The notes beneath the pieces are model-generated. The model saw only the letters and a list, made by a program, of their open reading frames with translations. It was not told where the DNA came from and made no database searches. Below are positions 1 through 64,000 of a stretch of DNA of 64,000 nt, in pieces. Both the position numbers and the translations under genes were made by a program. Numbering within the stretch: position 1 is the first letter of the stretch; every line of letters begins with the position of its first letter. This DNA is from a virus: positions 1 through 64,000 of IMG/VR virus record IMGVR_UViG_3300017783_000015; one strand, 5' to 3'.

Positions 1-1035
1 TCCATCTAACCCTGTTCCATCTAATCCATCCCCTTTATCAGCATATTTTGCTAGAGCTTTTTTATCTTGGTGTCCTAAAACAACAGTAATAATTACAGAT
101 TTTAGTGCTACAACACCTTCTCCCTGCCTATCAAATATATCAATCTTGTTAATACCTCTTAACTTATATGCAGAGTTAAAAGCAGTATTAATATCATACT
201 GAACTTTATTTAGTGCTAGTTCTTTCTTACTTCCAGGCCTAGCTGATATTTCACCTTTCATAAGAGGATCAAAAGCTGATTCTAAAAAGTCTACTAGTCT
301 TGCAGTAGAATCGTTTCTTGCTCCTGCATCGCTACCTGCAAACCCTGCGTTAGAAGCTTGGGCTTTTGTAACAGCATGGTGTCTTTGATGCTGTGCCGCT
401 CTAACAGGAATAAATCTTCTTGCCCCTTTTGTAGTATTAAAATGTTGAGAAGCATCTGTTCCCGAGTCATCTTGATACTGATTTGCATATTTCTTTGCAT
501 CCGCATGCAGTCCATTAGCAGTATGTCCCATTATCATTTTCAGAACATCTTTAATTATCGGTAAATCAGCGTCTGAAGGTGACTTATACATAGTAAAATT
601 TTGATAAAATCTTACTTTATAGTCTCTACCTTGAGAATGAATAGTAACTTGATTACCAGCAGATGGATCGTACCTTCTGTCTATAGGTAAATCAACTCCC
701 GTAGCTTTATCCTTTTTTAGAGTACTTGCTAAAACATCAAATCCTGCAGATTTGTACTTCCCTTTTAACAAGTTCACACCCATTCTTTTAGTGTAACCCT
801 GCGCCGCTATTCTTTCTAATCTAGGTTTTATTAGTCGCCATTCTTTAGCATTTAATCCTCTAGGTTGTTTTCTCAAATATAGTGCTACTTCTGTTACAAT
901 ATAATTAACTATCCATTCTTGAGTATAAAAGCTTTCTGTAATATATCTTTTACTCTGATTCTTTGTAGATACTTTAGACCCTGGATAATGTGCGAGAAAT
1001 TTATCAATTTCTCCAAACATTGTATCAAGAGCCAT
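1..1035 (-). CDS. Virion-associated protein downstream of head connector (partial, runs off left edge)
   Basis: The reading frame opens at an ATG on the minus strand and stays open for 345 codons to the window edge, so the C-terminus is missing. The start overlaps the stop of the connector gene in a TAATG junction, so the two are translationally coupled. No family was recognised. The protein is soluble and mixed in charge, with no membrane segment. Its position right after the head-tail connector suggests a head-completion, neck or tail-tube role; this is inference from gene order only. Confidence 0.75.
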   Translation of the reverse strand, partial: MALDTMFGEIDKFLAHYPGSKVSTKNQSKRYITESFYTQEWIVNYIVTEVALYLRKQPRGLNAKEWRLIKPRLERIAAQGYTKRMGVNLLKGKYKSAGFDVLASTLKKDKATGVDLPIDRRYDPSAGNQVTIHSQGRDYKVRFYQNFTMYKSPSDADLPIIKDVLKMIMGHTANGLHADAKKYANQYQDDSGTDASQHFNTTKGARRFIPVRAAQHQRHHAVTKAQASNAGFAGSDAGARNDSTARLVDFLESAFDPLMKGEISARPGSKKELALNKVQYDINTAFNSAYKLRGINKIDIFDRQGEGVVALKSVIITVVLGHQDKKALAKYADKGDGLDGTGLDG

Positions 1036-1631
1036 TAAATTACTACTCTATATAAATCCAGTACTCTTTTTATGTGGTCTGGAAAATCTGAAGAAGTTCT
1101 TATACCCGAAGTTCCTTGATTTTGTACTTGCGCGCCACCTAATGTTCTTCTTTCTTTGTGTTCGTCTCTCATATAGTAATTTACTAAGTCAAAGAGTGCT
1201 AATTGTAAATCTTTAGGAGTAGTGGCATATCCAGCTTTGTATGTAATTCTGACTGCCCCCATACCTTTTGCCCAATTTTTGGGATTTCCACTCGTATGTG
1301 TTCTGATTATCGCATCAGATTCAGTATCAACATAGTATTCATAGTTACCTGTCGTCAATTCTACATAAGGTTCTGAGTAAGCTGTTCTTTCTTCTACTTT
1401 TGAAACCTCTACTAGCGGACTCTCACTCGTAATTACGGTTGTTGTCGCTGTATCGTTCATTGAGAAAGTCTCAACTTTGCTTGTGCTATAAAAATCTATA
1501 AAACTTATTCCACAATATTTCTTTACTAAGTCAGATACCTGAGGTACTATAACTGCAAGACGGTCGTCATCCTTCTCTCCTCTGAGACCCTCTGCATCTT
1601 TGTATTCTGCTACTGTAATTAAATCTGCCAT
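1035..1631 (-). CDS. Head-tail connector (HK97 gp6-like)
   Basis: This 198-residue protein opens MADLITVAEYK and has the make-up of gp6-like DNA-packaging connectors: a short N-terminal helical part that names a residue range for the portal-side ring, a middle beta-rich part, and a C-terminal helix with the phrase ALFDLVNYYMRDEH. In HK97-type heads such proteins form the ring that joins the portal to the tail. Gene order supports this, since it follows the capsid gene directly. It overlaps the next gene by one base. The family call rests on overall resemblance and position. Confidence 0.65.
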   Translation of the reverse strand: MADLITVAEYKDAEGLRGEKDDDRLAVIVPQVSDLVKKYCGISFIDFYSTSKVETFSMNDTATTTVITSESPLVEVSKVEERTAYSEPYVELTTGNYEYYVDTESDAIIRTHTSGNPKNWAKGMGAVRITYKAGYATTPKDLQLALFDLVNYYMRDEHKERRTLGGAQVQNQGTSGIRTSSDFPDHIKRVLDLYRVVI

Positions 1632-1679
1632 AATAAAGTGGTGGGTTATAGGTAACCCACCAAAAACCGTAATTAGGTA

Positions 1680-3737
1680 TTAGCTACCTTTATAAGCAAA
1701 TGCCCACTTAGAAGTTGCACCGTCAATTAAGTCAGTGAATCCTAATCTCTGAGAAGCCACTAGGACTCTTCTTTGATTAGCTACTTCGTAGTCAGATTCT
1801 ATTGTAACACCTCTTAATCTTGGCATTACATAGTTTCTTGGGTATACAGCGATTGCGCCATATTTACCAGCTGCTTTAGTTGCGAATTCATCACACATGA
1901 TTACTCTTGATCCGAATACTTGTCCGATTTCGCCTGATAGTTTTGTTGCCATGTCGCCAACTAGGTTAGCATCTTGGAACTCAGCATCTTCTAGTAAGTT
2001 GTAGTACACGTCTTGTGAGACAATGTAAACAATTTCTGAAGGATTGATACCATATTTACCCATGTTCTTTCTCATGGCTAATAGGTCAGCTGCTGTAACT
2101 GCATCAGTTGCTGCGAATCCAGAAGCACCGTCTGAAGTTTCGTGGTTATCACCGTCAGCCATATTTAATAGCCCAGCAAACGCTCCTGATGAATAAACAC
2201 CATTGTCGTGGTTACCAGCTAAAATAGCATTTTCGATACTTCTTGCGTGTGATCTTACCATTGACTCTCTAATTAAAGGAAGTATTGGCATGATTGCATC
2301 TTCTTCAGTCTCATTACCTAAGTATGATTGTGAAATCAACTTAACTGTTGAAAGTGTTCTTTCAGCTAAGTCTACACCACCGTAAGGTGAACCTAATGTG
2401 TCGCCTCTTTGGGCTAAGTTACCATGTGGTGAACTACCTGAAGCTGTTTGAGCTGAAGCAAATTCAGCATAACCAGCATCTGGCATGATTGGGATAATCA
2501 TATTAGCAGAAGTCATAGCAATTTCTCTAAATAGAGGCGCTAAGACTAGCTCGTTTTGAATATCTCTTTCAATATTTGTTGAAACGATTTGCTCAAAGTC
2601 TGCTGAAGATACTTGAACACCTGAGTGTTCGTTCACTTTTTGCATAATTGATTTTGAGTAGTCATTGTCCCATCCTTTCCCAGTAGCTAAACCAGCAAAT
2701 TTTGCATCAATAATATCGTTTTCGAATTCCTTCTTCCAATTACCGTTTCCTTGTCTATCAGCAAAATGTCTTTTAGAATCACGAATACTCATGATTTCTT
2801 CAGATTTTTCTGCTAATTGTTTTTCAAGGGAATCGACAACTGTTTTCAGATCTTCATTCTTTTCATTGACTCTAGTTTCTAGGTCGTTCATTAGCTTTTC
2901 AGCTCCTGTTAAACCTGCTTCCACTATAGTCTTTGTTTCTTCCTGTTTTGCTTCTTGAGCAGCTTTTTCTTCAGCTTCTACTTGAGCTAGCTTTTCAGCC
3001 TGCTCTTGTACTTGCTTTACTTCAGCTGCCTTTGCTTCGGCTTGCTTCATTGCAATTTTAGTCGCAGTATCTTCTGCTACTTTTTTTGCAAATGCTTCAA
3101 GGTCGATTGAAGTTTCAGGAGATTTTCTTTCTTCTGACATATCAGTCTCCGTTGATGAGGATTTCTCCTCGCTTGGCTGCTCAATTTTAACAGCGTCTGC
3201 TGCTGCGGTTGAGTTAGCCTGTAAAATTTCTTTCTGGTAGCTTCTGTAATCTTCCATAGAATCAAATGATTTTGCTAATCCAAAGGTTGCCCCTTGGTTG
3301 CAAGGCACTGAGACTACTGAAACTTCAAAAAGCTCCGCATCTTTTATTTTATATCCATCGGTTTCAGTCATATATTCTGAATCCTTGCATCTGAAACCAA
3401 CAGAAAATGCTCCAAGGACTCCATCTTTAACTAATTGAGTTACATCGCCGGCAGCTTTAGATATCTTTGCAGTTATCTCTAAGCCTTTATCGGTTACTTC
3501 TAAACCACTGGCTCTACCAATTGGTTTATTGTAATCATGGTTAAAAAGAATAATTGGATTACCTTTATAGTTTTCCAATCCGCCTTTCATCCACGCTTCT
3601 GATTCGATAATATCTCCAGCTCTATCTAGTCCGTTTGTACTTGCAGACCCTTTGATATTAACTCCGCCATCATCAGTTTCACCTAATGATTTAAAAGTGC
3701 TAGTCCATTGATATATCTTTTCGTTATTTTTTGACAT
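1680..3737 (-). CDS. Prohead protease - scaffold - major capsid fusion protein
   Basis: This 685-residue protein appears to join three head functions. Residues about 20-165 match the S78 (HK97 gp4) prohead protease: the histidine lies in FNHDYNKPIG, the serine in GAFSVGF and the acidic partner in ELFEVSVVSVP. Residues about 195-330 are highly charged and coiled-coil, rich in K, E, A and Q, as expected for a scaffold (delta) domain. Residues about 345-685 resemble an HK97-fold capsid, including a stretch with APLFREIAMTSANMIIP. Presumably the protease cuts the chain after prohead assembly. There is no stop or frameshift between the parts. It overlaps the upstream small gene by 14 bases. Confidence 0.85.
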   Translation of the reverse strand: MSKNNEKIYQWTSTFKSLGETDDGGVNIKGSASTNGLDRAGDIIESEAWMKGGLENYKGNPIILFNHDYNKPIGRASGLEVTDKGLEITAKISKAAGDVTQLVKDGVLGAFSVGFRCKDSEYMTETDGYKIKDAELFEVSVVSVPCNQGATFGLAKSFDSMEDYRSYQKEILQANSTAAADAVKIEQPSEEKSSSTETDMSEERKSPETSIDLEAFAKKVAEDTATKIAMKQAEAKAAEVKQVQEQAEKLAQVEAEEKAAQEAKQEETKTIVEAGLTGAEKLMNDLETRVNEKNEDLKTVVDSLEKQLAEKSEEIMSIRDSKRHFADRQGNGNWKKEFENDIIDAKFAGLATGKGWDNDYSKSIMQKVNEHSGVQVSSADFEQIVSTNIERDIQNELVLAPLFREIAMTSANMIIPIMPDAGYAEFASAQTASGSSPHGNLAQRGDTLGSPYGGVDLAERTLSTVKLISQSYLGNETEEDAIMPILPLIRESMVRSHARSIENAILAGNHDNGVYSSGAFAGLLNMADGDNHETSDGASGFAATDAVTAADLLAMRKNMGKYGINPSEIVYIVSQDVYYNLLEDAEFQDANLVGDMATKLSGEIGQVFGSRVIMCDEFATKAAGKYGAIAVYPRNYVMPRLRGVTIESDYEVANQRRVLVASQRLGFTDLIDGATSKWAFAYKGS

Positions 3738-4002
3738 CTTTAACTTCCTTTTTTACAGGTGCTTTCTTAGGTGCAGGTTTCTTAACTTCCTTTACCTTAG
3801 GTTTTGCAACTGCTACTTGGACAGGATATCTTTTCTTAACAACTGACAGTACTCTATTCCAAGAACCAAATGCTCTTTTAAGCATAAAGTCTTTAACAGG
3901 TACATCGTTGCCAAAACTTTTATAGGTTACTAAATCCATAGTTTCAACGCCTTTGCTGGCTATGAAATCGGATAAAGCCTTTACCATCATGTCTTTTGTC
4001 AT
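3724..4002 (-). CDS. Small basic protein with a homing-endonuclease-associated-type repeat
   Basis: A 92-residue protein between portal and capsid genes, overlapping both by a few bases. Residues about 25-60 (VPVKDFMLKRAFGSWNRVL) resemble the short repeat often attached to HNH homing endonucleases, where F-G-S-W-N is typical. The tail from residue 65 is Lys/Pro/Val rich and low in complexity. No catalytic motif is present. It may bind DNA or the head interior; function is not known. Confidence 0.6.
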   Translation of the reverse strand: MTKDMMVKALSDFIASKGVETMDLVTYKSFGNDVPVKDFMLKRAFGSWNRVLSVVKKRYPVQVAVAKPKVKEVKKPAPKKAPVKKEVKDVKK

Positions 4003-5210
4003 TCTTGCTCCTCGCTTGGTGGGGTCTCTTGTGGCCTACCACCTTCTTCGGGATTTGCGGCTGAACCTGCGATATTCGCAGGAACTCTTGGTTTATCAAA
4101 TCCTGAGATTTCTTCAAGTCTTAATGCCTCCCTTGCTTCATTCGGTGTCATAATACCTGAGTTCACAAGTGTAGCATAGTAGCTTGCTTGGTCTCTTAAC
4201 TCTGGTTGAAGTGCTGGAATTCCAGACACATTCTCATCAAGTTTAAAACCGAAGTATCTCTCGAAAGCATACCTAATCTTGTTAGTGATTGGTAGTATGG
4301 TTTCTAAATAATATAATCTATGGTTTGGTCGTAAATTTGCATTATTACCGCTATCCATCAAAATTGGTGGTACACCTAACGCTTTAAGTATTATCTTTTC
4401 ATTAGTGGCGATGCCATCTTGAAAGTCTAAGTTCTTAAAATTAACTTCTGTTAAGTTTTCCACTGTTAAACCACCATCTAAAAATAATGGTCGTCTTCCA
4501 CCAGACTGTGGATTGTATCTTGCAACCCAAGCCTGTAACATTCTCTCTTTGATTTTCTCAGAGAGTGTGTTTGGTGATTTCAGTACCAATCCTGGTACTG
4601 CTCCATTCTTGAAGAAGTTATCCTGGAATCTTCTCATGCTCGATAGTAACTGCATAGTTCTAAGAGCTGGTTTGAGTCTAGGTACTCCTCTATAAATAGA
4701 GTTAAAACTGTTTTCTTTTATGTGTATAATTTCTGAAGGACTATAATCTATACTGTGGTCATAAGTATACTTCTCTACGTAAGTATTCTCGTCACTATGT
4801 ATAGTCATGTGATCTGCTGGAAGATGATAGAGATGTCTACCATCAAAATAAACAAAGATATTTCCATCAATCAGTAAGTCTATCAAAAGATTTCTTTTAA
4901 ATGTGCTTACATCTTGAAATGGATTTGGTTCTTTATTTAGTAGTAAGTCTACTCTACTTCTTCTTATGTCTTTCTTTATAGGTTGTACACCTATTATCTT
5001 TTCTCCTACATCAAATGGTACTTCAGCTGAATCATCCACAATCATGTTGACCGCTCTATTTACCACTTCTAATGATTCGTAAGCATTTCGATAAGTTATA
5101 ATATTTTCACGGCTATCAATAGTCATTCCCTCATCACGGGAAATCACATATTGTGCAGGATTTTCTTTTTCCTGTTTATCTCTGCCTAAAAATCTATCGT
5201 ACCATGCCAT
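3999..5210 (-). CDS. Portal protein (HK97 family)
   Basis: At 403 residues it has the usual size of an HK97-type portal. Characteristic stretches are LEVVNRAVNMIVDDSAEVPF near residue 50, LLIDLLIDGNIFVYFDG near residue 108 and a C-terminal half with ALGVPPILMDSG followed by NANLRPNHRLYYLETILPI. The dodecameric portal sits at one capsid vertex and conducts DNA during packaging and ejection. It lies between terminase/HNH and capsid genes in the standard head-module order. Its stop overlaps the next start. Confidence 0.9.
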   Translation of the reverse strand: MAWYDRFLGRDKQEKENPAQYVISRDEGMTIDSRENIITYRNAYESLEVVNRAVNMIVDDSAEVPFDVGEKIIGVQPIKKDIRRSRVDLLLNKEPNPFQDVSTFKRNLLIDLLIDGNIFVYFDGRHLYHLPADHMTIHSDENTYVEKYTYDHSIDYSPSEIIHIKENSFNSIYRGVPRLKPALRTMQLLSSMRRFQDNFFKNGAVPGLVLKSPNTLSEKIKERMLQAWVARYNPQSGGRRPLFLDGGLTVENLTEVNFKNLDFQDGIATNEKIILKALGVPPILMDSGNNANLRPNHRLYYLETILPITNKIRYAFERYFGFKLDENVSGIPALQPELRDQASYYATLVNSGIMTPNEAREALRLEEISGFDKPRVPANIAGSAANPEEGGRPQETPPSEEQE

Positions 5211-5568
5211 ATTTTTGTCTCTGTATATCCACCCAATGTTGTTGTTTCTTTGCTGTTAATAACTTTGGTCGTTTTCCATATATGTTATGCAGTTTCAGGT
5301 GGTGCATATGACATAAAGTAACAGCTTGGTTATAAACTTCGTCTTCGTTTTCTTTTATGAAATCTTCACGAAGTGCTAGTATTTCTTCTTCTGTCTTAAT
5401 GGTGATATTTTTTTGTTTCATCCACCATTCAAGTAATTCAGTTAGTCCGTTGTAGTGATGAAAGTCCAGATTCTCTGTACTTCCACAGATGTAACATTCC
5501 GTCTCTTTTTTATATTTAGACTTGGCCTTGTCACGAACATATTTAACTAAATCTCTTTTTAAAGTCAT
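5194..5568 (-). CDS. HNH endonuclease-like protein
   Basis: This 124-residue protein has CYIC near residue 25, LDFHHYNG near residue 35 and CHMHHLKLHN near residue 92, which together form a zinc-bound HNH (beta-beta-alpha metal) site. HNH proteins next to terminase genes are common in long-tailed phages and can assist the terminase in genome cutting; a homing nuclease is the alternative. It has its own promoter just upstream (5589-5617) and overlaps the portal start by 17 bases. Confidence 0.75.
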   Translation of the reverse strand: MTLKRDLVKYVRDKAKSKYKKETECYICGSTENLDFHHYNGLTELLEWWMKQKNITIKTEEEILALREDFIKENEDEVYNQAVTLCHMHHLKLHNIYGKRPKLLTAKKQQHWVDIQRQKYGMVR

Positions 5569-5588
5569 AAACCTACTTGTATATTAGA

Positions 5589-5617
5589 ATTGTAACAAAA
5601 ATTTTAGCTCATGTCAA
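5589..5617 (-). promoter_or_regulatory. Sigma-70-type promoter, leftward
   Basis: On the minus strand TTGACA is followed after 17 bp by TACAAT, preceded by the AAAATAGTTC extension seen at the other promoters here. It should drive the HNH, portal and capsid genes separately from the terminase. Confidence 0.75.
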
Positions 5618-5639
5618 GAACTATTTTTGATAGGTATAA

Positions 5640-6938
5640 TTAAAAGGTAGTGGCACTTGTTTCAAACGAATAGAGTGCATATCGAATCGCGTCTGCCATG
5701 TGAGACGCATAGTTATGTTTAGGTTTTTCTTTTAATAGATTTGGATTTGGATCCCACTGATATTGGTCTAAACAAAGTAATGATTCTTTACAACCTTGAT
5801 GAACGAAAAGTTGGTCATTATCTACTATACCTGCTACTGCTCCGATGCCATCTAGTACTGACTTTTTGGCATTAATAGTGCTAATATCATAGTTTTGTGC
5901 AAAGTCAAATCTTGTTTGTTGAGCTGCAGAATCTATGTAAATGTAGTCTATGTCCCACTTAATTATAAGTTTGTTAATTTCTATTGCATGCTGTTCAGTA
6001 GTTCGTTCACTATCTAAATATTCGTCTACTAAATAGTATTTATCTGCGTCCCAGTCATACGCAATCACACAGAAAGCTGTAGGATCTTTGTACCCTACGT
6101 CCATTCCTGCAAAAATATCCATTCTTCCAGTTTCTAGTTCGGATAAATCTGCAATCTGTGTTTCATGATTAAATGCCCATACCTGACCTTCAAAAACATT
6201 GAAGTCAGCCATATATTCCTGATTAAATTCAGCTTCTGACATCGTCTTTTTAGCTTCGTCAATATCTGTTTGTGATAATCTAGGATTTTCGTGATAAGTT
6301 GCTCGTACTGAAGCCCACTCTGGGAACTCATCGCTGAATCCTCTATGCCAGAACTCTGCAAACCAATTATTTCTACCCCGTGGAGTTGAGATAAATATAG
6401 CTTTAGAGTTTTCTTTATCTAGTGTAGGTCTTAGTGCTACATTGAAAGCATCTCTGCCATCAACAAGAGCCGCTTCATCAAATATGATGAGATCATAACT
6501 TCTACCTACCACAGAGTCTACTTGGTTAACAGAACCCATACGAATTGTTGAGCCATTTGATAGCTCAATAACTTTATCTTTTGCATTATCTCTAGTAACT
6601 TCTAAATCAAAGTGTTTAATCAGTTGTCTTTGTAAATCAAATGAGATTTGTGATAAAGAGTAGTTAGGCGACATAAGTAAAACATTAGAACCTGGTACTA
6701 ATGTGATTAATTGTCCTATAATATTTGCAATATAAGTTTTGCCCTGCCTACGAGAAATCGCAGCACATACAAATCTATATTTGGGGTTGTTTATAGCGTT
6801 GATCAACGCTGTTTGTGATGAATTAGGCTGAACGCCTAGTAAGTCCATGTAACCATTAATAGGTAACTTTATAAATTTTCTTTCATCAAATGTCATTAGT
6901 TCATCACTAAGGACATCTTTTCTGCTAATGGTTATCAA
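5640..6938 (-). CDS. terL: Terminase large subunit
   Basis: A 432-residue packaging motor. The ATPase part shows a Walker A variant SRRQGKTY near residue 62, Walker B LIIFDEAAL near residue 150 and the coupling motif ISTPRG near 183. The RNase H-like nuclease part shows FAGMDVGYKDPTAF near 275, YIYIDSAA near 335 and SHMADAIRYAL near the C-terminus, giving the three acidic positions of the nuclease. It cuts concatemeric DNA and pumps it through the portal. The start overlaps the small gene to its right by 4 bases. Confidence 0.95.
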   Translation of the reverse strand: MITISRKDVLSDELMTFDERKFIKLPINGYMDLLGVQPNSSQTALINAINNPKYRFVCAAISRRQGKTYIANIIGQLITLVPGSNVLLMSPNYSLSQISFDLQRQLIKHFDLEVTRDNAKDKVIELSNGSTIRMGSVNQVDSVVGRSYDLIIFDEAALVDGRDAFNVALRPTLDKENSKAIFISTPRGRNNWFAEFWHRGFSDEFPEWASVRATYHENPRLSQTDIDEAKKTMSEAEFNQEYMADFNVFEGQVWAFNHETQIADLSELETGRMDIFAGMDVGYKDPTAFCVIAYDWDADKYYLVDEYLDSERTTEQHAIEINKLIIKWDIDYIYIDSAAQQTRFDFAQNYDISTINAKKSVLDGIGAVAGIVDNDQLFVHQGCKESLLCLDQYQWDPNPNLLKEKPKHNYASHMADAIRYALYSFETSATTF

Positions 6939-7171
6939 TGTATTGTCTCGTTGAAAAATAATAATGTATCGTCTTCGTCATCGAGAAGACCCGCCTCTTT
7001 GGCTTTTTCGTAAAGGTATAAAAAGGAGGCTGACATCTGTTTTAAGTTTTTTTCTGATGATGAGAGGTTTCGTTTATCTGCTACCTCTAACATTTTTGCT
7101 AAAAAATTATGTGCATGAATTTGACTTTCATCTAACCATACTTTTCTTCCGTCAGTTGTGGGTAATCCCAT
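6935..7171 (-). CDS. Small acidic protein upstream of terminase
   Basis: A 78-residue protein whose stop overlaps the terminase start, so it is cotranslated with it. It is helical and ends in an acidic stretch (LLDDEDDTLLFF). It could be a small terminase subunit by position, but no helix-turn-helix is evident and another TerS candidate exists at 18320-18772. A ribosome site (GGAG) precedes the ATG. Confidence 0.6.
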   Translation of the reverse strand: MGLPTTDGRKVWLDESQIHAHNFLAKMLEVADKRNLSSSEKNLKQMSASFLYLYEKAKEAGLLDDEDDTLLFFNETIH

Positions 7172-7183
7172 ATTTTCTCCTTT

Positions 7184-7474
7184 CTACCATTTAACTTTAT
7201 TTGCCCAGTATGCTGCTGACATCTTGCCTCGGGCAATATTTCTTCTATGTCTAGCTTTAAAACTCTTACGCTTCATCTTCATTCTACGAGACTCTCCAGC
7301 TTTAGGTTTCCCTGCTGTTTTAGCTCCTTTTTGTCCAAAACGAATAGTTTTAATTTTATTTCCAACTTTTGCCACTACTATGTGTGACTTGGTTCTGTGG
7401 CCAGGGGTTCTTTTGGGCTTGTTGAATCCTCTGACACCTGCTCTTTTGAGTCTTGGGTCGCGCTTACGGGGCAT
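7184..7474 (-). CDS. Highly basic DUF6321-type protein
   Basis: A 96-residue Lys/Arg-rich protein with the phrase GFNKPKRTPGHRTKSH near residue 17, then KTIRFGQKGAKTAGKP and a C-terminal RHRRNIARGKMSAAYWANK. These stretches match what is known as DUF6321, found in marine phages and some large eukaryotic viruses. Nucleic-acid binding is likely from the charge. It sits in a run of small basic genes next to the packaging genes, which suggests DNA condensation in or near the head; this is inference. Confidence 0.8.
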   Translation of the reverse strand: MPRKRDPRLKRAGVRGFNKPKRTPGHRTKSHIVVAKVGNKIKTIRFGQKGAKTAGKPKAGESRRMKMKRKSFKARHRRNIARGKMSAAYWANKVKW

Positions 7475-7475
7475 A

Positions 7476-8036
7476 TTAGTCTCTAAAATTCCAAAATACT
7501 AGTGCGTATCTTGTCCCTGAGGTCACTTTATCTACACCGTGCCACCATTTAGCTTTTATTTCTAAGCCGTCTTGTGGAAACTGTATAGCTTGACCAACTT
7601 TTTGTTCTAAAGGTTGCTCTTTATTCTTACCTAGTGAAAGATTACCACCTTCATAATCATCATTTAAAGGAATAATAACAATATCTTTTGCAGTTTTGTT
7701 AGTTCCTTCTTTCCAATAATTACTCTGGCACATCCACATACTATCTCTGTGAGGATTGGTAAAATCTCCTTCCTCATACTTCATTACTTTACTTCTGTAG
7801 ACAGGTAAACCGTCCCAAGTATCAAAGCAACTTAATTCAGATTGCTGTACGCTTCTGCCTCTGCCACCTTTTTTGAGAACGACAGTATTTGCTTCCAGCT
7901 CATCTTTTGTCATGTTCTGTGCATCAACATCAAAGTTTATATCTCTTTTATATATATCATCTTCCCAGCTTTCAACAGAGTTTATTATCTGTTGACAGCG
8001 TTCTTTTGATAGTGCGTTCTCAGTGTATTTTAACAT
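7476..8036 (-). CDS. 2-oxoglutarate/Fe(II)-dependent oxygenase (prolyl-hydroxylase type)
   Basis: A 186-residue protein with the iron site expected for a 2OG-Fe(II) oxygenase: NPHRDSM (His and Asp) near residue 95 and KWWHGVDKV (second His) near residue 164, followed by GTRYALVFW with the arginine that binds 2-oxoglutarate. The strand DDYEGGNLSLG in between is typical. The substrate is unknown. It lies among virion and small basic genes, so a virion protein or host translation factor may be the target. Confidence 0.85.
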   Translation of the reverse strand: MLKYTENALSKERCQQIINSVESWEDDIYKRDINFDVDAQNMTKDELEANTVVLKKGGRGRSVQQSELSCFDTWDGLPVYRSKVMKYEEGDFTNPHRDSMWMCQSNYWKEGTNKTAKDIVIIPLNDDYEGGNLSLGKNKEQPLEQKVGQAIQFPQDGLEIKAKWWHGVDKVTSGTRYALVFWNFRD

Positions 8037-8308
8037 TATCTTCCTCGTCTAGGTAGTATTCTTCCTGCTGACCTTTTGCCAAAGGTTGCTCTTTTTGGAT
8101 TTAGTGTTTTACCAAATCTTGGACCAATTGCCTTTGGAGCTGCACCATAAAATCCTGCTGAGCTAGACAACGGGCTTTTTGTATTAACAAAAGTTCCTGC
8201 TGCTGCATTCAAATCTCTGGTTAGTCCTCTTTTTAGTTTATGTTTACGAATCTTCTGAGTACCATGTACACCAGTAGGGCCGCTTAAAAATGAACCTGTT
8301 CTAGCCAT
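8036..8308 (-). CDS. Small basic Gly/Arg-rich protein
   Basis: A 90-residue basic protein ending in RSAGRILPRRGR, with Gly/Ser-rich middle parts and no hydrophobic core. The start overlaps the next gene and the stop touches the oxygenase gene. No family was recognised. Composition suggests a disordered nucleic-acid-binding or virion protein. Confidence 0.65.
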   Translation of the reverse strand: MARTGSFLSGPTGVHGTQKIRKHKLKRGLTRDLNAAAGTFVNTKSPLSSSAGFYGAAPKAIGPRFGKTLNPKRATFGKRSAGRILPRRGR

Positions 8309-8498
8309 TTCTTTCTCCTATAAGCTTTTTAATTTGCTTATCCCGAAAATTACACTCCTGCATAGTTGCGTAATTTTTCATTTTTACTAATTGGGAGAGG
8401 GCTCTGCGTCTTGTTATTACTACAGTAGCCACGGTTTTTTCAATCGCCGAAAGCTGTTGAGTCATTTCAAACTTTTTAGCTAGTGTGCGACTGTTCAT
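8301..8498 (-). CDS. Small helical protein of unknown function
   Basis: A 65-residue mostly helical protein, basic, with a cysteine at about residue 51. It overlaps the basic gene downstream by 8 bases and abuts the one upstream, so it belongs to the same operon. Nothing more can be said from sequence. Confidence 0.6.
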   Translation of the reverse strand: MNSRTLAKKFEMTQQLSAIEKTVATVVITRRRALSQLVKMKNYATMQECNFRDKQIKKLIGERNG

Positions 8499-8786
8499 TT
8501 ACCTTCTCCTTCTTCGTGTTGTTTTTCTTTTTCGTTTAACAAAGGTTGATACGTTTCTAGGTTTGCCACCAGGATTACCTGCTCTCCTCTTGCGTGTTAC
8601 TGCAGATCGTTTCTGCGCCGAAGTCATTCTTCGAGCTTTACTAGCTGGTACGCATTTGGGATAGCCTCCCTTACTTCGTGCGGATTTTCTTCCACACGGA
8701 GGATGTCCTCCTCCTTTTCTCTTACGAGAAATATCTACCCAACCTTCTTTGAACCATTTTGTTAGTCCACCTTTAGGTTTTGCCAT
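8499..8786 (-). CDS. DUF5872-like small basic protein
   Basis: A 95-residue protein with WFKEGWVDISRKRKGGGHPP, then CGRKSARSKGGYPKCVP and KARRMTSAQKRSAVTRKRR, ending in a run of arginines. This resembles DUF5872, a small basic family shared by phages and giant viruses; two cysteines are retained. The charge implies nucleic-acid binding. It is part of the basic-protein run between terminase and the methyltransferase. Confidence 0.75.
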   Translation of the reverse strand: MAKPKGGLTKWFKEGWVDISRKRKGGGHPPCGRKSARSKGGYPKCVPASKARRMTSAQKRSAVTRKRRAGNPGGKPRNVSTFVKRKRKTTRRRRR

Positions 8787-8983
8787 TACTTCCTTCTTTT
8801 ACGTCCAGTACCCATACGATACCTTCCGCCTTTGGCTTTGTAAGTTTTTACTAGCCATCCATTAGCATATGCTGATGGGTATACCTTAAACTTTCTCTTT
8901 GCTTGTGCTTTTACTCTTGCATAAAGAGTAGGGTTTGTAGGTACTGGCCTTTTCTTAGCGGCCTTTCTTCTTTTTCTTGCCAT
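8786..8983 (-). CDS. Small basic protein (YPSAYANGWLVK type)
   Basis: A 65-residue Lys/Arg-rich protein carrying the motif FKVYPSAYANGWLVKTYK, which recurs in small basic proteins of marine phages and large viruses. The ends are KRR clusters. It overlaps the next gene by one base. Confidence 0.7.
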   Translation of the reverse strand: MARKRRKAAKKRPVPTNPTLYARVKAQAKRKFKVYPSAYANGWLVKTYKAKGGRYRMGTGRKRRK

Positions 8984-8999
8984 TGAATCTCCTCAATGC

Positions 9000-9023
9000 A
9001 TAGTGGGCGTTTCAGCCCACTAT
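9000..9023. other. Intergenic hairpin
   Basis: ATAGTGGGC and GCCCACTAT form a perfect 9 bp stem with a 6-base loop in the gap between two leftward genes. No T-run follows on either side, so an mRNA-processing or stabilising hairpin is more likely than a terminator. Confidence 0.5.
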
Positions 9024-9036
9024 ACCCCCGAAATGT

Positions 9037-9213
9037 TTATTTATCTTTCGCTTTGCCAACATTTAAGGCAAACCAGTCAACTAGTTTATAGACTTTCTTC
9101 ATCCAACCGTCATCTATAGGGGTTGGAGTTAAAGCTGCTATTAGAGAACAGATCATTACTATTGTTGGTAATACTGCTATCCATGCTTGGAGCCATTCAA
9201 AGAATCCTAACAT
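9037..9213 (-). CDS. Small one-helix membrane protein
   Basis: A 58-residue ORF starting MLGFFEWLQAW. Residues about 8-30 (AWIAVLPTIVMICSLIAAL) form one membrane segment, followed by a charged C-terminal part with WMKKVYKLVDWFALNVGKA. A ribosome site (GGAGAT) lies upstream. Size and shape would suit a holin-like or virion-associated membrane protein, but no family is assigned. Confidence 0.6.
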   Translation of the reverse strand: MLGFFEWLQAWIAVLPTIVMICSLIAALTPTPIDDGWMKKVYKLVDWFALNVGKAKDK

Positions 9214-9262
9214 ACTTATCTCCTATCGTACTAAAAAGTACTCCTTGCGATGTATACGCGTC

Positions 9263-9838
9263 CTAGTAGCCTTGGCCACCTGGATTATCCTGCAAAGTGT
9301 CTAATTGACCTCTCCACAGACCTTCCTTATTCACTTTGTTTCCATGGCTAAAAAACCAAGGTAACCCAGTAACATAAGTATTTAAGATCCTCTCGAGTCG
9401 AGTTTTATGCTCTATCTTCACTGTGCATCTATACAGCTTTTTACAACTGTAATCGACAACATATAAACCGCCAAACAGGCCGTCATTATTTTCTAATTTT
9501 CTTGCTTCGTCTAAATTCTTAACACAAATGGTATTGAAAGTGTCATGTCCAAATTGAAATGACTGTGCGTTGTTATTTGCGTCTCGAGTGATCGTTATTA
9601 CTTCATTACGAACGCTAATTGTATGTGCATCAGCCCAGATACAGAACGGTTGTAAACCTATAGCTTGTTGGTTAGTTCTGCTTTGTCCTTCTAATTTTTC
9701 CCATGTTTCTTTTTTGAAGAATCTAGTATTTCCTCTTCTAGAGAATAAGTCACCATACAACACTGGCACTTCCCTATCATTTGGAACTGCGTTATCGTTG
9801 TAAAATGCTCTTGCTATTTGATATGGTGTTTTTTGCAT
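9263..9838 (-). CDS. Hypothetical protein in the late operon
   Basis: A 191-residue soluble protein, mixed in charge, ending in DNPGGQGY. No domain was recognised. It may be a virion protein because it sits among late genes. It follows a 125-base gap that holds a structured element (9857-9935). Confidence 0.65.
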   Translation of the reverse strand: MQKTPYQIARAFYNDNAVPNDREVPVLYGDLFSRRGNTRFFKKETWEKLEGQSRTNQQAIGLQPFCIWADAHTISVRNEVITITRDANNNAQSFQFGHDTFNTICVKNLDEARKLENNDGLFGGLYVVDYSCKKLYRCTVKIEHKTRLERILNTYVTGLPWFFSHGNKVNKEGLWRGQLDTLQDNPGGQGY

Positions 9839-9856
9839 AATTCTTTGTAGAAGGGC

Positions 9857-9935
9857 GGATTGGAGACCCCTCGATATTTTTCCGTGTCATGATATAATAT
9901 CATGCTTTTGCGTTTAGTATAAGGTCATCCAATCC
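9857..9935 (-). other. Structured leader element between late genes
   Basis: GGATTGG (9857-9863) pairs with CCAATCC (9929-9935), GACC (9865-9868) pairs with GGTC (9923-9926), and an inner perfect palindrome CATGATAT-A-ATATCATG lies at 9888-9904. Together they fold the 5' region of the 9263-9838 gene into a long hairpin. It could be an mRNA processing or translational control element. Confidence 0.45.
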
Positions 9936-9962
9936 TAAATTGTTGATCACCTCCTCGGTAAA

Positions 9963-10136
9963 CTACTTGCAGGGTTTGTTTCTTTTACGAATTCCTGACT
10001 GTAAAGCTTTTGGTAATTTCTTCTGCGCTGCAGATAAACAAGGTTTGAGTCCGCTCATACCTTTTTTCTTTTTACCTTTTCCTTTCTTCTTTGGTCGGCC
10101 TCTTTTAGAGCCGTAAGTTCCTTTGCCTCTTGGCAT
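9963..10136 (-). CDS. Tiny Lys/Gly-rich basic protein
   Basis: A 57-residue ORF starting MPRGKGTYGSKRGRPKKK, with SAAQKKLPKALQSGIRKR later and two cysteines (near residue 33 and the end). The make-up resembles the basic proteins in the same operon and an AT-hook-like GRPKK is present. Nucleic-acid binding is likely. Confidence 0.65.
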   Translation of the reverse strand: MPRGKGTYGSKRGRPKKKGKGKKKKGMSGLKPCLSAAQKKLPKALQSGIRKRNKPCK

Positions 10137-10147
10137 ACTTCATCTCC

Positions 10148-10336
10148 CTAAGTCCAACGAGGTGGCTCGTCTGGACACTCAGCCCATCGTAGTTTTGTTT
10201 TGAGGGGCATAAAACAGTGACAAATCTTACAAGTTTTCCAAAACTTACTATAGTTTGGACACTGTTCACAAATCTTTAATCTTTCTTTATGTGACTTTTT
10301 ATTCGAAGTCCGCGTACCAATTCGTTCCATATTCAT
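10148..10336 (-). CDS. Small zinc-ribbon protein
   Basis: A 62-residue protein with CEQC near residue 23, CKIC near residue 35, a cysteine in CHCFMPLKTKL and a final CPDEPP. The phrase CKxCxCFMxxKxKL recurs in small phage zinc-binding proteins. The first 13 residues overlap the methyltransferase gene, so a later start is possible. Confidence 0.7.
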   Translation of the reverse strand: MNMERIGTRTSNKKSHKERLKICEQCPNYSKFWKTCKICHCFMPLKTKLRWAECPDEPPRWT

Positions 10337-10802
10337 TTAATTTATTAGTCCACCATTCTTCGTTATGTAGACTTACATGAAAATTAGTACCATCACTAAA
10401 CTTTTTAATTGCTGGTTTAGTATCAATATGAAAATACACAGAGTTTCCTAAAAAGAATATTGAGTGTAGTACACTATCGACTTCTTCTGGTAGTATGTGT
10501 TCCATCACATCTACACATAGTACTAAATCGAAAAAGTTACATTTATATCCTGCTAGTTTATTATACTTAGCTACGTAAGGATCGTATAGTGTTGGCATTG
10601 GTATACCCCAATCTTCGTGTACATTCTGTCGAGTGTACTGCCAACCTTTACCACAACCAAAGTCTAAAACATTGACAGGATTTACTCTGTCTATAACTTT
10701 CTTAATTATATCTTTGTTCTTTACTGTTGTTCTACCACTCATTGTAGTAGTGTTTTCATGAACCCAGACATACTCTTTAGCAAGTCTTTCCTTATCGATC
10801 AT
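10299..10802 (-). CDS. Class I SAM-dependent methyltransferase
   Basis: A 167-residue protein with the SAM-binding motif VLDFGCGKGWQY near residue 40 and a following acidic strand. FFDLVLCVDVMEHILPEEVD near residue 92 is the usual post-motif strand and helix of small-molecule or RNA cap-type methyltransferases. No DNA-methylase motif (DPPY or PCQ) is seen, so DNA is an unlikely substrate. The start overlaps the upstream basic gene in ATGA. Confidence 0.8.
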   Translation of the reverse strand: MIDKERLAKEYVWVHENTTTMSGRTTVKNKDIIKKVIDRVNPVNVLDFGCGKGWQYTRQNVHEDWGIPMPTLYDPYVAKYNKLAGYKCNFFDLVLCVDVMEHILPEEVDSVLHSIFFLGNSVYFHIDTKPAIKKFSDGTNFHVSLHNEEWWTNKLNEYGTNWYADFE

Positions 10803-10957
10803 CTTGTTCTTTTACGATTAGGGTTGTGTGATCTTCTCTTTAAATTTTTCTTTCTAGCAAGTAATCTTTTCATTCTGCTAGTAAGTTCTGGAGACTCATT
10901 CTTTTCTTCTGAGTGCTCCACTGCCTTTTTCAAGGCTTCTTTTATTTCGTTAGCCAT
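10799..10957 (-). CDS. Small charged basic protein
   Basis: A 52-residue ORF starting MANEIKEALKKAVEHSEEK and ending in HNPNRKRTR. It is a helix with an acidic first half and a strongly basic tail. It is coupled to the methyltransferase by an ATGA overlap and to the gene upstream by a 16-base overlap. Function unknown. Confidence 0.6.
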   Translation of the reverse strand: MANEIKEALKKAVEHSEEKNESPELTSRMKRLLARKKNLKRRSHNPNRKRTR

Positions 10958-11124
10958 GTAAGTGCTTCCTGTTTAGTTTTAAATATTTGGTGGTCTATTC
11001 CATCTCCTTTTAGATGCCATAGTCCTCTTTTTTCATAAAGTTCTACACCTTCAGGTACTTCTGTTTTTACCTTTTTCATTTTAGGTGCTTTTGTTATATC
11101 TTTTTTAGAATAATCTAATTCCAT
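10942..11124 (-). CDS. Small hypothetical protein
   Basis: A 60-residue protein with a basic N-terminus and a small beta-like part (GLWHLKGDGIDHQIF). A ribosome site (GGAG) precedes the ATG. No family recognised. Confidence 0.55.
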   Translation of the reverse strand: MELDYSKKDITKAPKMKKVKTEVPEGVELYEKRGLWHLKGDGIDHQIFKTKQEALTWLTK

Positions 11125-11133
11125 TGTTTTCTC

Positions 11134-11331
11134 CTATGAGTGCATACTCCATATTGTAAATATGACGGTTGCTGCTCCGACAATAACCCCACCAGCTGCA
11201 GAAATCAGTATTGTTTCTACACGCTTTAAGCTATTATCCATGTCGTCAAAGCGGTTAAATGCAGTTTTCCATCGCTCCGCGCAGACTGCTTCATGCCTAG
11301 CTAGATCGTTTGCCACTTGTTCAGCGTCCAT
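11134..11331 (-). CDS. Small protein with coiled coil and C-terminal membrane helix
   Basis: A 65-residue protein. Residues 1-40 are an amphipathic helix (FNRFDDMDNSLKRVETIL); residues 42-62 (SAAGGVIVGAATVIFTIW) are a membrane segment. The layout resembles phage holin-associated or haemolysin-XhlA-type proteins, facing the cytoplasm. It is the first gene after a strong leftward promoter. Confidence 0.6.
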   Translation of the reverse strand: MDAEQVANDLARHEAVCAERWKTAFNRFDDMDNSLKRVETILISAAGGVIVGAATVIFTIWSMHS

Positions 11332-11373
11332 TTGTTACTCCCTTTTCTTAACTTTTGTATTAAATACATGATA

Positions 11374-11402
11374 ATTATATCAAATTACCAACCTGATGTC
11401 AA
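11374..11402 (-). promoter_or_regulatory. Sigma-70-type promoter, leftward
   Basis: TTGACA, 17 bp, TATAAT on the minus strand, with AAAATAGTAC immediately upstream. The TAG in that block is the stop codon of the adenylate cyclase gene. It drives the genes from 11331 leftward. Confidence 0.85.
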
Positions 11403-11405
11403 GTA

Positions 11406-13190
11406 CTATTTTCGTATGGTATAGATTTTTACAGGTTCTGACTTACCTTTTACAGTTACCTCGTCAAGAAACTCATAATCATAACCATCTACTAAACTGT
11501 GCTCAGATATAATTAAGTCAGCATCATATTCTTTACAGCTAGATTCTAGTCTAGCAGCCAAATTGACGCTATCACCAAGAACGCTGTAATCAAAGCGAGT
11601 GCTGCTGCCAAAGTTTCCAACGACACAGTCCCCGGTGTTGATTCCCGCTCCTGTATTAATCTCATCCAAGCCTTCTTCTCTGAGTTTTTCATTTAACTCC
11701 TCCAATGCCACTCTCATTTCGAGAGCTGCCTTTGTTGCATTTTCGACATGATTCTCGTCTGGACACGGCGCTCCCCAAAATGCCATGATGCAATCTCCCA
11801 TATATTTGTCTATTGTTCCCCCATGCTTGAGAATAATCTCAGTCTGATTATCAAGGAAACGATTAATGAGGCTCGTAAGTCCTTGTGGATTCTTTTGGTA
11901 TTTTTCCGAAATCGGGGTAAATCCTCGTATATCAGAAAAAAGAAAAGTGAGTCGTGAAGTTAACCCACCCAATCTCAGTAATGTTGGGTCTTCCTGTAAT
12001 TTTTTTACTAAGTCGGGACTAACGTATGTCCCAAATTGTTGTTTGATTCGAAGTTTCTGTTGATACTCCGATAGGAAACTCAGAAAGGTATGAATACTCC
12101 AAAAGAGAACGGATATAATTACGATTCCACTAACGTCAAGCAAGTAAGAAGATTTATATAGATGCCAGGCTCCATATAAACTTCCTCCAGTTATCAGTAA
12201 TAGTGCGGGAACGGAAAGCCAGACTGACCTTGATGCAAAAGCAAGTATTATCAGTGCTAGTAGTGTTGCGATGATTTCTGCTCCTGTAGCCCAAGTTGGT
12301 TGGCTAGGTGCGGTTCCTGTAATTAGATTGTGTAGAATGTTCGCTTGGATTTCGTGTGGGTATTTAGCCCCCGCAGGGGTCGGCACTGGGTTAGTTATAC
12401 CCTCTGCAGTCGTGCCGAATATAACGAACGGAGCTTCTATTGGTTTCTTAAGAAACTCCAGTCCGCTTTGTTTGTAAAACTTCGTATTCCAATTTAAAAA
12501 GATACGACCATTCGCATCTGTATTCATCAGTGGGTAGTTTGGGATTCTTATCCAATCAATACCTTCTGGTGTTGTTTTTAGCTGGTACGAAGGATCGTTT
12601 ACGGCGACTCTTAAGAGTTCCAAGGCGAAACTCGGGTAAAGTTTTGACTGCACGTTTACGACTAGGGGAATGCGACGAGTAACCCCGTCTATTTCCGGCG
12701 TAGCGGTTACTACTCCGATTCCCTTTGTTTTTGACTCCAGCGTAGACGCGGTAGGTAAAATTCCTGGTAGTTCGAATAGCCATGGTAATGGGTCCTCTCC
12801 TAACTGAGCAGTACCTACATGAGGGTTTGTCCCAGTTACTTGTGTCGATGCTGCTGAAGCAAGGACTGTTGGTATGTATTGCATTCGCATAGCAAAGTAA
12901 TTATCATAATCTTTACCACGAATGTCGGGGTTTGGCATCAAGATTGTAAAACCTGGTACGGCCTGTGTAGTAGTGATTAAGTCACCAAACACTGACCTAG
13001 GTAATGGCCATCCGCCATAAGTCTGTAGAAAATCTTCATCAAGATCAACTATCAGAATGTTCTCGTTCTGTACTGGTTCGGTATTCATGATTAAGTAGTC
13101 GTAACCAATTAGTTCGACTCTTTGCATGACACCAGGATTCCATATAAGCAATCCCATAAACAGTACTATTGTGATAACTTTATTTAGCAC
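11406..13190 (-). CDS. CHASE2-domain transmembrane adenylate cyclase
   Basis: A 594-residue membrane signalling enzyme. After an N-terminal signal anchor, residues about 30-310 read as a CHASE2 extracytoplasmic sensor (VDLDEDFLQTYGGWPLPRSV is typical). Two or three membrane helices follow at about 305-375, then a class III cyclase domain at about 415-590. The domain is complete: FSDIRGFT holds the first metal Asp, DKYMGDCIMAFWG the adenine-selecting Lys and second metal Asp, and LGDSVNLAARLE the substrate Asp plus the transition-state Asn and Arg. It should therefore make cAMP. In bacteria CHASE2 cyclases often neighbour FecR proteins, as here. A phage carrying one is unusual. Confidence 0.93.
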   Translation of the reverse strand: MLNKVITIVLFMGLLIWNPGVMQRVELIGYDYLIMNTEPVQNENILIVDLDEDFLQTYGGWPLPRSVFGDLITTTQAVPGFTILMPNPDIRGKDYDNYFAMRMQYIPTVLASAASTQVTGTNPHVGTAQLGEDPLPWLFELPGILPTASTLESKTKGIGVVTATPEIDGVTRRIPLVVNVQSKLYPSFALELLRVAVNDPSYQLKTTPEGIDWIRIPNYPLMNTDANGRIFLNWNTKFYKQSGLEFLKKPIEAPFVIFGTTAEGITNPVPTPAGAKYPHEIQANILHNLITGTAPSQPTWATGAEIIATLLALIILAFASRSVWLSVPALLLITGGSLYGAWHLYKSSYLLDVSGIVIISVLFWSIHTFLSFLSEYQQKLRIKQQFGTYVSPDLVKKLQEDPTLLRLGGLTSRLTFLFSDIRGFTPISEKYQKNPQGLTSLINRFLDNQTEIILKHGGTIDKYMGDCIMAFWGAPCPDENHVENATKAALEMRVALEELNEKLREEGLDEINTGAGINTGDCVVGNFGSSTRFDYSVLGDSVNLAARLESSCKEYDADLIISEHSLVDGYDYEFLDEVTVKGKSEPVKIYTIRK

Positions 13191-13690
13191 GATACATTTA
13201 CGCCTGTAATATGATGGTAATTAAAATCTCTGCATTCTGAAGCCTCTTCATACAAGTAAAAGTTTCTTATTATTACTGCTGCAAGAATCCAGTTTGTAAG
13301 CACCATTTGCTCCTCTTCTAAGTTAGCTGCTATAATTGGAGTTAATACAGATTTGTGTAGTAAAAATTCTGCAGCAGACGGCTTTTCCGGCAGTAAAAAG
13401 TTGGCTTCCTTTATGTGCGGGTTGTTTCTAGTAAACACATATGAAGTTGTCATGTCGACCGCATTGAGAATATAGTAAGCTCTTAGTGTTCTCTTAGTGG
13501 GTTCATTGTTTATCTTTATAAATCTAAGACGCTTTTTCTCAGCAGCTTCTATTTGAACAGAGTCTTGCTTCATCTGTTCATAGTTGAATGGAGTTTCAGG
13601 TAGTGTTAAATCTAAGCTATCCGCTTGATTGTTTGACGCTAATAGTAACATCGGCACCATTACCAACGACAACATTGTAAGCTTTGCCAT
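13184..13690 (-). CDS. Exported protein of unknown function between FecR and cyclase
   Basis: Start chosen at MAKLTMLSLVMVPMLLLA, which is a signal peptide; an in-frame start 12 codons earlier is possible. The mature part has a helical segment with LNAVDMTTSYVFTRNNPHI and later AANLEEEQMVLTNWILAAVI, perhaps one membrane helix, and ends with a cysteine. The signal peptide is encoded inside the overlap with the end of the FecR gene, and the stop overlaps the cyclase start by 7 bases. It may link the periplasmic FecR part to the cyclase; this is inference. Confidence 0.7.
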   Translation of the reverse strand: MAKLTMLSLVMVPMLLLASNNQADSLDLTLPETPFNYEQMKQDSVQIEAAEKKRLRFIKINNEPTKRTLRAYYILNAVDMTTSYVFTRNNPHIKEANFLLPEKPSAAEFLLHKSVLTPIIAANLEEEQMVLTNWILAAVIIRNFYLYEEASECRDFNYHHITGVNVSC

Positions 13691-14720
13691 CTTGTTCCAA
13701 TATAATGTTATATCCAGTTTGTCCATTTATATCTAACCTTACACTTTGATTTACTTCTCGAATGAGAGTAAGAAACTCTGCATCTCCAAAAGTTGTAATC
13801 TGTGTGCTTGCATCTTGTCCGAATGTAGTACCTTTTAAATCTACAGGTGCTGCTCCAACGGATGCGAGTTCATTATTATCTAGTTCATCTACTGATTCTA
13901 TTATTTCTAGTAGATCTTCCAGGAAGTTAGTTCCTAGGTAGTCTATGTCAAGTTCTCGAAAGTCTTCCTCTACTTCTAATAAGTCTACATCGAGCCCGTC
14001 GTAAGCGAGGTAGTCGATATCAAGAATATTAGTACCAGAGTCGTCACTTCCAGACGATCCCTCATTTTGTTGTATTTCTTCATTTTTCTTAGGTGGTGAG
14101 ACAATCAAAAGATTGTCTATCAGATCTAGTGTTAAGTCGAGGATAACAGGTTTAGTAGGACTCTGTTCCCATACAGTTGTAACAGTAGATTGATACGGTT
14201 TATTTAGTATTACCTGTCCTAAAGCAGTTGCTACTACAATCTCGCCAGAGGGCAGTCCGTTTGCATCTGGTAAGAGTATCACCAATGACTTACCGAACTC
14301 GTCAACGGTAACAGTAAAGTCTGTTCCTCGAATTGCGATTTGTGCTGTTGGTGTACTAATGTTGATATTCTGTTTGTTTATCTGTCCTATCTTACCAGTA
14401 ATAAATCGAGCAGTGCCACTTGCAAATTGCATACTCATCTTTGACTTGTTTGGATTTGGGTCAAAGATTACTTCGTCTATAACAAGTTTGCTATGCTCTG
14501 TGAGTCGAACTTGACTATCGTCTATGAATGTGATACCTAGTCGCCCATTAGCTGTACGCACATCATCCATTTGTTGAATGTCTTGTTCTAAAGTTGCAGG
14601 TAAGGTGTCATCTCGAATGACGGCACCTTGCCCGCGTAGTTCCGTGATTGCGCCTATATCAGCAAGAAGTGGATGTACCACCATCAGACTGAATAACACA
14701 GATGTTACTGTTTGACGCAT
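13617..14720 (-). CDS. FecR-domain periplasmic protein
   Basis: A 367-residue exported protein. A signal peptide (VTSVLFSLMVVHPLLA) is followed by a FecR domain at about residues 25-160, with GQGAVIRDD, DDVRTANGRLGITFIDDS, VRLTEHSKLVID and ISTPTAQIAIRGTDFTV. The FecR fold occurs in signal-transfer and adhesion-related surface proteins. Residues about 210-290 are a strongly acidic Asp/Leu/Glu-rich linker with repeated LDIDYL. No membrane helix is seen after the signal. The first 62 bases overlap the curlin-like gene. Confidence 0.85.
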   Translation of the reverse strand: MRQTVTSVLFSLMVVHPLLADIGAITELRGQGAVIRDDTLPATLEQDIQQMDDVRTANGRLGITFIDDSQVRLTEHSKLVIDEVIFDPNPNKSKMSMQFASGTARFITGKIGQINKQNINISTPTAQIAIRGTDFTVTVDEFGKSLVILLPDANGLPSGEIVVATALGQVILNKPYQSTVTTVWEQSPTKPVILDLTLDLIDNLLIVSPPKKNEEIQQNEGSSGSDDSGTNILDIDYLAYDGLDVDLLEVEEDFRELDIDYLGTNFLEDLLEIIESVDELDNNELASVGAAPVDLKGTTFGQDASTQITTFGDAEFLTLIREVNQSVRLDINGQTGYNIILEQDGKAYNVVVGNGADVTISVKQSSG

Positions 14721-15372
14721 CGCTCTCTATTTTTAACCAATCGAGTGCTAGTGTTGATTTTTGTTGTATTTCAATAGTATTTGTACTACCATTTAAATCC
14801 AAGTAAAAATAACCTGCATCACTCGATGAGGCTCCTTGACCAGTTTTGGTCAATTCCATTGTATTACTATCTCCTAAGATATCCATATACGCAGTATAGT
14901 AGTCAGAGTCTATATCGAATGTTAAATCGTTACTGTCTCCGTCTAGTATTAGATCTAAGTCTAAATAACTTGCTCCTGCATTTTCACCGATGTCCCAATC
15001 AAAAACGTTTGAGCTACCTGTTACATCTACATTGATGTTTGCAAAGTCAACTGTATTTAGTCCTGTAGTATCCATAGAAAACTCGAATGTATTTGAATCT
15101 CCATCAAATTCGAAGAAACCAGTAAAGTTTTCGCCTAATACACCGTCAGTTAGAAATTTATTTGAAGAACCAATCTGGTTAATATCCAATGTCCATGTAC
15201 CACCGTTTAAGATAGCTTTTGTCATAGAACCGCTTGTTGCATCGTCACCACCAATAAGGTTGTTCGATCCTAGTTGCTCTAAGTCAATATTGACATTGTT
15301 TCCAGTTTGATCTATGTAAATTTCATTGTCTGCATATAAACCAAAGGATAGTAATAAAAGTAATATTCTCAT
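14659..15372 (-). CDS. Curlin-repeat-like secreted protein (CsgA/CsgB-type subunit)
   Basis: A 237-residue protein with a short signal peptide (ILLLLLSFGLYA) and then seven or more repeats of 20 to 30 residues built on hydrophobic-x-hydrophobic-x-x-G-x-x-N. Examples are YIDQTGNNVNIDLEQLGSNN, DINQIGSSN, FDGDSNTFEF, DVTGSSNVF, LDGDSNDLTF, ILGDSNTMEL and LNGSTNTIEI. Curli subunits have the same Q-x-G-x-x-N ladder. The protein is rich in D, N, G and S and has two cysteines at its end. It sits directly after CsgG, so it is the likely cargo of that pore. Confidence 0.8.
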   Translation of the reverse strand: MRILLLLLSFGLYADNEIYIDQTGNNVNIDLEQLGSNNLIGGDDATSGSMTKAILNGGTWTLDINQIGSSNKFLTDGVLGENFTGFFEFDGDSNTFEFSMDTTGLNTVDFANINVDVTGSSNVFDWDIGENAGASYLDLDLILDGDSNDLTFDIDSDYYTAYMDILGDSNTMELTKTGQGASSSDAGYFYLDLNGSTNTIEIQQKSTLALDWLKIESDASNSNICVIQSDGGTSTSC

Positions 15373-16238
15373 TACTTCTCTCCCCAGTACTTCCAGTACC
15401 CTTTCTCTTTGCCGTCTTTTATCAATTGAACTACTGCAGTTTCAAGCGCTGCTTGTATTGCAATAGATTTACTTTCATTCATTGCAGTTCCGCTTTCAAA
15501 CTCTACGAGCTTTGTGCCTTCTGCTATAAACCTAAAGAAGTCATTTGATACTCCGACAGAGAGTATTTTCTTTGACGTAAGGATTTCCATTAAGATCTCT
15601 CCTGTACTCACAGAAACTAGTCTTAATGAGACCACTACGGTATCCTCACGATATTGCTTGGAGTTACCAATGCCTAAATATCTAGCACCTATACCTCCTG
15701 TTAATAGATTAGTGTTATAATCTACTATTCCCCCTTCAATGATTAATCCAGCAAACAGTAGTGGAAGCTGCTCGTCTTCATCATTAAAACTTTGTCTAGT
15801 CTGTCTTATTAATTGTCTTTCTCTAGTTAAGTGGTCAAGGCCACCTCTTTCGACAACTTTGAAGAATCCAGACTGTTTGAGTGCTCTTATGAGGTATGTC
15901 TCGGGAGCCATAGTAACAGCAGTACTGAAACTAGCTATACCATCGACACTCTTTCTTTGTCCTGTTGAATCTGTAAATTTGTATACGGCCACCACGGGAT
16001 ATCGTGATGGTTGTGGAATTGTTTTAATTGCATCTGTAACTGGCGTATTGATAATAGCATCTCCAGAAAAGCATTGCGCTTTTCCGATAATAGTTACAAC
16101 ATCTTTATAGTCTTCGTCTGGATTTGTTAAGCAAGGTGACACATATTTGTAATGTGTAAAGTTTGCACAACTAGCCAGTAGGAAAACCGAAGTCGCCAAT
16201 AGGGATTGTAATGACAGTCGTTTCACCAGTAGCCTCAT
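15372..16238 (-). CDS. csgG: CsgG-type outer-membrane curli secretion channel
   Basis: A 288-residue lipoprotein. The signal peptide ends in the lipobox LLASC, giving an acylated cysteine near residue 24. The mature part follows CsgG: PVVAVYKFTDSTGQRK near 82, SFSTAVTMAPETYLIRALKQ near 104, FFKVVERGGLDHLTRERQ near 125, then GGIVDYNTNLLTGGIGARY, which corresponds to the pore loop region, and VSLRLVSVSTGEIL. CsgG forms the nonameric secretion pore of the type VIII (curli) system. The first 68 bases lie inside csgF, and its stop overlaps the curlin-like start. Confidence 0.93.
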   Translation of the reverse strand: MRLLVKRLSLQSLLATSVFLLASCANFTHYKYVSPCLTNPDEDYKDVVTIIGKAQCFSGDAIINTPVTDAIKTIPQPSRYPVVAVYKFTDSTGQRKSVDGIASFSTAVTMAPETYLIRALKQSGFFKVVERGGLDHLTRERQLIRQTRQSFNDEDEQLPLLFAGLIIEGGIVDYNTNLLTGGIGARYLGIGNSKQYREDTVVVSLRLVSVSTGEILMEILTSKKILSVGVSNDFFRFIAEGTKLVEFESGTAMNESKSIAIQAALETAVVQLIKDGKEKGYWKYWGEK

Positions 16239-16665
16239 TAAATATGGTCATTGTAATTGATATACCATCTGATGTCCATGTAATCAGATTATCAAACAAC
16301 ATGAATGATCCTTCCGATGCAGGGTTTTCTCCGAACAACTGGTCTACTAGCTGTCGAGATAACTGTGCGTATACTCTACTCTCAAAGTTCTTTATAAATC
16401 TTGCGAGAGTACTATTATTTTCCTCTCGTTCTGCGGCTTCTTTGAGTGCTTTAATTTCTGCGGCGATTGCCTCTTTTCTTGACATCTCTTGTGAGTCAAT
16501 TGTAAGATAGTGGCTAGATGTACCTACACCACTGAATGAAGGATTTTTAAATCCAAACTTTATTTCATCCGCGTTTAAGTCTGCTGCAATTGCTATAAAG
16601 CTTAATATAAATAAAGCTCCTATAACACTATTTGCAACTCTGTTATTTAGTTTTCTTTCGTTCAT
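16171..16665 (-). CDS. csgF: CsgF-type curli assembly factor
   Basis: A 164-residue exported protein. After a signal peptide the mature N-terminus begins near DEIKFGFKNPSFSG, which matches the conserved F-x-F-x-N-P-x-F-G start of CsgF, the part that plugs into the CsgG channel. A helical middle (FIKNFESRVYAQLSRQL) and a C-terminal beta part with GETTVITIPIG follow, again as in CsgF. It couples secretion to fibre nucleation at the cell surface. It overlaps csgG by 68 bases. Confidence 0.9.
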   Translation of the reverse strand: MNERKLNNRVANSVIGALFILSFIAIAADLNADEIKFGFKNPSFSGVGTSSHYLTIDSQEMSRKEAIAAEIKALKEAAEREENNSTLARFIKNFESRVYAQLSRQLVDQLFGENPASEGSFMLFDNLITWTSDGISITMTIFNEATGETTVITIPIGDFGFPTG

Positions 16666-16906
16666 TTTCTTTTAACTGTAAAACTGTGTCCAGTTTCTTT
16701 TGCAGTCGTATCATGTCATTATCCAACATTCTTATCTGGTCGATAAGTTGTAGTATGGTAATTTTCATTTCTTCGATTGCTGGGTCTATCTTCTCGGTCA
16801 CTGTAGTCCATACGAAGTATACGAAATATCCAAGTCCAACCATTGCAACAACTGGAAATCCAAATTGTTGTATGGCATCAATCACGTCTTGCATCGATAC
16901 TCCCAC
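16643..16906 (-). CDS. Small membrane protein with coiled coil, paralogue of next gene
   Basis: An 87-residue protein: a membrane helix at about 15-36 (FPVVAMVGLGYFVYFVW) then a long amphipathic helix (ILQLIDQIRMLDNDMIRLQKK). It resembles the neighbouring protein at 16878-17174 in layout and in the L-x-N-D-M-I motif, so the two are likely duplicates. Phage holins and lysis regulators can look like this; the place beside csgF may instead tie it to the secretion module. Confidence 0.65.
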   Translation of the reverse strand: MGVSMQDVIDAIQQFGFPVVAMVGLGYFVYFVWTTVTEKIDPAIEEMKITILQLIDQIRMLDNDMIRLQKKLDTVLQLKENERKKTK

Positions 16907-17174
16907 TTTCTACAAAGTTTTCTGCTCTTGCTATTTTTTCTAAGTCTGGTGCAAGTCCCAGCGCGGATGATACACTCATATCTATTTTAATCATATCATT
17001 GTTCATAACTTTGATACGAGTAATTAACATCTTAGAGATTCCTCGAACTTCTTCTGTATCTCCAACAACGTCATCCATAATCTTTCTTATGATGAGAAAT
17101 ATAAAACCACCCATAAACAGTGCTGCAGCGATAGGTGCTCCAACTTGTCCGATTACGTCAAATATCTCACTCAT
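16878..17174 (-). CDS. Small membrane protein with coiled coil
   Basis: A 98-residue protein starting MSEIFDVIGQVGAP. Residues about 12-30 (IAAALFMGGFIFLIIRK) are a membrane segment, followed by a helical part with TRIKVMNNDMIKIDMSV. It is a paralogue of the protein at 16643-16906 and overlaps it by 29 bases. Confidence 0.65.
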   Translation of the reverse strand: MSEIFDVIGQVGAPIAAALFMGGFIFLIIRKIMDDVVGDTEEVRGISKMLITRIKVMNNDMIKIDMSVSSALGLAPDLEKIARAENFVESGSIDARRD

Positions 17175-17410
17175 AAGTACTTAATCATTTCTTGATTGAT
17201 TGCCATACATCCAAACATGCCAAATAGTACAGTAACCTGTATAATACTTGCATAAGTAATTTGTCTCATTGGATGCATATCTGTTAACTTCTCTATCATG
17301 CTTTCTGATGGCGATAGGTTAACTATTTGTAATGCTTTCCTAGAAGCCGATGCTTTCTCCGCATCCACATCTATATGTTTCTTTTGGGTTGTTAAATCTG
17401 AATTCTTCAT
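17171..17410 (-). CDS. Small protein with C-terminal membrane helix
   Basis: A 79-residue protein with a polar N-terminus and a membrane helix near the end (ITYASIIQVTVLFGMFGCMA). The chosen start lies inside the iscA-like gene (71-base overlap); an internal Met about 38 codons later is an alternative. It overlaps the next gene by 4 bases. Confidence 0.55.
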   Translation of the reverse strand: MKNSDLTTQKKHIDVDAEKASASRKALQIVNLSPSESMIEKLTDMHPMRQITYASIIQVTVLFGMFGCMAINQEMIKYL

Positions 17411-17657
17411 TTAGTCCGTCCGTGTGCCAATCAATAGTCATGCCTTCTAAATAAGGCGCAGAGTTAGGGTCTACCCTAAATCTAATCTTGCCCCAATCTA
17501 TTACCAGATCATCTGAATAATTTTTAGGGTTAAAAGCAAAAAGATACTCCATACCACCGCAGCCACCCCCAGTAATACCAAGTCTAAAAACAAAGTTGTC
17601 TTCTGCGCTCGCTTTCTGTATAAGTTTAGTATACGCCTCATTAGTAATTTCTATCAT
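17340..17657 (-). CDS. iscA: IscA/HesB-type iron-sulfur carrier
   Basis: A 105-residue A-type carrier. The family's three cysteines are present: one in TGGGCGGMEY near residue 33 and the pair in YRCGCGESIGF at the C-terminus. A-type carriers take iron-sulfur clusters from the scaffold to target enzymes. HesB-like genes are known in marine phages. It directly follows iscU, so the phage brings scaffold and carrier together. Possible client proteins in this window are the radical SAM enzyme at 43692 or host proteins. Confidence 0.9.
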   Translation of the reverse strand: MIEITNEAYTKLIQKASAEDNFVFRLGITGGGCGGMEYLFAFNPKNYSDDLVIDWGKIRFRVDPNSAPYLEGMTIDWHTDGLNEEFRFNNPKETYRCGCGESIGF

Positions 17658-17731
17658 CTATCTAATTTAAATAGTCTCCAAACATTTTGTATTCTGCTTG
17701 CTTTCATAAATTTGTGTATTTTTCTGAACAT
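17654..17731 (-). CDS. Tiny basic peptide between iscU and iscA
   Basis: A 25-codon ORF (MFRKIHKFMKASRI start) with a strong ribosome site GGGAGGAT four bases before its ATG. It overlaps the end of iscU and the start of iscA, so it may act mainly to couple their translation. Confidence 0.35.
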   Translation of the reverse strand: MFRKIHKFMKASRIQNVWRLFKLDR

Positions 17732-18120
17732 TTATCCTCCCAGTTCTGAATAGCCTTTCTTATTGCGTCTTCGGCTAGAACTGAGCAGTGAATCTTTATT
17801 GGCGGCAACTGTAGTGCCTCGGCAATATCTTTGTTCTTAATTTCTTTTGCTTCTTCTATAGTAAGTCCTTTTAACATATCTACAAACATTGTAGAAGACG
17901 CGATAGCTGAACCGCATCCATATGTTTTAAATTTTACATCAATGATTTTTTCTTGTTCGTCAAGTTTAAGTTGTAACTTCATGACATCACCACAAGCGGG
18001 TGCTCCTGTCATTCCTGTAGCTATATCGGGGTCGTTCGGGTCAAAACGGCCTACGCTAAATTGCTTAGGACTGTTCAGTACTCCTTCGAACCTTTCGATA
18101 ACTTCTTTACTATATGCCAA
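17704..18120 (-). CDS. iscU: IscU iron-sulfur cluster scaffold
   Basis: A 138-residue protein that follows proteobacterial IscU closely: TGMTGAPACGDVMKLQLK carries the first Cys and the Asp, TYGCGSAIASS the second Cys, and LPPIKIHCSVLAEDAIRKAI the His and third Cys together with the chaperone-binding LPPxK. All cluster ligands are intact. The level of likeness suggests recent or well-conserved capture from a proteobacterial host. No cysteine desulfurase is in the window, so host IscS must supply sulfur. Confidence 0.93.
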   Translation of the reverse strand: MAYSKEVIERFEGVLNSPKQFSVGRFDPNDPDIATGMTGAPACGDVMKLQLKLDEQEKIIDVKFKTYGCGSAIASSTMFVDMLKGLTIEEAKEIKNKDIAEALQLPPIKIHCSVLAEDAIRKAIQNWEDKCSEKYTNL

Positions 18121-18304
18121 TTTTCTTTATACCAAATACATAGTTTTCAGCTGCATCTTCTGCATACGCTTCACTATGTCCTTTGTAAAATTCGGTAGCT
18201 ACTAATACACCCTCTGGGTTGTAGAATCTAGCACCAAATACTCCTTTGTCTACGATTGTGTCGGCTCGTAGATTGCCACTCATGTACGTTGATAGTTCTT
18301 GCAT
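18110..18304 (-). CDS. Small hypothetical protein upstream of iscU
   Basis: A protein of 64 residues starting MQELSTYMSG, with a small beta-rich part (VFGARFYNPEGVLVATEFY) and a helix. The chosen ATG has GAGGAAA six bases upstream; an ATG four codons earlier also exists. It overlaps iscU by 11 bases. No family recognised. Confidence 0.6.
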   Translation of the reverse strand: MQELSTYMSGNLRADTIVDKGVFGARFYNPEGVLVATEFYKGHSEAYAEDAAENYVFGIKKIGI

Positions 18305-18319
18305 TTTTTTCCTCATATT

Positions 18320-18772
18320 TTATTTCAACAACTTCTCCATCAGTTTGCCATAGTTGCCTTGCCCGAAAGGGAGTTCGTTGATCTGTACATTTGTCTGATT
18401 TTTGACATTTGAGGTTTTTGCTTTTTCTAGTTCTGCCATAGCTTTGATTTCATCCATACGCATTTTGTGTGCCATTTGTATTAAATCCGCTAGGTCTTTG
18501 TTAGTATAAATTTGAGATTCTTCGCTCTCTTCTAGTTTGCGCTCAATAATATCGTCAAGTGTGTTTGCTAATTTAAAACGATTTCTGTAACCTGTATCTA
18601 GATACACTTGATCGATGTACGCTTTGATTTCCCGTTTTCCTAAAAATTCTTGCACGGTGTTTTCATCTATTTTCATTCTGGCGCACACGGCTGGTATGCT
18701 TCCTAATTCTAGATAGTTGTTCGCTATTTCAAGCCCTTCTGGACTCATCTTGGTTACAATTTCATTTTTCAT
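18320..18772 (-). CDS. Terminase small subunit-like or other HTH protein, leaderless
   Basis: A 150-residue protein starting MKNEIVTKMSPEGLEIANNY. An N-terminal helix-turn-helix (LELGSIPAVCARMKIDENTV) is followed by a long helical part, as in many small terminase subunits, but sequence evidence is thin. The ATG lies exactly 6 bases after a perfect TATAAT, so the mRNA should start at the ATG. An upstream in-frame extension exists but would span the promoter. Confidence 0.6.
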   Translation of the reverse strand: MKNEIVTKMSPEGLEIANNYLELGSIPAVCARMKIDENTVQEFLGKREIKAYIDQVYLDTGYRNRFKLANTLDDIIERKLEESEESQIYTNKDLADLIQMAHKMRMDEIKAMAELEKAKTSNVKNQTNVQINELPFGQGNYGKLMEKLLK

Positions 18773-18778
18773 ATTTTG

Positions 18779-18807
18779 ATTATACCAAATTTTAATCCTC
18801 GTGTCAA
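18779..18807 (-). promoter_or_regulatory. Sigma-70-type promoter, leftward, leaderless output
   Basis: TTGACA, 17 bp, TATAAT with AAAATACTTC upstream. The start codon of the 18320-18772 gene is 6 bases beyond TATAAT. This is the likely main promoter of the IscU-curli-cyclase operon. Confidence 0.85.
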
Positions 18808-18888
18808 GAAGTATTTTCGTATGCATCGTCACGATGCTCTGTGCGCGTCTTTTTACTCTTTTCCAAAAAATCCAAAAGTCGTACGCGC

Positions 18889-18934
18889 AGGGGGGTGTGG
18901 GCGAGACAGGGGAGCAAGGTCTACTAACCCCCCT
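18889..18934. repeat. G-rich inverted repeat
   Basis: AGGGGGGT at 18889-18896 is matched by ACCCCCCT at 18927-18934. The G-tract is striking in this AT-rich genome; similar GC-rich stretches occur at 22810 and 23392. It sits between two leftward transcription units and may stop or stall transcription, though no T-run follows. Confidence 0.5.
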
Positions 18935-18944
18935 ATCATATATG

Positions 18945-19127
18945 CTAGACTGTGTCAACTGTTCTTTCAAGAAAACTGCCAAAGGGCGATTCTTGAAGGC
19001 TCACTACTTGACATCTATTATCAAATCTTTTCTTTTGCTCATCACAGATTTTTTCTGCTATTGCTTTTGCTTCTTCGTCATTCTCACACCAAATATTTAA
19101 TGAGAATTCTACTCTATATCTTTCCAT
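18945..19127 (-). CDS. Small hypothetical protein
   Basis: A 60-residue protein (MERYRVEFSLNIWCENDEEA) with a strand-helix-strand layout of a short ferredoxin-like part. A good ribosome site (GGAGGG) precedes it. It follows the leaderless gene to its right in the same transcript. Confidence 0.6.
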   Translation of the reverse strand: MERYRVEFSLNIWCENDEEAKAIAEKICDEQKKRFDNRCQVVSLQESPFGSFLERTVDTV

Positions 19128-19128
19128 A

Positions 19129-19266
19129 TTATTTGCCCTCCAATTTAATTTTTAGCTTATGGATTCTATTTGAAATATTGAAATACATTTTTGAGCCAAC
19201 TCTAACTTGCTTTCTAGCTTTGAGCCAAACTTGAATTTCCCTTTCCATTTCTTTTTTCGTTTTCAT
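19129..19266 (-). CDS. Small basic leaderless protein
   Basis: A 45-residue ORF starting MKTKKEMEREIQVWLKARK, basic and helical. Its ATG is 6 bases after TATAAT of the promoter at 19273-19301, so the mRNA lacks a leader. No function can be given. Confidence 0.5.
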   Translation of the reverse strand: MKTKKEMEREIQVWLKARKQVRVGSKMYFNISNRIHKLKIKLEGK

Positions 19267-19272
19267 AATATA

Positions 19273-19301
19273 ATTATACACTCCTTATTTTAAATTTGCA
19301 A
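19273..19301 (-). promoter_or_regulatory. Leftward promoter, leaderless output
   Basis: TTGCAA, 17 bp, TATAAT on the minus strand. It lacks the AAAATAGTTC block. The ATG of the small basic gene is 6 bases further on. Confidence 0.65.
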
Positions 19302-19327
19302 ATCTTTTTTTCTTAAAAACTTGAACA

Positions 19328-19392
19328 TGGTTTAAAATTTGTTTACCCTTCGGGTTAATCTAAACTTGTTTAGATAAACAAATTTTAAACCA
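19328..19392. repeat. T-shaped inverted repeat, left copy
   Basis: Outer arms GGTTTAAAATTTG (19329-19341) and CAAATTTTAAACC (19379-19391) pair perfectly. Between them are two small hairpins: ACCC-TTC-GGGT (19345-19355) and ATCTAAAC-TT-GTTTAGAT (19358-19375). An inverted copy lies at 22051-22109, with the outer arms identical and the inner hairpins altered but still paired. Confidence 0.85.
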
Positions 19393-19404
19393 CGAACGCC
19401 TTTT

Positions 19405-19478
19405 TGTCAACTTTTGTGACAGATTATTTTTCGGGTTTCTCATACACGATTTTAGCAAAAATGTCAAATTTTGTGACA
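19405..19478. promoter_or_regulatory. Two operator-like dyads
   Basis: TGTCAACTTTTGTGACA (19405-19421) and TGTCAAATTTTGTGACA (19462-19478) differ at one base and each is a TGTCA-N7-TGACA dyad. They sit upstream of the promoter at 19508-19536 and look like repressor or activator sites. Confidence 0.6.
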
Positions 19479-19507
19479 GAATTTTTTGCGAACTTTTGAG
19501 AAATGTT

Positions 19508-19536
19508 TTGCAAACTTTAGAGAAAAGATTTATAAT
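19508..19536 (+). promoter_or_regulatory. Promoter of the island genes
   Basis: TTGCAA, 17 bp, TATAAT, about 40 bases before the first island ORF and just after the two dyads. Confidence 0.65.
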
Positions 19537-19574
19537 TTATATATTGTTAATAATTAAATGGAGACAATATAAGA

Positions 19575-19646
19575 ATGGAAATATTTTTAATACCTATGGG
19601 ACTGCTAATACTAGCAATCGGATTTATGATTAATGGGGGAAGATAA
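19575..19646 (+). CDS. Tiny hydrophobic peptide
   Basis: A 23-residue ORF, almost all membrane helix (FLIPMGLLILAIGFMI), with GGAGA upstream and a TAATG overlap with the next gene. Likely a small membrane peptide. Confidence 0.5.
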   Translation: MEIFLIPMGLLILAIGFMINGGR

Positions 19647-19861
19647 TGCACGATAAATTATACATGCACTTACTGAAAGCCAAACATCAAGCCGAGAAAG
19701 AAAGGCTAGAAGTTAAGCAAAAACTAGACCTATTCAGAAAAGCGAATAGACATGCTAAACTTACTAAAGCGATAGGCTCAGAATATAAACAATTCGAGAA
19801 ACAAATCAATTCATATAATGGGTTGATTCGTGGACTGAAAGAAAGACTAAAACAAGGTTAA
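19646..19861 (+). CDS. Small coiled-coil protein
   Basis: A 71-residue highly charged helical protein (AKHQAEKERLEVKQKLDLF). A GGGGGA ribosome site precedes the ATG, which overlaps the previous stop. Function unknown. Confidence 0.65.
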   Translation: MHDKLYMHLLKAKHQAEKERLEVKQKLDLFRKANRHAKLTKAIGSEYKQFEKQINSYNGLIRGLKERLKQG

Positions 19862-19905
19862 AGATGTTGACCTTTAGCAACAACATCACAAATGGAGAAA
19901 ATATT

Positions 19906-20076
19906 ATGGTAGATAAACCAAAATATTATGAAGATATGACTAAATCAGAAATGGTAAAAATCATATCTGAATCAACAGGGATTAAACTCCCAGCACTCGA
20001 AAGAGCAACGAAGATTGATATTTCTAATATAGCGAAAGCGTTAAAAGTATCGGCAAATTATAAGGGGGCGAATTAA
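19906..20076 (+). CDS. Small protein with the SELV-type C-terminal domain
   Basis: A 56-residue protein. Its main part (MTKSEMVKIISESTGIKLPA and on) resembles the C-terminal domain of the HTH protein at 23603-23914 (SELVAQLEAHFGIELPTLVK). It may bind or modulate that protein family. The ATG has GGAG upstream and the stop overlaps the next start. Confidence 0.6.
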   Translation: MVDKPKYYEDMTKSEMVKIISESTGIKLPALERATKIDISNIAKALKVSANYKGAN

Positions 20077-20957
20077 TGTCACCTCATAGCACGAGGGCAA
20101 CGCATACTATTGTATGCGTTGTCGATACTGAAACAACTTTTATCAATGAAACGCCTAGAATGGTTTATCATTTTGGGGCGACCTTTGGAGACATTGAGCA
20201 AGAGAATTCTTTTAATGTTGTTAAAATGGATTATTATGTTAAGGAAGTTATCGAAGATTTATCTTTATTCTTACATCAGAATAAAGAGGGGCATAACTTT
20301 GGATATAATAAATCTATGGCTAGAGCATTAAAAGACGCTATTAACAATCCTCATAAGGTTAAGAAATGGAAAGATATAATAAAAGAATGGCAAGACTATT
20401 TACACGCTATGAATGTTCAATATCTTACATCTTATAATTTCAATTTTGATATTGGCACAGATTCAAGCGAAATTGCCACCATTAGAAAAACACATCAACA
20501 GCTAACAGATAAGACTTTTTTCTTACCTCGTAATGTTGATTATTGTTGCTTAATGGATATAGGGGCAACTTTGTTTATGAATAGAAATTATCTTAATTGG
20601 GTTAATTCCTTAGATGAGAATGAAAAGAATCAGATGACTACAGAAAAAGGAAATTTATCTTATTCGGCTCAATCTTGTATGCGATACATAAACCGAGATT
20701 TATGGTATCAAGAACAACATACAGCATTAAGGGATTCATTACTTGAATTTCAATTATTCGCACATTTTTGGGGTAAATGGAAATCAATAATAAAAAAAGA
20801 GTTTGTTAATAATGTAAATACTCCCTCGTGGCAACATCTTAAAAAGGGTTATTCGGCAACGAAAAAACGCCAATTAAGAAAAGGGATTAAATCGAAAAAG
20901 GTTGCTAAAAAGAAAATGCAAATACAAACCGAGCTAAACTTACAAGGGGGTAAATAA
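20076..20957 (+). CDS. DnaQ-like exonuclease-fold protein
   Basis: A 293-residue protein whose N-terminus has VVDTETTF, the D-x-E-T motif of DEDD 3'-5' exonucleases, and later YLTSYNFNFDIG, which fits the second motif. The third motif is not clear. The C-terminal 40 residues are strongly basic (KKGYSATKKRQLRKGIKSKK), suggesting nucleic-acid binding. It may degrade host or phage nucleic acid. Ribosome site AAGGGGG. Confidence 0.65.
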   Translation: MSPHSTRATHTIVCVVDTETTFINETPRMVYHFGATFGDIEQENSFNVVKMDYYVKEVIEDLSLFLHQNKEGHNFGYNKSMARALKDAINNPHKVKKWKDIIKEWQDYLHAMNVQYLTSYNFNFDIGTDSSEIATIRKTHQQLTDKTFFLPRNVDYCCLMDIGATLFMNRNYLNWVNSLDENEKNQMTTEKGNLSYSAQSCMRYINRDLWYQEQHTALRDSLLEFQLFAHFWGKWKSIIKKEFVNNVNTPSWQHLKKGYSATKKRQLRKGIKSKKVAKKKMQIQTELNLQGGK

Positions 20958-21133
20958 TGGCTAAACAATTAGAATTAAATTTTGATCCAAAATCGGCAAT
21001 GGTTAAGGAAATAGAAAAAGATGTTCCAGACTTTAAAAAGAATGGATTTAAAACAAGGGACGAATATTTGGTTGCTTGTGAATTTGATAGATGTGCAAGG
21101 CACATGGAACAAATGAAAGGGGGTAAAAAATGA
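20957..21133 (+). CDS. Small charged protein
   Basis: A 58-residue ORF (MAKQLELNFDPKSAMVKEIE) with an AAGGGGG ribosome site. The opening resembles the short QLELNF tags seen on replication-associated proteins; the previous gene also ends with a QTELNL tag. Function unknown. Confidence 0.6.
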   Translation: MAKQLELNFDPKSAMVKEIEKDVPDFKKNGFKTRDEYLVACEFDRCARHMEQMKGGKK

Positions 21134-21384
21134 GATATATGTCAGAATTTGAAAGGCACGATAGAAAACTTAGAAAGATTAAAAATTGGTTAACTGTATT
21201 AGCTATGCTTTTAATTTTTATAGGATTGCAAGGGTTTTTACCCTTGCCACGCCTTGAATCTACATTTTTCATATTTACAGGTAATGCCTGTATTTTTTGG
21301 GTTGCTATGGTAGATGAAGATAAAAGATTATTTCTTTTTACTTTGTTGATGATAATTGCACAAATTTCTAGGGTGGCATTATGA
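21130..21384 (+). CDS. Three-helix small membrane protein
   Basis: An 84-residue protein with membrane helices at about 18-35, 45-60 and 65-83 after a charged N-terminus (FERHDRKLRKIKN). Ribosome site AAAGGGGG; start overlaps the previous stop and the stop overlaps the next start. Confidence 0.65.
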   Translation: MRYMSEFERHDRKLRKIKNWLTVLAMLLIFIGLQGFLPLPRLESTFFIFTGNACIFWVAMVDEDKRLFLFTLLMIIAQISRVAL

Positions 21385-21923
21385 CTTTTAGAGGAATGAA
21401 AGCGTATCTATATCTTAAACTTATAACTCGATTTTGTGATAGACTTTTTAATATAAATCAGAAAATCAGAATTTATGATTTAGATGGAACTATAATAGAT
21501 TCGAGCCACCGAGCAAAGCATAATGAATATGGAAAATTAGATTTAGACCATTGGAAAGAAAACAATACTAAAGAAAATATTTTTAAAGATGATTTGCTTC
21601 CTATGTATTGGCAACTCGTAGCCGATTATAAGAATGGCGATTATATTATTTTATGCACAGCTAGAGAAATGGGAAAATGGGATTTAGAATATTTGCATAC
21701 AATGGGTATTTATTACGATAAAATTTTATGTAGAAATGAAAATGAAAATACTGCCGATTGGAAATTAAAAAGGCGTTTACTAAATCCATATTTTAATTTG
21801 AAGCCATTTAGAAATATACAAAAATATTTCTATGATGATAACGATTCTAACCTTTTAGCCATTGGCGATATGGGGGCGACTTGTTGCAACGCTAAAGAAT
21901 GGAATAACAAATTTAGCAAATAG
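21381..21923 (+). CDS. HAD-superfamily phosphatase-like protein
   Basis: A 180-residue protein with IRIYDLDGTIIDSSHR near residue 29 (the D-x-D-G-T nucleophile motif), IILCTAREMGKWDLEYLHTM (motif II Thr) and a late YDDNDSNLLAIG for the acidic motif. It has the size of 5'-nucleotidase or polynucleotide-phosphatase-type HAD proteins. In phages such enzymes can repair RNA or DNA 3' ends or recycle nucleotides. It is the last island gene. Confidence 0.8.
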   Translation: MTFRGMKAYLYLKLITRFCDRLFNINQKIRIYDLDGTIIDSSHRAKHNEYGKLDLDHWKENNTKENIFKDDLLPMYWQLVADYKNGDYIILCTAREMGKWDLEYLHTMGIYYDKILCRNENENTADWKLKRRLLNPYFNLKPFRNIQKYFYDDNDSNLLAIGDMGATCCNAKEWNNKFSK

Positions 21924-22021
21924 AAAGGGGGAACAGGGGCGAGAAATCGCCCCACTTTTTTTTTTCAAAAAAAGACTTGACTTTTACCCCAAAATCCTGT
22001 AAAAAAATCCACAAAAAAACT

Positions 22022-22037
22022 TGTCACAAAACTTGAC
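22022..22037. promoter_or_regulatory. Operator-like dyad, inverted copy
   Basis: TGTCACAAAACTTGAC is the reverse complement of the pattern at 19405 and 19462 and lies just inside the right repeat, mirroring the left end. Confidence 0.5.
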
Positions 22038-22050
22038 TTTTTCTCGTGCG

Positions 22051-22109
22051 TGGTTTAAAATTTGTTTATCTAAACAGATAAACCCGAAGGGCTAGCAAAT
22101 TTTAAACCA
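22051..22109. repeat. T-shaped inverted repeat, right copy
   Basis: Outer arms GGTTTAAAATTTG (22052-22064) and CAAATTTTAAACC (22096-22108); inner hairpins TTTATCT-AAAC-AGATAAA (22065-22082) and CCC-GAA-GGG (22083-22091). It is the inverted partner of the copy at 19328-19392. Confidence 0.85.
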
Positions 22110-22313
22110 AGAACGATTTATCAACCTTCACAAATCCATAACACGAAACGCCAAAAATGTCAAGGGTTAATTTTCAAAAATTTTGTGATATAATCACTAG
22201 GTGAATTTACTTTATAAATATAGAATCGTCATGGAATTAATCAGAACTGTAATTCCTGTTATTATGGTCATATTACAGGGCATAATTATTTTTAAATTAT
22301 TTTCATAAATCGC

Positions 22314-22342
22314 TTGACAATAGGGGCGAAATCGCCGATAAT
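22314..22342 (+). promoter_or_regulatory. Rightward promoter of a non-coding transcript
   Basis: TTGACA, 17 bp, GATAAT. No convincing gene follows; the product appears to be the structured RNA below. Confidence 0.7.
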
Positions 22343-22348
22343 ATTTAT

Positions 22349-22620
22349 ATTGATTGAGAGGGAAACAACCGAAAGGGAAACGAACTCGACAGACTAGGAA
22401 AGACAACAGAAACATAGACACAGAAACCCACTCTCTAAGAATCGAACTCGCAGAACTTCAACCACCTCCGAGACTGAGTCGCTGACAAGGTCAACAGGGA
22501 ATGAACTCAAAATCAAGACAGGCTAGGAAGTCTCGACCAACTAGCCGACCGAGAGGGAAAGGACTCATACTCCGAGATTATATCAAAAGAGATTGTTGGA
22601 CTTCCCCTCTCACTTTTTTT
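22349..22620 (+). ncRNA. Candidate structured RNA of about 270 nt
   Basis: A promoter precedes it and a T-run (22614-22620) ends it. GAGAGGG (22356-22362) can pair with CCCTCTC (22605-22611), closing the whole RNA just before the T-run. Internal stems include GGCTAG/CTAGCC (22521-22526 with 22541-22546) and TGAC-AAG-GTCA near 22482. Repeated GAACTCG/GGACTCA-like segments occur. A 141-codon rightward reading frame from 22501 looks non-coding. Confidence 0.55.
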
Positions 22621-22773
22621 CACCGATTTTTTCGGAGGACTGCCCCTGCCCGAGATTTGAGAAATCCTGACGCGCCCTGCGCCAACGCAGTGCAGTGTCG
22701 AAACGAAACGTGGTGCGGGTGCGCCAAAGGCAGTGCAGTAACGAAACGAGAGGTCTGCGCAGAGCGATCCGAC

Positions 22774-22782
22774 TTATCCACA
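22774..22782 (+). promoter_or_regulatory. DnaA box
   Basis: TTATCCACA is the exact consensus DnaA site. A near-match TTATCCCCA follows at 22785-22793. Confidence 0.6.
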
Positions 22783-22826
22783 GGTTATCCCCAAGTCTCT
22801 GTGGGTATCCCGCCCCCCACCCTATT

Positions 22827-22855
22827 ATTGTATCACACTTTGTCGCTCTTGTCAA
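22827..22855 (-). promoter_or_regulatory. Leftward promoter across the iteron region
   Basis: TTGACA, 17 bp, TACAAT on the minus strand. The transcript would cross the DnaA box and iterons and could act as a replication primer or antisense RNA to the 22349-22620 RNA. Confidence 0.55.
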
Positions 22856-22864
22856 GTCTTTTTG

Positions 22865-22891
22865 AAAATAAAAAACCCGCTTTCGCGGGTT
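22865..22891 (-). terminator. Intrinsic terminator of the 22898-23050 gene
   Basis: AACCCGC-GAAA-GCGGGTT on the minus strand, followed by a T-rich tract. It lies 7 bases after the stop codon. Confidence 0.9.
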
Positions 22892-22897
22892 CTGTGA

Positions 22898-23050
22898 TTA
22901 GGAACAGATGTCGATTAATCTTTTGATTGTTTCTGCATTCGCTCTCTCAAGACTGTTTAAGAAACCTTTGTCGGCTTTGATTACCACCTCTAATTCTGCA
23001 ACTAATGTTGCTTTAGTTTTTACAACTTTTTTCGCTTTTTCGTTTTTCAT
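22898..23050 (-). CDS. Small protein, C-terminal domain family of the HTH regulators
   Basis: A 50-residue protein (MKNEKAKKVVKTKATLVAEL) whose second half resembles the C-terminal domain of the 23603-23914 protein. The HTH part is absent. A GGAG site precedes the ATG, a promoter lies at 23076-23103 and a terminator follows, so it is a single-gene unit. It might act as a partner or decoy of the HTH paralogues. Confidence 0.7.
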   Translation of the reverse strand: MKNEKAKKVVKTKATLVAELEVVIKADKGFLNSLERANAETIKRLIDICS

Positions 23051-23075
23051 TTCGTTCTCCTTATTTATAGATATA

Positions 23076-23103
23076 ATTATACGCACATTTTCTAGGATAT
23101 CAA
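23076..23103 (-). promoter_or_regulatory. Leftward promoter
   Basis: TTGATA, 16 bp, TATAAT, with AAAATAGTTC upstream. Drives the small gene at 22898-23050. Confidence 0.75.
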
Positions 23104-23442
23104 GAACTATTTTACATTATTTTCAGAAATTACCACAAAACACCAAAAAACCCGCCCCAACTGCCTGAAAGCCCCTGTTTATGCGGGTTTCACGGGCACG
23201 CTCCGCGCCAAACGCCCAGTGCAGTATCGAAACGAAGTGCGAAAGTGAAGTGCCAAAGCGAAGTGCTAAAACGAACTAGTCTATAATTAGGTTATTTATA
23301 GTATATCATACATTTGGGCGGGTGTCAAGGGAATTTTGCACAAATTTGCGTTTTTTGCGACAAATCGCAACGAAGGTTGGTGGTTTCGCGTCCCGCCCCC
23401 CGAATCAAATGCTGATAAATTATAAATAAATCACATTTATTG

Positions 23443-23471
23443 TTGACACAAGTGATAAAAGCGAATATAAT
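23443..23471 (+). promoter_or_regulatory. Rightward promoter, long form of HTH gene
   Basis: TTGACA, 17 bp, TATAAT, followed by an AAAAAGGAGG ribosome site and an in-frame GTG at 23498. It lacks the AAAATAGTTC block. Confidence 0.8.
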
Positions 23472-23543
23472 ATATACATATTAAAAAGGAGGCAAAAGTG
23501 AAATACAAGAAAACAATCAAATCAAAGTTTTTTCATAAAATCC

Positions 23544-23572
23544 TTGACAATAGAAACAAAAGTGGTTATAAT
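23544..23572 (+). promoter_or_regulatory. Rightward promoter inside the N-terminal extension
   Basis: TTGACA, 17 bp, TATAAT, 100 bases after the first promoter and within the reading frame opened at 23498. It should give the short protein from 23603. Confidence 0.8.
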
Positions 23573-23602
23573 ATACTATATAAAATATTTGGGAGAATAC
23601 TA

Positions 23603-23914
23603 ATGGCAAACGCTAAAAATTATACAGAAGAAATGGTCAGTCAAATGACCGAAGCATACTCTGCTAACCCTAGTAGAGAAACAGTAGACGAACTTGCTCA
23701 AACTTTCGGCAAAACAACTAGAAGTATCATTGCTAAGTTGTCAAGAGAAGGAGTATACATCGCTCAACCTAGAACTACAAAATCTGGTGAACCAGTTGTA
23801 GCAAAGTCTGAGTTAGTTGCTCAACTCGAAGCACACTTTGGAATTGAACTACCTACACTTGTCAAAGCAGGTAAGCAAGACCTACAAAGATTGGTCGACA
23901 CAATCGCATCTTAA
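23603..23914 (+). CDS. SANT/Myb-like HTH protein (short form)
   Basis: A 103-residue protein. Residues 6-55 (YTEEMVSQMTEAYSANPSRE, then ELAQTFGKTTRSIIAKLSRE) form a three-helix SANT/Myb-like or sigma-like DNA-binding part; residues 75-103 form a small C-terminal domain. Start chosen at ATG with GGGAGA upstream. An in-frame GTG at 23498 with a very strong ribosome site would add 35 basic residues that span a promoter. Paralogues lie at 28462, 29650 (minus), 40839 and 49476. It is a likely early regulator or abundant DNA-binding protein. Confidence 0.75.
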   Translation: MANAKNYTEEMVSQMTEAYSANPSRETVDELAQTFGKTTRSIIAKLSREGVYIAQPRTTKSGEPVVAKSELVAQLEAHFGIELPTLVKAGKQDLQRLVDTIAS

Positions 23915-23964
23915 TTGTTGAGGAGTGATTACCCTAAGTAATCAATTTTGAAGAGAGTATCTAT

Positions 23965-24030
23965 CTGAGGTAAGTGTCTACGGAAGCACACCTAAAGAGG
24001 AAGTAGCAAGTTCGACTCTTGCACCTCAGA
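23965..24030 (+). ncRNA. tRNA-like structure without an anticodon arm
   Basis: Acceptor stem CTGAGGT (23965-23971) with ACCTCAG (24023-24029), a 2-base linker, a D-like stem GTGT/ACAC (23974-23977 with 23988-23991) and a perfect T arm GCAAG-TTCGACT-CTTGC (24006-24022), whose loop fits the tRNA consensus TTCRANY. Only 14 bases lie where about 22 are needed for the anticodon arm and variable loop. No CCA is encoded. It sits in the 3' untranslated part of the HTH gene and may guide RNase P/Z processing. Confidence 0.65.
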
Positions 24031-24079
24031 TATCTCTGCTCTGCTCAAAGTTTAGTCAGTAAAAAAATCGCTTTTTCTA

Positions 24080-24108
24080 TTGACAAATCCTTAAAAAGCG
24101 AGTATAAT
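24080..24108 (+). promoter_or_regulatory. Rightward promoter of a small RNA
   Basis: TTGACA, 17 bp, TATAAT. Its downstream bases match those of the promoter at 24232-24260. Confidence 0.8.
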
Positions 24109-24114
24109 ATATTT

Positions 24115-24215
24115 ATATTCAAAAAAAGGAAAACCCACTGGGACTGGGCATCTGGAAGTGATGACATAGTTAACACTTAGAATTAAACTGTTTGCCCTAC
24201 CCACCTTTCAAGAAA
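24115..24215 (+). ncRNA. Candidate small RNA of about 100 nt
   Basis: No reading frame follows the promoter. The segment can fold with GGGCA/TGCCC and GGG/CCC outer helices and an inner AAGTG/CACTT hairpin. A TTTTT tract lies at about 24225. Function unknown; it precedes the giant RNA. Confidence 0.45.
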
Positions 24216-24231
24216 TAAATCAAAATTTTTC

Positions 24232-24260
24232 TTGACAAATGGTTAAAAAGTGGATATAAT
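24232..24260 (+). promoter_or_regulatory. Rightward promoter of the giant RNA
   Basis: TTGACA (24232-24237), 17 bp, TATAAT (24255-24260). Confidence 0.85.
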
Positions 24261-24266
24261 ATACTT

Positions 24267-25205
24267 ATATTCAAAAACAAAAAAGAATAGCAAAACACGG
24301 AGTGAAGTACGCCATTAAAGATACTTCTAGTGTGGCGACACGATAAAATGACTGCCGAACGCTCGTTAGATATTGAGAGAAAGCGTTAGATGAGTTCAAT
24401 ATCCGCTTTTGAGAGTCAGATACAGACATATCCTCCGCAGCAGGAAGCGAGTGTATCTTCGATTGACTTGTCGGTAAAGGGAGTATAAAAGCACGATAAC
24501 TGCCAGTAATTCCTACACTAAGTCCCTTTTTCGGGCAGTAGGTAGTAAGCGATTTCGTTGACTGCTCTCCAAGTAGTGTATTGGCACTATAAAGTCCTGA
24601 GGATTAGTATGAATTACACAGGTAAAACAGTAAATCATACCGTGATTGACGCGTAGATACATCGAGAATATCACGCAGAGTGAGGAAACCACGCTGATTC
24701 TATACCACACCCTCAACCGTTTCGGTAGTAGGAAGTAGAGCATAGAACGAGTAGTAAACCAGTTTGACATTTCAGTGTGCAAGGTATGAGATAATTTCAA
24801 AACCCACCAAGTAATGAGAGCATAAATGCAAACTTCAAGGGCAAGGAAGTTAGAGGAACATATGATGTACTTTAGTTGAGACTTCCACGCTACCTGCGAG
24901 TGAGAACCCACGCGGCGATTCAGGTTTACCTGTCAAAGTAGTAGGGACATTGGGGGCAGTTAGCAACTTAGAGGAAATAGACACCGATTGATGAGTGAGG
25001 AAAACAATCGAGTGAGCAAGTGAAAGGTCGATACAACCTCTATTCCAAGTATCGCACTTGCAGTTAGGCATACACTATCGTTGAGGTTTCGAGTAAAGCA
25101 ATCCGAGATAGAGAGTAATGCCAAGTTGTAGACCGATATCAGTCTGACAGCGATAGTAAAAAACAAATAGTTTTTTCGAGGGAACAGCGCGTTCCCTCTT
25201 TTTTT
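24267..25205 (+). ncRNA. Giant structured non-coding RNA, about 940 nt
   Basis: A strong promoter and a strong terminator bound a segment with no convincing reading frame. It is full of perfect helices: GTGT-GGCG-ACAC, AGTCA+GATAC (24414-24423) with GTATC+TGACT (24453-24468) enclosing TCCT/AGGA, CGTGAT/ATCACG, GTATGA/TCATAC, and GCAAGTG (25016-25022) with CACTTGC (25055-25061) enclosing CGATAC/GTATCG. Two helix pairs interleave as pseudoknots: AACGCT/AGCGTT with GATATTGA/TCAATATC (24358-24403), and AAAGGGA/TCCCTTT with ACTGCC/GGCAGT (24476-24539). Size and phage setting recall GOLLD and ROOL RNAs, but membership cannot be decided by eye. Confidence 0.75.
25178..25205 (+). terminator. Intrinsic terminator of the giant RNA
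   Basis: GAGGGAAC-AGCGC-GTTCCCTC followed by seven T. A textbook rho-independent terminator. Confidence 0.95.
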
Positions 25206-25255
25206 GTCTCAAATAAGTTAACATCAAAATTTCTTATGTTAATTTAAAATAGTTC

Positions 25256-25284
25256 TTGACAAACAAGATAAAAGTGAGTATAAT
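25256..25284 (+). promoter_or_regulatory. Rightward early promoter
   Basis: AAAATAGTTC then TTGACA, 17 bp, TATAAT. It should drive the long early operon from 25413. The leader of about 120 bases contains a hairpin (25356-25379). Confidence 0.88.
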
Positions 25285-25355
25285 ATATGTATCAAAAGAA
25301 AAAGGAAACCACATTTTCCGACATAATGAGTGTGGGGGTCGTAACCGAAAGCGCA

Positions 25356-25379
25356 GGGGAGGAGTGAAATGACTCCCCA
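25356..25379 (+). other. Hairpin in the early-operon leader
   Basis: GGAGT-GAAATG-ACTCC with GGGGA and CCC flanks that can lengthen the stem. It lies 34 bases before the first start codon and includes GGAGG-like sequence, so it may affect mRNA stability or translation. Confidence 0.45.
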
Positions 25380-25412
25380 CCTAGATTAACTATTATTTAT
25401 AAGGAGGGCATC

Positions 25413-25631
25413 ATGCCAGCAAAATTTAAACCAAGTGAAAAGATTTACAAGAGAGGAGTTCCAGCAAGAAACTTGCCAGAAAGACACTTCTATCTAAAGA
25501 ACACTCCTAAAGAGGAACTGTTCTCAGAAATTAACAAGCACAATGTCAAACCAAAACAAAGACAAAAGTGCCTAAACGAACTCGCTAGACGAGGCGTGGA
25601 AGTAGTGTGGACTACTAAGGAGAGTGTGTAA
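25413..25631 (+). CDS. Small conserved phage protein (NTPKEEL type)
   Basis: A 72-residue basic protein with FYLKNTPKEELFSEINKH and a C-terminal NELARRGVE. This layout recurs in early regions of unrelated phages. AAGGAGG precedes the ATG. Function unknown. Confidence 0.75.
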   Translation: MPAKFKPSEKIYKRGVPARNLPERHFYLKNTPKEELFSEINKHNVKPKQRQKCLNELARRGVEVVWTTKESV

Positions 25632-25765
25632 TGAGAGCATGGGGAACAAATCATGTGTCGCACAAGAAGAAAACTTCACAGGGCAACGGCAGAGGCACAT
25701 TCAGTATAAATATGAACAAGAACAAAAAGCGTTCTTACAAGAAATACAGGGGGCAAGGCAAGTGA
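25631..25765 (+). CDS. Small basic GRGTF protein
   Basis: A 44-residue ORF starting MRAWGTNHVS with GNGRGTFSINMNKNKKRSY and ending KYRGQGK. A short protein of this type is widespread in phages. It starts in the TAATGA junction with the previous gene and ends in an overlap with the next GTG start. A longer frame on the same strand covers this stretch but is unlikely to be the real product. Confidence 0.7.
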   Translation: MRAWGTNHVSHKKKTSQGNGRGTFSINMNKNKKRSYKKYRGQGK

Positions 25766-25938
25766 AGACAGCAATGCTAACACAACAGGACTTTCAAGAG
25801 TTCAAAAAGAAAGTGGCAATTCTAGGTAGAGCAGGTATTACATTGGATTATACAGTAGCAAAACCAAACCACAAAAAAGTAAAGATAACAATGCGTACAC
25901 CAGTGGACGCACAAAAGTGGGACGAGGTGTGTGGATGA
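25762..25938 (+). CDS. Small hypothetical protein, GTG start
   Basis: A 58-residue protein (MKTAMLTQQDFQEFKKKVAI). The GTG overlaps the previous stop and has a GGGGGCAAGG site upstream. A longer in-frame start at 25624 would overlap the GRGTF gene fully and is rejected. Beta-rich second half; function unknown. Confidence 0.6.
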   Translation: MKTAMLTQQDFQEFKKKVAILGRAGITLDYTVAKPNHKKVKITMRTPVDAQKWDEVCG

Positions 25939-26063
25939 AAAAATTACTAGACGCAATGTGGGAACCGTTTGACAGCGAAGATGCAACAGAGTGGTTCCTC
26001 ATACTGTTCGGTTATACAGTATTATTCTTTATCCTATTGGGTGGAGTGATAGAATGGATTTAA
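25935..26063 (+). CDS. Small single-helix membrane protein
   Basis: A 42-residue ORF (MKKLLDAMWEPFDSEDATEW) with one membrane helix (FLILFGYTVLFFILLGGVI). Coupled to both neighbours by overlaps. Confidence 0.6.
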   Translation: MKKLLDAMWEPFDSEDATEWFLILFGYTVLFFILLGGVIEWI

Positions 26064-26134
26064 CAGTATTATTATTAGTAGCAATGTTCTTAGTGTATAT
26101 GTATTTCAATGACAGGGATGACTGGCGTGGGTAA
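26054..26134 (+). CDS. Tiny membrane peptide
   Basis: A 26-residue ORF, one helix (LTVLLLVAMFLVYMYF) and a charged tail. It overlaps the ends of both neighbours. Confidence 0.45.
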   Translation: MDLTVLLLVAMFLVYMYFNDRDDWRG

Positions 26135-26345
26135 TATAATACGCTTTCCTATTGAAAGGACTGAGATACAACGCTTAGTGAGAGATTTGAGGCATCAGGA
26201 AGAAGAAATCAAACTGTGCCTCGATGACCTTGAAGCATTAAATGAACATATAGTCGAGTTAACAGCAGAGTATGAATCCCTGTTAAATCGAGTATGTGAA
26301 CTAAATCAAATTAATTTAAAAGGAGAAAGTGATGAAGAAAGGTAG
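26109..26345 (+). CDS. Small coiled-coil protein
   Basis: A 78-residue helical acidic protein (LVRDLRHQEEEIKLCLDDLE). The ATG choice is uncertain because several Met codons lie close together. No family recognised. Confidence 0.6.
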   Translation: MTGMTGVGNIIRFPIERTEIQRLVRDLRHQEEEIKLCLDDLEALNEHIVELTAEYESLLNRVCELNQINLKGESDEER

Positions 26346-26613
26346 TATGCAATACGACCAGTTTGGTCGCAAGAGAAAAGTATCGCATCTTTACAAGAGT
26401 AAGAAAGCGACGCCTCAGTTTGCGAAACAAGCAAAGAAACAATTTAAAAAGGAAGAAGATATCTACGCCAGTGCACCTATTGGGGAATATGCTGTGCCTG
26501 TAGATAATTCATATAAACAAGACATCAGTAAGCAATATACGGTATCGATTGCTTACAACAAAGGTGCTTATCAAGTGATACCAAAAGGAGAAGTGAAAGA
26601 CATTGGCAAGTAA
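26332..26613 (+). CDS. Small basic hypothetical protein
   Basis: A protein of 93 residues starting MKKGSMQYDQFGRKRKVSH, with basic N-terminal half. AAAAGGAG six bases upstream decides the ATG. Function unknown. Confidence 0.65.
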   Translation: MKKGSMQYDQFGRKRKVSHLYKSKKATPQFAKQAKKQFKKEEDIYASAPIGEYAVPVDNSYKQDISKQYTVSIAYNKGAYQVIPKGEVKDIGK

Positions 26614-26860
26614 ACATTATAAAGTGGGAATGAAAGCAAATGGTAGCACAATAGTAGCAATTCGATACCCCGAAGGCACTTCTAAGAAGTATGAACATTG
26701 GGAATGTCCTGCACGAAACAGTGTAGAACACATGGATGTCGAATTAGCAGATGGTAGAGTGTTATCCAGTAAGGATTTGATACTTGGAAACAAGTTCAAA
26801 GTCGAAGATGTAGAGAAAATAGACAAATTTATATCTAAAATTAGTGGAGGTGTAGCATAA
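26603..26860 (+). CDS. Small hypothetical protein
   Basis: An 85-residue protein, possibly from a TTG start overlapping the previous gene; an ATG at 26630 is an alternative. It contains a beta-rich start (STIVAIRYPEGTSKKYEHWE) and a charged helix. Confidence 0.6.
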   Translation: MASKHYKVGMKANGSTIVAIRYPEGTSKKYEHWECPARNSVEHMDVELADGRVLSSKDLILGNKFKVEDVEKIDKFISKISGGVA

Positions 26861-27294
26861 TGAGTAAAATTAATGACTATGCTAGGTTTGTTGATAGTTG
26901 TACATCGGCAACAAGTAAAGATACTAGCAAAATGTGTGATAGAATGGACTATCTACGAGGAAACTACACAATGCAAGGTGGTGAAGTGCTAGAACAAGAA
27001 GTAGATATGGCAAGATTGATGACTGCCCTGATAGGAATGATGGCAGAGAGTGGAGAATTTGCAGAAGTAGTGAAGAAAAAGGTATTTCAGTCAGATAGCA
27101 AGTTCAAAAGCGATGAGATTTTCCATATGAAACGAGAACTCGGTGATGTATTATGGTATTGGGTTCAAGGATGCAAAGCATTAGGTTTTACACCTGATGA
27201 AGTAATGGATGAAAACATTAGGAAACTAGAGAGTAGATATCCGAATGGTTTTGAAGTAATTAGAAGTGAAGTCAGAGAAAAGGGGGACATATAA
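26860..27294 (+). CDS. MazG-like nucleotide pyrophosphohydrolase
   Basis: A 144-residue all-helical protein with GMMAESGEFAEVVKKK near residue 60 (the E-x-x-E metal motif), MKRELGDVLWYWVQGCKALG near 92 (the E-x-x-D pair) and NIRKLESRYPNGF at the end, as in the MazG/dUTPase-like family. These enzymes cleave NTPs or alarmones to NMP and pyrophosphate. MazG genes are common in marine phages. Confidence 0.85.
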   Translation: MSKINDYARFVDSCTSATSKDTSKMCDRMDYLRGNYTMQGGEVLEQEVDMARLMTALIGMMAESGEFAEVVKKKVFQSDSKFKSDEIFHMKRELGDVLWYWVQGCKALGFTPDEVMDENIRKLESRYPNGFEVIRSEVREKGDI

Positions 27295-27938
27295 TGGCAA
27301 ATCATGTATATTTTAATATCTCTATAGAGGGGATAACAGAGGAACAGCACTCATGCTTGTTCAAAAGCGAAGAAACAGAAAGACCTCATTGGGACGAAAA
27401 CGAACCACCAATTAAAATGGTTGAGTTAGTAGAAGTCCATGAGCAACCTTTCATGTCTAATCTCGATAAAGAGTATGATGATGAAGGTTGGATTAAAAAT
27501 TCATGGGATTGGTATGTAAACAACTGTGGGGCAAAGTGGGTTTGTATTGAAGAGTGGGAACATAACATGATTACTGGACACAGTGCTTGGTCACAGCCTG
27601 TTGCAATGGTAGAGAACATGCTAGAGTATGCCAGTAATAGATTTGGTATAGAACTTAGTGCAAAAATGACATATGAAGATGAGTTCAGAAACTTTGTAGG
27701 AGTAGATGACTTTGAAACATACAGTGAAGAAGGAGAATGGTATTGTATGCACAGTGAGAACTATTTAGATGGTGGTGAGTTAACCGAACTACTAGAAGAA
27801 AAGTTAAAATGTGATGTATCTGATGATGACTTTGACTGGTGGGAAGAATACAAAGCAACAGGATTAGTTCCTAGTGAGTGTGTAGACGAAATGGTTTATA
27901 ACTTCTTTGATACAGGAGAGTTAAATTGGGTAAACTAA
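27294..27938 (+). CDS. Hypothetical early protein (Api92/DUF1281-like start)
   Basis: A 214-residue acidic protein starting MANHVYFNISIEGITEEQHS, a strand pattern seen at the start of Api92-type phage proteins. It is rich in W, E and D. No enzyme motif is visible. Confidence 0.65.
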   Translation: MANHVYFNISIEGITEEQHSCLFKSEETERPHWDENEPPIKMVELVEVHEQPFMSNLDKEYDDEGWIKNSWDWYVNNCGAKWVCIEEWEHNMITGHSAWSQPVAMVENMLEYASNRFGIELSAKMTYEDEFRNFVGVDDFETYSEEGEWYCMHSENYLDGGELTELLEEKLKCDVSDDDFDWWEEYKATGLVPSECVDEMVYNFFDTGELNWVN

Positions 27939-28051
27939 GAAAAATTCTAAGAGATTGGATTGACGGAGTGATTGAGAGGTCATTTCAAAGACAAGCAAAC
28001 AAAATATTTGCTAAGCATGATGTGGTTTACAGAGATGGAGATAACACATAA
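27926..28051 (+). CDS. Small basic protein, TTG start
   Basis: A 41-residue ORF (GKLRKILRDWIDGVIERSFQ after the start), with AGGAG upstream of TTG. It bridges neighbouring genes with overlaps on both sides. Confidence 0.4.
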   Translation: MGKLRKILRDWIDGVIERSFQRQANKIFAKHDVVYRDGDNT

Positions 28052-28335
28052 TGGGACAGTATGACGAATTAGTAGAAAGACAACGCATATTGCTAGAAGC
28101 AGAAAAGTGGGCAAAAGGAGTGAAAGAAATCCATGCCCACAGTTTCAGTTCGATGTGGTATGATAATAGACCTCAGGACACTGAGGGTGGTAAAAGTGTA
28201 TTAGATGTATCTTACAATAGTGGACTAATTCAGAGAAAACTAGAGGATGGCAGTATAGTATACTTTGGTAAAGAAATGACACCAAATGAACTAATTGATG
28301 AGTATGGGAGAGCTAAAGCGTATGAAAGAAGATAG
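28051..28335 (+). CDS. Small hypothetical protein
   Basis: A 94-residue protein (MGQYDELVERQRILLEAEKW) with a helical first part and a beta-like second part. Start overlaps the preceding stop. Function unknown. Confidence 0.6.
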   Translation: MGQYDELVERQRILLEAEKWAKGVKEIHAHSFSSMWYDNRPQDTEGGKSVLDVSYNSGLIQRKLEDGSIVYFGKEMTPNELIDEYGRAKAYERR

Positions 28336-28471
28336 AGAGTACCAATTCTATGCTTGGGAAAAGCAGTATGGAAACGATGAGGCAATCAGAGTAGCAGCAG
28401 ATGAATGGGGTGTAAGTGAAATGCAGGTCAGACTGCTAATACAAAAGTGGGAGGATAACTTATGGCTATAA
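28322..28471 (+). CDS. Small HTH-like protein
   Basis: A 49-residue ORF (MKEDREYQFYAWEKQYGNDE) with a possible helix-turn-helix (AIRVAADEWGVSEMQVRLLI). It overlaps both neighbours. Confidence 0.5.
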   Translation: MKEDREYQFYAWEKQYGNDEAIRVAADEWGVSEMQVRLLIQKWEDNLWL

Positions 28472-28770
28472 ATTACACACAAGACCAAGTAGAATATATT
28501 GTAAACCAATACAGACTTAACCCTGATAGAGAAACAGTAGAGAATCTAGCAAATGAACTAGACAAGAGTGTAAAATCTATAATAGGTAAATTGAGTAGGG
28601 AAGGAGTGTATAGGAAAACAGAGTATACTACCAAAACTGGAGAGAAACCAATAACAAAACTAGAATTAGTGCAAGACTTAGAAACATTGTTAGAGTTACA
28701 AAACGAAGCCCTAGCGGGGTTAGAGAAAGCACCAAAATCAGTATTAAAAATTTTAAAGGAGTCGATATGA
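28462..28770 (+). CDS. SANT/Myb-like HTH protein (paralogue)
   Basis: A 102-residue protein with YTQDQVEYIVNQYRLNPDRE, then NELDKSVKSIIGKLSREGVY and a C-terminal KLELVQDLETLLELQ domain. It aligns along its length with the protein at 23603-23914. DNA binding is likely. GGAGG precedes the ATG. Confidence 0.75.
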   Translation: MAINYTQDQVEYIVNQYRLNPDRETVENLANELDKSVKSIIGKLSREGVYRKTEYTTKTGEKPITKLELVQDLETLLELQNEALAGLEKAPKSVLKILKESI

Positions 28771-28967
28771 GAGTAGCAAAAATACTAGAAACAGCATTAG
28801 CTGATAAGCATGGCAAGTATGCAGAAGTGTTAGGACTTGTTGACAGTCCCAGCGGGGTCAAAGCAAGACTAAAGTTTGGAGATGGTCATAGAGAAACCAT
28901 AACAGTAAGAAAACTAAGAATGGTTCAAGATAAGAATGTACCAAGGTCTAAAGATGGTTGGTTCTAA
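28767..28967 (+). CDS. Small hypothetical protein closing the early operon
   Basis: A 66-residue protein (MRVAKILETALADKHGKYAE) with a small beta-barrel-like segment (VKARLKFGDGHRETITVRK). It overlaps the previous gene and is followed by a terminator. Confidence 0.6.
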   Translation: MRVAKILETALADKHGKYAEVLGLVDSPSGVKARLKFGDGHRETITVRKLRMVQDKNVPRSKDGWF

Positions 28968-28990
28968 CTAGGAAAAACTTGTGTAAGAGA

Positions 28991-29012
28991 GGGACAACTT
29001 AGTCCCTTTTTT
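28991..29012 (+). terminator. Intrinsic terminator of the early operon
   Basis: GGGAC-AACTTA-GTCCC followed by six T. Confidence 0.85.
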
Positions 29013-29429
29013 ATTGTCTTAAAAATTTTGGATTGGTGGAAGTTGGTGTAGTTTGGAAAGGTTTTGTAGTAATTGCGTTTTTATGTTGGATTGTTAAACC
29101 CCAGAATTGAGGTATTTGACTTTTCAATAGTTGATGTAGTTTACACAATTAACAGTCTACATTTACCTATTTAGATGCTCGCTTTCACTCTCGCTTCGCT
29201 TCGTTCAAGCTCTTAGCATAAGATTAGGTAAGCGACTGTAATCGGTGGTTTGTAATGATTAACTATCAAAATTTATGATAATATTATACCATGATTTTCA
29301 ACAGAATGCAAGAACTGTTTTTCTCGGGTAATTGAAATATGGTGTTCGGGTAGGTTTTGATTGCAATAAAATATTTTCACTGATGTTATCTAGTTGTGTT
29401 GTCAAAGGATATTCGACAGATGTTTTTCG
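29013..29429. other. Gene-free stretch between converging units
   Basis: No gene is seen. It holds a leftward promoter (29283-29311) and a short tract of CGCTTTCACTCTCGCTTCGC-like direct repeats near 29180. A leftward transcript would run about 270 bases without a convincing reading frame. Confidence 0.5.
29283..29311 (-). promoter_or_regulatory. Leftward promoter with no gene after it
   Basis: TTGCAT, 17 bp, TATAAT on the minus strand, with AAACAGTTC upstream, close to the shared pattern. Confidence 0.55.
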
Positions 29430-29663
29430 TTAAGGACGAACTCTCATTGACAATTTCTTTTTCATAGCGAGTTGTAGTTCCTTTCGTTTGTCCAACTCTC
29501 GTGAACGCTTCCTGTAATTGTTCATTTGATTTCTTTTAGCATTGGGTTTTTCGTAGTATTCTTTCTCTCTGCAACGCTCTTTGATTTCTGCTCGTTGACA
29601 TTTTTTACGGAATATACGAAGTCCTTTCTCGAAGGACATGCCTTTTAGATTAACGCTGGGCAT
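29430..29663 (-). CDS. rpsU: Phage ribosomal protein bS21 homologue
   Basis: A 77-residue basic protein that reads as bS21: GLRIFRKKCQRAEIKERCRE, then the hallmark EYYEKPNAKR and a basic helical tail. bS21 binds the small ribosomal subunit near the anti-Shine-Dalgarno and helps initiation. Phage bS21 copies are known in marine and very large phages and may favour phage mRNAs. It is cotranscribed with an HTH protein by a 14-base overlap. Confidence 0.9.
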   Translation of the reverse strand: MPSVNLKGMSFEKGLRIFRKKCQRAEIKERCREKEYYEKPNAKRNQMNNYRKRSRELDKRKELQLAMKKKLSMRVRP

Positions 29664-29823
29664 CTGTCCTCCGATTGAATGTCCAACCTCTCTTTCTTAA
29701 GTAGTAAACTTTAGATATGATGGAATCTTCACTTCTGCCCAATTTGCGAGTGAGTTCCTCTATCGGCATTACATTATAGTGCCGTTTCAGAAAGTCTACT
29801 TCCTCTGTTGTCCATTTATTCAT
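29650..29823 (-). CDS. SANT/Myb-like HTH protein, leaderless
   Basis: A 57-residue protein (MNKWTTEEVDFLKRHYNVMP) with the three-helix pattern of the paralogue family (ELTRKLGRSEDSIISKV). Its ATG lies 6 bases after TATAAT. It overlaps the bS21 start. Confidence 0.75.
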   Translation of the reverse strand: MNKWTTEEVDFLKRHYNVMPIEELTRKLGRSEDSIISKVYYLRKRGWTFNRRTDAQR

Positions 29824-29829
29824 AGGTAT

Positions 29830-29858
29830 ATTATACTCGCTTTTGAAGTAAAAGTCAA
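29830..29858 (-). promoter_or_regulatory. Leftward promoter, leaderless output
   Basis: AAAATAGTTC, TTGACT, 17 bp, TATAAT on the minus strand. It overlaps the last codons of the nuclease-like gene to its right. Confidence 0.85.
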
Positions 29859-30307
29859 GAACTATTTTCTCCGAGTTCCTTAAATGCTTTCATTCTAAAG
29901 TTCTTGTTCAGCTGCGCTCCAGTAGTGTTTGCAAAATGGTTCAGCAAATATTTTTTGAGAACCTGAGCATCACAGTAAGCAACTTCGACTATGTCGATAC
30001 CTTCATGCAGTGCAACATACGCACCTTCTAGTTTGTTCATATAGTTTTCTATTCTATCTTCCCACTTGGAAGAGTTCGTGTATCTGTTCTGAAAGTTAAA
30101 ATTAAATTGATTCGTAGCTGATACTTTGTATTCGTATAATTTGCCATCATCATCCTCAGCGTCTGCACCTTTATCTCCATCAACTAGTGTGTGTCCTAGA
30201 TGATGAGCAAGTGCAAGTTCTCCAATGCCACCTTTTGTTAGGTTAACGCCCTCGGGGAGTGTTTCATATACTTTTCTTAATAATTCGATTGTTTCTTTAT
30301 ATTTCAT
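29855..30307 (-). CDS. PD-(D/E)XK nuclease-like protein, leaderless
   Basis: A 150-residue protein starting MKYKETIELLRKVYETLPEG. KGGIGELALAHHLGHTLVDG, then KGADAEDDDGKLYEYKVS give the E, D and E-x-K positions of a restriction-type nuclease fold. The ATG lies 6 bases after TATAAT. The protein ends in ENSS because its last codons are part of the next promoter. It may cut host DNA or act in recombination. Confidence 0.65.
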   Translation of the reverse strand: MKYKETIELLRKVYETLPEGVNLTKGGIGELALAHHLGHTLVDGDKGADAEDDDGKLYEYKVSATNQFNFNFQNRYTNSSKWEDRIENYMNKLEGAYVALHEGIDIVEVAYCDAQVLKKYLLNHFANTTGAQLNKNFRMKAFKELGENSS

Positions 30308-30313
30308 ACAACT

Positions 30314-30342
30314 ATTATAACAAAAATAACAGGTAGTGTCAA
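30314..30342 (-). promoter_or_regulatory. Leftward promoter, leaderless output
   Basis: TTGACA, 17 bp, TATAAT, with ATATATTTC upstream. It stands back-to-back with the rightward promoter at 30374. Confidence 0.85.
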
Positions 30343-30373
30343 GAAATATATTAACCATTGGTATAGATTTACC

Positions 30374-30402
30374 TTGACTTCAGGTTACAAAGTTGCTATA
30401 AT
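30374..30402 (+). promoter_or_regulatory. Rightward promoter, leaderless output
   Basis: TTGACT, 17 bp, TATAAT. The next ATG is 6 bases downstream. Confidence 0.8.
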
Positions 30403-30408
30403 ATGTAT

Positions 30409-30555
30409 ATGAATGAAAATGACATAAGCTATATAATCTTTTTAATCATGAGCATTGGAATGGCATACATGATTGGGAAGCAAATCGGAATACGAGGGAC
30501 GATAGACTATTTAGAAGAAGAAGGATTACTTACTTTCGATGACTCTGAAAAATAG
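30409..30555 (+). CDS. Small membrane protein, leaderless
   Basis: A 48-residue ORF (MNENDISYIIFLIMSIGMAY) with one membrane helix and an acidic tail. The stop TAG is the TAG of the following promoter's AAAATAGTTC block. Confidence 0.65.
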   Translation: MNENDISYIIFLIMSIGMAYMIGKQIGIRGTIDYLEEEGLLTFDDSEK

Positions 30556-30558
30556 TTC

Positions 30559-30587
30559 TTGACACCGAGTTAAAAATTTGATATAAT
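30559..30587 (+). promoter_or_regulatory. Rightward promoter of the Hsp20-lysis operon
   Basis: AAAATAGTTC, TTGACA, 17 bp, TATAAT. A leader of about 85 bases with an AAGTGA/TCACTT hairpin follows. Confidence 0.87.
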
Positions 30588-30646
30588 TATTTTGTAAGTG
30601 ATAGGTTTCACTTGCGTATTGGTGCATCTACCGAAAGGAGATGTGA

Positions 30647-30676
30647 ATGTTTACTGAAAAGGAATTATGGAGATAA
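30647..30676 (+). CDS. Possible 9-residue leader peptide
   Basis: MFTEKELWR with an AAAGGAG site five bases before its ATG; its stop is 3 bases before the Hsp20 ATG. It may couple translation to hsp20. Confidence 0.35.
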   Translation: MFTEKELWR

Positions 30677-30679
30677 AAA

Positions 30680-31060
30680 ATGAGTATAGATTTAAGTAAA
30701 TTTTGGCTTGGATTGGATATGCCTACGCTTCCCACATATACGGAAACGAGCTATCCTAGATATAACTTAATAGCAGGGGACAACGATTATCGAATAGAAA
30801 TCGCAGTGCCTGGTTGGAAGAAAGAAGAATTGGAGATTGTCTTTGATAACAAAGAACTTCAAATCAAGGGTAAAAAAGAACACAAACTAGGTGATGATGA
30901 GCAGTTCGTTCATCAAGGTCTTAGTCTAAAATCTTTTGAGAGGAGATTTATTCTAAACGCCGACCTATTGGTAGATAAGGTAAGTCTACAAGACGGGTTA
31001 CTGACAATCAACTTATCACGAACTCCAGATTCTAAGAGGAAAGTCTTGGAGATAAATTGA
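30680..31060 (+). CDS. Hsp20/alpha-crystallin small heat shock protein
   Basis: A 126-residue chaperone with the alpha-crystallin core: YRIEIAVPGWKKEELEIVFD, LQIKGKKEH, a mid-domain SFERRFILNADLLVDKVS and the conserved DGLLTINLSR. The N-terminal arm is short, and no clear C-terminal I-x-I is seen apart from VLEIN. Hsp20 genes are frequent in marine T4-like phages, where they may protect virion assembly. Confidence 0.92.
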   Translation: MSIDLSKFWLGLDMPTLPTYTETSYPRYNLIAGDNDYRIEIAVPGWKKEELEIVFDNKELQIKGKKEHKLGDDEQFVHQGLSLKSFERRFILNADLLVDKVSLQDGLLTINLSRTPDSKRKVLEIN

Positions 31061-31061
31061 A

Positions 31062-31193
31062 ATGAAAGCAATCGCTTTAAAAGTTCGTGATACAATATGT
31101 GAGAATGGGGAGTTCTGTGAAGCTGTAAGCCAAATCTGTTTAATGAGTTTTGGTGCCAGTATCATAGGTTTAAACTTATCCTATCTTATATAG
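31062..31193 (+). CDS. Small cysteine-containing membrane peptide
   Basis: A 43-residue ORF (MKAIALKVRDTICENGEFCE) with a hydrophobic C-terminal half (ICLMSFGASIIGLNLSYLI). It directly follows hsp20 and precedes the lysozyme; a holin role is possible but unproven. Confidence 0.5.
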   Translation: MKAIALKVRDTICENGEFCEAVSQICLMSFGASIIGLNLSYLI

Positions 31194-31206
31194 ACTGTCA
31201 ACGATT

Positions 31207-31249
31207 AAGGGAGTGGCATGAGTGTACATAGTACGATTGTTACTCCCTT
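31207..31249 (+). promoter_or_regulatory. Hairpin just before the lysozyme ribosome site
   Basis: AAGGGAGT pairs with ACTCCCTT over 8 bp, with an inner GTACATAGTAC. It ends 4 bases before the TTAGGAG ribosome site and may delay or tune lysozyme translation. Confidence 0.5.
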
Positions 31250-31263
31250 GCTTAGGAGAAAGC

Positions 31264-31701
31264 ATGAAAATATCACAAAATGGATTAGAACTAATAAAAC
31301 ACTTTGAAGGGTGTGAACTAGAAGCATATAAATGTGCTGCTGGCGTATGGACTATAGGATATGGTCATATTAAAACAGCAGTAGAAGGTATGACTATAAG
31401 TCAGTCGTATGCTGACGAACTCCTTGATGGAGAGATAGTAGAGTATGAAGACTATGTAAATGCAGCTGTCACAGCTCCACTATCACAAGACCAATTTGAC
31501 GCACTAGTTAGCTGGACATTCAATCTAGGAAATGGAAACCTCAACGCCTCAACTATGTTGAAAGTGTTAAATCGAGGTGAGTATGAAGAAGTACCAGCTC
31601 AAATGAAGAGATGGAATAAAGCAGGTGGTAAGGTTCTTGAAGGACTTATTCGCCGTAGAGAAGCAGAGGCAAACCTGTTCGAGGGAAAGGAATGGACTTA
31701 A
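31264..31701 (+). CDS. GH24 lysozyme endolysin
   Basis: A 145-residue T4/P22-type muramidase. The start at MKISQNGLELIKHFEGCELE follows TTAGGAG. The catalytic Glu lies in FEGCELEAYKC and the Thr in GVWTIGYGH. The position of the usual catalytic Asp is Cys (YKC instead of YKD). QFDALVSWTFNLGNG and IRRREAEANLF are family hallmarks. No signal peptide, so it needs a holin. It starts the lysis cassette. Confidence 0.92.
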   Translation: MKISQNGLELIKHFEGCELEAYKCAAGVWTIGYGHIKTAVEGMTISQSYADELLDGEIVEYEDYVNAAVTAPLSQDQFDALVSWTFNLGNGNLNASTMLKVLNRGEYEEVPAQMKRWNKAGGKVLEGLIRRREAEANLFEGKEWT

Positions 31702-31916
31702 AAGAAATTTGGTTACAAATAAAGTACTATTTCTCGCCAAGATATAAGTTAAGTGTTAGTTATAATCACACATGGGGAGACGCTGACGATTCAACTTATA
31801 TAGTTCGCAAATTTTACAAAAAACAAGATAAATACCTTAGTTTCCTCACCGAGGACAAGGAAGTAGTTGAAATCCGAGGAGCAGAAGGATTAAACTATAG
31901 GATAGAGCAGTTATGA
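31692..31916 (+). CDS. Small conserved lysis-cassette neighbour
   Basis: A 74-residue protein (MDLKEIWLQIKYYFSPRYKL), beta-rich, overlapping the lysozyme end. Its place between lysozyme and spanins is constant in related marine phages as far as I recall; function unknown. Confidence 0.65.
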   Translation: MDLKEIWLQIKYYFSPRYKLSVSYNHTWGDADDSTYIVRKFYKKQDKYLSFLTEDKEVVEIRGAEGLNYRIEQL

Positions 31917-32056
31917 TAGAAAAACTTAAACTCAAACACATGAAGTTCATAAACAATATAAAAGTAAAGTATGAACTTAGTTTATATCAAATGTATTGGA
32001 TATGCTTTGGTAAAGGACTAATCATTGGAGGACTATTATGTATCAGTTTCTCCTAG
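31913..32056 (+). CDS. Small membrane protein, holin candidate
   Basis: A 47-residue ORF (MIEKLKLKHMKFINNIKVKY) with a C-terminal membrane helix (MYWICFGKGLIIGGLLCI). It overlaps the i-spanin start. Size and place suit a holin or pinholin, which the cytoplasmic lysozyme requires. Confidence 0.55.
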   Translation: MIEKLKLKHMKFINNIKVKYELSLYQMYWICFGKGLIIGGLLCISFS

Positions 32057-32448
32057 CAATCATACTAGCCTTAGGTTTAAGCACCTATTGGTTATGGAAT
32101 GAGAACACAACCTTAGTAGCAAACAATGCAAAGTTGGAAGGAGCTGTCCAACTACAAGAAGAAGCAATAAGCTCACTACAAAATGATTTTGCAAAACAAA
32201 CAAAAGCATTAACAGGATTACAAAGTAAGAATAACGAAATCGAGTTAGAAATGAATCGTTATTTAGATATATTTAAAAGGCACAACTTAACGAAGTTAGC
32301 CGCAGCAAAGCCTGGTCTAATCGAGACTAGAGCTAACAAAGCAACAAAAGAGGTATTTGATGGAATTGAACAAGATAGCCGTGACATCGATGCTGCTGAT
32401 GATAGTATCATCGTGCAGCCTGTTACCAACGAAGACATTAGAGGTTAG
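32038..32448 (+). CDS. Rz-type inner-membrane spanin
   Basis: A 136-residue protein: N-terminal membrane anchor (FLLAIILALGLSTYWLW), then a periplasmic coiled coil (LEGAVQLQEEAISSLQNDFA) and a tail with KRHNLTKLAAAKPGLIETR. It pairs with the o-spanin to fuse inner and outer membranes at the last step of lysis, which implies a Gram-negative host. Confidence 0.85.
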   Translation: MYQFLLAIILALGLSTYWLWNENTTLVANNAKLEGAVQLQEEAISSLQNDFAKQTKALTGLQSKNNEIELEMNRYLDIFKRHNLTKLAAAKPGLIETRANKATKEVFDGIEQDSRDIDAADDSIIVQPVTNEDIRG

Positions 32449-32725
32449 TGCCAAGCCTATAGAAAGGCAGATAGCACAACCCGTTCTCCCAAGAGAGATA
32501 GATTTAAAAGACCCATACTGGTATGTGGTTAGTGATAAGAACTTGGAAGAGTTTTTAGCAAGAGTAGAGAAAGACCAAGGACAAGTGGTGTTTTTCGCTA
32601 TGTCAGTTCCTGATTATGAACTCATGGCATACAACACACAAGAGTTAAAACGATACATTCGTGAACTCAAAGAGGTAGTAATATACTATCGTGAAGTAAC
32701 AACCAATGAAGCAAGTACAGATTAG
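32360..32725 (+). CDS. Rz1-type outer-membrane spanin lipoprotein
   Basis: Start taken at MELNKIAVTSMLLMIVSSCS, a lipoprotein signal with lipobox VSSC. The mature part has a Pro-containing segment (QPVLPREIDLKDPYWYVV) and a C-terminal helix (LKRYIRELKEVVIYYR). The first 89 bases are embedded in the Rz gene in another frame, the classic nested spanin layout. Confidence 0.85.
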   Translation: MELNKIAVTSMLLMIVSSCSLLPTKTLEVSAKPIERQIAQPVLPREIDLKDPYWYVVSDKNLEEFLARVEKDQGQVVFFAMSVPDYELMAYNTQELKRYIRELKEVVIYYREVTTNEASTD

Positions 32726-33323
32726 AGAACATCAGATAATACAAAGACTAGATTTAATAGCAGAGGACTTTTTAAGATTGCCCCATCAGTGGCAACATAC
32801 TCCACTACCAAAGACAACAGCAGCAGACCTTAAAGAGTGCATGGATGATGAAAACAATAGTGGTTATCCTAAGAAAAGTAATAATTTAGATTATGCTGGC
32901 AGAGCAGTTAGTAGGAATTATAAAGATAGAACCAATGCTTTTATAGGCTCAGTAAAACAATTAACTGATAATAAGTCATGGTATTGGGATAGTATGGTAT
33001 TCCAAGTTCCAGAAACAGGCTGGACAGCATGGCATAATGGAGGCAATAAGCCTAGATACTTTGTTAGATTCATACACAATAGTGGAGTTGGATTTACAAA
33101 TTACATTAAAGATGGTAAAAGAACAAAAATAGAGGATAACCATAACCCAGAAACTACTAAAAACTGGACTTGTATTACTGGTTATTTAGACGGCAACACT
33201 ACATGGATGAGTGATAGAAACTTAGGTAGCCACCCTAGAGTAATATTTGACCTATCAATAGACGGAAAATATCATGAATCTGTAAAGCAATTTATAGAGT
33301 TCATAGAAACAATCCATGTTTAA
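32706..33323 (+). CDS. Phage protein resembling a 2OG-oxygenase fold
   Basis: A 205-residue protein with a segment VPETGWTAWHNGGNKPRYFV near residue 100 and a late DLSIDG. The H-N-G-G and R-F-I-H pattern plus a double-stranded-beta-helix rhythm suggest an aspartyl/asparaginyl-hydroxylase-like fold, but a full H-x-D...H set is not clear. Moderately speculative. Confidence 0.6.
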   Translation: MKQVQIREHQIIQRLDLIAEDFLRLPHQWQHTPLPKTTAADLKECMDDENNSGYPKKSNNLDYAGRAVSRNYKDRTNAFIGSVKQLTDNKSWYWDSMVFQVPETGWTAWHNGGNKPRYFVRFIHNSGVGFTNYIKDGKRTKIEDNHNPETTKNWTCITGYLDGNTTWMSDRNLGSHPRVIFDLSIDGKYHESVKQFIEFIETIHV

Positions 33324-33579
33324 AAATTTATTTACAATGCTCATGTGGAAGAGAGACATGGAGCAACACTCAAAATGGTTTGACAAGAACGAACCAGCAC
33401 AGGCACGATTTGAAGAAAACGAAGAGTGGCTAGAAGAATTAGAGGATAGGATAATCTCATTAGAAAAAGATTGCCACCCACCAAAAGAATTGTGTGAATT
33501 TGATTCATACGAAGAACATATGAATAACATCAAAAAAATGATAAAAGATGAACTTAATACTCAGTCAAGACAAAAATAA
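33316..33579 (+). CDS. Small coiled-coil protein
   Basis: An 87-residue acidic helical protein (FEENEEWLEELEDRIISLEK). Overlaps both neighbours. No function seen. Confidence 0.6.
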   Translation: MFKNLFTMLMWKRDMEQHSKWFDKNEPAQARFEENEEWLEELEDRIISLEKDCHPPKELCEFDSYEEHMNNIKKMIKDELNTQSRQK

Positions 33580-34195
33580 CTTATCAGACCTATGTGGACA
33601 CATAGAAAACTTCCTGTCTGACACAGAGATTAACGACTTTTATTCCCACCAAACAAAAGAATTTAAACCAGCAATAACCAGATACAGAGGATTAGACAAG
33701 TCTATAAGAGATTGTGATAAACTTAGTGGAGCAACTATACCTAAGTGGTTAGGAGAAAAGCTCAATCAAGCAATCAGTATGTACAATGACAAAACATACC
33801 AGTTTGACCTATACCCTATTGATTCAGAACATCATGAGTTTAACATAGTAAGATACAAAAAGAAAGGACAATTTTTTACTGCACACAGAGACTGTAGACC
33901 AATGTTAAATCACATTCATCTCAGAAGGTCAATGAGAAAAATAAGTATTAGTGTGCAATTGACTGATGGATATACAGGTGGAGATTTAGAGATTGCAGAA
34001 TCATTTAGACAAAAAGATATACTCGGAGGAGAGCTAACACCCCCTAACGAGTTTAGACACAAATTTAAAAGTATGAAGAATAAAGGAAGTTTAACAATAT
34101 TTACATCATTTCATATGCACGAAAGCAAACCACTGGAATCAGGATTGAGAGATGTATTAGTATGTTTTATACGAGGAGAAACTAAAGTATGGTAG
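33548..34195 (+). CDS. 2OG-Fe(II) oxygenase (prolyl 4-hydroxylase type)
   Basis: A 215-residue protein with the P4H-like site: FFTAHRDCRP near residue 113 (His, Asp), ISVQLTDGYTGGDLEIAES near 140 and TSFHMHESKPLESGLRDVLV near 190 with the second His and the 2OG-binding Arg. The family hydroxylates protein side chains, small molecules or bases. One of several in this arm. Confidence 0.85.
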   Translation: MNLILSQDKNNLSDLCGHIENFLSDTEINDFYSHQTKEFKPAITRYRGLDKSIRDCDKLSGATIPKWLGEKLNQAISMYNDKTYQFDLYPIDSEHHEFNIVRYKKKGQFFTAHRDCRPMLNHIHLRRSMRKISISVQLTDGYTGGDLEIAESFRQKDILGGELTPPNEFRHKFKSMKNKGSLTIFTSFHMHESKPLESGLRDVLVCFIRGETKVW

Positions 34196-34716
34196 CACAG
34201 AGTATCATTGATTTAGCAAATGAAGTAATAGAGTGGATGGACGGACAAAGAGATAGTCAGTTTCCTTTCTGTGATTCCTATTTAATGTGGCATGATTTTT
34301 CAGGAACTAAGTTTAACGATATAGAAACATACAACTGTACTTTTCCATACTGGAGAGAGCATGGTAACACTGTAATGGAAGACATCATGATTACAGGAAC
34401 TTTCAAAGAACAAATAGCAAAAATAATGATAGTCAAAGGAACAGAAAAGGGTATTATGATACCTAATCACCCAGCTTGTAGACAACAGACCTTCGTAATT
34501 AAGGGAGATATTGATTTTATCTTAGGTAAAGACCCAGTAAGATTGCTCAATACACTAGAAGTAAATGATTACAAACTATTTCCTTGGGCAAGTAGAAAAC
34601 TCGACCATAAAATAGTAAGAAAAGGTGGTCATATATCAGTTGGAAATCTATGGAACTACAACGCACATTTAAAAGAGGGGGATATAATAGTTCATGTCAC
34701 ACACTATGATAAGTGA
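34189..34716 (+). CDS. Hypothetical protein, possibly cupin-like
   Basis: A 175-residue beta-rich protein (MVAQSIIDLANEVIEWMDGQ) with RKGGHISVGNLWNYNAHLKE near the end. Position among oxygenases hints at a cupin-like fold, but no metal site is evident. Confidence 0.55.
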   Translation: MVAQSIIDLANEVIEWMDGQRDSQFPFCDSYLMWHDFSGTKFNDIETYNCTFPYWREHGNTVMEDIMITGTFKEQIAKIMIVKGTEKGIMIPNHPACRQQTFVIKGDIDFILGKDPVRLLNTLEVNDYKLFPWASRKLDHKIVRKGGHISVGNLWNYNAHLKEGDIIVHVTHYDK

Positions 34717-35539
34717 AGAAGATTGGGAGATAACTCCACAATTTAAAAGAGATAACTGGGATAACGAACCAATTCGTTTATTTGTTGGAACAAGTGAAAC
34801 TTTTGATAGACACCCAGAGCAAATATATCTATACAGTATACTAAGAAATACTGACCACCCTGTAGAAGTCACTTGGCTTAGACCAAGTATGTTCCCTGAT
34901 TGGACAAGACAAGGATGGGGAACACCATTTACTTGTTTTAGATATGCAATACCAGAGATGTGTAATTTTAAAGGAAGAGCCTTGTATACTGACTGCGATA
35001 TGATAAACTTTAGAGATATACAACATCTTTGGAGAACAGACTTAAAAGGTAAACCTTTTGGAATGGTCTGGGATGCACTACAAATGAATTCAGATAAATT
35101 TAAAGGCACTGACCACGAAAGAGGTTGGTGGTGTGATAGTGTCATGTTGATAGATTGTGAAAAAGCAAAAGAATACATACACCCTATAAAAGAACAAGCA
35201 AAGTGGCCTACAACATATAAATGGGATTTCATGGCAGGTATAGGTTCTCCCTTCAAAGAGAAATCAAAAGAGATAGTGCAGGAACTAGATGCAAGATGGA
35301 ACTCATTTGATGGTGCTGATACAGCATTTCCATACAAAAAACCATACCCAATGGATGATAAAGAACAGTTAGCCTTAGAAGAAATATGGCAAGTGCATTT
35401 GACAGCGTTAAGCTATCAACCTTGGCATCCGAAGTACTCTCCTCATGCAAAAGCTAGTCATAAACGACAAGACATAATGGAGGTGTATTGGAAGTATAGT
35501 AGGGAGTTGAAAACATTGGAGAAGTTAAGTGAGATTTGA
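34694..35539 (+). CDS. Glycosyltransferase-like protein (GT-A fold, GT8-like)
   Basis: A 281-residue protein: IRLFVGTSETFDRHPEQIYL at the start, FTCFRYAIPEMCNFKGRALY and then the D-x-D site in TDCDMINF near residue 100, with WWCDSVMLIDCE later. The layout is that of GT-A glycosyltransferases using a nucleotide sugar and metal. Acceptor could be LPS, a virion glycan or a modified base. Confidence 0.8.
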   Translation: MSHTMISEEDWEITPQFKRDNWDNEPIRLFVGTSETFDRHPEQIYLYSILRNTDHPVEVTWLRPSMFPDWTRQGWGTPFTCFRYAIPEMCNFKGRALYTDCDMINFRDIQHLWRTDLKGKPFGMVWDALQMNSDKFKGTDHERGWWCDSVMLIDCEKAKEYIHPIKEQAKWPTTYKWDFMAGIGSPFKEKSKEIVQELDARWNSFDGADTAFPYKKPYPMDDKEQLALEEIWQVHLTALSYQPWHPKYSPHAKASHKRQDIMEVYWKYSRELKTLEKLSEI

Positions 35540-36215
35540 AGAACTAATTCATCCCATCGGGGTTGATGAGTTTCACTTAAAATACAAGGGGAAGAAACAT
35601 TTTTACATCAAACGGAAAGATAATCCGTTTGTAAAACATTTTAGTTGGGAAGAACTAGATAACTATCTCAATCAGATAAGTATAGGAACTTGGGATAGAA
35701 CACCACAGCTACAGGTAGTGTTGCCTGACGGAAAGAAGTGGTGTAAGAAAAAAGACAAGACTAAAAAGACACGCACAGAACTTTGGAATCTGTGGAATAA
35801 TGGAAGTAGTTTCATACTCACACTTAGTGAGTTCTTAAGTGAAACTATGTGGAAGCAATGTCAAGAGTTTGAAAAACATTACGGTGTTGGTCAAGCAAAC
35901 ATTTACTGCAGTAAGCAGGAAGATGCTAAGTGCTTTCCCATTCATGCAGATTCTACTGACAACTTTTTATTTCATGTATCTGGTAAAATACGCTGGTACA
36001 TTTATGAGGAGTTTGCAGAAAAGGGAGGTCGCTGGGAAGATGCTACTTTGGAAGAAGTAGTAGATTTAGATGATGGCGACTTACTTTACATACCGAAAGG
36101 TAAGTATCATAGAGTGGATACTCTAAGCCCACGAATATCAATTAGCTTTCACTTTCAGGACCGAAGTGAAGGTAACCCATATTATAGGAAGAATTGGTAT
36201 AACTGGAAACCATAG
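35529..36215 (+). CDS. JmjC/cupin-type 2OG oxygenase
   Basis: A 228-residue protein. FPIHADSTDNFLFHVSGKIR near residue 137 gives the H-x-D pair and GDLLYIPKGKYHRVDTLSPR near 183 gives the distal His, typical of JmjC (cupin_8) hydroxylases. GTG start in the ATGA-like overlap with the glycosyltransferase. Such enzymes hydroxylate proteins, including ribosomal ones. Confidence 0.85.
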   Translation: MRFEELIHPIGVDEFHLKYKGKKHFYIKRKDNPFVKHFSWEELDNYLNQISIGTWDRTPQLQVVLPDGKKWCKKKDKTKKTRTELWNLWNNGSSFILTLSEFLSETMWKQCQEFEKHYGVGQANIYCSKQEDAKCFPIHADSTDNFLFHVSGKIRWYIYEEFAEKGGRWEDATLEEVVDLDDGDLLYIPKGKYHRVDTLSPRISISFHFQDRSEGNPYYRKNWYNWKP

Positions 36216-36224
36216 GAGATTACT

Positions 36225-36599
36225 ATGGCAGAAGGAAGTGATAATTCACGAAATGAAGTCGAAATAGATTTAGACAAGTATATGGCTCTCATAGAGAAGT
36301 TAGACAAGTCTGAAGATATGATAAAAGAAATGCAACTCGAGGCTGCAGCAGCCAAGAAAAGACTTGCACCTCCTAAACGAAAGTTTATGGACTTATTTCT
36401 TGACGACAATGATGTTAATGAGAAGGCTATAATTGGCTTTATCGCATTCTTTATGCTTATTGTTTTCGCTGGGTGTGACTTAGTAACGGCGTTCTGGGGA
36501 CAGGACTTAGTAATTAGTGACACCATATTCACAAGCCTCGTAGTGATTACACTAGGAAGTTTTGGAATCAGTGAAGCAGGAAGAGCATTTGGAAAGTGA
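36225..36599 (+). CDS. Membrane protein with coiled coil
   Basis: A 124-residue protein: a charged helical N-terminal half (LDKSEDMIKEMQLEAAAAKK) and two membrane helices at about 70-88 and 100-118 (VVITLGSFGISEAGRAFGK at the end). Holin or superinfection roles are possible. Confidence 0.65.
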   Translation: MAEGSDNSRNEVEIDLDKYMALIEKLDKSEDMIKEMQLEAAAAKKRLAPPKRKFMDLFLDDNDVNEKAIIGFIAFFMLIVFAGCDLVTAFWGQDLVISDTIFTSLVVITLGSFGISEAGRAFGK

Positions 36600-36982
36600 T
36601 AACAGCAAAATTATTTATAGACTTTGAATTAATTGAAAAACAGTATGAACCAGCAATGATTCATACTACGGATATATTCTGTCCTGTTTCTCATAGAAAG
36701 GAACAGGATGGGTATGCCCAACTCCGACAGGATGTACTCAGCAATGGGATGAAGCATCCTGTCATCTTAATTCCTAATACAGAAAACAACTATCAGTTAG
36801 CAATAAGACAAGTAAATGCTGAGTATATTGTTGACAGAGTAAAGACTAAATATTTATGTATGTATGGAAATCAAAGATTAGACATATACAAGGACGCTTC
36901 CTTCAGTTATATATGGAGTGTGGTAACTGAAAATGTGGAGTGGTCACATGCTGTATTCCTAGAACTAAAAAATAGTTCTTGA
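36596..36982 (+). CDS. ParB/sulfiredoxin-like nuclease-fold protein
   Basis: A 128-residue protein from a GTG start. YAQLRQDVLSNGMKHPVILI is ParB-like, followed by YLCMYGNQRLDIYKD, where G-x-Q/H-R-L is the core ParB/Srx motif. It ends in KNSS, coded by the AAAATAGTTCTTGACA block of the next promoter. A paralogue-like protein lies at 52424-52903. Confidence 0.65.
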   Translation: MITAKLFIDFELIEKQYEPAMIHTTDIFCPVSHRKEQDGYAQLRQDVLSNGMKHPVILIPNTENNYQLAIRQVNAEYIVDRVKTKYLCMYGNQRLDIYKDASFSYIWSVVTENVEWSHAVFLELKNSS

Positions 36983-37007
36983 CACGAACAAAAAATTTCT
37001 GTATAAT
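36979..37007 (+). promoter_or_regulatory. Rightward promoter, leaderless output
   Basis: AAAATAGTTC, TTGACA, 17 bp, TATAAT; the upstream gene's stop codon lies in TTGACA and the next ATG is 6 bases after TATAAT. Confidence 0.9.
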
Positions 37008-37013
37008 ATACAT

Positions 37014-37166
37014 ATGAATGAAAATACAACAAACAAAAAAACTTGTCAGATGTGGAACTCAGAAACACAGTCCTTTGAGACTTGGTACTGGGATAACTGC
37101 GAACATTGTGATACATTAGTAGACCACAAAACAGGCGAGTGTAAACAATATAAGTGCTGGATATAA
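37014..37166 (+). CDS. Small zinc-ribbon protein, leaderless
   Basis: A 50-residue ORF (MNENTTNKKTCQMWNSETQS) with CEHCDTL and CKQYKCWI, plus an earlier Cys; a zinc site is likely. Starts 6 bases after TATAAT. Confidence 0.6.
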   Translation: MNENTTNKKTCQMWNSETQSFETWYWDNCEHCDTLVDHKTGECKQYKCWI

Positions 37167-37167
37167 T

Positions 37168-37764
37168 ATGAATTTATTTTACTTAGACGAAGATTTAGAC
37201 AAGTGTGCTGAATACCATGTGGATAAACACATAGTAAAGATGCCACTTGAAGCTGCACAGCTTTTGTGTACTGCTGTCTGGGTAGACCATGTACTTGGCT
37301 TTGTTCCCCGTGCTTTGAACAAAGAAGAAAGTAAAATCCTCAACGAGGAGAAAGCAAAAATCAAAGACTTACCAATGGAAGAGAGACCATTGACACCTTA
37401 CTTACCAATGATGTACAACCATCCTTGCACAATATGGACTAGGTCATCTCTTGACAACTTTGAATGGACTCATTGTTATGCAAATGCACTAAATGACGAG
37501 TATCATTATCGTTATGGTAAGCAACACAAGTCGATAGTAGAAGTAGTAAACAAACTGCCTGAGCCAAAGAATATGGAGCGTCTAGGACAGACTCCATTCG
37601 GAATGGCTATGCCAGATGAGTTGAAAGACGAAGCGGATGTTGTAGGCAGTTATCGACTCTATTATCACACAGACAAGGCGACATTCGCCAAGTGGTCACA
37701 CCGAGACAAACCCCATTGGTGGGATGAAGGTCTCGCATGGTATGACCAACGGATAACAAGATGA
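37168..37764 (+). CDS. Pyrimidine-dimer-glycosylase-like family protein
   Basis: A 198-residue protein with MNLFYLDEDLDKCAEYHVDK, then HIVKMPLEAAQLLCTAV and PCTIWTRSSLDNFEWTHCYA. It belongs to a phage family that is often linked to the T4 endonuclease V-like Pyr_excise group. Whether it cuts UV damage is not shown by the sequence. Confidence 0.65.
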   Translation: MNLFYLDEDLDKCAEYHVDKHIVKMPLEAAQLLCTAVWVDHVLGFVPRALNKEESKILNEEKAKIKDLPMEERPLTPYLPMMYNHPCTIWTRSSLDNFEWTHCYANALNDEYHYRYGKQHKSIVEVVNKLPEPKNMERLGQTPFGMAMPDELKDEADVVGSYRLYYHTDKATFAKWSHRDKPHWWDEGLAWYDQRITR

Positions 37765-37955
37765 TTAAAGTAGAAAGCGAAGGCTATACCTTTACATTTA
37801 ATGACGGAACAACAGAAGAACAACAGCAAGAAGCAATCAAAAGACATCTAGCAAAGAGCAGATGGTTTAGACCGATTGTTATGCACAAGAAAGATGGCAA
37901 TATTGTACATCTAGGAAATGGAGTAAGAAAACATGGCAAAAGACATACCTCTTGA
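37761..37955 (+). CDS. Small hypothetical protein
   Basis: A 64-residue protein (MIKVESEGYTFTFNDGTTEE) with a beta start and basic tail. Overlaps both neighbours. Confidence 0.55.
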   Translation: MIKVESEGYTFTFNDGTTEEQQQEAIKRHLAKSRWFRPIVMHKKDGNIVHLGNGVRKHGKRHTS

Positions 37956-38148
37956 TGTATTATTGGGAGTCAAAAAAGAACCTATAAATACTATGGAACA
38001 TAGAGATATGATTCGTGTAAATCTAAACAAACAAAGAGAAGTCACCGAGCAAGAAATTTCTTTGCTTCAGGGTCAATTAGACTCTAAGAAAGAATACCTT
38101 GCAAAGATAGAGGGCGGACTTGATGTACTTGATGAATTAAGCAAGTGA
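37933..38148 (+). CDS. Small coiled-coil protein
   Basis: A 71-residue protein with heptads in EQEISLLQGQLDSKKEYLAK. Overlaps the next GTG start. No function seen. Confidence 0.6.
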   Translation: MAKDIPLDVLLGVKKEPINTMEHRDMIRVNLNKQREVTEQEISLLQGQLDSKKEYLAKIEGGLDVLDELSK

Positions 38149-38771
38149 TAGTAATAAAGGACGATTTTTACGCTTACCCAGACGAGGTCAGAAAAGAAGC
38201 CTTGTCTATGTTTTTTAGACCAGGGCGCAGGGAACGAAGAACTATGTTTCCAGGGCGTCGCACTAAGTCATCCTTCAGTAATGAGAACTTCATTTATTGT
38301 AGGAATAGGTGGGAGAATATGCTTAACGCAAAAATGCAATATTTTCCTAGAAGAAATAGTAATACAGCTTTTACATTGTCAGAGCATGATGATGCAAACT
38401 GGAACTGGGTACACCATGACTGTTCAGGATTCTTAGAGAATACTAGCAAAGACATGAGAGGTCAAGCGTACGCAGCAGTTATATATCTAAGCCCTAACGC
38501 AGATGTTAGAAAAGGTACAGGATTATTCCAGTCTATAAAGACAGGAAAAGTACATAAGAATGACGAACTAAGTAAAGGCAAAGGTATGTTCAAACAAATG
38601 TGGAAAGAGGACGGAGAGTTCTTAATGCACACTTATGTTGGGAACATCTATAACAGATGTGTTTTGTACCCTGCACACTATTGGCACGCTCCATTCTGTG
38701 CGGGATATGGACACGACAAAGCTACTGGACGATTAGTTCAGGTTGGCTTTTTTACGATAAACAAAAAATGA
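38145..38771 (+). CDS. DUF6445-like 2OG-type oxygenase
   Basis: A 208-residue protein from a GTG start. WNWVHHDCSGFLEN near residue 87 and AYAAVIYLSPNAD near 107, then RCVLYPAHYWHAPFCAGYGH near 170 give a distant His and core strands as in DUF6445 proteins, a 2OG-oxygenase-like group of phages and bacteria. Substrate unknown. Confidence 0.75.
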   Translation: MIVIKDDFYAYPDEVRKEALSMFFRPGRRERRTMFPGRRTKSSFSNENFIYCRNRWENMLNAKMQYFPRRNSNTAFTLSEHDDANWNWVHHDCSGFLENTSKDMRGQAYAAVIYLSPNADVRKGTGLFQSIKTGKVHKNDELSKGKGMFKQMWKEDGEFLMHTYVGNIYNRCVLYPAHYWHAPFCAGYGHDKATGRLVQVGFFTINKK

Positions 38772-39085
38772 GTGAGTACAACAGCGATAAATTTAACGAA
38801 CATCAAGTATTAGAAATGCTTGAAGAATACATAATGTCTACCTATGGTAAGCATTACAGTATGAATAAGATACAATCTACTGAGTTCGTATTCGATGCAG
38901 GACATGGCGAAGGTTTCTGTTTAGGAAACATCATCAAGTATGCACAGAGATATGGCAAGAAAGATGGTAAGAATGTTGATGACTTACTCAAAATTTTACA
39001 TTATGGAATAATTTTATTAGGGGTAGAAATTGAGAACGAAGAAACACGAAAATCTTTCACAAGCAAATATAAGCAAGGTAATTGA
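38768..39085 (+). CDS. DUF3310-type protein
   Basis: A 105-residue protein starting MSEYNSDKFNEHQVLEMLEE. GHGEGFCLGNIIKYAQRYGK and VDDLLKILHYGIILLGV match the G-N-x-x-K-Y...D-L-x-K core of DUF3310, a small phage family often in replication regions. The start was placed after the overlapping oxygenase stop. Confidence 0.75.
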   Translation: MSEYNSDKFNEHQVLEMLEEYIMSTYGKHYSMNKIQSTEFVFDAGHGEGFCLGNIIKYAQRYGKKDGKNVDDLLKILHYGIILLGVEIENEETRKSFTSKYKQGN

Positions 39086-39689
39086 ATACTTAAACCCTAC
39101 AGATGGTAGTAAGCCTATCACTAAAAAAGAAGCATGTAGTATACTTAACATAGCTTACAACACAACAAGATTAGGCAACATCATTGCAGAGTTTGAAGAA
39201 ATGATGGAATTCCGTGCAAGAAGAAAAGCACAGAACAGAGGCAAGGCTGCAACACCAGCAGAGATAAAAGATACAGTAAAGATGTATCTTGAAGGAGATA
39301 ATGTAAGTGATATAGCAAAATCGCTATATAGGTCTCCAGCATTTATCAAATCAATAATTGATAAGATAGGTGTGCCACAAAAGATAGCACACACAGATTA
39401 CGAAGGCAGACGAAATGCCATGCTACCAGAACAATGTGTAGCAGAAAGTTTCGAACCAAAAGAAAAAATATGGGCAATCAGACAGAACTATCCTGCAATA
39501 GTGCAAAGAGAGTTATCACCTGAAGTTGCCCAACAGCGAGGATTCAAAGTATATCTAGTATATACTATTGAAGCAACACAAGACGACCTCGCAAATACAT
39601 TCTTCCCATACTTAGAGTATGCAGGTAAATATCATTGCCTCGCAGCTTTTGATATGGGTAGTTTAAGACATTTACAAGAGTACATGTAA
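39030..39689 (+). CDS. HTH-containing hypothetical protein
   Basis: A 219-residue protein. PITKKEACSILNIAYNTTRL near residue 30 and GDNVSDIAKSLYRSPAFIKS near 90 look like two helix-turn-helix units. The C-terminal half has a ferredoxin-like beta pattern (VYLVYTIEATQDDLANTFF). DNA binding is likely. Confidence 0.65.
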   Translation: MRTKKHENLSQANISKVIEYLNPTDGSKPITKKEACSILNIAYNTTRLGNIIAEFEEMMEFRARRKAQNRGKAATPAEIKDTVKMYLEGDNVSDIAKSLYRSPAFIKSIIDKIGVPQKIAHTDYEGRRNAMLPEQCVAESFEPKEKIWAIRQNYPAIVQRELSPEVAQQRGFKVYLVYTIEATQDDLANTFFPYLEYAGKYHCLAAFDMGSLRHLQEYM

Positions 39690-39701
39690 AAAGGAATAAA
39701 A

Positions 39702-39962
39702 ATGGACGCACTAATGTTAGTGTCGGCATTTTGGATAGCTGGAGTGGGAATGGCAATTTATACACTCTACATTCCAGCAGTGCAGATAATTGGAAGAATA
39801 GATAAGAACAATTTAGGATATAGATATGCTTGGTTAGGCGGGATTGTTTTCGCCTTCTTTTCAGCAGTATCTTTACCTTTTCTTATACACATAATACTAA
39901 TAGACAAACATCAGGAAAGATTCCTGAGAGCATTTATACCAGCATATATGGGAGAAAAATAA
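39702..39962 (+). CDS. Small two-helix membrane protein
   Basis: An 86-residue protein with membrane helices at about 2-26 and 42-66. AAAAAGGA precedes the ATG. Function unknown. Confidence 0.6.
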   Translation: MDALMLVSAFWIAGVGMAIYTLYIPAVQIIGRIDKNNLGYRYAWLGGIVFAFFSAVSLPFLIHIILIDKHQERFLRAFIPAYMGEK

Positions 39963-40165
39963 TGTATAGAGGAAACGCATACTACGAAGCATTAAAATTA
40001 AAATACTTAGCCGAAATTGCAGAAGCAGAGGCAGTACTAGGAACATACTTTACGAACTCAGTAGGTATTGGGGAACACTCCGAACTATTACCAGAGTTTG
40101 ATAAATGGGTAGGTGTACTAGCAGAATCAAAAGATAAGCTAAAAGCATTAGAAGGGTTGCTGTAA
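39962..40165 (+). CDS. Small helical protein
   Basis: A 67-residue protein (MYRGNAYYEALKLKYLAEIA), acidic and helical. Starts in a TAATG overlap with the previous gene and overlaps the next ATG. Confidence 0.6.
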   Translation: MYRGNAYYEALKLKYLAEIAEAEAVLGTYFTNSVGIGEHSELLPEFDKWVGVLAESKDKLKALEGLL

Positions 40166-40329
40166 TGCACGATATACAAAAGTGTACTCAAAAACTTATT
40201 GCATTAATTGATGCAGTAGAAAGAATAGACAAGGATAACCAAACGACCCTACCTTGGAAACTACAAAACGCAAAAGAGTTAGCAAGAGAACTAAAGAATG
40301 AATCAGAGTTTATTACTTCACTACGATAA
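40165..40329 (+). CDS. Small helical protein
   Basis: A 54-residue ORF (MHDIQKCTQKLIALIDAVER), helical. Coupled to both neighbours by overlaps. Confidence 0.55.
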   Translation: MHDIQKCTQKLIALIDAVERIDKDNQTTLPWKLQNAKELARELKNESEFITSLR

Positions 40330-40654
40330 CAAAACTATCGGAGTTGTACGAAACCCCTATGAACGAGTAGTTAATCTGTATATGGAGAGCTTGGATTATA
40401 TTGGATTGGATAATTGGATAGCCAAATACCCTCCTGAAAAACAAGTAGTTCTGTATCAGAATTGTGACCACTTAGTTCGTTTCGAGGCATGGGAAGATGA
40501 ACTTAAATTTGCAAAACTACATCCAAAAGATACATCAATTTTGAAGGATGAGGAGATAGTACCTATGTGGAATAGGTGGTATACAATGAAGACTAAAACT
40601 TTAGTTTACTCAATATATCGGGAAGATATTTTAACCTACGGTTATAGCTTCTAA
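40298..40654 (+). CDS. Truncated sulfotransferase-like protein
   Basis: A 118-residue protein with TIGVVRNPYERVVNLYMESL near residue 12, the 3'-phosphate-binding motif of sulfotransferases, and a later Trp/Tyr-rich part. The 5'-phosphosulfate loop that should come first is missing, unlike in the full-length relative at 51789-52442. It may be inactive or act with another chain. Confidence 0.6.
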   Translation: MNQSLLLHYDNKTIGVVRNPYERVVNLYMESLDYIGLDNWIAKYPPEKQVVLYQNCDHLVRFEAWEDELKFAKLHPKDTSILKDEEIVPMWNRWYTMKTKTLVYSIYREDILTYGYSF

Positions 40655-40664
40655 AATATAGTTC

Positions 40665-40693
40665 TTGACACAAGGTCAAAATTCCGTTATAAT
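40665..40693 (+). promoter_or_regulatory. Rightward promoter
   Basis: AAATATAGTTC, TTGACA, 17 bp, TATAAT, 26 bases before the ATG at 40719. Confidence 0.88.
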
Positions 40694-40718
40694 ATATCTA
40701 TATTATGGAAATAAGCTA

Positions 40719-41189
40719 ATGAGTGACAGATTTTATACGCAACAGCTAGAAGCCACAGGTTGGTGTCCTGGCTACCGCAATACTCTAACTCTTAGTGAAT
40801 TTGAATCAAAATTTGGTAAAACAAAAAGGAGAAAAAGAATGGCTTGGACAGATGAAGCTAAAGCTCAAGCAGTAGAGATGTATACTGCGGAAGAACCAAC
40901 TCCAGACAACAGTATGGAAGTTGTAAAGATGATTGCTGAAGAATTAGGCGAGAGCCCAAATGGTGTCAGAATGATTCTAACAAAAGCTGGTGTATATGTA
41001 AAGAAAACTCCAGCTGCAAAAAGCAGTGGTGGAACTGGCGGTGGCAGAGTAAATGTCGCAGCTGCTCAAGACGAGTTAGCAAAAGCTATCTCAGATATGG
41101 GTAAAGAAGCCGATACTGCAATCATAAGTAAGCTAACAGGTAAAGCTGCTATGTATTTTGCAACACTAATTAACGAACTTAACGATTAA
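40719..41189 (+). CDS. SANT/Myb-like HTH protein with two possible starts
   Basis: From the first ATG the protein is 156 residues; an in-frame ATG at 40839 with a strong AAAAAGGAG site gives 116 residues and begins at the DNA-binding part (MAWTDEAKAQAVEMYTAEEP). Then EELGESPNGVRMILTKAGVY follows, as in the paralogues at 23603 and 49476. A Ser/Gly linker (KSSGGTGGGR) leads to a helical C-terminal domain. Confidence 0.75.
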   Translation: MSDRFYTQQLEATGWCPGYRNTLTLSEFESKFGKTKRRKRMAWTDEAKAQAVEMYTAEEPTPDNSMEVVKMIAEELGESPNGVRMILTKAGVYVKKTPAAKSSGGTGGGRVNVAAAQDELAKAISDMGKEADTAIISKLTGKAAMYFATLINELND

Positions 41190-41205
41190 TTACCCCTGAA
41201 TCTTG

Positions 41206-41231
41206 GGGAGGGCAACCTCCCTGAGTATTTT
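41206..41231 (+). terminator. Probable intrinsic terminator
   Basis: GGGAGG-GCAA-CCTCCC followed by a T-rich tract. A competing CCCC/GGGG hairpin lies just upstream. Confidence 0.7.
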
Positions 41232-41309
41232 TGTATCTAACAGAAATAGCTCGTAAGAACCTTACCATTGATAGGACGCTAATAGATATTAACCACCTAC
41301 AAGGAAAGA

Positions 41310-41582
41310 ATGAAAAAGGACGATTTTGTTAGAAAACTAGACGATGCAGGTGATGCAATCGTCACCTACAGAAGTCAAAACAGTCGTAGACTAAAGTATA
41401 ATGTCTGCACTAGTGACTTCGACAATAAATATATACAATCAAAAAAGAATCGAGCTAAGCCGAATCCAAGACAAGTTCTCTTGTTTTGTTGGGATACTGA
41501 TTCTTACAGATTATTACAACCTGACAATGTAACTTCTATCGTGCCTTTAGCAGCTATACTAAAAAATGATAGAACTACATAA
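41310..41582 (+). CDS. Small basic phage protein
   Basis: A 90-residue protein (MKKDDFVRKLDDAGDAIVTY) with RLKYNVCTSDFDNKYI and a C-terminal beta part. Overlaps the PC4-like gene by 17 bases. Possibly an ssDNA or replication factor by neighbourhood. Confidence 0.65.
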   Translation: MKKDDFVRKLDDAGDAIVTYRSQNSRRLKYNVCTSDFDNKYIQSKKNRAKPNPRQVLLFCWDTDSYRLLQPDNVTSIVPLAAILKNDRTT

Positions 41583-41868
41583 CGAAACACCTGTCTACGA
41601 AAAGGTTATTCATTATAACGAAGAAAAGAATGAAAAAGTTTATGTTATGATAAACAATTTTCGTGGCACAGAGTATCTACACATAAGGAAGTATTATCAA
41701 GACTTTGATGAAGAATGGAAACCTACAAGGGAGGGCATTGCCTTACCTATTGATTTGGATAACACTAGAGAACTTTTTGACGCATTAGTTGAGATTCTTT
41801 CCATATCAGAAGTCAAAGGAGTATTAGAAACACATTTCAAAGAAATACTCGATAAGATTTATTTATAG
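41566..41868 (+). CDS. PC4-like ssDNA-binding protein
   Basis: A 100-residue protein. VYVMINNFRGTEYLHIRKYY followed by KPTREGIALPIDLDNTRELF matches the transcriptional coactivator PC4 fold: a curved sheet and helix that bind single-stranded DNA. Phages such as T5 encode PC4-type proteins. It lies just before the ligase gene, so a replication or repair role is likely. Confidence 0.75.
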   Translation: MIELHNETPVYEKVIHYNEEKNEKVYVMINNFRGTEYLHIRKYYQDFDEEWKPTREGIALPIDLDNTRELFDALVEILSISEVKGVLETHFKEILDKIYL

Positions 41869-41884
41869 TATCAAAAAATAATAC

Positions 41885-41913
41885 TTGACACGAACCCAAA
41901 AATTCTGTATAAT
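41885..41913 (+). promoter_or_regulatory. Rightward promoter, leaderless output
   Basis: AATAATAC, TTGACA, 17 bp, TATAAT; the ligase ATG is 6 bases further on. Confidence 0.88.
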
Positions 41914-41919
41914 ATACTT

Positions 41920-42861
41920 ATGAATAAAACAGAATACCTAGAATATTGTAATCAGATGTATGCAGAAGGTAATCCTATATTGCCTGACGAAGTATACGAT
42001 AGACTAGTAGAAAATACCGAACTTGAAAGTAAGGTCGGATATGATTCCACAGAAGAACGATTTCAACATCCCTACCCAATGTATTCATTACAGAAAGTCT
42101 TTGTCGGAGAAGATAAAGAACCAGATTGGGAAATCAAACAACCACATATAATGACTGCCAAGTTGGACGGTGCAGCCGTGTCTATAACTTATATAGATGG
42201 CGTACTGACACAGGCGTTGACTCGTGGTGATGGTAAAGCAGGGCTAGATATTACTGATAAAATGAGATGTATAGTACCAGAACGATTGGATAATCTTTAT
42301 GGGGTAAGACAAATTACTGGAGAAGTAGTTGCTCCCAAAAGTATTCCTAACGCTAGAAATTATGCGAGTGGTGCTTTGAATCTCAAAGATATAGAAGAAT
42401 TTAAATCCAGAGATGTAACTTTCATAGCGTATGGTGTTCAGCCATATCCAACCGATAGTTGGGTAGAAGATATGAGAGAACTTGTACATAATGGATTTTC
42501 AACTGTCACACAAAGTGATTACAGCATGTTCCCTCAGGACGGTAAAGTGGTACGAGTCGACTCTAATAAATATTTTGAAAAATTAGGCTACACCTCACAC
42601 CACCCTAGAGGCAGCTTCGCTCTAAAAACTAGACAGGCAGGAGTAGTTACTCGACTCTTAGATGTTGAATGGAATGTCGGGAAGTCAGGTGCTGTTTCAC
42701 CAGTAGCAATACTGGAGCCCTGTGTAATCGGTGAGGCGACAGTTAGTAGGGCAACCCTACATAACATGGCGTATATTGATGCATTGGAACTAGAGATTGG
42801 TTGTGATGTAGAAGTAATACGAAGTGGAGAAATAATACCTAGAATAGTAAAAAGAATATGA
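41920..42861 (+). CDS. ligA: NAD-dependent DNA ligase, N-terminal half (Ia, adenylation, OB)
   Basis: A 313-residue protein. Residues 1-60 resemble the NAD-binding Ia domain (GNPILPDEVYDRLVENTELE). The adenylation site is TAKLDGAAVSITY near residue 75 (Lys nucleophile, K-L-D-G), then TRGDGKAGLDIT, TGEVVAPKS and KTRQAGVVTRLLDVEWNVGK. An OB fold with VSRATLHNMAYIDALELEIG and SGEIIPRIVKRI ends the chain. The zinc finger, HhH and BRCT parts are coded separately at 48716-49489. Leaderless start. Confidence 0.92.
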   Translation: MNKTEYLEYCNQMYAEGNPILPDEVYDRLVENTELESKVGYDSTEERFQHPYPMYSLQKVFVGEDKEPDWEIKQPHIMTAKLDGAAVSITYIDGVLTQALTRGDGKAGLDITDKMRCIVPERLDNLYGVRQITGEVVAPKSIPNARNYASGALNLKDIEEFKSRDVTFIAYGVQPYPTDSWVEDMRELVHNGFSTVTQSDYSMFPQDGKVVRVDSNKYFEKLGYTSHHPRGSFALKTRQAGVVTRLLDVEWNVGKSGAVSPVAILEPCVIGEATVSRATLHNMAYIDALELEIGCDVEVIRSGEIIPRIVKRI

Positions 42862-43397
42862 CAGTGGATGATTACAGAAAACTTGGCAATCCTAGAAGGA
42901 ACGGCTTAGGTTTCATATGGATTATGGATGGAGAGGAAAGATATAATTTCTATCATCCAGAGCTACTGCCTATTGGAGTACAACAGTATCACAATCATAG
43001 ATACAGTTTTATTTCTAAGATTCTTAAAGGTAAGTTCTGCAACAGAAAAGCAGAGTTAGTTGAGGGCAATAAAGAGCTTTGGGCTATTGACTGCGTTGGA
43101 GACAAGAGTAAACTAAAAGGTGGAGAGTCTAAAAAACTGGACAACGGCATTGATATATTTGAAGGAGAAGTAGAGTATCTAAATGAGGGCGACAGCTACT
43201 ATATGCACCAAAATGAATATCACATAGCATGGGCAGAGACCCCTGCTATTACGCATCTAGAACAAATGGGCGAACCTATACAAGGTCTAGGAGTGTATCA
43301 TAGATATGACTATCATCATTGTCCTATCGCAGATTTTAAATTACCACACCATTTATGTTGGGAGATTATTGAGGAGATTATAAACCATGGCAAATAA
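42858..43397 (+). CDS. Cupin-like protein A
   Basis: A 179-residue protein (MTVDDYRKLGNPRRNGLGFI). The phrase YNFYHPELLPIGVQQYHNHR gives a cupin-like HxH, and GDSYYMHQNEYHIAWAETPA gives the second His cluster. It is a paralogue of the protein at 45550-46080 (same G-L-G-F-I and F-Y-x-P-x-L-x-P). It starts an accessory cassette that lies between the ligase halves. Confidence 0.65.
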   Translation: MTVDDYRKLGNPRRNGLGFIWIMDGEERYNFYHPELLPIGVQQYHNHRYSFISKILKGKFCNRKAELVEGNKELWAIDCVGDKSKLKGGESKKLDNGIDIFEGEVEYLNEGDSYYMHQNEYHIAWAETPAITHLEQMGEPIQGLGVYHRYDYHHCPIADFKLPHHLCWEIIEEIINHGK

Positions 43398-43695
43398 AAA
43401 AGAAATAATCTTTAGTAAAGAAGAACAAAAAAATAGTAATAGAATTTATAAGAGTGCCACACCAAAACAGACAACTGATTGGTATATCAAGTGGGCAGCC
43501 TCTGGAGTACTACTTACAGCTATGGTTATTAGGTCGGCAGGAGTATCAAATCTTGCTGATACAATATTATCTTTTATTGGGTGTTTAGGTTGGTTATTTG
43601 TAGCGTTTATCTGGAAGGATAGAGCATTAATACTTTTAAACGGCATAGCTTGTTTCATATTATTAACAGGAATATTCACTAAAGTATTGTCATGA
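43387..43695 (+). CDS. Small membrane protein in the cassette
   Basis: A 102-residue protein with a basic N-terminus and about three membrane helices (VLLTAMVIRSAG, IGCLGWLFVAFIW, LNGIACFILLTGIF). It overlaps both neighbours. Confidence 0.65.
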   Translation: MANKKEIIFSKEEQKNSNRIYKSATPKQTTDWYIKWAASGVLLTAMVIRSAGVSNLADTILSFIGCLGWLFVAFIWKDRALILLNGIACFILLTGIFTKVLS

Positions 43696-44459
43696 ACCCC
43701 ATACTAATCAATATAGATGTATGTGGTATCTGTAACGAATCGTGTAATTATTGCCCGAGGTCATCTTCATATCCAAACAAAAAAGAATATATGAGTGTAG
43801 AACTTTTTACTAAGTTCATAAATGATTGTAAGGATTATACTGGGTTCATCTGTTTTACAGGCAGAGGAGAAAACAGTTTAAACCCAAAATTCAAGAAACT
43901 TGTGGAAATTTTACATTCGAGTGATAGGAAGTATAAGACTAGAATTTTGACAAATGGGTATAAACTAAAAGAAAAGTATGAATGGTTTAACATGTTTGAT
44001 TCGCTAATCATCAACTCTTACGAGAGTAAACATCAGATGGAAGCAAGAAAAAAACTTATGCCTCGTGCTACCCACAGGTATTGGGATCAAAGTATAGAGC
44101 CAGAAGAATGGGGTGAAACACCTATTCAAGTTCAAAATAGAACTGAACTATACGAAAGAATCGCAACAGATAGAAGTGAAATTAACACACCTTGCATATT
44201 ACCAGCAAGTAAAGGGTGGATACATCATGACGGAACTATACAGTTATGTTGTAATGATTGGACAGACACAAATGTATATGGCAACATTGCACATGATAAC
44301 TTCTTTGATGTATGGAATAATAATGAAGAACTTATAAAGATAAGAACACAGCTGTTATATGGCAATAGAAGTGCTAATCCTATATGCACAAATTGTAATA
44401 GGAAAGTAACAGATAGAGAGGAGAAAAGAATTGGAAGGCTTAGACAAGTCTATAAATAG
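43692..44459 (+). CDS. Radical SAM enzyme with SPASM-like C-terminus
   Basis: A 255-residue protein. The cluster motif C-x3-C-x2-C is in VCGICNESCNYCPRSS near residue 15, followed by GFICFTGRGENSLNPKF, the G-E motif. The C-terminal part has GWIHHDGTIQLCCNDWTDTN and a final ICTNCNRK, typical of SPASM/Twitch domains that hold another iron-sulfur cluster. Substrate unknown; such enzymes build cofactors, modify peptides or sugars. Confidence 0.85.
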   Translation: MNPILINIDVCGICNESCNYCPRSSSYPNKKEYMSVELFTKFINDCKDYTGFICFTGRGENSLNPKFKKLVEILHSSDRKYKTRILTNGYKLKEKYEWFNMFDSLIINSYESKHQMEARKKLMPRATHRYWDQSIEPEEWGETPIQVQNRTELYERIATDRSEINTPCILPASKGWIHHDGTIQLCCNDWTDTNVYGNIAHDNFFDVWNNNEELIKIRTQLLYGNRSANPICTNCNRKVTDREEKRIGRLRQVYK

Positions 44460-45177
44460 TATAGTAAATGTAAGTGGTGGGGCTGAGTGCTTTGCTGCTT
44501 TGTGGTGGGCAAAAGAAAATGGATTGAAACCAGTAGGATTACATCTATATAATAATCCACACAACCACCCAGCAAAAGATGCACAATTACACTATGCTCA
44601 GAAACAATGTGATTTTTTCAAGATTCCGTTAGTAGTAGATAGAAATGAGTTACCACAACAAGTAACTCTAGCATTAGCTGTCAATCAACATATGTCAGCA
44701 GCTGCAACTTTATTACTTGGAAACCCAGACAATGATTGGAGATACTTAGTATGGGGAGCAAATGCAGAAGATTCTTTTGCACAAAGGCTACAATTAAGGT
44801 TTCCTATAAGAGCTTACTTGGCTCAAAGGTCATATCAATTAGACCTACATGGAGTATCAGCACAAGAAGTAATGTATGCTCCTATAAATATATTCCCATT
44901 TGAAACACTATATAAATCAGAAGTAGTTTCAATGATAGCAAAGAACTTATGGGACTTTGCAAAACACAACATCTGGTACTGTTACCCTCCTGATAGAAAA
45001 ACAGACCTAGTTAAAAAGATAAAGAAGAAAGATGATGGAGGTTACATTCCATGCGGAGAATGTATAAAATGTATTGAGTGGAAACACGCAGTACAAGTAG
45101 CAAATAAATCAGTTTACAAACAACAAGAAGGAACATTTAAAAAGAAAAAACCAAACCAACAATGGATAGACGAATAG
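44431..45177 (+). CDS. QueC-like PP-loop ATPase
   Basis: A 248-residue protein, TTG start. The PP-loop reads NVSGGAECFAALWW instead of S-G-G-x-D-S. The C-terminal PFETLYKSEVV and WYCYPP...PCGECIKCIEW supply the four zinc cysteines of QueC (7-cyano-7-deazaguanine synthase). The changed PP-loop suggests a different substrate or lower ATPase activity. No QueD, QueE or FolE partner is seen in the window. Confidence 0.75.
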   Translation: MEGLDKSINSIVNVSGGAECFAALWWAKENGLKPVGLHLYNNPHNHPAKDAQLHYAQKQCDFFKIPLVVDRNELPQQVTLALAVNQHMSAAATLLLGNPDNDWRYLVWGANAEDSFAQRLQLRFPIRAYLAQRSYQLDLHGVSAQEVMYAPINIFPFETLYKSEVVSMIAKNLWDFAKHNIWYCYPPDRKTDLVKKIKKKDDGGYIPCGECIKCIEWKHAVQVANKSVYKQQEGTFKKKKPNQQWIDE

Positions 45178-45560
45178 GATTTACATGTGGAGCATTTGAT
45201 TTGCTTCATGCAGGACATATCGTTATGCTAAAAGAGGCAAAAGCACATTGTGACCACTTAATAGTAGGATTACAAACAGACCCTAGCATAGACAGACAAG
45301 ACAAAAATCAACCTATTCAGTCAGTATTTGAAAGATATGTCCAACTAAACGCAGTAAAGTATGTAGATGAAATCATACCTTACGATACAGAACAAAGCCT
45401 TCTAGATTTACTAGAGGCAACTCCAATACATATAAGATTTGTTGGAGAAGATTGGAGTGAAAAACATTTCACAGGCAAAGGATTACACGAAATATTCTAT
45501 ACGAGTAGAGCGCACTCCTTTTCAACAACACAACTAAGGAACAGAATAAGTGATAGATGA
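45162..45560 (+). CDS. Cytidylyltransferase-like nucleotidyltransferase (TagD-like)
   Basis: A 132-residue protein: GFTCGAFDLLHAGHIVMLKE near the start holds the H-x-G-H nucleotide site, LIVGLQTDPS follows, and HSFSTTQLRNRI near the end matches the S-T-T-x-I/L-R motif. Family members make CDP-glycerol, CDP-ethanolamine or ADP/GDP-sugars from phosphorylated precursors. Confidence 0.85.
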   Translation: MDRRIGFTCGAFDLLHAGHIVMLKEAKAHCDHLIVGLQTDPSIDRQDKNQPIQSVFERYVQLNAVKYVDEIIPYDTEQSLLDLLEATPIHIRFVGEDWSEKHFTGKGLHEIFYTSRAHSFSTTQLRNRISDR

Positions 45561-46080
45561 GTTAAAATCTTGGGGAGTTAAACCTGAGTATAGTGGATTA
45601 GGATTTATATTCCTGCATGAATCTAACAAGCAAGTTAGATGGAACTTCTATTGCCCTGACCTTACACCTGTTGAAGTAAATGATTTTCATACCCATAGAA
45701 TTAGATTTGAGTCCCAAGTAATAAGAGGGCGACTAGTCAACGAAGTATGTAAGTGGGAGAGGTCAAAAGATAGCCTACTACAGATAGTAGAAACCAACTG
45801 CATACATCCACATTTCAGAAGAAATGTAATAGAAGAAAGTATTCATATACGACCAGACGGTACATACTCACTCCCAGCGGGTGCATGGTATATCAGCGAA
45901 GCAGATACCTTTCACAGAGTGAAGTGTCCCGAACAAACCATAACAAGATTACACATATTTGACAAGGAAACTAGAAACAACTTGACAATAAGAAGAAAAG
46001 ATAAAACGTTTCGTTGTCCTTTACAGGACTTCAAAAAGTCTGAGAAAGAATGTTGGGAAATAATTAGGACATTCTTTTAA
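45550..46080 (+). CDS. Cupin-like protein B
   Basis: A 176-residue paralogue of cupin-like protein A: YSGLGFIFLHESNKQVRWNF, then YCPDLTPVEVNDFHTHRIRF with an HxH, and GAWYISEADTFHRVKCPEQT. GTG start. The two cupins bracket the radical SAM, PP-loop and nucleotidyltransferase genes, which suggests a shared pathway. Confidence 0.65.
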   Translation: MIDELKSWGVKPEYSGLGFIFLHESNKQVRWNFYCPDLTPVEVNDFHTHRIRFESQVIRGRLVNEVCKWERSKDSLLQIVETNCIHPHFRRNVIEESIHIRPDGTYSLPAGAWYISEADTFHRVKCPEQTITRLHIFDKETRNNLTIRRKDKTFRCPLQDFKKSEKECWEIIRTFF

Positions 46081-46460
46081 TGGCTGGGGGAATATATAAC
46101 GAAACATATTTTAAGAACTACCCTGAAGAAAAAGAAAGGGAAGGAATACTGTATGGTATTGTATTGGTAAATATGAAAACATGGGAACGAGAAACTATAA
46201 AAGTAGGCATCGCAAAAGGAAGAACCTTCAAAGACGCAGTACGAAGAGGGCGTGGATTTACAAACTACGACATTCGGATTCAGAGACTGTGGCAGGGGAA
46301 TCTATACGATTGTTGGAGATTCGAGCAAAAACTACACAACCAGTTTCAGAAAGATAGACATAAAACGGAGCATAAATTTGGCGGACATACGGAGTGTTTC
46401 TCAATGGACAGCAAAATCTTGGAGGTATTTCCGAAGAAGAATGAGATATTTAGGGATTAG
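46080..46460 (+). CDS. GIY-YIG-like (T5orf172/MUG113-type) protein
   Basis: A 126-residue protein with ILYGIVLVNMKTWERETIKV (the two GIY-YIG strands), then VGIAKGRTFKDAVRRGRGFT and YDCWRFEQKLHNQF with the catalytic-type Glu, ending KFGGHTECFSMD. These small nucleases occur in phages. It interrupts the biosynthetic cassette. Confidence 0.7.
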   Translation: MAGGIYNETYFKNYPEEKEREGILYGIVLVNMKTWERETIKVGIAKGRTFKDAVRRGRGFTNYDIRIQRLWQGNLYDCWRFEQKLHNQFQKDRHKTEHKFGGHTECFSMDSKILEVFPKKNEIFRD

Positions 46461-47787
46461 CGAGGGCTTTCACAATGCAGCATACGCTGTAGTGGAAGGA
46501 GATAAGGTTATCTACGCAACAGAAGTAGAGAGAATAACTCGTGTAAAAAATGATAAAACAATACCAGATTTTCATTTCAACACATTACAGAGTAAATTTA
46601 ATTATGATGAAACAATTTTTTATGAACATACTGATATCAAGAATGCGAGACGAGACATGTACAGAATGGCAAAAACAACGCCGTGCAGACCGTATACTCA
46701 CAGAAATATATTTCACCATGAAAGCCATTACGCCGCTGCTTATTTTTCTGCTCCTTTCACTCCTGACAGCACGGTTGTAATCGATGCTATTGGAGAGTTT
46801 GATACAGCAACAATATGGGTAGAGGGTAAGAAAGTATGGTCAAAGCAATACCCATGGTCACTAGGATTATTCTATAGTGCAATCACGAAACGAATAGGAC
46901 TAAAACCAAACGAAGATGAGTATATTACTATGGGCATGGCTGCCTTTGGGGATATATCTATAGATATGCAGGAAGAAATACACCAAAATAATCACAAAGG
47001 TTTTAAGAGACGTAAGTGGTTTTGGCACACTCCTGAAGATATAGCTGCGTCAGCACAAGCTCATCTAGAAACAGAGCTACTAGACATCTTTGCAAAAGCA
47101 AGGAAGTATGGACCAAATGTAGCGTATGCTGGTGGGGTTGCGTTAAACTGTGTGGCAAACAGTAAGATAAGACCTATGTTTGACAATATGTGGATATTTC
47201 CAAACCCAGGCGATGCAGGTAGTGCGTTAGGTTGCGTACTTGCAAAAACTAAACAGAAAATAAAATTCGAAGACACTTTCCTAGGACATGATATAACAAG
47301 AAGTATCAATCCTAAGTTAGTAGTCGATACACTACTTAAAAGAAAAGTAGTAGGAGTAGCAAATGGAAAAGCAGAATTTGGGCCTCGTGCCCTCGGGAAT
47401 CGCAGTTTGCTTGGTGATGTTCGTTATGATATTAAAGACACAGTCAATAATATTAAGCGAAGACAAAAGTTTCGTCCTTTTGCTCCCGCAATCCTCGAGG
47501 AGTATTATGAAAAATATTTTGAAGGATACGGAAACGAATACATGCAATTCGTTGCAAAAGCGAAACACGACTACAGTTCTGTCACACACATTGATGGAAC
47601 CTCAAGAGTCCAGGTGGTCAAGCCTAGCTCTAAGTCAGCACTGCGACCTATACTAGAAGAATATTACGAGAGAACAGGAGTACCTATGTTGCTCAATACA
47701 AGTTTGAATATTAAAGGCGAACCTATGGTTAATACTGTGGAAGACGCTGATAGATTTCAAAGCAACTACGGAGTGAGAGTATTTTGA
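46441..47787 (+). CDS. Carbamoyltransferase (NodU/TobZ/CmcH family)
   Basis: A 448-residue enzyme; start placed at MRYLGISEGFHNAAYAVVEG. The Kae1-like domain has the metal-binding HESHYAAAYFSAPF, YAGGVALNCVANSK and GDAGSALGCVLAKT. The YrdC-like C-terminal domain has FGPRALGNRSLLGDVRYDIK, KRRQKFRPFAPAILEEYYEK and LLNTSLNIKGEPMVNT. Members use carbamoyl phosphate and ATP to put an O-carbamoyl group on sugars, antibiotics or, in some phages, hydroxymethylated bases. Confidence 0.93.
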   Translation: MRYLGISEGFHNAAYAVVEGDKVIYATEVERITRVKNDKTIPDFHFNTLQSKFNYDETIFYEHTDIKNARRDMYRMAKTTPCRPYTHRNIFHHESHYAAAYFSAPFTPDSTVVIDAIGEFDTATIWVEGKKVWSKQYPWSLGLFYSAITKRIGLKPNEDEYITMGMAAFGDISIDMQEEIHQNNHKGFKRRKWFWHTPEDIAASAQAHLETELLDIFAKARKYGPNVAYAGGVALNCVANSKIRPMFDNMWIFPNPGDAGSALGCVLAKTKQKIKFEDTFLGHDITRSINPKLVVDTLLKRKVVGVANGKAEFGPRALGNRSLLGDVRYDIKDTVNNIKRRQKFRPFAPAILEEYYEKYFEGYGNEYMQFVAKAKHDYSSVTHIDGTSRVQVVKPSSKSALRPILEEYYERTGVPMLLNTSLNIKGEPMVNTVEDADRFQSNYGVRVF

Positions 47788-48533
47788 TTTACTGGAACGG
47801 ATGTAGTTTTGTTAGAGGCATGGAGATACGCAACCGTCCTCGTGATATCTTTGCTAACATTGTTAGTGAAGAATTTGGTCAACCTTGGTGGGATAATGCT
47901 AAAGTTGGTGGAAGTAATGACAGAATATGGAGAACAACCATGGATGACATGATACGGAAACCAGCAAAGCTAGCCATCATCTGTTGGTCAGGAATAAATA
48001 GATTTGAGTATCTTGACGACCACAACACATGGAGAAGTGCAGTTTGGGTAAAGTATAAGTTTGATAAGAAAAATTTAAAAATTAGTGAACAATCAGAAAC
48101 ACACTTTCACCCACGCATGACATTGAAACAGTGGAAAGCTATACAGGGTTGGGCTATACACGTTCGTTCTATGAGATACAATATTATAAATACATTTAAT
48201 CATATGATAAGTATAAAGTATTTTTTAGAATCAAAGAACATACCATATCTATTTTACAATTTGTCTGATGGACAAATACAACCCACACTAAAAATATTAG
48301 ACGAGCAAAGAATGGAAGGCGCTAATAACTTGTGGGAGGTAGGACACATGAAGTTAAATGACTATCTAGATGAACTACCTCACTTGCAAGAAGAAGCTTT
48401 CTATGACATGTGTAAAAGAGAACAAGTGCCATTCGGACCGAAAGACCATCCATTAGAGGAAGGTCACAAGTTGATGGCAGAGAGAATTATTGGAGATATA
48501 TATGATAAAAAACTGGATAAAGTCTTTAGTTAA
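47784..48533 (+). CDS. SGNH-hydrolase-like phage protein
   Basis: A 249-residue protein, TTG start. The opening IYWNGCSFVRGMEIRNRP resembles the first SGNH block, AKVGGSNDRIWRTTMDD gives Gly/Asn, and a late PLEEGHKLMAERI gives the catalytic His block. SGNH enzymes remove or add acyl groups on glycans. Last main gene of the cassette. Confidence 0.7.
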   Translation: MIYWNGCSFVRGMEIRNRPRDIFANIVSEEFGQPWWDNAKVGGSNDRIWRTTMDDMIRKPAKLAIICWSGINRFEYLDDHNTWRSAVWVKYKFDKKNLKISEQSETHFHPRMTLKQWKAIQGWAIHVRSMRYNIINTFNHMISIKYFLESKNIPYLFYNLSDGQIQPTLKILDEQRMEGANNLWEVGHMKLNDYLDELPHLQEEAFYDMCKREQVPFGPKDHPLEEGHKLMAERIIGDIYDKKLDKVFS

Positions 48534-48615
48534 GAAATGGAAAGCTTTGTGCTGGCAGTGGGAGAACCGCAACATGGTTGAGGACACTCACATTTATGAA
48601 GGCGAGGACAATTAA
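48502..48615 (+). CDS. Small hypothetical peptide
   Basis: A 37-residue ORF (MIKNWIKSLVKKWKALCWQW), amphipathic and basic then acidic. It overlaps the previous gene. Weakly supported. Confidence 0.4.
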   Translation: MIKNWIKSLVKKWKALCWQWENRNMVEDTHIYEGEDN

Positions 48616-48658
48616 ATTTTGTCCCAAAAAATCGTATCTAGCACTCAAAAAATAGTTC

Positions 48659-48687
48659 TTGACAGCAGCTCAAAAATCGTCTATAAT
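48659..48687 (+). promoter_or_regulatory. Rightward promoter of the ligase C-half
   Basis: AAAATAGTTC, TTGACA, 17 bp, TATAAT, then a short leader with GGAGAGAG before the GTG at 48716. Confidence 0.9.
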
Positions 48688-48715
48688 ATATCTATATTTT
48701 GGAGAGAGAAGCTAA

Positions 48716-49489
48716 GTGAAACAGATTATACCACCGACTAACTGTCCTTGTTGCGCTAGTATATTAGTATACCGCAATGACCAGTTATTTTGTGAGGACA
48801 TTACTTGTCCAGCACAGTGGGATAAAAAAGTAGAACACTTTGCTTCGACTCTTAAGATAAAAGGACTCGGACCTGCAACTCTTAACAAGTTGCAAATCGA
48901 AGACTATGCAGAACTTTACGAACTAACAGTATCTGAAATAAGAGAAAGATTAGGAAGTACAAAGTTAGCTGAGAAACTCTTTGTCGAGATTGAGAAATCA
49001 AAACAAAGTAAGTTGGTTGATATTATACCAGCTTTCAGCATACCCCTTATTGGTCGGTCGGCTTCTCAAAAATTATGCGATAGAATATCACACATCGAAG
49101 ATATTAGCGAGAAAAGTTGTACTGAAGCAGGTATCGGACCAAAAGCATCGGCTAACTTAATTCAGTGGTTAGAAACTGAATTCTACCCTAATCAATACTT
49201 GACAACACTACCTTTCAAATGGAATAATAAAGTAATTAGAAAAAAAGAGGTCATAGGAGTTGTTTGCATATCAGGTAAGTTAAAGTCATATTCGACTAAG
49301 GCACACGCCACTAAAGTTCTAAATGAATATGGTTTTACAGTAAAGAGTTCGTTGACAAAGGACTGCACTCATCTTATAAATGAGAGTGGAATCGAGTCAG
49401 CAAAAACAACGACAGCTCGTGACCGAGGTGTTATAATAATAAGTAATATTAAACATTTGATAGAGGAAAATAAAAATGGCATTACCTAA
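48716..49489 (+). CDS. ligA: NAD-dependent DNA ligase, C-terminal half (zinc finger, HhH, BRCT)
   Basis: A 257-residue protein, GTG start. A Cys4 zinc finger (NCPCCASILVYRNDQLFCED, then CPAQW) is followed by helix-hairpin-helix units (LKIKGLGPATLNKLQIED, IPLIGRSASQKLC, GIGPKASANLIQWL). A BRCT domain follows (VVCISGKLKSYSTKAHATKV, then LTKDCTHLINESGI). Together with the protein at 41920-42861 this makes a full LigA in two chains. Confidence 0.9.
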   Translation: MKQIIPPTNCPCCASILVYRNDQLFCEDITCPAQWDKKVEHFASTLKIKGLGPATLNKLQIEDYAELYELTVSEIRERLGSTKLAEKLFVEIEKSKQSKLVDIIPAFSIPLIGRSASQKLCDRISHIEDISEKSCTEAGIGPKASANLIQWLETEFYPNQYLTTLPFKWNNKVIRKKEVIGVVCISGKLKSYSTKAHATKVLNEYGFTVKSSLTKDCTHLINESGIESAKTTTARDRGVIIISNIKHLIEENKNGIT

Positions 49490-50192
49490 ATGGACAGACG
49501 AAAGAACTCAACAATTAGTTGATTTCGTTGGAAGTGAGTCACCTATCTCACAAAACACAGTTGCTAACGCAGCTGATGAGTTAGAAACATCTGTAAGAAG
49601 TGTTTCTTCTAAACTCAGAAAAATGGGTTTCGAGGTTGAACTAGCTTCAGCTTCAGCTTCTAAATCATTCTCAGATGAGCAAGAAGCTACATTAAGCACA
49701 TTCGTGCAAGACAATTCTGGCGTATACACATATGCTGAAATTGCTGGAAACTTTGAAGGCGGACACTTTAGTGCGAAGTCAATTCAAGGAAAAATCCTTT
49801 CTATGCAGTTAACAGAACATGTTAAACCTGCACCTAAAGTTGAGACTGTTAAGTCTTACAACGAGGAAGAAGAAGGGCAATTTGTATCATTAGTAAATGA
49901 TGGTGCATTTATTGAGGACATCGCTGAAGCCCTAGGCAGAAGTGTAAACTCAATCAGAGGTAAAGCATTATCTCTTCTCAGAGCAGGAGAAATCAATGCT
50001 ATTCCTAAGCAGAAAGAAACCAAAGGTTCAAGCAAAGCTGATCCTTTAGCAGGTGTCGACATTGACGGCATGACTGTTGAAGAAATTGCTGATGAAATCG
50101 GCAAAACAGTAAGAGGCGTGAAAACAATGCTTACTAGAAGAGGCTTACAGTGTGCGGACTATAACGGCGCTGCTAAAAAAGAAATAGGCTAA
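49476..50192 (+). CDS. Multi-repeat SANT/Myb-like HTH protein
   Basis: A 238-residue protein with three or four HTH units: KWTDERTQQLVDFVG...ELETSVRSVSSKLRKMGF at 5-52, SFSDEQEATLSTFVQ...SAKSIQGKILS near 65-110, YNEEEEGQFVSLV...LGRSVNSIRGKALSLL near 130-175 and MTVEEIADEIGKTVRGVKTM near 205. It could bind DNA at several contiguous sites. It ends before a terminator. Confidence 0.8.
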   Translation: MALPKWTDERTQQLVDFVGSESPISQNTVANAADELETSVRSVSSKLRKMGFEVELASASASKSFSDEQEATLSTFVQDNSGVYTYAEIAGNFEGGHFSAKSIQGKILSMQLTEHVKPAPKVETVKSYNEEEEGQFVSLVNDGAFIEDIAEALGRSVNSIRGKALSLLRAGEINAIPKQKETKGSSKADPLAGVDIDGMTVEEIADEIGKTVRGVKTMLTRRGLQCADYNGAAKKEIG

Positions 50193-50206
50193 ACTATTTC
50201 TATCCG

Positions 50207-50244
50207 AGGCGAGCAGTTCATCTATGGATTGCCTCGCCTTTTTT
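50207..50244 (+). terminator. Intrinsic terminator
   Basis: AGGCGAG pairs with CTCGCCT, followed by a T-run. Confidence 0.85.
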
Positions 50245-50276
50245 GTATATATTAACTTTGTTTTGGGAGAGACAGA

Positions 50277-51638
50277 TTGACTTTAGAGAGTGCATTACTC
50301 AAACAAATACTTGCGAATGGCGACTTTGAGACTTGGAATGGTCTGAAAGAACACTATTTCCCAGAAGGTGAGTACCGAAAACTGTGGCGAATAGTAGACA
50401 AACATGTTCACAAGTATAACGATTTACCTAGCTTTGAAGATTTAAAGCTAGAAGTCCGTTCGCGTGATTTACAAGAAAAAATATATGCAATCGAAACAGT
50501 TGAAACAGATGTCGAGTCTATAATTCTATTAGACTATCTGAAAAATCAATTTACTCAATCCGAGATATTATCGAAAATCGAAAACTATGTTGACACACAA
50601 GTAGCTATATCAGATGCTAGAGAAAACATAGACCTACTACAAGAAATTGTTGTGCAAGTGGAAGATAGCGTTGACACCAACGACGAAGCTGACAACATGG
50701 AAACTGTAGAGCTTTTCGATAGTGATGAGGACTTAGCAAAGTTTTTACCGCTCGGGCTCAATCAAGAATACGACCTGGACTATACATTCTCTCCCAAAGA
50801 CTTGGTAGTTATCGGTGGACAGCGTGGTGGAGGTAAGTCCTTTACCTGTTGTAACGTGGCAGCTGCTGCCCAAGATAAGGGCAAATCAGCACTATACTTT
50901 ACTATTGAAATGGACACTAGACAAATGTTGCAGAGAATCTGTGGTATTCAGACAGGTGTTCCTAGTAAGCGAATCAAAGCAAAGAATCTTTCTCCAATGG
51001 AGTGGGATAAAGTTGCTCAATGGTGGGCTGCTAGATTCAATTCAGGAGAAGAAGTCTACAGTAAGTGGCAAGACCACCAAGATTTCGACAAGTTCCATTA
51101 TGAACTTAGTAGAAACAGACTGAAAGAAGGACAACCTCTCATAGATATTCATTACGACCCATCACTTACTTTAGCGAAAATTATTAGCGTAGTAAGACAA
51201 AAGCAAGTCCAGTTACCAAACTTGGGCGTGGTCATAGTGGACTATCTAAACCAAGTGAAACGCCATAACGCACCAAATCGTTCAGGTCAGTATGATTGGA
51301 CCGAGCAAATCGAGATCTCAAAAGGTCTCAAATCTCTCGCACAAGAGAGCAAAGTTCTAGTTCTCTCCGCTTTTCAGACTAATGAGAAAGGAGAGGCAAG
51401 ATTCTCAAAAGGAATCTTGGATGCTGTTGATGCTGCTTACAGCATACAGCATTGGGGAGACGAAGAACCTTGTATTAAGTTTAAGTGTGATAAGATGAGA
51501 AGTGGAGCAGCAGAAAACTTCACCTCAGAAATGAACTGGGAAACCTTAAAGATTGGGCCTCACACTGCCCTTGACCCAGATGAAAAGTCAGAAATGAAAG
51601 AAGCAATGACAACAGGGGAAGATACATACGATCTATGA
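50277..51638 (+). CDS. Replicative DNA helicase (DnaB/RecA-fold)
   Basis: A 453-residue protein, TTG start after GGGAGAGA. An N-terminal helical domain (about 1-140) leads to the ATPase core: DLVVIGGQRGGGKSFTCCNV (Walker A) near 182, YFTIEMDTRQMLQRICG near 215, VVIVDYLNQVKRH (Walker B) near 320 and LKSLAQESKVLVLSAFQTNE near 350. It unwinds the fork and works with the primase at 53400. Confidence 0.9.
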   Translation: MTLESALLKQILANGDFETWNGLKEHYFPEGEYRKLWRIVDKHVHKYNDLPSFEDLKLEVRSRDLQEKIYAIETVETDVESIILLDYLKNQFTQSEILSKIENYVDTQVAISDARENIDLLQEIVVQVEDSVDTNDEADNMETVELFDSDEDLAKFLPLGLNQEYDLDYTFSPKDLVVIGGQRGGGKSFTCCNVAAAAQDKGKSALYFTIEMDTRQMLQRICGIQTGVPSKRIKAKNLSPMEWDKVAQWWAARFNSGEEVYSKWQDHQDFDKFHYELSRNRLKEGQPLIDIHYDPSLTLAKIISVVRQKQVQLPNLGVVIVDYLNQVKRHNAPNRSGQYDWTEQIEISKGLKSLAQESKVLVLSAFQTNEKGEARFSKGILDAVDAAYSIQHWGDEEPCIKFKCDKMRSGAAENFTSEMNWETLKIGPHTALDPDEKSEMKEAMTTGEDTYDL

Positions 51639-51802
51639 TATTATACACAGAAAAACAACTTGAAGACGCATGGCACATTCATTGTGCAGAAATAGTATAT
51701 AGCAACCAAGAAAGCACAGTATATTTAGCATATCCAACACTAGAGGAGTTCAGACCTATCTATGAAGAAATGATGGAGGATATATTAAGTGGTCGCACAT
51801 GA
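51635..51802 (+). CDS. Small acidic protein
   Basis: A 55-residue ORF (MILYTEKQLEDAWHIHCAEI). Overlaps the helicase stop and the sulfotransferase start. Function unknown. Confidence 0.55.
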   Translation: MILYTEKQLEDAWHIHCAEIVYSNQESTVYLAYPTLEEFRPIYEEMMEDILSGRT

Positions 51803-52442
51803 TAAGAAATGGTGTTATGTACATATACCTAAATGCGGAGGTATATCAATAACAAGAGCATGGTTAGCTCAACAAGACAAAAAATTTTTATTCCAACATA
51901 GAAATTGGCAAGTAGGATTAAATGCCGATTTTATTAGAGAGGGAATAGACAACAGAACAAAAGGAACAGTATTTAACAATATACACGCAACCTACGACCA
52001 GTTAGCAATACAGTACCCAAACTATAAGTATTATACTGTAATAAGAAACCCTCTCACAAGATGGGAAAGTCTTTATAAACACGCTTGTGATGAAGGCTTT
52101 ATAGTAGACTGGGATATTATAACTTGGACAAAGAAAGCAATACAGTCCCTAGAGAATGGGGCATACTTCGGTACTATACAGAACTTAGATGTATTTGAAA
52201 AAAGTTTAGTTCGTATGGGCAGTTACCATGTGATGTATTTACCAGCATGGACATACTACAGAGAACCAGAAGTAGAAGTGCATAGACTAGAAGACCACAC
52301 TATTTGGAAAGCTCTAGGAATAATAAGAAACAATCATCATGCCTCTATAACACAACTAGCAGGGTATGATAAAGAGTATGTAATGAAATTAATTTACGAA
52401 TACTACAGGAAGGATTTTGAAAGATGGCAGATGACAGAGTAA
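51789..52442 (+). CDS. Sulfotransferase-like protein
   Basis: A 217-residue protein, GTG start. WCYVHIPKCGGISITRAWL near residue 8 is the 5'-phosphosulfate-binding loop and YYTVIRNPLTRWESLYKHA near 78 is the 3'-phosphate-binding motif, so a PAPS-dependent sulfotransferase fold is complete. It might sulfate surface glycans. Confidence 0.8.
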   Translation: MVAHDKKWCYVHIPKCGGISITRAWLAQQDKKFLFQHRNWQVGLNADFIREGIDNRTKGTVFNNIHATYDQLAIQYPNYKYYTVIRNPLTRWESLYKHACDEGFIVDWDIITWTKKAIQSLENGAYFGTIQNLDVFEKSLVRMGSYHVMYLPAWTYYREPEVEVHRLEDHTIWKALGIIRNNHHASITQLAGYDKEYVMKLIYEYYRKDFERWQMTE

Positions 52443-52903
52443 GTAGAGAAACTGCAGAACTAGTACCTCTAGCACCACATACTTGGTATGTAAGAAAGAT
52501 AGGGTGGCTACTAGAGCAACCTAAAGTAAAAGAGAATATAGTAAATGTTCCGCCCAATGAACCACTGAGAGAAGCACTAAAGAAAGAAGGAGTGCGTTCT
52601 CCATTTTTATGTATGCCAAACTGGTACCCGATTGCAGGAAGTCAAAGACTGAGAGTGCTTAGTGAGATACCTGAACTATGGGAACAAGAAGTAAGAGTAT
52701 GCAGATTTGATAAAGAGTGGTGGCTACATTATTATTTATGGGGCGACACAGAATTTAGAGACAAAGCGGTTGCTGTTTGGTTTCAAATGGCAGAATTAGT
52801 ATGGAAAAGTATGTACTATGAGAATGATGAAAAATTTAGGGAGTACGAAAGATTAGGAGATGAATTGGAATGGAAACACAAGTCAAAGTTAACGGACAAG
52901 TAA
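52424..52903 (+). CDS. ParB/sulfiredoxin-like protein
   Basis: A 159-residue protein with LREALKKEGVRSPFLCMPNW and PIAGSQRLRVLSEIPEL, the G-x-Q-R ParB-like core, as in 36596-36982. The rest is Trp-rich. Overlaps both neighbours. Confidence 0.6.
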   Translation: MADDRVSRETAELVPLAPHTWYVRKIGWLLEQPKVKENIVNVPPNEPLREALKKEGVRSPFLCMPNWYPIAGSQRLRVLSEIPELWEQEVRVCRFDKEWWLHYYLWGDTEFRDKAVAVWFQMAELVWKSMYYENDEKFREYERLGDELEWKHKSKLTDK

Positions 52904-53364
52904 TAATTCTAGCAGACACAAATCCTTTACATCATGAAGGGTATTGTCAATGGAAAAATATAAATACAAAACAAATATGGAATGTTGATGGCAGCGAAGC
53001 ACAAGTATGTTTCAATGCAGAGTTAGCAGAGCAGAAAGAGATTACTTTTCTAGCCCCAGTAATAACACGACCAAATACTATAGAAATATGTAGAAACAAT
53101 AAAATAATAGAGCATACATGGGTAGAGACAATAGACACAGAATTAGACCAGAATCAAATTATGGTACATGATTTATATGATGGCAACATATTTGTAGATG
53201 TATGGGAAAAAGGTGTAGGTTATGTACCTAGTTGCGGAACAGGAGCTGCATCTGCAGCACTATTCGGTAATAATACATTTATGGATGTATATTGCAGAGG
53301 CGGTAAGTATACAATCAAAAAGGATTATTACAGTTGGACTATGGAGGCGGAAAATATTTCTTGA
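52870..53364 (+). CDS. Half-length diaminopimelate-epimerase-like protein
   Basis: A 164-residue protein. FVDVWEKGVGYVPSCGTGAA followed by a Gly-rich end (YCRGGKYTIKKDYY) matches the C-terminal half of DapF, including the catalytic Cys in C-G-T-G-A. A normal DapF has two such halves; only one is here. It may dimerise or have changed function. It ends in ENIS because its last codons are in the next promoter. Confidence 0.65.
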   Translation: METQVKVNGQVIILADTNPLHHEGYCQWKNINTKQIWNVDGSEAQVCFNAELAEQKEITFLAPVITRPNTIEICRNNKIIEHTWVETIDTELDQNQIMVHDLYDGNIFVDVWEKGVGYVPSCGTGAASAALFGNNTFMDVYCRGGKYTIKKDYYSWTMEAENIS

Positions 53365-53389
53365 CAAATCCTTAAAAATTTGTTATAAT
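53361..53389 (+). promoter_or_regulatory. Rightward promoter of primase-polymerase genes
   Basis: AAAATATTTC, TTGACA, 17 bp, TATAAT; the primase ATG is 10 bases downstream. Confidence 0.88.
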
Positions 53390-53399
53390 ATATGTAATT

Positions 53400-54239
53400 A
53401 TGATAGCTGAAGAACTTCTTAGAGAAAAAGGAATTGATTATCGTCTTTCGGGTAAAGACGCAATAATCTCATGTCTGAACCCAGAGCATGACGACACTAA
53501 TCCATCAATGAGGGTGGACAAAATTACAGGCATATTCCATTGTTTCTCTTGCGGTTACAAAGGTAATCTATTTAGTTATTTTGGTGCACCAGCATCACCG
53601 TTAGAAGTGAAGATGCACCGCATAAAAGAAAAGGTCAATAAAGTTAAAAGCGAAACTGTCGGTATCCAACTCCCAAAGGATCGAGTGATGTGGAAAGGTG
53701 GCGGACTCAGAAATATATCTGAGGAAACTCTCGCAATATGGGATGCATTCACATGGAGTGCTCCCCAGTTCGAGAACCGTATCATCTTTCCTATTCGTGA
53801 CATTCGAGGCAAGACAGTCGCACTGATAGGTAGGAGTTTAGATGACTTCTCACAAATGAAGTATTACATCTATCCGAATGGCGTAGAAATGCCATTCTGT
53901 CCAGCAAAAGTAAAACCTATGCAGAATAGAGTTATATTGGTGGAGGGCATATTTGATGCTCTTAACCTTTGGGATAAAGGTCTCAAAAATACAGTGTGTA
54001 CATTTGGCACACAACAAGTGAATTGGGTCAAACTAAGTCTGCTGAAACTACAAGGTGTTCAAGGCTTAGACATTATGTTTGACGGGGATGAGGCGGGTAT
54101 AAAAGCTGCTGAGCAAGCCAAAGGCTTGGCTGAGAAACTGGAGCTCTCAGCAAGAGTAGTAAAACTAAGGGATAATGTAGACCCTGGTAATTTAACAAAA
54201 CCAGAAATAGAAAGATTAAAGGAAAAATTATATGGCTAA
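53400..54239 (+). CDS. DnaG-type DNA primase (zinc finger plus Toprim)
   Basis: A 279-residue primase. A CHC2-type zinc finger holds CLNPEHDDTNPSMRVD and FHCFSCGYKGN. The Toprim part has RVILVEGIFDALNLWDKG (Glu) and LDIMFDGDEAGIKAAEQA (D-x-D). It is compact, like T7/mitochondrial-type primase parts. Practically leaderless. Overlaps the polymerase start. Confidence 0.9.
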   Translation: MIAEELLREKGIDYRLSGKDAIISCLNPEHDDTNPSMRVDKITGIFHCFSCGYKGNLFSYFGAPASPLEVKMHRIKEKVNKVKSETVGIQLPKDRVMWKGGGLRNISEETLAIWDAFTWSAPQFENRIIFPIRDIRGKTVALIGRSLDDFSQMKYYIYPNGVEMPFCPAKVKPMQNRVILVEGIFDALNLWDKGLKNTVCTFGTQQVNWVKLSLLKLQGVQGLDIMFDGDEAGIKAAEQAKGLAEKLELSARVVKLRDNVDPGNLTKPEIERLKEKLYG

Positions 54240-56493
54240 TGTAGCAATAATAGAAAAGACAATGTCAAGTACTAACTATGATAAGTACTTTGACTTTGAG
54301 CATGACAGATTTGCGTTATGTTCAGATAGTTCAAAACAGAAAATTTTGAAAAGAGATGTTGATATTGAAATCGATATCGATTCGTACGAATGGCTCATTC
54401 TTGTAGGTTCAGAGCCTTTCAAACATTTCACTAAAAAGACATCAATAACAGAGTACAATGGAAAAATAATTGATGATAGATTTTTGGCTTTGATAAACCC
54501 TGCAATGATTAAGTTCAGACCAGAGGCAAAGAAGTCATTCGAGGAAGCCGTTGAGAGTATATCGGGATATGTAAGCGGAGAGCTTACACAGAAATCCTTA
54601 GGCGAAGATAGATGCTTTGGTATACAAGATTCAGAACAGCTTCATGCGTACCTACAAGATGCGCTAGACCATCCAAATGATTTCGTTGCACTTGACTCCG
54701 AGACATCAGCACTATATTGCCGTGATGGCTATATGCTTGGTTTCTCTATGTCATACAAAAAAGAACATGGTGTATATGTAGATACAGAGTGTATAGATGA
54801 AAAAGCAGAACAAATGATGCAAACGCTATTCAGCAAGAAACGAGTTGTATTTCACAACAGTAAGTTTGACTTGCAGTGGTTTGAGTATCATTTCAACTTT
54901 GAGTTTCCACACTTTGAAGATACTATGCTTATGCACTATATGTTTGACGAGAATCCTGGTACGCATGGTTTGAAACAACTTGCTATTAAGCATACAGACT
55001 ATGGAGATTACGAGGCAGAACTCGACAACTATATCAAAGATTATTTGAAACGCACAGGAATACTTAAAGCTAGTTTCAGTTATGATTTGATACCCTTTGA
55101 GGTAATGAAGAACTATGCTGCAATGGATGCTGTAGTTACTTTCTTATTGTTTGAAAAATTTGAGAGTGCTATATTGAAGAATGAAAAACTATATTGGGTT
55201 TACAAGAATATTCTTATAGAGGGTGTTCGATTCTTAAAAGATGTAGAATCCAATGGCGTACCTTTTGATAAGACTCGACTAGAGTTTGGGCAAAAGAGAA
55301 TGGGAGAAGATATACAAGCTGCAGTTGATGCACTTCAAGCTTTCCCAGAGGTCAAAGCATTTATAGCTGCAAAGGGTGGGTTCAATCCTAACTCTACAGT
55401 TCAATTACGAAGTCTATTGTTTGACTACATAGGCTTAGCCCCAACGGGTAAGAAAACGGGTACTGGTGCTGATAGTACTGATGCGGAAGTATTGGGTATA
55501 CTAGCAGAACAACACGAAGTACCAAAACACATTCTTGAAATTCGTCAAAAGGTTAAAATTAAGAATACATATCTTGATAAAATTATACCTAACTTGGACA
55601 AGGACAGGCGACTTAGGACGAATTTCAACCTTCATGGTACAACTTCGGGCAGACTTTCATCAAGTGGTAAACTAAACATGCAACAGCTTCCAAGAGACAA
55701 TCCTACAGTAAAGGGTTGTATCAAGGCAAAGGCGGGTCATAAGATAGTTGCCATGGACTTGACAACCGCAGAAGTATATTGTGCGGCTGTACTTGCAAAT
55801 GATAAAGGTCTAATGAATGTGTTTAAGTCTGGAGGAAACTTCCATAGTACGATTGCAAAGCAAGTGTTCAGACTTCCTTGTGAAGTAGAACAAGTTGCAG
55901 AGTTATATGGAGACAAAAGACAACAAGCGAAGGCAGTTACCTTTGGTATCATGTACGGAGCTGGTCCGAAGAAAATTAGTGAGCAGGTAACTAAGGATAG
56001 TGGAAGTGTATTTAGTATGCAAGAAGCTCAATATGTTATCAAAGATTACTTTGAGGCTTTCCCTAAACTGCGAGAATGGTTGAACAACATGCAGAAGTTC
56101 ATTCAAGCAAATGGTTTCATTTATTCTCATTTCGGAAGAAAGAGAAGATTACCAAATGTATTCTCGCAAGACAAGGGAATCGCTGCTCACGAAGTAAGGT
56201 CTGGAGTAAATGCACTTGTGCAGTCTGTATCATCTGACATCAACTTGCTTGGTGCGATAGATACACAGAAGTATATTCGTAAGACTGGCATGAAAGCAAA
56301 AATATTTGCGCTAGTGCATGACTCCATACTTGCTGAAGTTCCAGAAGATGAGATAGAACTATATAGTGCTAAACTAAAAGAGTTTATTCAGAAAGATAGA
56401 GGACTGTCAATACCTGACGCCCCTGTTGGATGTGACTTTGATGTTGCTGATGATTACTCACTAGGTAAGTTTGAGAAATTATACGGACTATGA
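54232..56493 (+). CDS. Family A DNA polymerase with 3'-5' exonuclease
   Basis: A 753-residue replicative polymerase. Exonuclease motifs: FVALDSETSALYC (D-x-E), VVFHNSKFDLQWF and NYAAMDAVVTF (Y-x3-D). Polymerase motif A is VAMDLTTAEVYCAAVLA, with the Asp and the steric-gate Glu; motif B is RQQAKAVTFGIMYG; motif C is LVHDSILAEVP, where the usual second acidic Glu is Ser. The catalytic Asp pair is intact. A Phe in motif B (as in Pol I F762) is retained. Confidence 0.95.
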   Translation: MANVAIIEKTMSSTNYDKYFDFEHDRFALCSDSSKQKILKRDVDIEIDIDSYEWLILVGSEPFKHFTKKTSITEYNGKIIDDRFLALINPAMIKFRPEAKKSFEEAVESISGYVSGELTQKSLGEDRCFGIQDSEQLHAYLQDALDHPNDFVALDSETSALYCRDGYMLGFSMSYKKEHGVYVDTECIDEKAEQMMQTLFSKKRVVFHNSKFDLQWFEYHFNFEFPHFEDTMLMHYMFDENPGTHGLKQLAIKHTDYGDYEAELDNYIKDYLKRTGILKASFSYDLIPFEVMKNYAAMDAVVTFLLFEKFESAILKNEKLYWVYKNILIEGVRFLKDVESNGVPFDKTRLEFGQKRMGEDIQAAVDALQAFPEVKAFIAAKGGFNPNSTVQLRSLLFDYIGLAPTGKKTGTGADSTDAEVLGILAEQHEVPKHILEIRQKVKIKNTYLDKIIPNLDKDRRLRTNFNLHGTTSGRLSSSGKLNMQQLPRDNPTVKGCIKAKAGHKIVAMDLTTAEVYCAAVLANDKGLMNVFKSGGNFHSTIAKQVFRLPCEVEQVAELYGDKRQQAKAVTFGIMYGAGPKKISEQVTKDSGSVFSMQEAQYVIKDYFEAFPKLREWLNNMQKFIQANGFIYSHFGRKRRLPNVFSQDKGIAAHEVRSGVNALVQSVSSDINLLGAIDTQKYIRKTGMKAKIFALVHDSILAEVPEDEIELYSAKLKEFIQKDRGLSIPDAPVGCDFDVADDYSLGKFEKLYGL

Positions 56494-56981
56494 GTTTAGT
56501 TACAGTAATAAAACACTATGATGAATTAACAACTGATGAACTTTATAGAGTTATTCAGTTGAGAATACAAGGTTTTATTGTAAGAAATGGAACTTGTTAT
56601 CAAGATCTTGAAGCGCATTATGATAAAGAGCAGTGGTATATGATGACATATGACACAGTTCTTGGTATGCAACCGCAAGTTATGGTGGGCGTAAATGCAT
56701 TGTGTACTAATAAAGTATTTACAGGGGATGATGGTACAGAGTATCGCTACCCTGCGTTTCGTAGACAATCGTGGGTTGATGCCTACAAGGGTGGAGCATC
56801 AACCTATGACCTTACTATCGGTAAAGAGTTTTGTGAAAAACAATTCGATAGTCCTAACATGATGTGTGAAATAACATATGAAAAAGGTAGAGATGTATTT
56901 TTAGATTTTGGTATGATAGAAGTAGGAACAAATGTAGACCCAGCAGGTAGAAGAAACTGGGTTTTTATCTATGAGGAATAG
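56490..56981 (+). CDS. GNAT acyltransferase-like protein (ElaA-like start)
   Basis: A 163-residue protein with ELYRVIQLRIQGFIVRNGTC, then YQDLEAHYD, very like the opening of ElaA-type GNAT proteins. The CoA loop is not clear. It could acylate a protein or small molecule. Overlaps the polymerase stop. Confidence 0.6.
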   Translation: MSLVTVIKHYDELTTDELYRVIQLRIQGFIVRNGTCYQDLEAHYDKEQWYMMTYDTVLGMQPQVMVGVNALCTNKVFTGDDGTEYRYPAFRRQSWVDAYKGGASTYDLTIGKEFCEKQFDSPNMMCEITYEKGRDVFLDFGMIEVGTNVDPAGRRNWVFIYEE

Positions 56982-56982
56982 T

Positions 56983-57288
56983 ATGAAAAAATTTATTTTA
57001 TGGGTAGTGGATTGTTGGAGATTAGTAATGGATAATAGATATAATCCATTGAAACATATTCCAGACCCTAGTTTACAAATGTACTTCACATTAGTATTGT
57101 TTACAATGTGGTCAGTATATTTTGGAGCAGTCGCAACTTATTATATGGGTTGGTATGGATATAATACAGTAACAAGTATAGTAGTTCATCTAGCCGTTTT
57201 GATTCCATTAGGATTTACAAATGCAATATTTTTAGATGCAGAAAGAGATGGCGCACAATGGTTGAAGGACTGGAGAAACGACAAGTAA
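56983..57288 (+). CDS. Small two-helix membrane protein
   Basis: A 101-residue protein (MKKFILWVVDCWRLVMDNRY) with membrane helices at about 32-55 and 62-84, ending WLKDWRNDK. An ATG four codons earlier is possible. Function unknown. Confidence 0.65.
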   Translation: MKKFILWVVDCWRLVMDNRYNPLKHIPDPSLQMYFTLVLFTMWSVYFGAVATYYMGWYGYNTVTSIVVHLAVLIPLGFTNAIFLDAERDGAQWLKDWRNDK

Positions 57289-58053
57289 GTGAAAGTATTG
57301 ATATTTGGTCAGTCTGGTTCAGGCAAGACTACTCTATGTAAAAACATAGTCGATATAATGGGCGATAGAGTCGTTCATATCAATGCGGATGAAGTTCGTA
57401 AAGAAGCAGATGATTGGGACTTTTCAGAACAAGGTCGTTGGAGACAGTTTAGAAGAATGTTGAACAAGGCAAATGCTGTATCAGAAAGTGGTAAAGTTGC
57501 CTTAGTAGATTTTATATGCCCATACAAGTCAGGTCGAGAGCAGTTTGATGCCGACCTGATTATTTTTATGTCAACAGTAGTGAATGGTAAGTATGAAGAT
57601 ACTAACAAGATATTTGAATGGCCGCACTGGAGTGAGTATGACTTCGATATACATGAGTGGGATGATGACGATCCTGTTGATGTATGTTGGACTATAGGTA
57701 AAAGATTATGGCAAGATGATATGCCAACAGTACAAATGCTTGGTAGGTGGCAACCATGGCATGAGGGACACCAAGCCCTACTAGATAGATGTCTAGAGAA
57801 AGCGCCACAAGTAGATATACAAATAAGAACAATGCCTTGGGGTGACAATAACCCCTTTAGTGTACATGAAGTACAAACAAATTTAAGAAACAAACTAGCA
57901 CATCTAGCTGGTATAGTATCAATATCCATAGTGCCAAATATAGTAAATATTACATATGGCAGAAAAGTAGGGTATACTATAGAACAAGAACATTTTGAGA
58001 AAGAAATTGAAAACATTAGCGCAACAAAAATACGAAATAATACAACCGATTAG
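57289..58053 (+). CDS. P-loop kinase fused to a nucleotidyltransferase
   Basis: A 254-residue protein, GTG start. Residues 1-120 form an APS-kinase-like P-loop kinase (LIFGQSGSGKTTLCKNIV; VHINADEVRKEADDW; VALVDFICPYKSGREQFD). Residues 140-254 form a nucleotidyltransferase with LGRWQPWHEGHQALLDRC (H-x-G-H) and a terminal ISATKIRNN. Such fusions phosphorylate and then activate one precursor, as in NAD or nucleotide-sugar synthesis. Confidence 0.85.
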   Translation: MKVLIFGQSGSGKTTLCKNIVDIMGDRVVHINADEVRKEADDWDFSEQGRWRQFRRMLNKANAVSESGKVALVDFICPYKSGREQFDADLIIFMSTVVNGKYEDTNKIFEWPHWSEYDFDIHEWDDDDPVDVCWTIGKRLWQDDMPTVQMLGRWQPWHEGHQALLDRCLEKAPQVDIQIRTMPWGDNNPFSVHEVQTNLRNKLAHLAGIVSISIVPNIVNITYGRKVGYTIEQEHFEKEIENISATKIRNNTTD

Positions 58054-58555
58054 TTTCAGAGCTGATGTTGAATATTTATTGGATAAAGCAAATAAACTAA
58101 AAAAGAAAGACTATACACATAAAGATGGGACAAAAGTTCCCAACTATAAGTTTGCACATTACCATGATGATGAAATAGAAGGCTTCCTAGAAACTATGCC
58201 TTTTCTCTCAAAGTGTAAATACAGAACAAGTTTTGTCTGGCTTACTAAGAATAGTGTATTGCCATGGCATACAGACAAGAATAATAAGTGTACTATAATA
58301 TGGTCACTTGCAGGTGGGTGGGATAACTCAACTACATACTTTAGACATCCAAGTCAGACTGGTGGCAACAGAGGAGACCATGATAGAAAGTGGGTATACA
58401 AAGATGCCTTAATAGATACACAGATAGAACATAAAGTAAAAGTTAGAAAAGAAGATAAAATTATGTTTAAAATATCTATAATTGATAAGGACTTCCAATG
58501 GTTAGTCAAAGAGTGGGAAACTTGCTATAAAGGATTTAAGATAAGTCGTGATTAA
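58007..58555 (+). CDS. 2OG-oxygenase-like (aspartyl-hydroxylase type) protein
   Basis: About 182 residues from a TTG start; a TTG four codons earlier is also possible. YRTSFVWLTKNSVLPWHTDK near residue 68 gives H-x-D and IIWSLAGGWDNSTTYF the following strand; a late lone His (IEHKVKVRKEDKIM) may be the third ligand. It overlaps the kinase gene. Confidence 0.65.
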   Translation: MKTLAQQKYEIIQPISFRADVEYLLDKANKLKKKDYTHKDGTKVPNYKFAHYHDDEIEGFLETMPFLSKCKYRTSFVWLTKNSVLPWHTDKNNKCTIIWSLAGGWDNSTTYFRHPSQTGGNRGDHDRKWVYKDALIDTQIEHKVKVRKEDKIMFKISIIDKDFQWLVKEWETCYKGFKISRD

Positions 58556-59012
58556 ATTTCCAGCATACATACTTTCAGACGAGCCAGAAGAGATAGATGG
58601 ATTAGTATTGATTGGCGACCAGATAGTAGACGATAGAAATATGACTGGTAAAACACTAGGAATGAGAAGATTACAAAGCCCTATGAAAAGTATCTATCCG
58701 CTTCGTTATCAGATTGATGATGAAATAGGAATGATGAAACATAGAGGCAAACATTTCATAGATACAAATGGAGTGTATTGGTACAATGAGAAAACAGGAA
58801 CTGCCCAACTCAAATATCATAAAATAAGAAAAGTAGAAAAGAAAGATATTGCCACAGTTGTGTGGTTAAAGGATGTTCCTTTCCCTTTTGTAGAGGCACG
58901 ACCTCCGCAAGAAGGTAACTCATGGGCAGGAGTTTTGTACAAGAAAGGAATACCATGGAAGATATGGGAATACTGTGAGGAGCAGAAGAAAGATACATGG
59001 CGGAAAATTTAG
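58548..59012 (+). CDS. Hypothetical protein conserved in marine phages
   Basis: A 154-residue protein, GTG start. It contains YNEKTGTAQLKYHKIRKV and WLKDVPFPFVEARPPQE. I recognise the type from marine T4-like and related phages but know no function. It overlaps both neighbours. Confidence 0.6.
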   Translation: MIKFPAYILSDEPEEIDGLVLIGDQIVDDRNMTGKTLGMRRLQSPMKSIYPLRYQIDDEIGMMKHRGKHFIDTNGVYWYNEKTGTAQLKYHKIRKVEKKDIATVVWLKDVPFPFVEARPPQEGNSWAGVLYKKGIPWKIWEYCEEQKKDTWRKI

Positions 59013-59203
59013 TTATATTCTACAAGGCAATAACTTGGAGAATAATAGCAACAACAATAACATTTTTAATCGCTTGGGCAATACTCGGCAAAATCGAGTA
59101 TGCGGCAGGCATAGCCTGGCTTGATATGTTAGTCAAGCTAGTAGCATATATGGGGCATGAAAAGATATGGTTATCAATATCGAAAAACTCAAAAGTAAGT
59201 TAG
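58997..59203 (+). CDS. DUF2061 small membrane protein
   Basis: A 68-residue protein: FYKAITWRIIATTITFLIAW, then AGIAWLDMLVKLVAYMGHEK and IWLSI. This matches DUF2061 membrane proteins of bacteria and marine phages. Two membrane helices. Role unknown. Confidence 0.8.
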   Translation: MAENLVIFYKAITWRIIATTITFLIAWAILGKIEYAAGIAWLDMLVKLVAYMGHEKIWLSISKNSKVS

Positions 59204-59409
59204 AAACAAATATAGTATTAATCACATTTGAAAGTTTAAAGTCTGGCAAAGTATATTCCAGAGAGTACACTTTAAATGAGAAATACATGGAAGTTCCTAA
59301 TCATATAAAAAATCAAAGTGGAGATACTTTGATATGTTATGATGTAGAATTTAAAAAGTGGGAAGACTTACAACTTTACACTATACAACAATTTAAAGTA
59401 GTAGAATGA
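59167..59409 (+). CDS. Small hypothetical protein
   Basis: An 80-residue beta-rich protein (MVINIEKLKSKLETNIVLIT) with YSREYTLNEKYMEVPNHIKN. Similar short proteins occur in marine phages. Overlaps both neighbours. Confidence 0.6.
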   Translation: MVINIEKLKSKLETNIVLITFESLKSGKVYSREYTLNEKYMEVPNHIKNQSGDTLICYDVEFKKWEDLQLYTIQQFKVVE

Positions 59410-59912
59410 TAATGGTTATTAATAATTTCTTTACGGATGAACAGTGTGCCTTTTGGCGCTCTTACTGTTCTTTTGCTAGTAATAATGATAGTTTAGAAGT
59501 AGCATTAAAAGTACAAGAAGTGCCACAAAAAGTAGATAGAAATTATTACACCTTACTAAGTAAATATAACTTTATGGATGAAGTAAAGTATCTTGCAGAG
59601 AAAAATTTTAAGAAAAAGTTATATTTTCAAAAAAGAAACTATGGACATATAATGCATTATCACACTCCTGGACAAGGATTGAGGTGGCATGCAGAACCTA
59701 ATATTAGTACTGTATCAGTATCTATCAACATATCAGAAGAATATGAAGGTGCTGAATTACAGTTTAGACAAGAAGATTTACAACTGCCATATAAAAGCGC
59801 AGTATTTTACGATAGTAACTTGGCACACAGAGTCAGTCCTCTTACGAGTGGTGAAAAGATGAGTATAGTTATGTGGCTACCAAATAAGGAACAATTATGT
59901 GTGGATTCGTAG
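59406..59912 (+). CDS. 2OG-Fe(II) oxygenase
   Basis: A 168-residue protein. YGHIMHYHTPGQGLRWHAEP near residue 79 and ISEEYEGAELQFRQ are as in prolyl-hydroxylase-type oxygenases; AVFYDSNLAHRVSPLTSGEK supplies the distal His and a 2OG-binding basic residue. The first site is H-x-E rather than H-x-D. Confidence 0.78.
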   Translation: MIMVINNFFTDEQCAFWRSYCSFASNNDSLEVALKVQEVPQKVDRNYYTLLSKYNFMDEVKYLAEKNFKKKLYFQKRNYGHIMHYHTPGQGLRWHAEPNISTVSVSINISEEYEGAELQFRQEDLQLPYKSAVFYDSNLAHRVSPLTSGEKMSIVMWLPNKEQLCVDS

Positions 59913-61405
59913 TAACAACTAGAAGGCATGATATAGAATACATGACCATGAGACAGAAACATCGTGGTCCAACAGATACAGGTTACTATAAAGATGGTAG
60001 GTTTGCTTACGGGCATGTTTTACTTGATGTAAATGGAGAGCATCAAGTACAACCTTACAAAACAAAGAAAGGAAATATTCTAGTATTCAATGGAGAAATG
60101 TATGATTCTAATGTTAGTAATGATACAGCTTTTCTAGGAAATGGGCTAGATTTATTCGGATATAGATTTATTGGAAGCACTGACTTTCATGGCTCGTTTG
60201 TATATCACAATAAACAAACAAATAAATTAATCATAGTACGAGATCACTTTGGGGCAAAACCTTTGTGGATTTATAAGAAAGGTAATGATATTACTGTTAG
60301 TACTAGTTTGAGAAGTATATATTGGAAAGAAACTAATAAAGATGAATATAATATGTACATGCACAACCCTTTATGGTTAGGAACAAAGTCTCCATATAAA
60401 GATATAATTAAAGTTGCTCCTGGTCAAATGTGGATTTATGATTTAGCGACAAACAAAATGGAGCAAAAGAATCTATGGGCAAATATGAGAATTGGGTCAA
60501 AGGAAATAGACTTGGCAGAGTTCAAAGAAAACTGTATCAATGGAATAAAAAAGGTTGCAAAGAATAAACAAAAAACAGCATTATTCCTTAGTGGAGGATT
60601 AGATAGTACTTGTGCACTAGGTGTGCTCAAAGAAGAAGATTTGAACTTGACTGCGTACATCTGTAATTATGGTAAGGGTGGAGAGCTTTTTCACGATCAT
60701 GATGGATTTAGAAATGAGGCAAGAATGGCAGTACAAACTTGTCAAGAGTGGGGAGTTCCTTATAAAGTTGTAAATCTAAACTATGAATCTTTACATCACT
60801 ATCATAGAATGTGGTTAGCACATACACACTATCCTTGGGTAGATAGAAATAGAACAGCTCCTAGATTTGCACTGTGTAAAGCGGCAAGTCGTGACGGGTG
60901 TAAAGTAGTTCTAACTGGAGATAGTGCCGATGAATTATTTACAGGATATCAACATCATGATAGATACTATGATGATGAATATAATAAAGAAACAATAGAA
61001 CAATATTCTACAAGACAACAGTGGATTCCAAGACAGATATTTAGTGAAACAGACCACAAGAATAATGCTTTATGGTATGATTTAGTGAGTACATCAGAAC
61101 AAAATATACTGACAACTGACCAAACCTGCGGTATGTGGGGATTAGAAAGCAGACCAGTATTTTTATCACAAAGTTTTGTAAGATACATGATAGGTATAGA
61201 AAGCGGAGTAAAATTCACTAAGCATCGTAAGTATCAGTTAGGGACATATAAGTATCTATTAAGAGAAGTTATGGCGGACTATTTACCAAATCATGTCCGT
61301 AACAGAATGAACAAAACAGGGTGGTCATCCCCTTGGGATAATAACCATCCAGAGTTGACTAAGCTATGGAAGCTACAAGATTTGGAATTTATTGCAAACT
61401 TATGA
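59897..61405 (+). CDS. Asparagine synthase B-like glutamine amidotransferase
   Basis: A 502-residue two-domain enzyme. The N-terminal glutaminase starts with MCGFVV (Cys2 nucleophile) and has KHRGPTDTGYYKDG, LVFNGEMYDS and VRDHFGAKPLWIYK. The C-terminal synthetase has TALFLSGGLDSTCALGVL (PP-loop) and LTGDSADELFTGYQHH. Members make Asn or amidate other acids, including glycan parts. It starts inside the oxygenase gene. Confidence 0.92.
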   Translation: MCGFVVTTRRHDIEYMTMRQKHRGPTDTGYYKDGRFAYGHVLLDVNGEHQVQPYKTKKGNILVFNGEMYDSNVSNDTAFLGNGLDLFGYRFIGSTDFHGSFVYHNKQTNKLIIVRDHFGAKPLWIYKKGNDITVSTSLRSIYWKETNKDEYNMYMHNPLWLGTKSPYKDIIKVAPGQMWIYDLATNKMEQKNLWANMRIGSKEIDLAEFKENCINGIKKVAKNKQKTALFLSGGLDSTCALGVLKEEDLNLTAYICNYGKGGELFHDHDGFRNEARMAVQTCQEWGVPYKVVNLNYESLHHYHRMWLAHTHYPWVDRNRTAPRFALCKAASRDGCKVVLTGDSADELFTGYQHHDRYYDDEYNKETIEQYSTRQQWIPRQIFSETDHKNNALWYDLVSTSEQNILTTDQTCGMWGLESRPVFLSQSFVRYMIGIESGVKFTKHRKYQLGTYKYLLREVMADYLPNHVRNRMNKTGWSSPWDNNHPELTKLWKLQDLEFIANL

Positions 61406-62682
61406 AGGCAGTATACTCTAACAGAATCTATCTTTCTGTAGATACAAAAACAAGTTCGGATATCGAAAAGGAGCTTACATATACAATAGCACCGCGTATT
61501 CCGACTGACCCACCTATCGTGTTCAAAACAATACGATGGATAAAAGAGGGATTGATTTCCATACCAATGGGTAGAGAGGATTTAGTCCCATCAGATTACG
61601 AGATTATCGACAAGCGAGTAACATCGCCAGTCGAACTACCTGACTTTGCGTACACTTTACGACCTTCCCAGCAGAAGGTACATGACGAGGTACAAGACAA
61701 TGCGATAGTTAACGCATGGGTAAGTTGGGGAAAGACAATAACGGCTTTGGCTATAGCTAAGAAGTTAGGTCAGAAAACATTAGTTGTTACCCACACAACT
61801 AACTTAAGAAATCAGTGGGAAAAAGACGTACAAAATTGTTTTGGAATACAAGCAGGGAGAATCGGGTCAGGTAGCTTTGATACTTCGTCCCCAATCGTTG
61901 TCGGGAATATCCAAAGTTTGTACCGAAAAATGGACGACATCAAACAAGTTTTCGGAACTGTGATTTTAGACGAGATGCACCATGTTAGTAGTCCGACTTT
62001 TACTCGGATTGTTGATGAAATGCCTTGTCGTTATAAGATAGGTTTGACAGGAACACTAGAAAGAAAGGATGGACGCCATGTGGTTTTTAGAGATTACTTT
62101 GGTCACAATGTAATGAAACCACCAAAAGAAAATTACATGACTCCTAGGATTGATGTAATTAAGTCCGAGATACGCTTCCTTGATGGTGCGTATACGCCTT
62201 GGGCAGAAAGAATAAATCATCTTGCATTTAATGAGGAATATGTTCATAGTGTAAGTATGATTGCTGCAAAATATGCCGCACAAGGACACAAAGTTTTAGT
62301 AGTGTCTGACAGAGTAGCTTTTCTAAAGGCATGCTCTGAATTGTGTGGCGATAAAGCAGTTTCCATAACAGGAGATATGGAGTTTGCTGAAAGAGATAAA
62401 GTAATGAATCAAATAAAGAAAGATAAAAATATTTTGTTTGGTACACAGTCTATATTCTCAGAAGGCATATCATTGAACGATTTAAGTTGTTTAGTGTTGG
62501 GTACACCAATAAATAATGACCCTCTGCTAACACAGCTAATCGGTAGAGTAATAAGAGAGAAGGAAGGAAAACAACAACCTGTGGTTGTAGACATTCATCT
62601 CAAAGGAAAAACGGCAGCCCGTCAAGCAAATGCAAGACTGGGCTACTACATGAAACAAGATTACGAGGTAAATATACTATGA
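61402..62682 (+). CDS. SF2 DNA helicase (UvsW/RecG-type)
   Basis: A 426-residue helicase; the ATG overlaps the previous TGA. AWVSWGKTITALAIAKKL is motif I (S-W-G-K-T in place of G-x-G-K-T), TVILDEMHHVSS motif II, KIGLTGTLERKDG motif III, ILFGTQSIFSEGISLNDLS motif V and LIGRVIREKEGKQ motif VI. UvsW-type enzymes remodel replication forks and recombination intermediates. Confidence 0.88.
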   Translation: MKAVYSNRIYLSVDTKTSSDIEKELTYTIAPRIPTDPPIVFKTIRWIKEGLISIPMGREDLVPSDYEIIDKRVTSPVELPDFAYTLRPSQQKVHDEVQDNAIVNAWVSWGKTITALAIAKKLGQKTLVVTHTTNLRNQWEKDVQNCFGIQAGRIGSGSFDTSSPIVVGNIQSLYRKMDDIKQVFGTVILDEMHHVSSPTFTRIVDEMPCRYKIGLTGTLERKDGRHVVFRDYFGHNVMKPPKENYMTPRIDVIKSEIRFLDGAYTPWAERINHLAFNEEYVHSVSMIAAKYAAQGHKVLVVSDRVAFLKACSELCGDKAVSITGDMEFAERDKVMNQIKKDKNILFGTQSIFSEGISLNDLSCLVLGTPINNDPLLTQLIGRVIREKEGKQQPVVVDIHLKGKTAARQANARLGYYMKQDYEVNIL

Positions 62683-63629
62683 GTAATGAAAAAACAATAC
62701 AGTTAAATATTGAGGAAATGCGCAAGAATAAAGTATTTCTTGCTACACCTATGTATGGTGGTATGTGCAATGGACTTTATACTAAGTCTTTAATGGACAC
62801 TACTGCAGTATGTATGAATCACGGATTGCAGTTGCAAATTTACTATATGTTTAACGAATCACTTATTACTAGAGCTAGAAACTATTGTGTTGCTAACTTT
62901 CTTAAAAGTGATGCAGAGTACCTACTTTTTGTAGATAGCGATATAGCTTGGAATGCAATGGACTTACTTTATATGTGGCATTTACTTGCTACAAGAAAGG
63001 AAGAATTAAAAGTTTTCTGTGCATTATATCCTAAGAAAACTATTGCATGGGAGAAAGTACTTAGAGCAGCAAAAACAGGGTTATATGACGAAGACCCTAT
63101 GGCACTAGAAAAAGTTGCAGGAGATATGGTGTTTAATCCTTTACCAGATGAGCATCCAGATGGGCAAGCCCCTATCTACGAACCTGTAAAAATAAAAGAA
63201 GGTGCAACAGGATTTATGTTTATACATAGGTCTGTCTTTGAAGAATATGACCAGCATCACCCTGAAAGACTATACACTCCTGACCATATAAGAGAAGGAG
63301 AGTTTGAGACTGGTGAGCAAATAATGGCATACTTTGATTGCATAATCAATGAACAGAACAGATATCTTAGTGAAGATTATATGTTCTCTGAAACTGTAAG
63401 AAATTTTGGAGTAGACATATGGTGTTTACCTATGATAGAATTAATGCACTGCGGCAGTCACATATTTCAAGGTAAATTGATTGATATGGCTCAGGCAGGA
63501 GTACACGCAACTTTAGATCCTGACGATGTTGGTAAGGTACATAAGCGGAAGTTAGGCACGTTGCCACAAACACCTGCTCCTGACCAAGCAACAGCAGATA
63601 GTAATAAAGCTGAGAAAAATAGTTCTTGA
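62679..63629 (+). CDS. GT-A glycosyltransferase-like phage protein
   Basis: A 316-residue protein: VFLATPMYGGMCNGLYTKSL near residue 19, ESLITRARNYCVANFLKSD and the D-x-D in LLFVDSDIAWNAMDLLYMWH near 90. It fits a GT2-like phage family. The C-terminal 30 residues are Pro/Ala-rich and end in EKNSS, coded by the next promoter's conserved block. Acceptor unknown. Confidence 0.82.
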   Translation: MSNEKTIQLNIEEMRKNKVFLATPMYGGMCNGLYTKSLMDTTAVCMNHGLQLQIYYMFNESLITRARNYCVANFLKSDAEYLLFVDSDIAWNAMDLLYMWHLLATRKEELKVFCALYPKKTIAWEKVLRAAKTGLYDEDPMALEKVAGDMVFNPLPDEHPDGQAPIYEPVKIKEGATGFMFIHRSVFEEYDQHHPERLYTPDHIREGEFETGEQIMAYFDCIINEQNRYLSEDYMFSETVRNFGVDIWCLPMIELMHCGSHIFQGKLIDMAQAGVHATLDPDDVGKVHKRKLGTLPQTPAPDQATADSNKAEKNSS

Positions 63630-63654
63630 CACGAGTTTGAAAATTTGTTATAAT
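63626..63654 (+). promoter_or_regulatory. Rightward promoter
   Basis: AAAATAGTTC, TTGACA, 17 bp, TATAAT. The stop of the glycosyltransferase lies in TTGACA. The next ATG directly touches TATAAT. Confidence 0.88.
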
Positions 63655-64000
63655 ATGTTGTTATTTGATTGGAATAAGATTGTAAAAGTAAGCAAAGGGA
63701 ATGTTGGTGACATCATTCAGATCCTTCGTATTATAACTTACAAGATTCAACCAAAAAACTACTATGATAAAACATTTAAGTTTTACAAGTACAAGTTCGG
63801 AGGCAAGTCTTATCTTCTTAACCCAAAAGATTTACTTGAACGAGGACGAGCATACAGTGATAAAGAGGTAGCAGAATATGCAGGTGTCGCATCATTCCGC
63901 AACTATCACAACTATGTTAATACAAAAGACACCACACTAGATCATTTGATGTGTCCAATATCAGATGATATAATTAATAATAACAGACTGCTTGAAGTGA
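63655..64000 (+). CDS. Conserved marine-phage protein (partial, runs off right edge)
   Basis: The frame starts MLLFDWNKIVKVSKGNVGDI and stays open to the window end (115 codons). LLNPKDLLERGRAYSDKEVA and EYAGVASFRNYHNY are further hallmarks of a family I recognise from marine T4-like phages; its function is unknown to me. The ATG abuts the -10 box, so a transcript from this promoter would begin after it unless initiation is shifted. Confidence 0.7.
   Translation, partial: MLLFDWNKIVKVSKGNVGDIIQILRIITYKIQPKNYYDKTFKFYKYKFGGKSYLLNPKDLLERGRAYSDKEVAEYAGVASFRNYHNYVNTKDTTLDHLMCPISDDIINNNRLLEV

Follow-up and report, generated by a model that had tools for sequence, protein, structure and literature searches.

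On balance, we favour reading a leftward gene unit in the window (the whole 64-kb stretch of phage DNA analysed here) as a curli-type (type VIII) secretion system, CsgE-less and carried by the phage, that is coupled to a FecR-CHASE2 cAMP sensor. Judged from its sequence, the module appeared complete as a curli-type export gene set together with a putative cAMP-making enzyme, and the pairing of a fibre pore with a cAMP sensor, proposed in the first-pass annotation, is supported as its most natural reading. A phage curli-export module was already known, and what is new is its presence in T5-like siphoviruses, with clues to how its parts fit. The curlin-like end of the FecR protein, the pairing of FecR with CHASE2 in unrelated bacteria, and a bacterial core operon together lead to a concrete, testable model.

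Table 1. The gene unit, its promoter-like sites and neighbouring genes in the window.
Feature	Position	Strand	Remarks
Sigma-70 promoter-like site, perfect	18779..18807	-	TTGACA-17-TATAAT, TG before -10; upstream of the unit
NifU_N Fe-S scaffold protein	17704..18120	-	7.9e-40; in relatives often ahead of the module
IscA-type Fe-S biosynthesis protein	17340..17657	-	1e-14; in relatives often ahead of the module
Small membrane protein 1	16878..17174	-	98 aa; one hydrophobic helix, then hydrophilic tail; phrog_18771
Small membrane protein 2	16643..16906	-	87 aa; paralogue of protein 1; phrog_18771
CsgF	16171..16665	-	Type VIII secretion, CsgG partner; Pfam 3.2e-19
CsgG outer-membrane lipoprotein	15372..16238	-	Pfam 3.7e-49
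Curlin-like cargo	14659..15372	-	Signal-peptide-like start, GxxN repeats; predicted beta-solenoid
FecR-domain protein	13617..14720	-	Signal-peptide-like start, PupR-like domain, curlin-like C-terminal strand; Pfam 2e-11
DUF5658-family protein	13184..13693	-	Between the FecR and cyclase genes
CHASE2 class III cyclase	11406..13190	-	GTG start; hydrophobic peaks at residues 5, 301, 355
Sigma-70 promoter-like site, perfect	11374..11402	-	Just past the cyclase, serving the next gene
Small protein, C-terminal helix	11134..11331	-	Follows the cyclase directly in the majority of T5-like relatives
Large terminase, T5-like	5640..6938	-	Lineage marker

The open reading frames of the module agreed in their coordinates with the first-pass annotation, and its description of one overlapping leftward operon was borne out, with every gene on the minus strand and adjoining genes touching or overlapping. 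The families that it had named were also recovered, CsgF, CsgG, FecR, CHASE2 and Guanylate_cyc scoring above the curated Pfam cut-offs and the curlin being recognized through its family members. The five named parts stood but the count of five did not, as the DUF5658-family frame had been overlooked and two small membrane proteins also belong to the unit. Perfect sigma-70-like sites (TTGACA-17-TATAAT) numbered 15 in the window, against 0.01 expected. The cyclase gene lay 4.5 kb upstream of the terminase gene, and no tRNA clues to the host were present in the window.

The CsgG family profile recovered the E. coli CsgG structures from the PDB at 1.9e-69, and the lipobox cysteine, Cys24, was invariant (18/18). 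The cellular homologues of CsgF were similar in length and aligned across the mature protein in a sequence comparison. The curlin-like protein was more diverged: the window copy alone stayed below the Pfam cut-off (Curlin_rpt, E 0.032), and what speaks for the first-pass label of curlin-repeat protein is the family members, the repeats and the beta-solenoid model. Of 28 family members, 20 matched Curlin_rpt at E <= 0.1 (best 1.3e-8). The window protein contained seven GxxN motifs versus 2.4 in shuffled sequences (p 0.005) and two QxGxxN motifs versus 0.07 (p 0.002), with the Q missing from the repeats beyond the second QxGxxN. Its structure model was all-beta (pLDDT 83.7) and resembled beta-solenoids, among them the CsgA fibril of E. 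coli, 8enq (Z 10.7, 109 residues, rmsd 8.9). A Foldseek search of the PDB with this model returned no match at E 0.001, and the solved curlin 8c50 was matched by sequence no better than E 0.45. The cap protein CsgE was found in none of five records searched, three of them cellular carriers (MAGs, possibly incomplete), while the control search was positive in E. coli; an E. coli-type curli system was rejected on this ground. Compared with E. coli curli (csgBAC-csgDEFG), the window module has in common the CsgG and CsgF families and a curlin-like cargo, and differs in that no CsgE was found, in its additional FecR and cyclase, and in the high divergence of the cargo.

For the FecR-domain protein, hydropathy and a structure model of modest confidence (pLDDT 69.5) indicated that the first ~20 residues form a signal-peptide-like helix followed by the mature protein, leaving no room for an N-terminal cytoplasmic anti-sigma domain, and none was seen. 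Residues 49-207 of the model superimposed on PupR 6ovk (Z 15.3, rmsd 2.7 over 137). A curlin-like terminal strand, scored as a C-terminal [VI]x[VI]xQ with 0-3 residues beyond, was present in all 50 complete phage FecR proteins and in 18/20 second curlins, and in 7 of 53 proteins of the first-curlin group, where the final Q mostly lay farther from the end. Among 491 complete members of eleven other families it was never found, and a looser pattern occurred once. The strand was present in the FecR protein of two of three cellular operons, being absent from that of locus L205, and in 0/5 cellular FecR proteins that had no curli linkage and were complete within their locus, a small control. An iron/sigma regulator was rejected for lack of an anti-sigma part, and this, taken with the curlin-like strand of the phage proteins, makes the iron-regulator label probably wrong.

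The cyclase matched CHASE2 at 4.8e-32 and Guanylate_cyc at 9e-21. The first-pass reading of complete catalytic residues proved correct, since the two metal aspartates, the Lys/Asp pair and the Asn/Arg pair were all present. Residues D420, K462, D466, D540, N543 and R547 were conserved in 84-85 of 87 aligned rows, the exceptions being gaps in two to three rows, one substitution at D540 (L029) and one at N543 (L035). We take the Lys/Asp pair to read the base and to mark adenylate specificity, and by these residues the enzyme probably makes cAMP. No cNMP-binding protein or cAMP receptor was found in the phage, so any cAMP effect would need a host receptor.

The variable slot between the FecR and cyclase genes was occupied by a protein that matched no family by itself, but 15 of 24 members of its family matched DUF5658 at E <= 1 (best 1.4e-5); for its reading frame, a start at 13693 appears preferable to one at 13726. 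The two small membrane proteins at the head of the unit gave no Pfam hit to HisKA or HATPase at E 1, and no NCBIfam kinase domain was found in either of them or in the Melnitz homologue. The gene published as a 'histidine kinase' upstream of csgF probably corresponds to these proteins, for which that label is unsupported. Relatives of small membrane protein 2 occurred in 6 of 50,697 phage records, and those records also matched FecR and the full-length cyclase.

On sequence grounds, the phage is a T5-like siphovirus. Its terminase was 47.9% identical to that of Pectobacterium phage My1 and its portal about 40%; My1 and the matched Vibrio phages are presumably T5-like. A longer copy of the phage held a 1379-aa tape-measure-like and a 2687-aa tail-tip-like frame, both read by eye. 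Relatives of the module were collected as 113 loci (111 from viral contigs and two from reference phages), 27 of which were removed as near-duplicates; for the CsgG-baited loci, 7/32 were removed before counting, as were loci with short flanks. The possibility of a chance assembly, raised in the first-pass annotation, was excluded because CsgF, curlin, FecR and cyclase were present in 13/13 non-redundant CsgG-baited viral loci with both flanks. Curlin, FecR and cyclase accompanied CsgG in all 18 loci with a right flank, and with the CsgG and cyclase baits pooled the core set was complete in 28/28 loci with both flanks, the cyclase being present by construction in those that were cyclase-baited.

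The cyclase and terminase baits each covered the nearest 80 of ~600 relatives, so the frequencies hold for near relatives. Within this set, the terminase bait gave a cyclase in 23 of 38 non-redundant loci with at least 2.5 kb upstream, short-flank loci having been removed. A cyclase lay upstream of the terminase in 13 of 14 informative contigs with at least 6 kb upstream, a cut set after the list had been viewed, since the window cyclase is 4.5 kb away; the exception (L143) had 723 bp to the next conserved gene, with no cyclase match within. This near-fixed placing in near relatives suggests that the module probably matters for infection. Median dN/dS against the window copy was 0.15 for CsgF, 0.16 for CsgG, 0.15 for curlin, 0.24 for FecR, 0.19 for the cyclase and 0.095 for the terminase. 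These values rest on 11-25 homologues per gene within dS 0.15-1.5, with overlapping genes unmasked and with some small-protein comparisons mixing both paralogues. Incomplete frames were left out here, as in the C-terminal strand counts and the other frame comparisons.

The module itself has precedents. The first-pass annotation knew of no report of the entire set, cargo and cyclase included, which did not hold, as the set is already present in HTVC008M, in Melnitz and in the available part of PMC9599517, where a T8SS module is described in podo- and myophages (Wittmers 2022). The HTVC008M record annotates it in part and the Melnitz-3 record more fully, including two curlin-repeat genes. Pelagibacter phage HTVC008M and Methylophilales phage Melnitz share with the window phage the order small protein(s), CsgF, CsgG, curlin, FecR, variable gene and CHASE2 cyclase. 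The carriers published in the literature as far as consulted are myo- or podophages, in contrast to the T5-like siphovirus of the window; and where the window has the DUF5658-family protein in the variable slot, the published module has a second curlin. The window proteins speak against two labels of that module, 'iron-dependent regulator' and 'histidine kinase'. As here, the gene for a FecR-domain envelope protein adjoins that for a CHASE2 sensor in bacteria, namely a kinase in Burkholderia biofilm operons (PMC5192318) and a cyclase in Campylobacterota clusters (PMC9239204); the accessible portions of both papers make no mention of curli genes.

On the interpretation favoured here, transcription of the unit would start from a strong promoter of host type, and CsgG and CsgF would form an outer-membrane channel, with the curlin-like beta-solenoid protein being exported and remaining on the surface in fibre form. 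In the periplasm, the FecR protein may join or cap the curlin by its C-terminal strand and, as co-occurrence suggests, offer its PupR-like domain to the CHASE2 domain, likewise periplasmic; the cyclase could then lift cAMP in the host, depending on fibre export or on the state of the envelope. The inner membrane would be the site of action of the small membrane proteins, which so far have been seen with the phage form alone. Note, however, that FecR need not feed CHASE2, as a cAMP-regulon FecR-domain protein of S. meliloti was dispensable for perceiving the signal that drives the CHASE2 cyclases, according to the part of PMC5498481 available. A tentative extension, clearly less probable, is that all parts make one curli-coupled cAMP device, in which FecR is no iron regulator but a curlin-tailed reporter capping or nucleating the fibre, export status is relayed to cAMP via CHASE2, and the tandem small proteins are a phage-made rewiring addition. 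The most likely use, for which support is weak, might be to change the infected cell's surface and physiology during virion production. Superinfection defence, aggregation and uptake are suggested in the consulted part of PMC9599517; clumping was absent from Melnitz-infected cultures by cytometry and TEM (PMC9004378, in the part seen).

The least unlikely of the alternatives is that cAMP is the main product, the module being chiefly for signalling, with a shift of host metabolism or defence as its effect and the curli parts as its antenna. The conserved cyclase residues would fit, as would the S. meliloti CHASE2 cyclases, which respond by way of the outer-membrane protein NsrA (PMC13001267, as far as available). 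The catalytic domain also matched Pycsar cyclases (PycC, best 1.5e-29), but only over the common catalytic domain, which leaves a Pycsar defence reading doubtful; PADLOC gave no hit among the 8 other proteins submitted. Against a cAMP-first role stand the missing receptor and the median dN/dS of CsgF, CsgG and curlin, which did not exceed that of the cyclase. It is also unlikely that the CsgG/CsgF pore is a lysis device, opening late to leak or to depolarise the envelope and setting the moment of release, as proposed for Melnitz. The text seen of PMC9004378 suggests such lysis control and argues from modelled pore width and gene order, and also from absent cargo genes and from how the CsgF differs from the E. 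coli protein, whereas curlin was found in 13/13 loci and in the Melnitz-3 record, and the CsgF of the cellular operons appears comparable along the mature protein. A lysozyme-motif frame lay within ~1.2 kb past the cyclase in three non-redundant loci (L023, L027 and L031, the last with Pfam 1.9e-47), but the likely lysozyme of this phage (31223-31699, plus strand) is ~13 kb off on the opposite strand, which weakens lysis control here, sets the unit apart from a lysis cassette and makes any lysis link lineage-dependent. Both small proteins weakly matched a holin family (E 0.039 and 0.063), yet the rarity of protein 2 is unlike a general holin; and the 64-kb window gave no Rfam match, hence no glutamine riboswitch of the Melnitz kind.

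More doubtful still is a pore for the uptake of larger nutrients or cofactors sensed by FecR/CHASE2, an idea put forward in the portions consulted of PMC7029224 and PMC9599517. The NifU and IscA genes upstream and the missing periplasmic cap could be read in its favour, but CsgE was likewise not found in the cellular carriers, so that a missing CsgE does not point to uptake, and the conserved curlin genes, CsgF and the curlin-like FecR end would be left unexplained. That the module is a hitch-hiking bacterial operon useless to the phage seems very improbable: related copies do occur in rare caulobacterial genomes, but the core genes are constrained (dN/dS 0.15-0.24), no core-gene loss was seen in the 13 loci with both flanks, and the site upstream of the terminase is near-fixed in the near relatives sampled. 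Curli-type export coupled to a cAMP sensor remains the reading preferred here.

The cellular copies were found in three caulobacterial MAGs (Hyphomonas sp. TMED17 and two Caulobacteraceae), where CsgF, CsgG, curlin, FecR and cyclase stand amid bacterial genes. They resemble the phage module in core order and in a CsgF of similar length, and differ in lacking the small membrane pair, which was absent from all three when the whole genomes were searched. A CsgG tree of 92 rows, for which 45 genome loci were considered and L245 was left out, placed the three copies amid phage rows and apart from 25 ordinary alphaproteobacterial CsgG proteins. Its 11 'otherphage' rows include short contigs that could well be T5-like, and its 16 'MAGphage' rows are contigs of bacterial MAGs whose viral status was inferred from the small proteins or from close CsgG kinship. 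Monophyly of all 64 phage-type rows was not rejected (p-AU 0.205) and long branches meet, so transfer may have run from phage to cell or from cell to phage. The cyclases of the cellular carriers are longer at the C terminus than that of the window, as is the Melnitz cyclase.

The virus record containing the window is 64,873 bases long, and a 105,272-base record, G001, matches the window over its full length at 99.9% identity. The two ends of G001 have ~ 77 bases in common, which suggests that it is a complete circularised assembly. The closest matches of the terminase were Pectobacterium phage My1 (47.9%) and Vibrio phages (47-48%), and those of the portal were phages of the same sort (~ 40%), which we take to be T5-like. 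By eye, this longer copy is like siphoviruses in having a long ORF that resembles a tape measure and a tail-tip-like one of 2687 aa. Comparison of window positions 1000-20000 with the annotated phage collection at megablast level recovered no matching phage. A T5-like siphovirus is, after podo- and myophages, the third kind of tailed phage carrying the module, and several features of the window copy sharpen the model of the known system.

Features of the phage and of the surroundings of the module (window positions)
Feature	Position	Strand
Prohead protease (S78) and capsid, single 685-aa ORF	1680-3737	-
Four small, mostly Arg/Lys-rich proteins in a row	8036-8983	-
ORF of phrog_23735, a family without an assigned function, within that row	8499-8786	-
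Perfect sigma-70 promoter-like site, after the unit	11374-11402	
NifU and IscA Fe-S genes	17340-18120	-
Perfect sigma-70 promoter-like site, before the unit	18779-18807	
Small heat-shock-like ORF (by eye), ahead of the endolysin candidate	30680-31060	
Endolysin candidate (lysozyme motif; by eye near the Pfam phage lysozyme of locus L031)	31222-31701	+

The four small basic proteins are possibly head or DNA-binding proteins, and the lysozyme-motif ORF is likely the endolysin. Minus-strand genes of the unit run in the order NifU_N, IscA, a 79-aa ORF, two small membrane proteins, CsgF, CsgG, a curlin-like protein, a FecR-domain protein, a DUF5658-family protein and a CHASE2 cyclase. Several of them overlap, and we infer that the entire stretch is transcribed as one unit. 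Perfect TTGACA-17-TATAAT sites number 15 across window 1-64000 against 0.01 expected from shuffling, many with an AAAA-rich spacer. The Fe-S genes adjoin the module in many relatives; in L214, a phage-like contig, they lie between a second curlin and the cyclase.

The first-pass annotation was correct about the gene set and partly right in reading it as a fibre-secreting pore with a cAMP sensor, a kind of module already in print. Its supposition that the whole set with cargo and cyclase was unreported does not hold. Pelagibacter phage HTVC008M has, in this order, two small proteins, CsgF, CsgG, a curlin-associated protein, a FecR homologue, a second curlin-like-repeat protein and the cyclase, the FecR homologue and the curlin-like-repeat protein both being annotated 'hypothetical'. 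The Methylophilales phage Melnitz-3 has the same order, with both curlins and FecR annotated. In HTVC008M the second curlin (L034 10638-11963) has a long non-curlin N-terminal part followed by repeats. The available text of PMC9599517 describes podo- and myophages that carry CsgF, CsgG, CsgA/B, FecR and adenylate cyclase, with the proposal that the module has passed from one virus family to another. Pore genes, with roles proposed in sibling capture, uptake or lysis control, appear in the available parts of PMC7029224 and PMC9004378, csgGF in sediment viruses in that of PMC9636769, and csgG in seawater or reef phages in passages of PMC11309003 and PMC7003362 that do not mention this set. Searches of one literature collection found no report placing the set in T5-like siphophages.

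Baiting with CsgG yielded 25 non-redundant viral loci. Among those with both flanks, 13/13 contain CsgF, curlin, FecR and cyclase; two small proteins were found in 10 of these and one in 3. Curlin, FecR and cyclase occurred in 18/18 loci with the right flank. When cyclase-baited loci were included, the count was 28/28 with both flanks, the cyclase being present by construction in the added loci. With terminase as an independent bait, the cyclase was found in 13/14 loci reaching 6 kb upstream (from the nearest 80 of ~ 600 relatives). Median dN/dS, each homologue being compared with the window copy, was 0.15-0.24 for CsgF, CsgG, curlin, FecR and cyclase, 0.08-0.12 for the small proteins (some comparisons mix the two paralogues), 0.51 for the DUF5658-family protein and 0.095 for the terminase. 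Many cyclase-baited loci (from the nearest 80 of ~ 600 relatives by that bait) have a second curlin ahead of the cyclase; in some the DUF5658 gene is also present, and the second curlin is therefore absent from the window rather than renamed.

The small membrane proteins (98 and 87 aa) have a single hydrophobic helix each. Their position, size and number suggest that these proteins correspond to the 'histidine kinase' described in the accessible text of PMC9599517; no kinase domain was found in them, and their alignment lacks a conserved histidine. Small protein 2 matched six records of the annotated phage collection, the same six that have FecR and full-length cyclase matches.

The FecR protein starts with a signal-peptide-like stretch and lacks the anti-sigma part; the portion of its model spanning residues 49-207 aligns with the PupR cell-surface signalling domain (Z 15.3). 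A [VI]x[VI]xQ motif followed by 0-3 residues forms the C-terminal end in 50/50 complete phage FecR proteins, 18/20 second curlins and 7/53 of the first-curlin group, where the final Q is usually more distant from the terminus; among complete members of eleven other families from the same loci, 0/491 have it. Two readings carry equal weight: the terminal strand may be curlin-type, tying FecR to the fibre, or the ending may be a secretion signal shared with curlins. FecR adjoining CHASE2 recurs in Burkholderia biofilm operons (PMC5192318, in part) and Campylobacterota cyclase clusters (PMC9239204, in part). However, in the part of PMC5498481 available, a FecR-domain protein of the S. meliloti cAMP regulon is dispensable for signal perception by CHASE2 cyclases, which disfavours a direct FecR-CHASE2 link. 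Fibre export coupled to cAMP signalling is the reading we lean towards by a little; a specific path from fibre through FecR to CHASE2 is rather doubtful. The strongest argument against fibres is the absence of clumping in Melnitz-infected cells (available text of PMC9004378). No cNMP-binding protein was found in the phage, and the cAMP target must therefore be in the host.

Cellular counterparts were sought among 45 genome loci that encode a relative of CsgG. The cellular operon is rare, and L205 (a 705-kb contig of Hyphomonas sp. TMED17), L207 and L209 (Caulobacteraceae MAGs) are the exceptions: these have CsgF, CsgG, one or two curlins, FecR and cyclase, lack the small pair, and sit among genes that by eye are ordinary bacterial ones. 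The FecR ending is present in two of the three copies, L205 being without it. A FecR profile search hit 7/398 genomes of the order at 1e-20 (below 1e-24 in the Hyphomonas genome only), 2/299 of the family at 1e-30, both already-known carriers, and 14/385 of the class at 1e-30, where the remaining 13 genomes reached 2e-36 at best and only over profile positions 7-257. CsgE was found in 0/5 of the phage records and three cellular genomes searched. At the level of sequence rather than structure, cellular CsgF is similar in length to phage CsgF and aligns over the mature protein, which argues against CsgF being the phage novelty suggested in the accessible part of PMC9004378. A search for the small-protein family recovered it from 0/3 cellular carriers and from both of the other MAGs covered, whose module contigs are phage-like.

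Contigs in bacterial MAG bins that resemble binned phage contigs with the whole or partial module were L202, L203, L204, L206 and L208, and further ones were L210-L216, L218, L220, L227 and L243; such contigs were binned with Pelagibacter, Maricaulis, Synechococcus, Bacteroidota and others. The 1,499-base phage record OR851715.1, 'Salmonella phage', encodes CsgG and may be host DNA.
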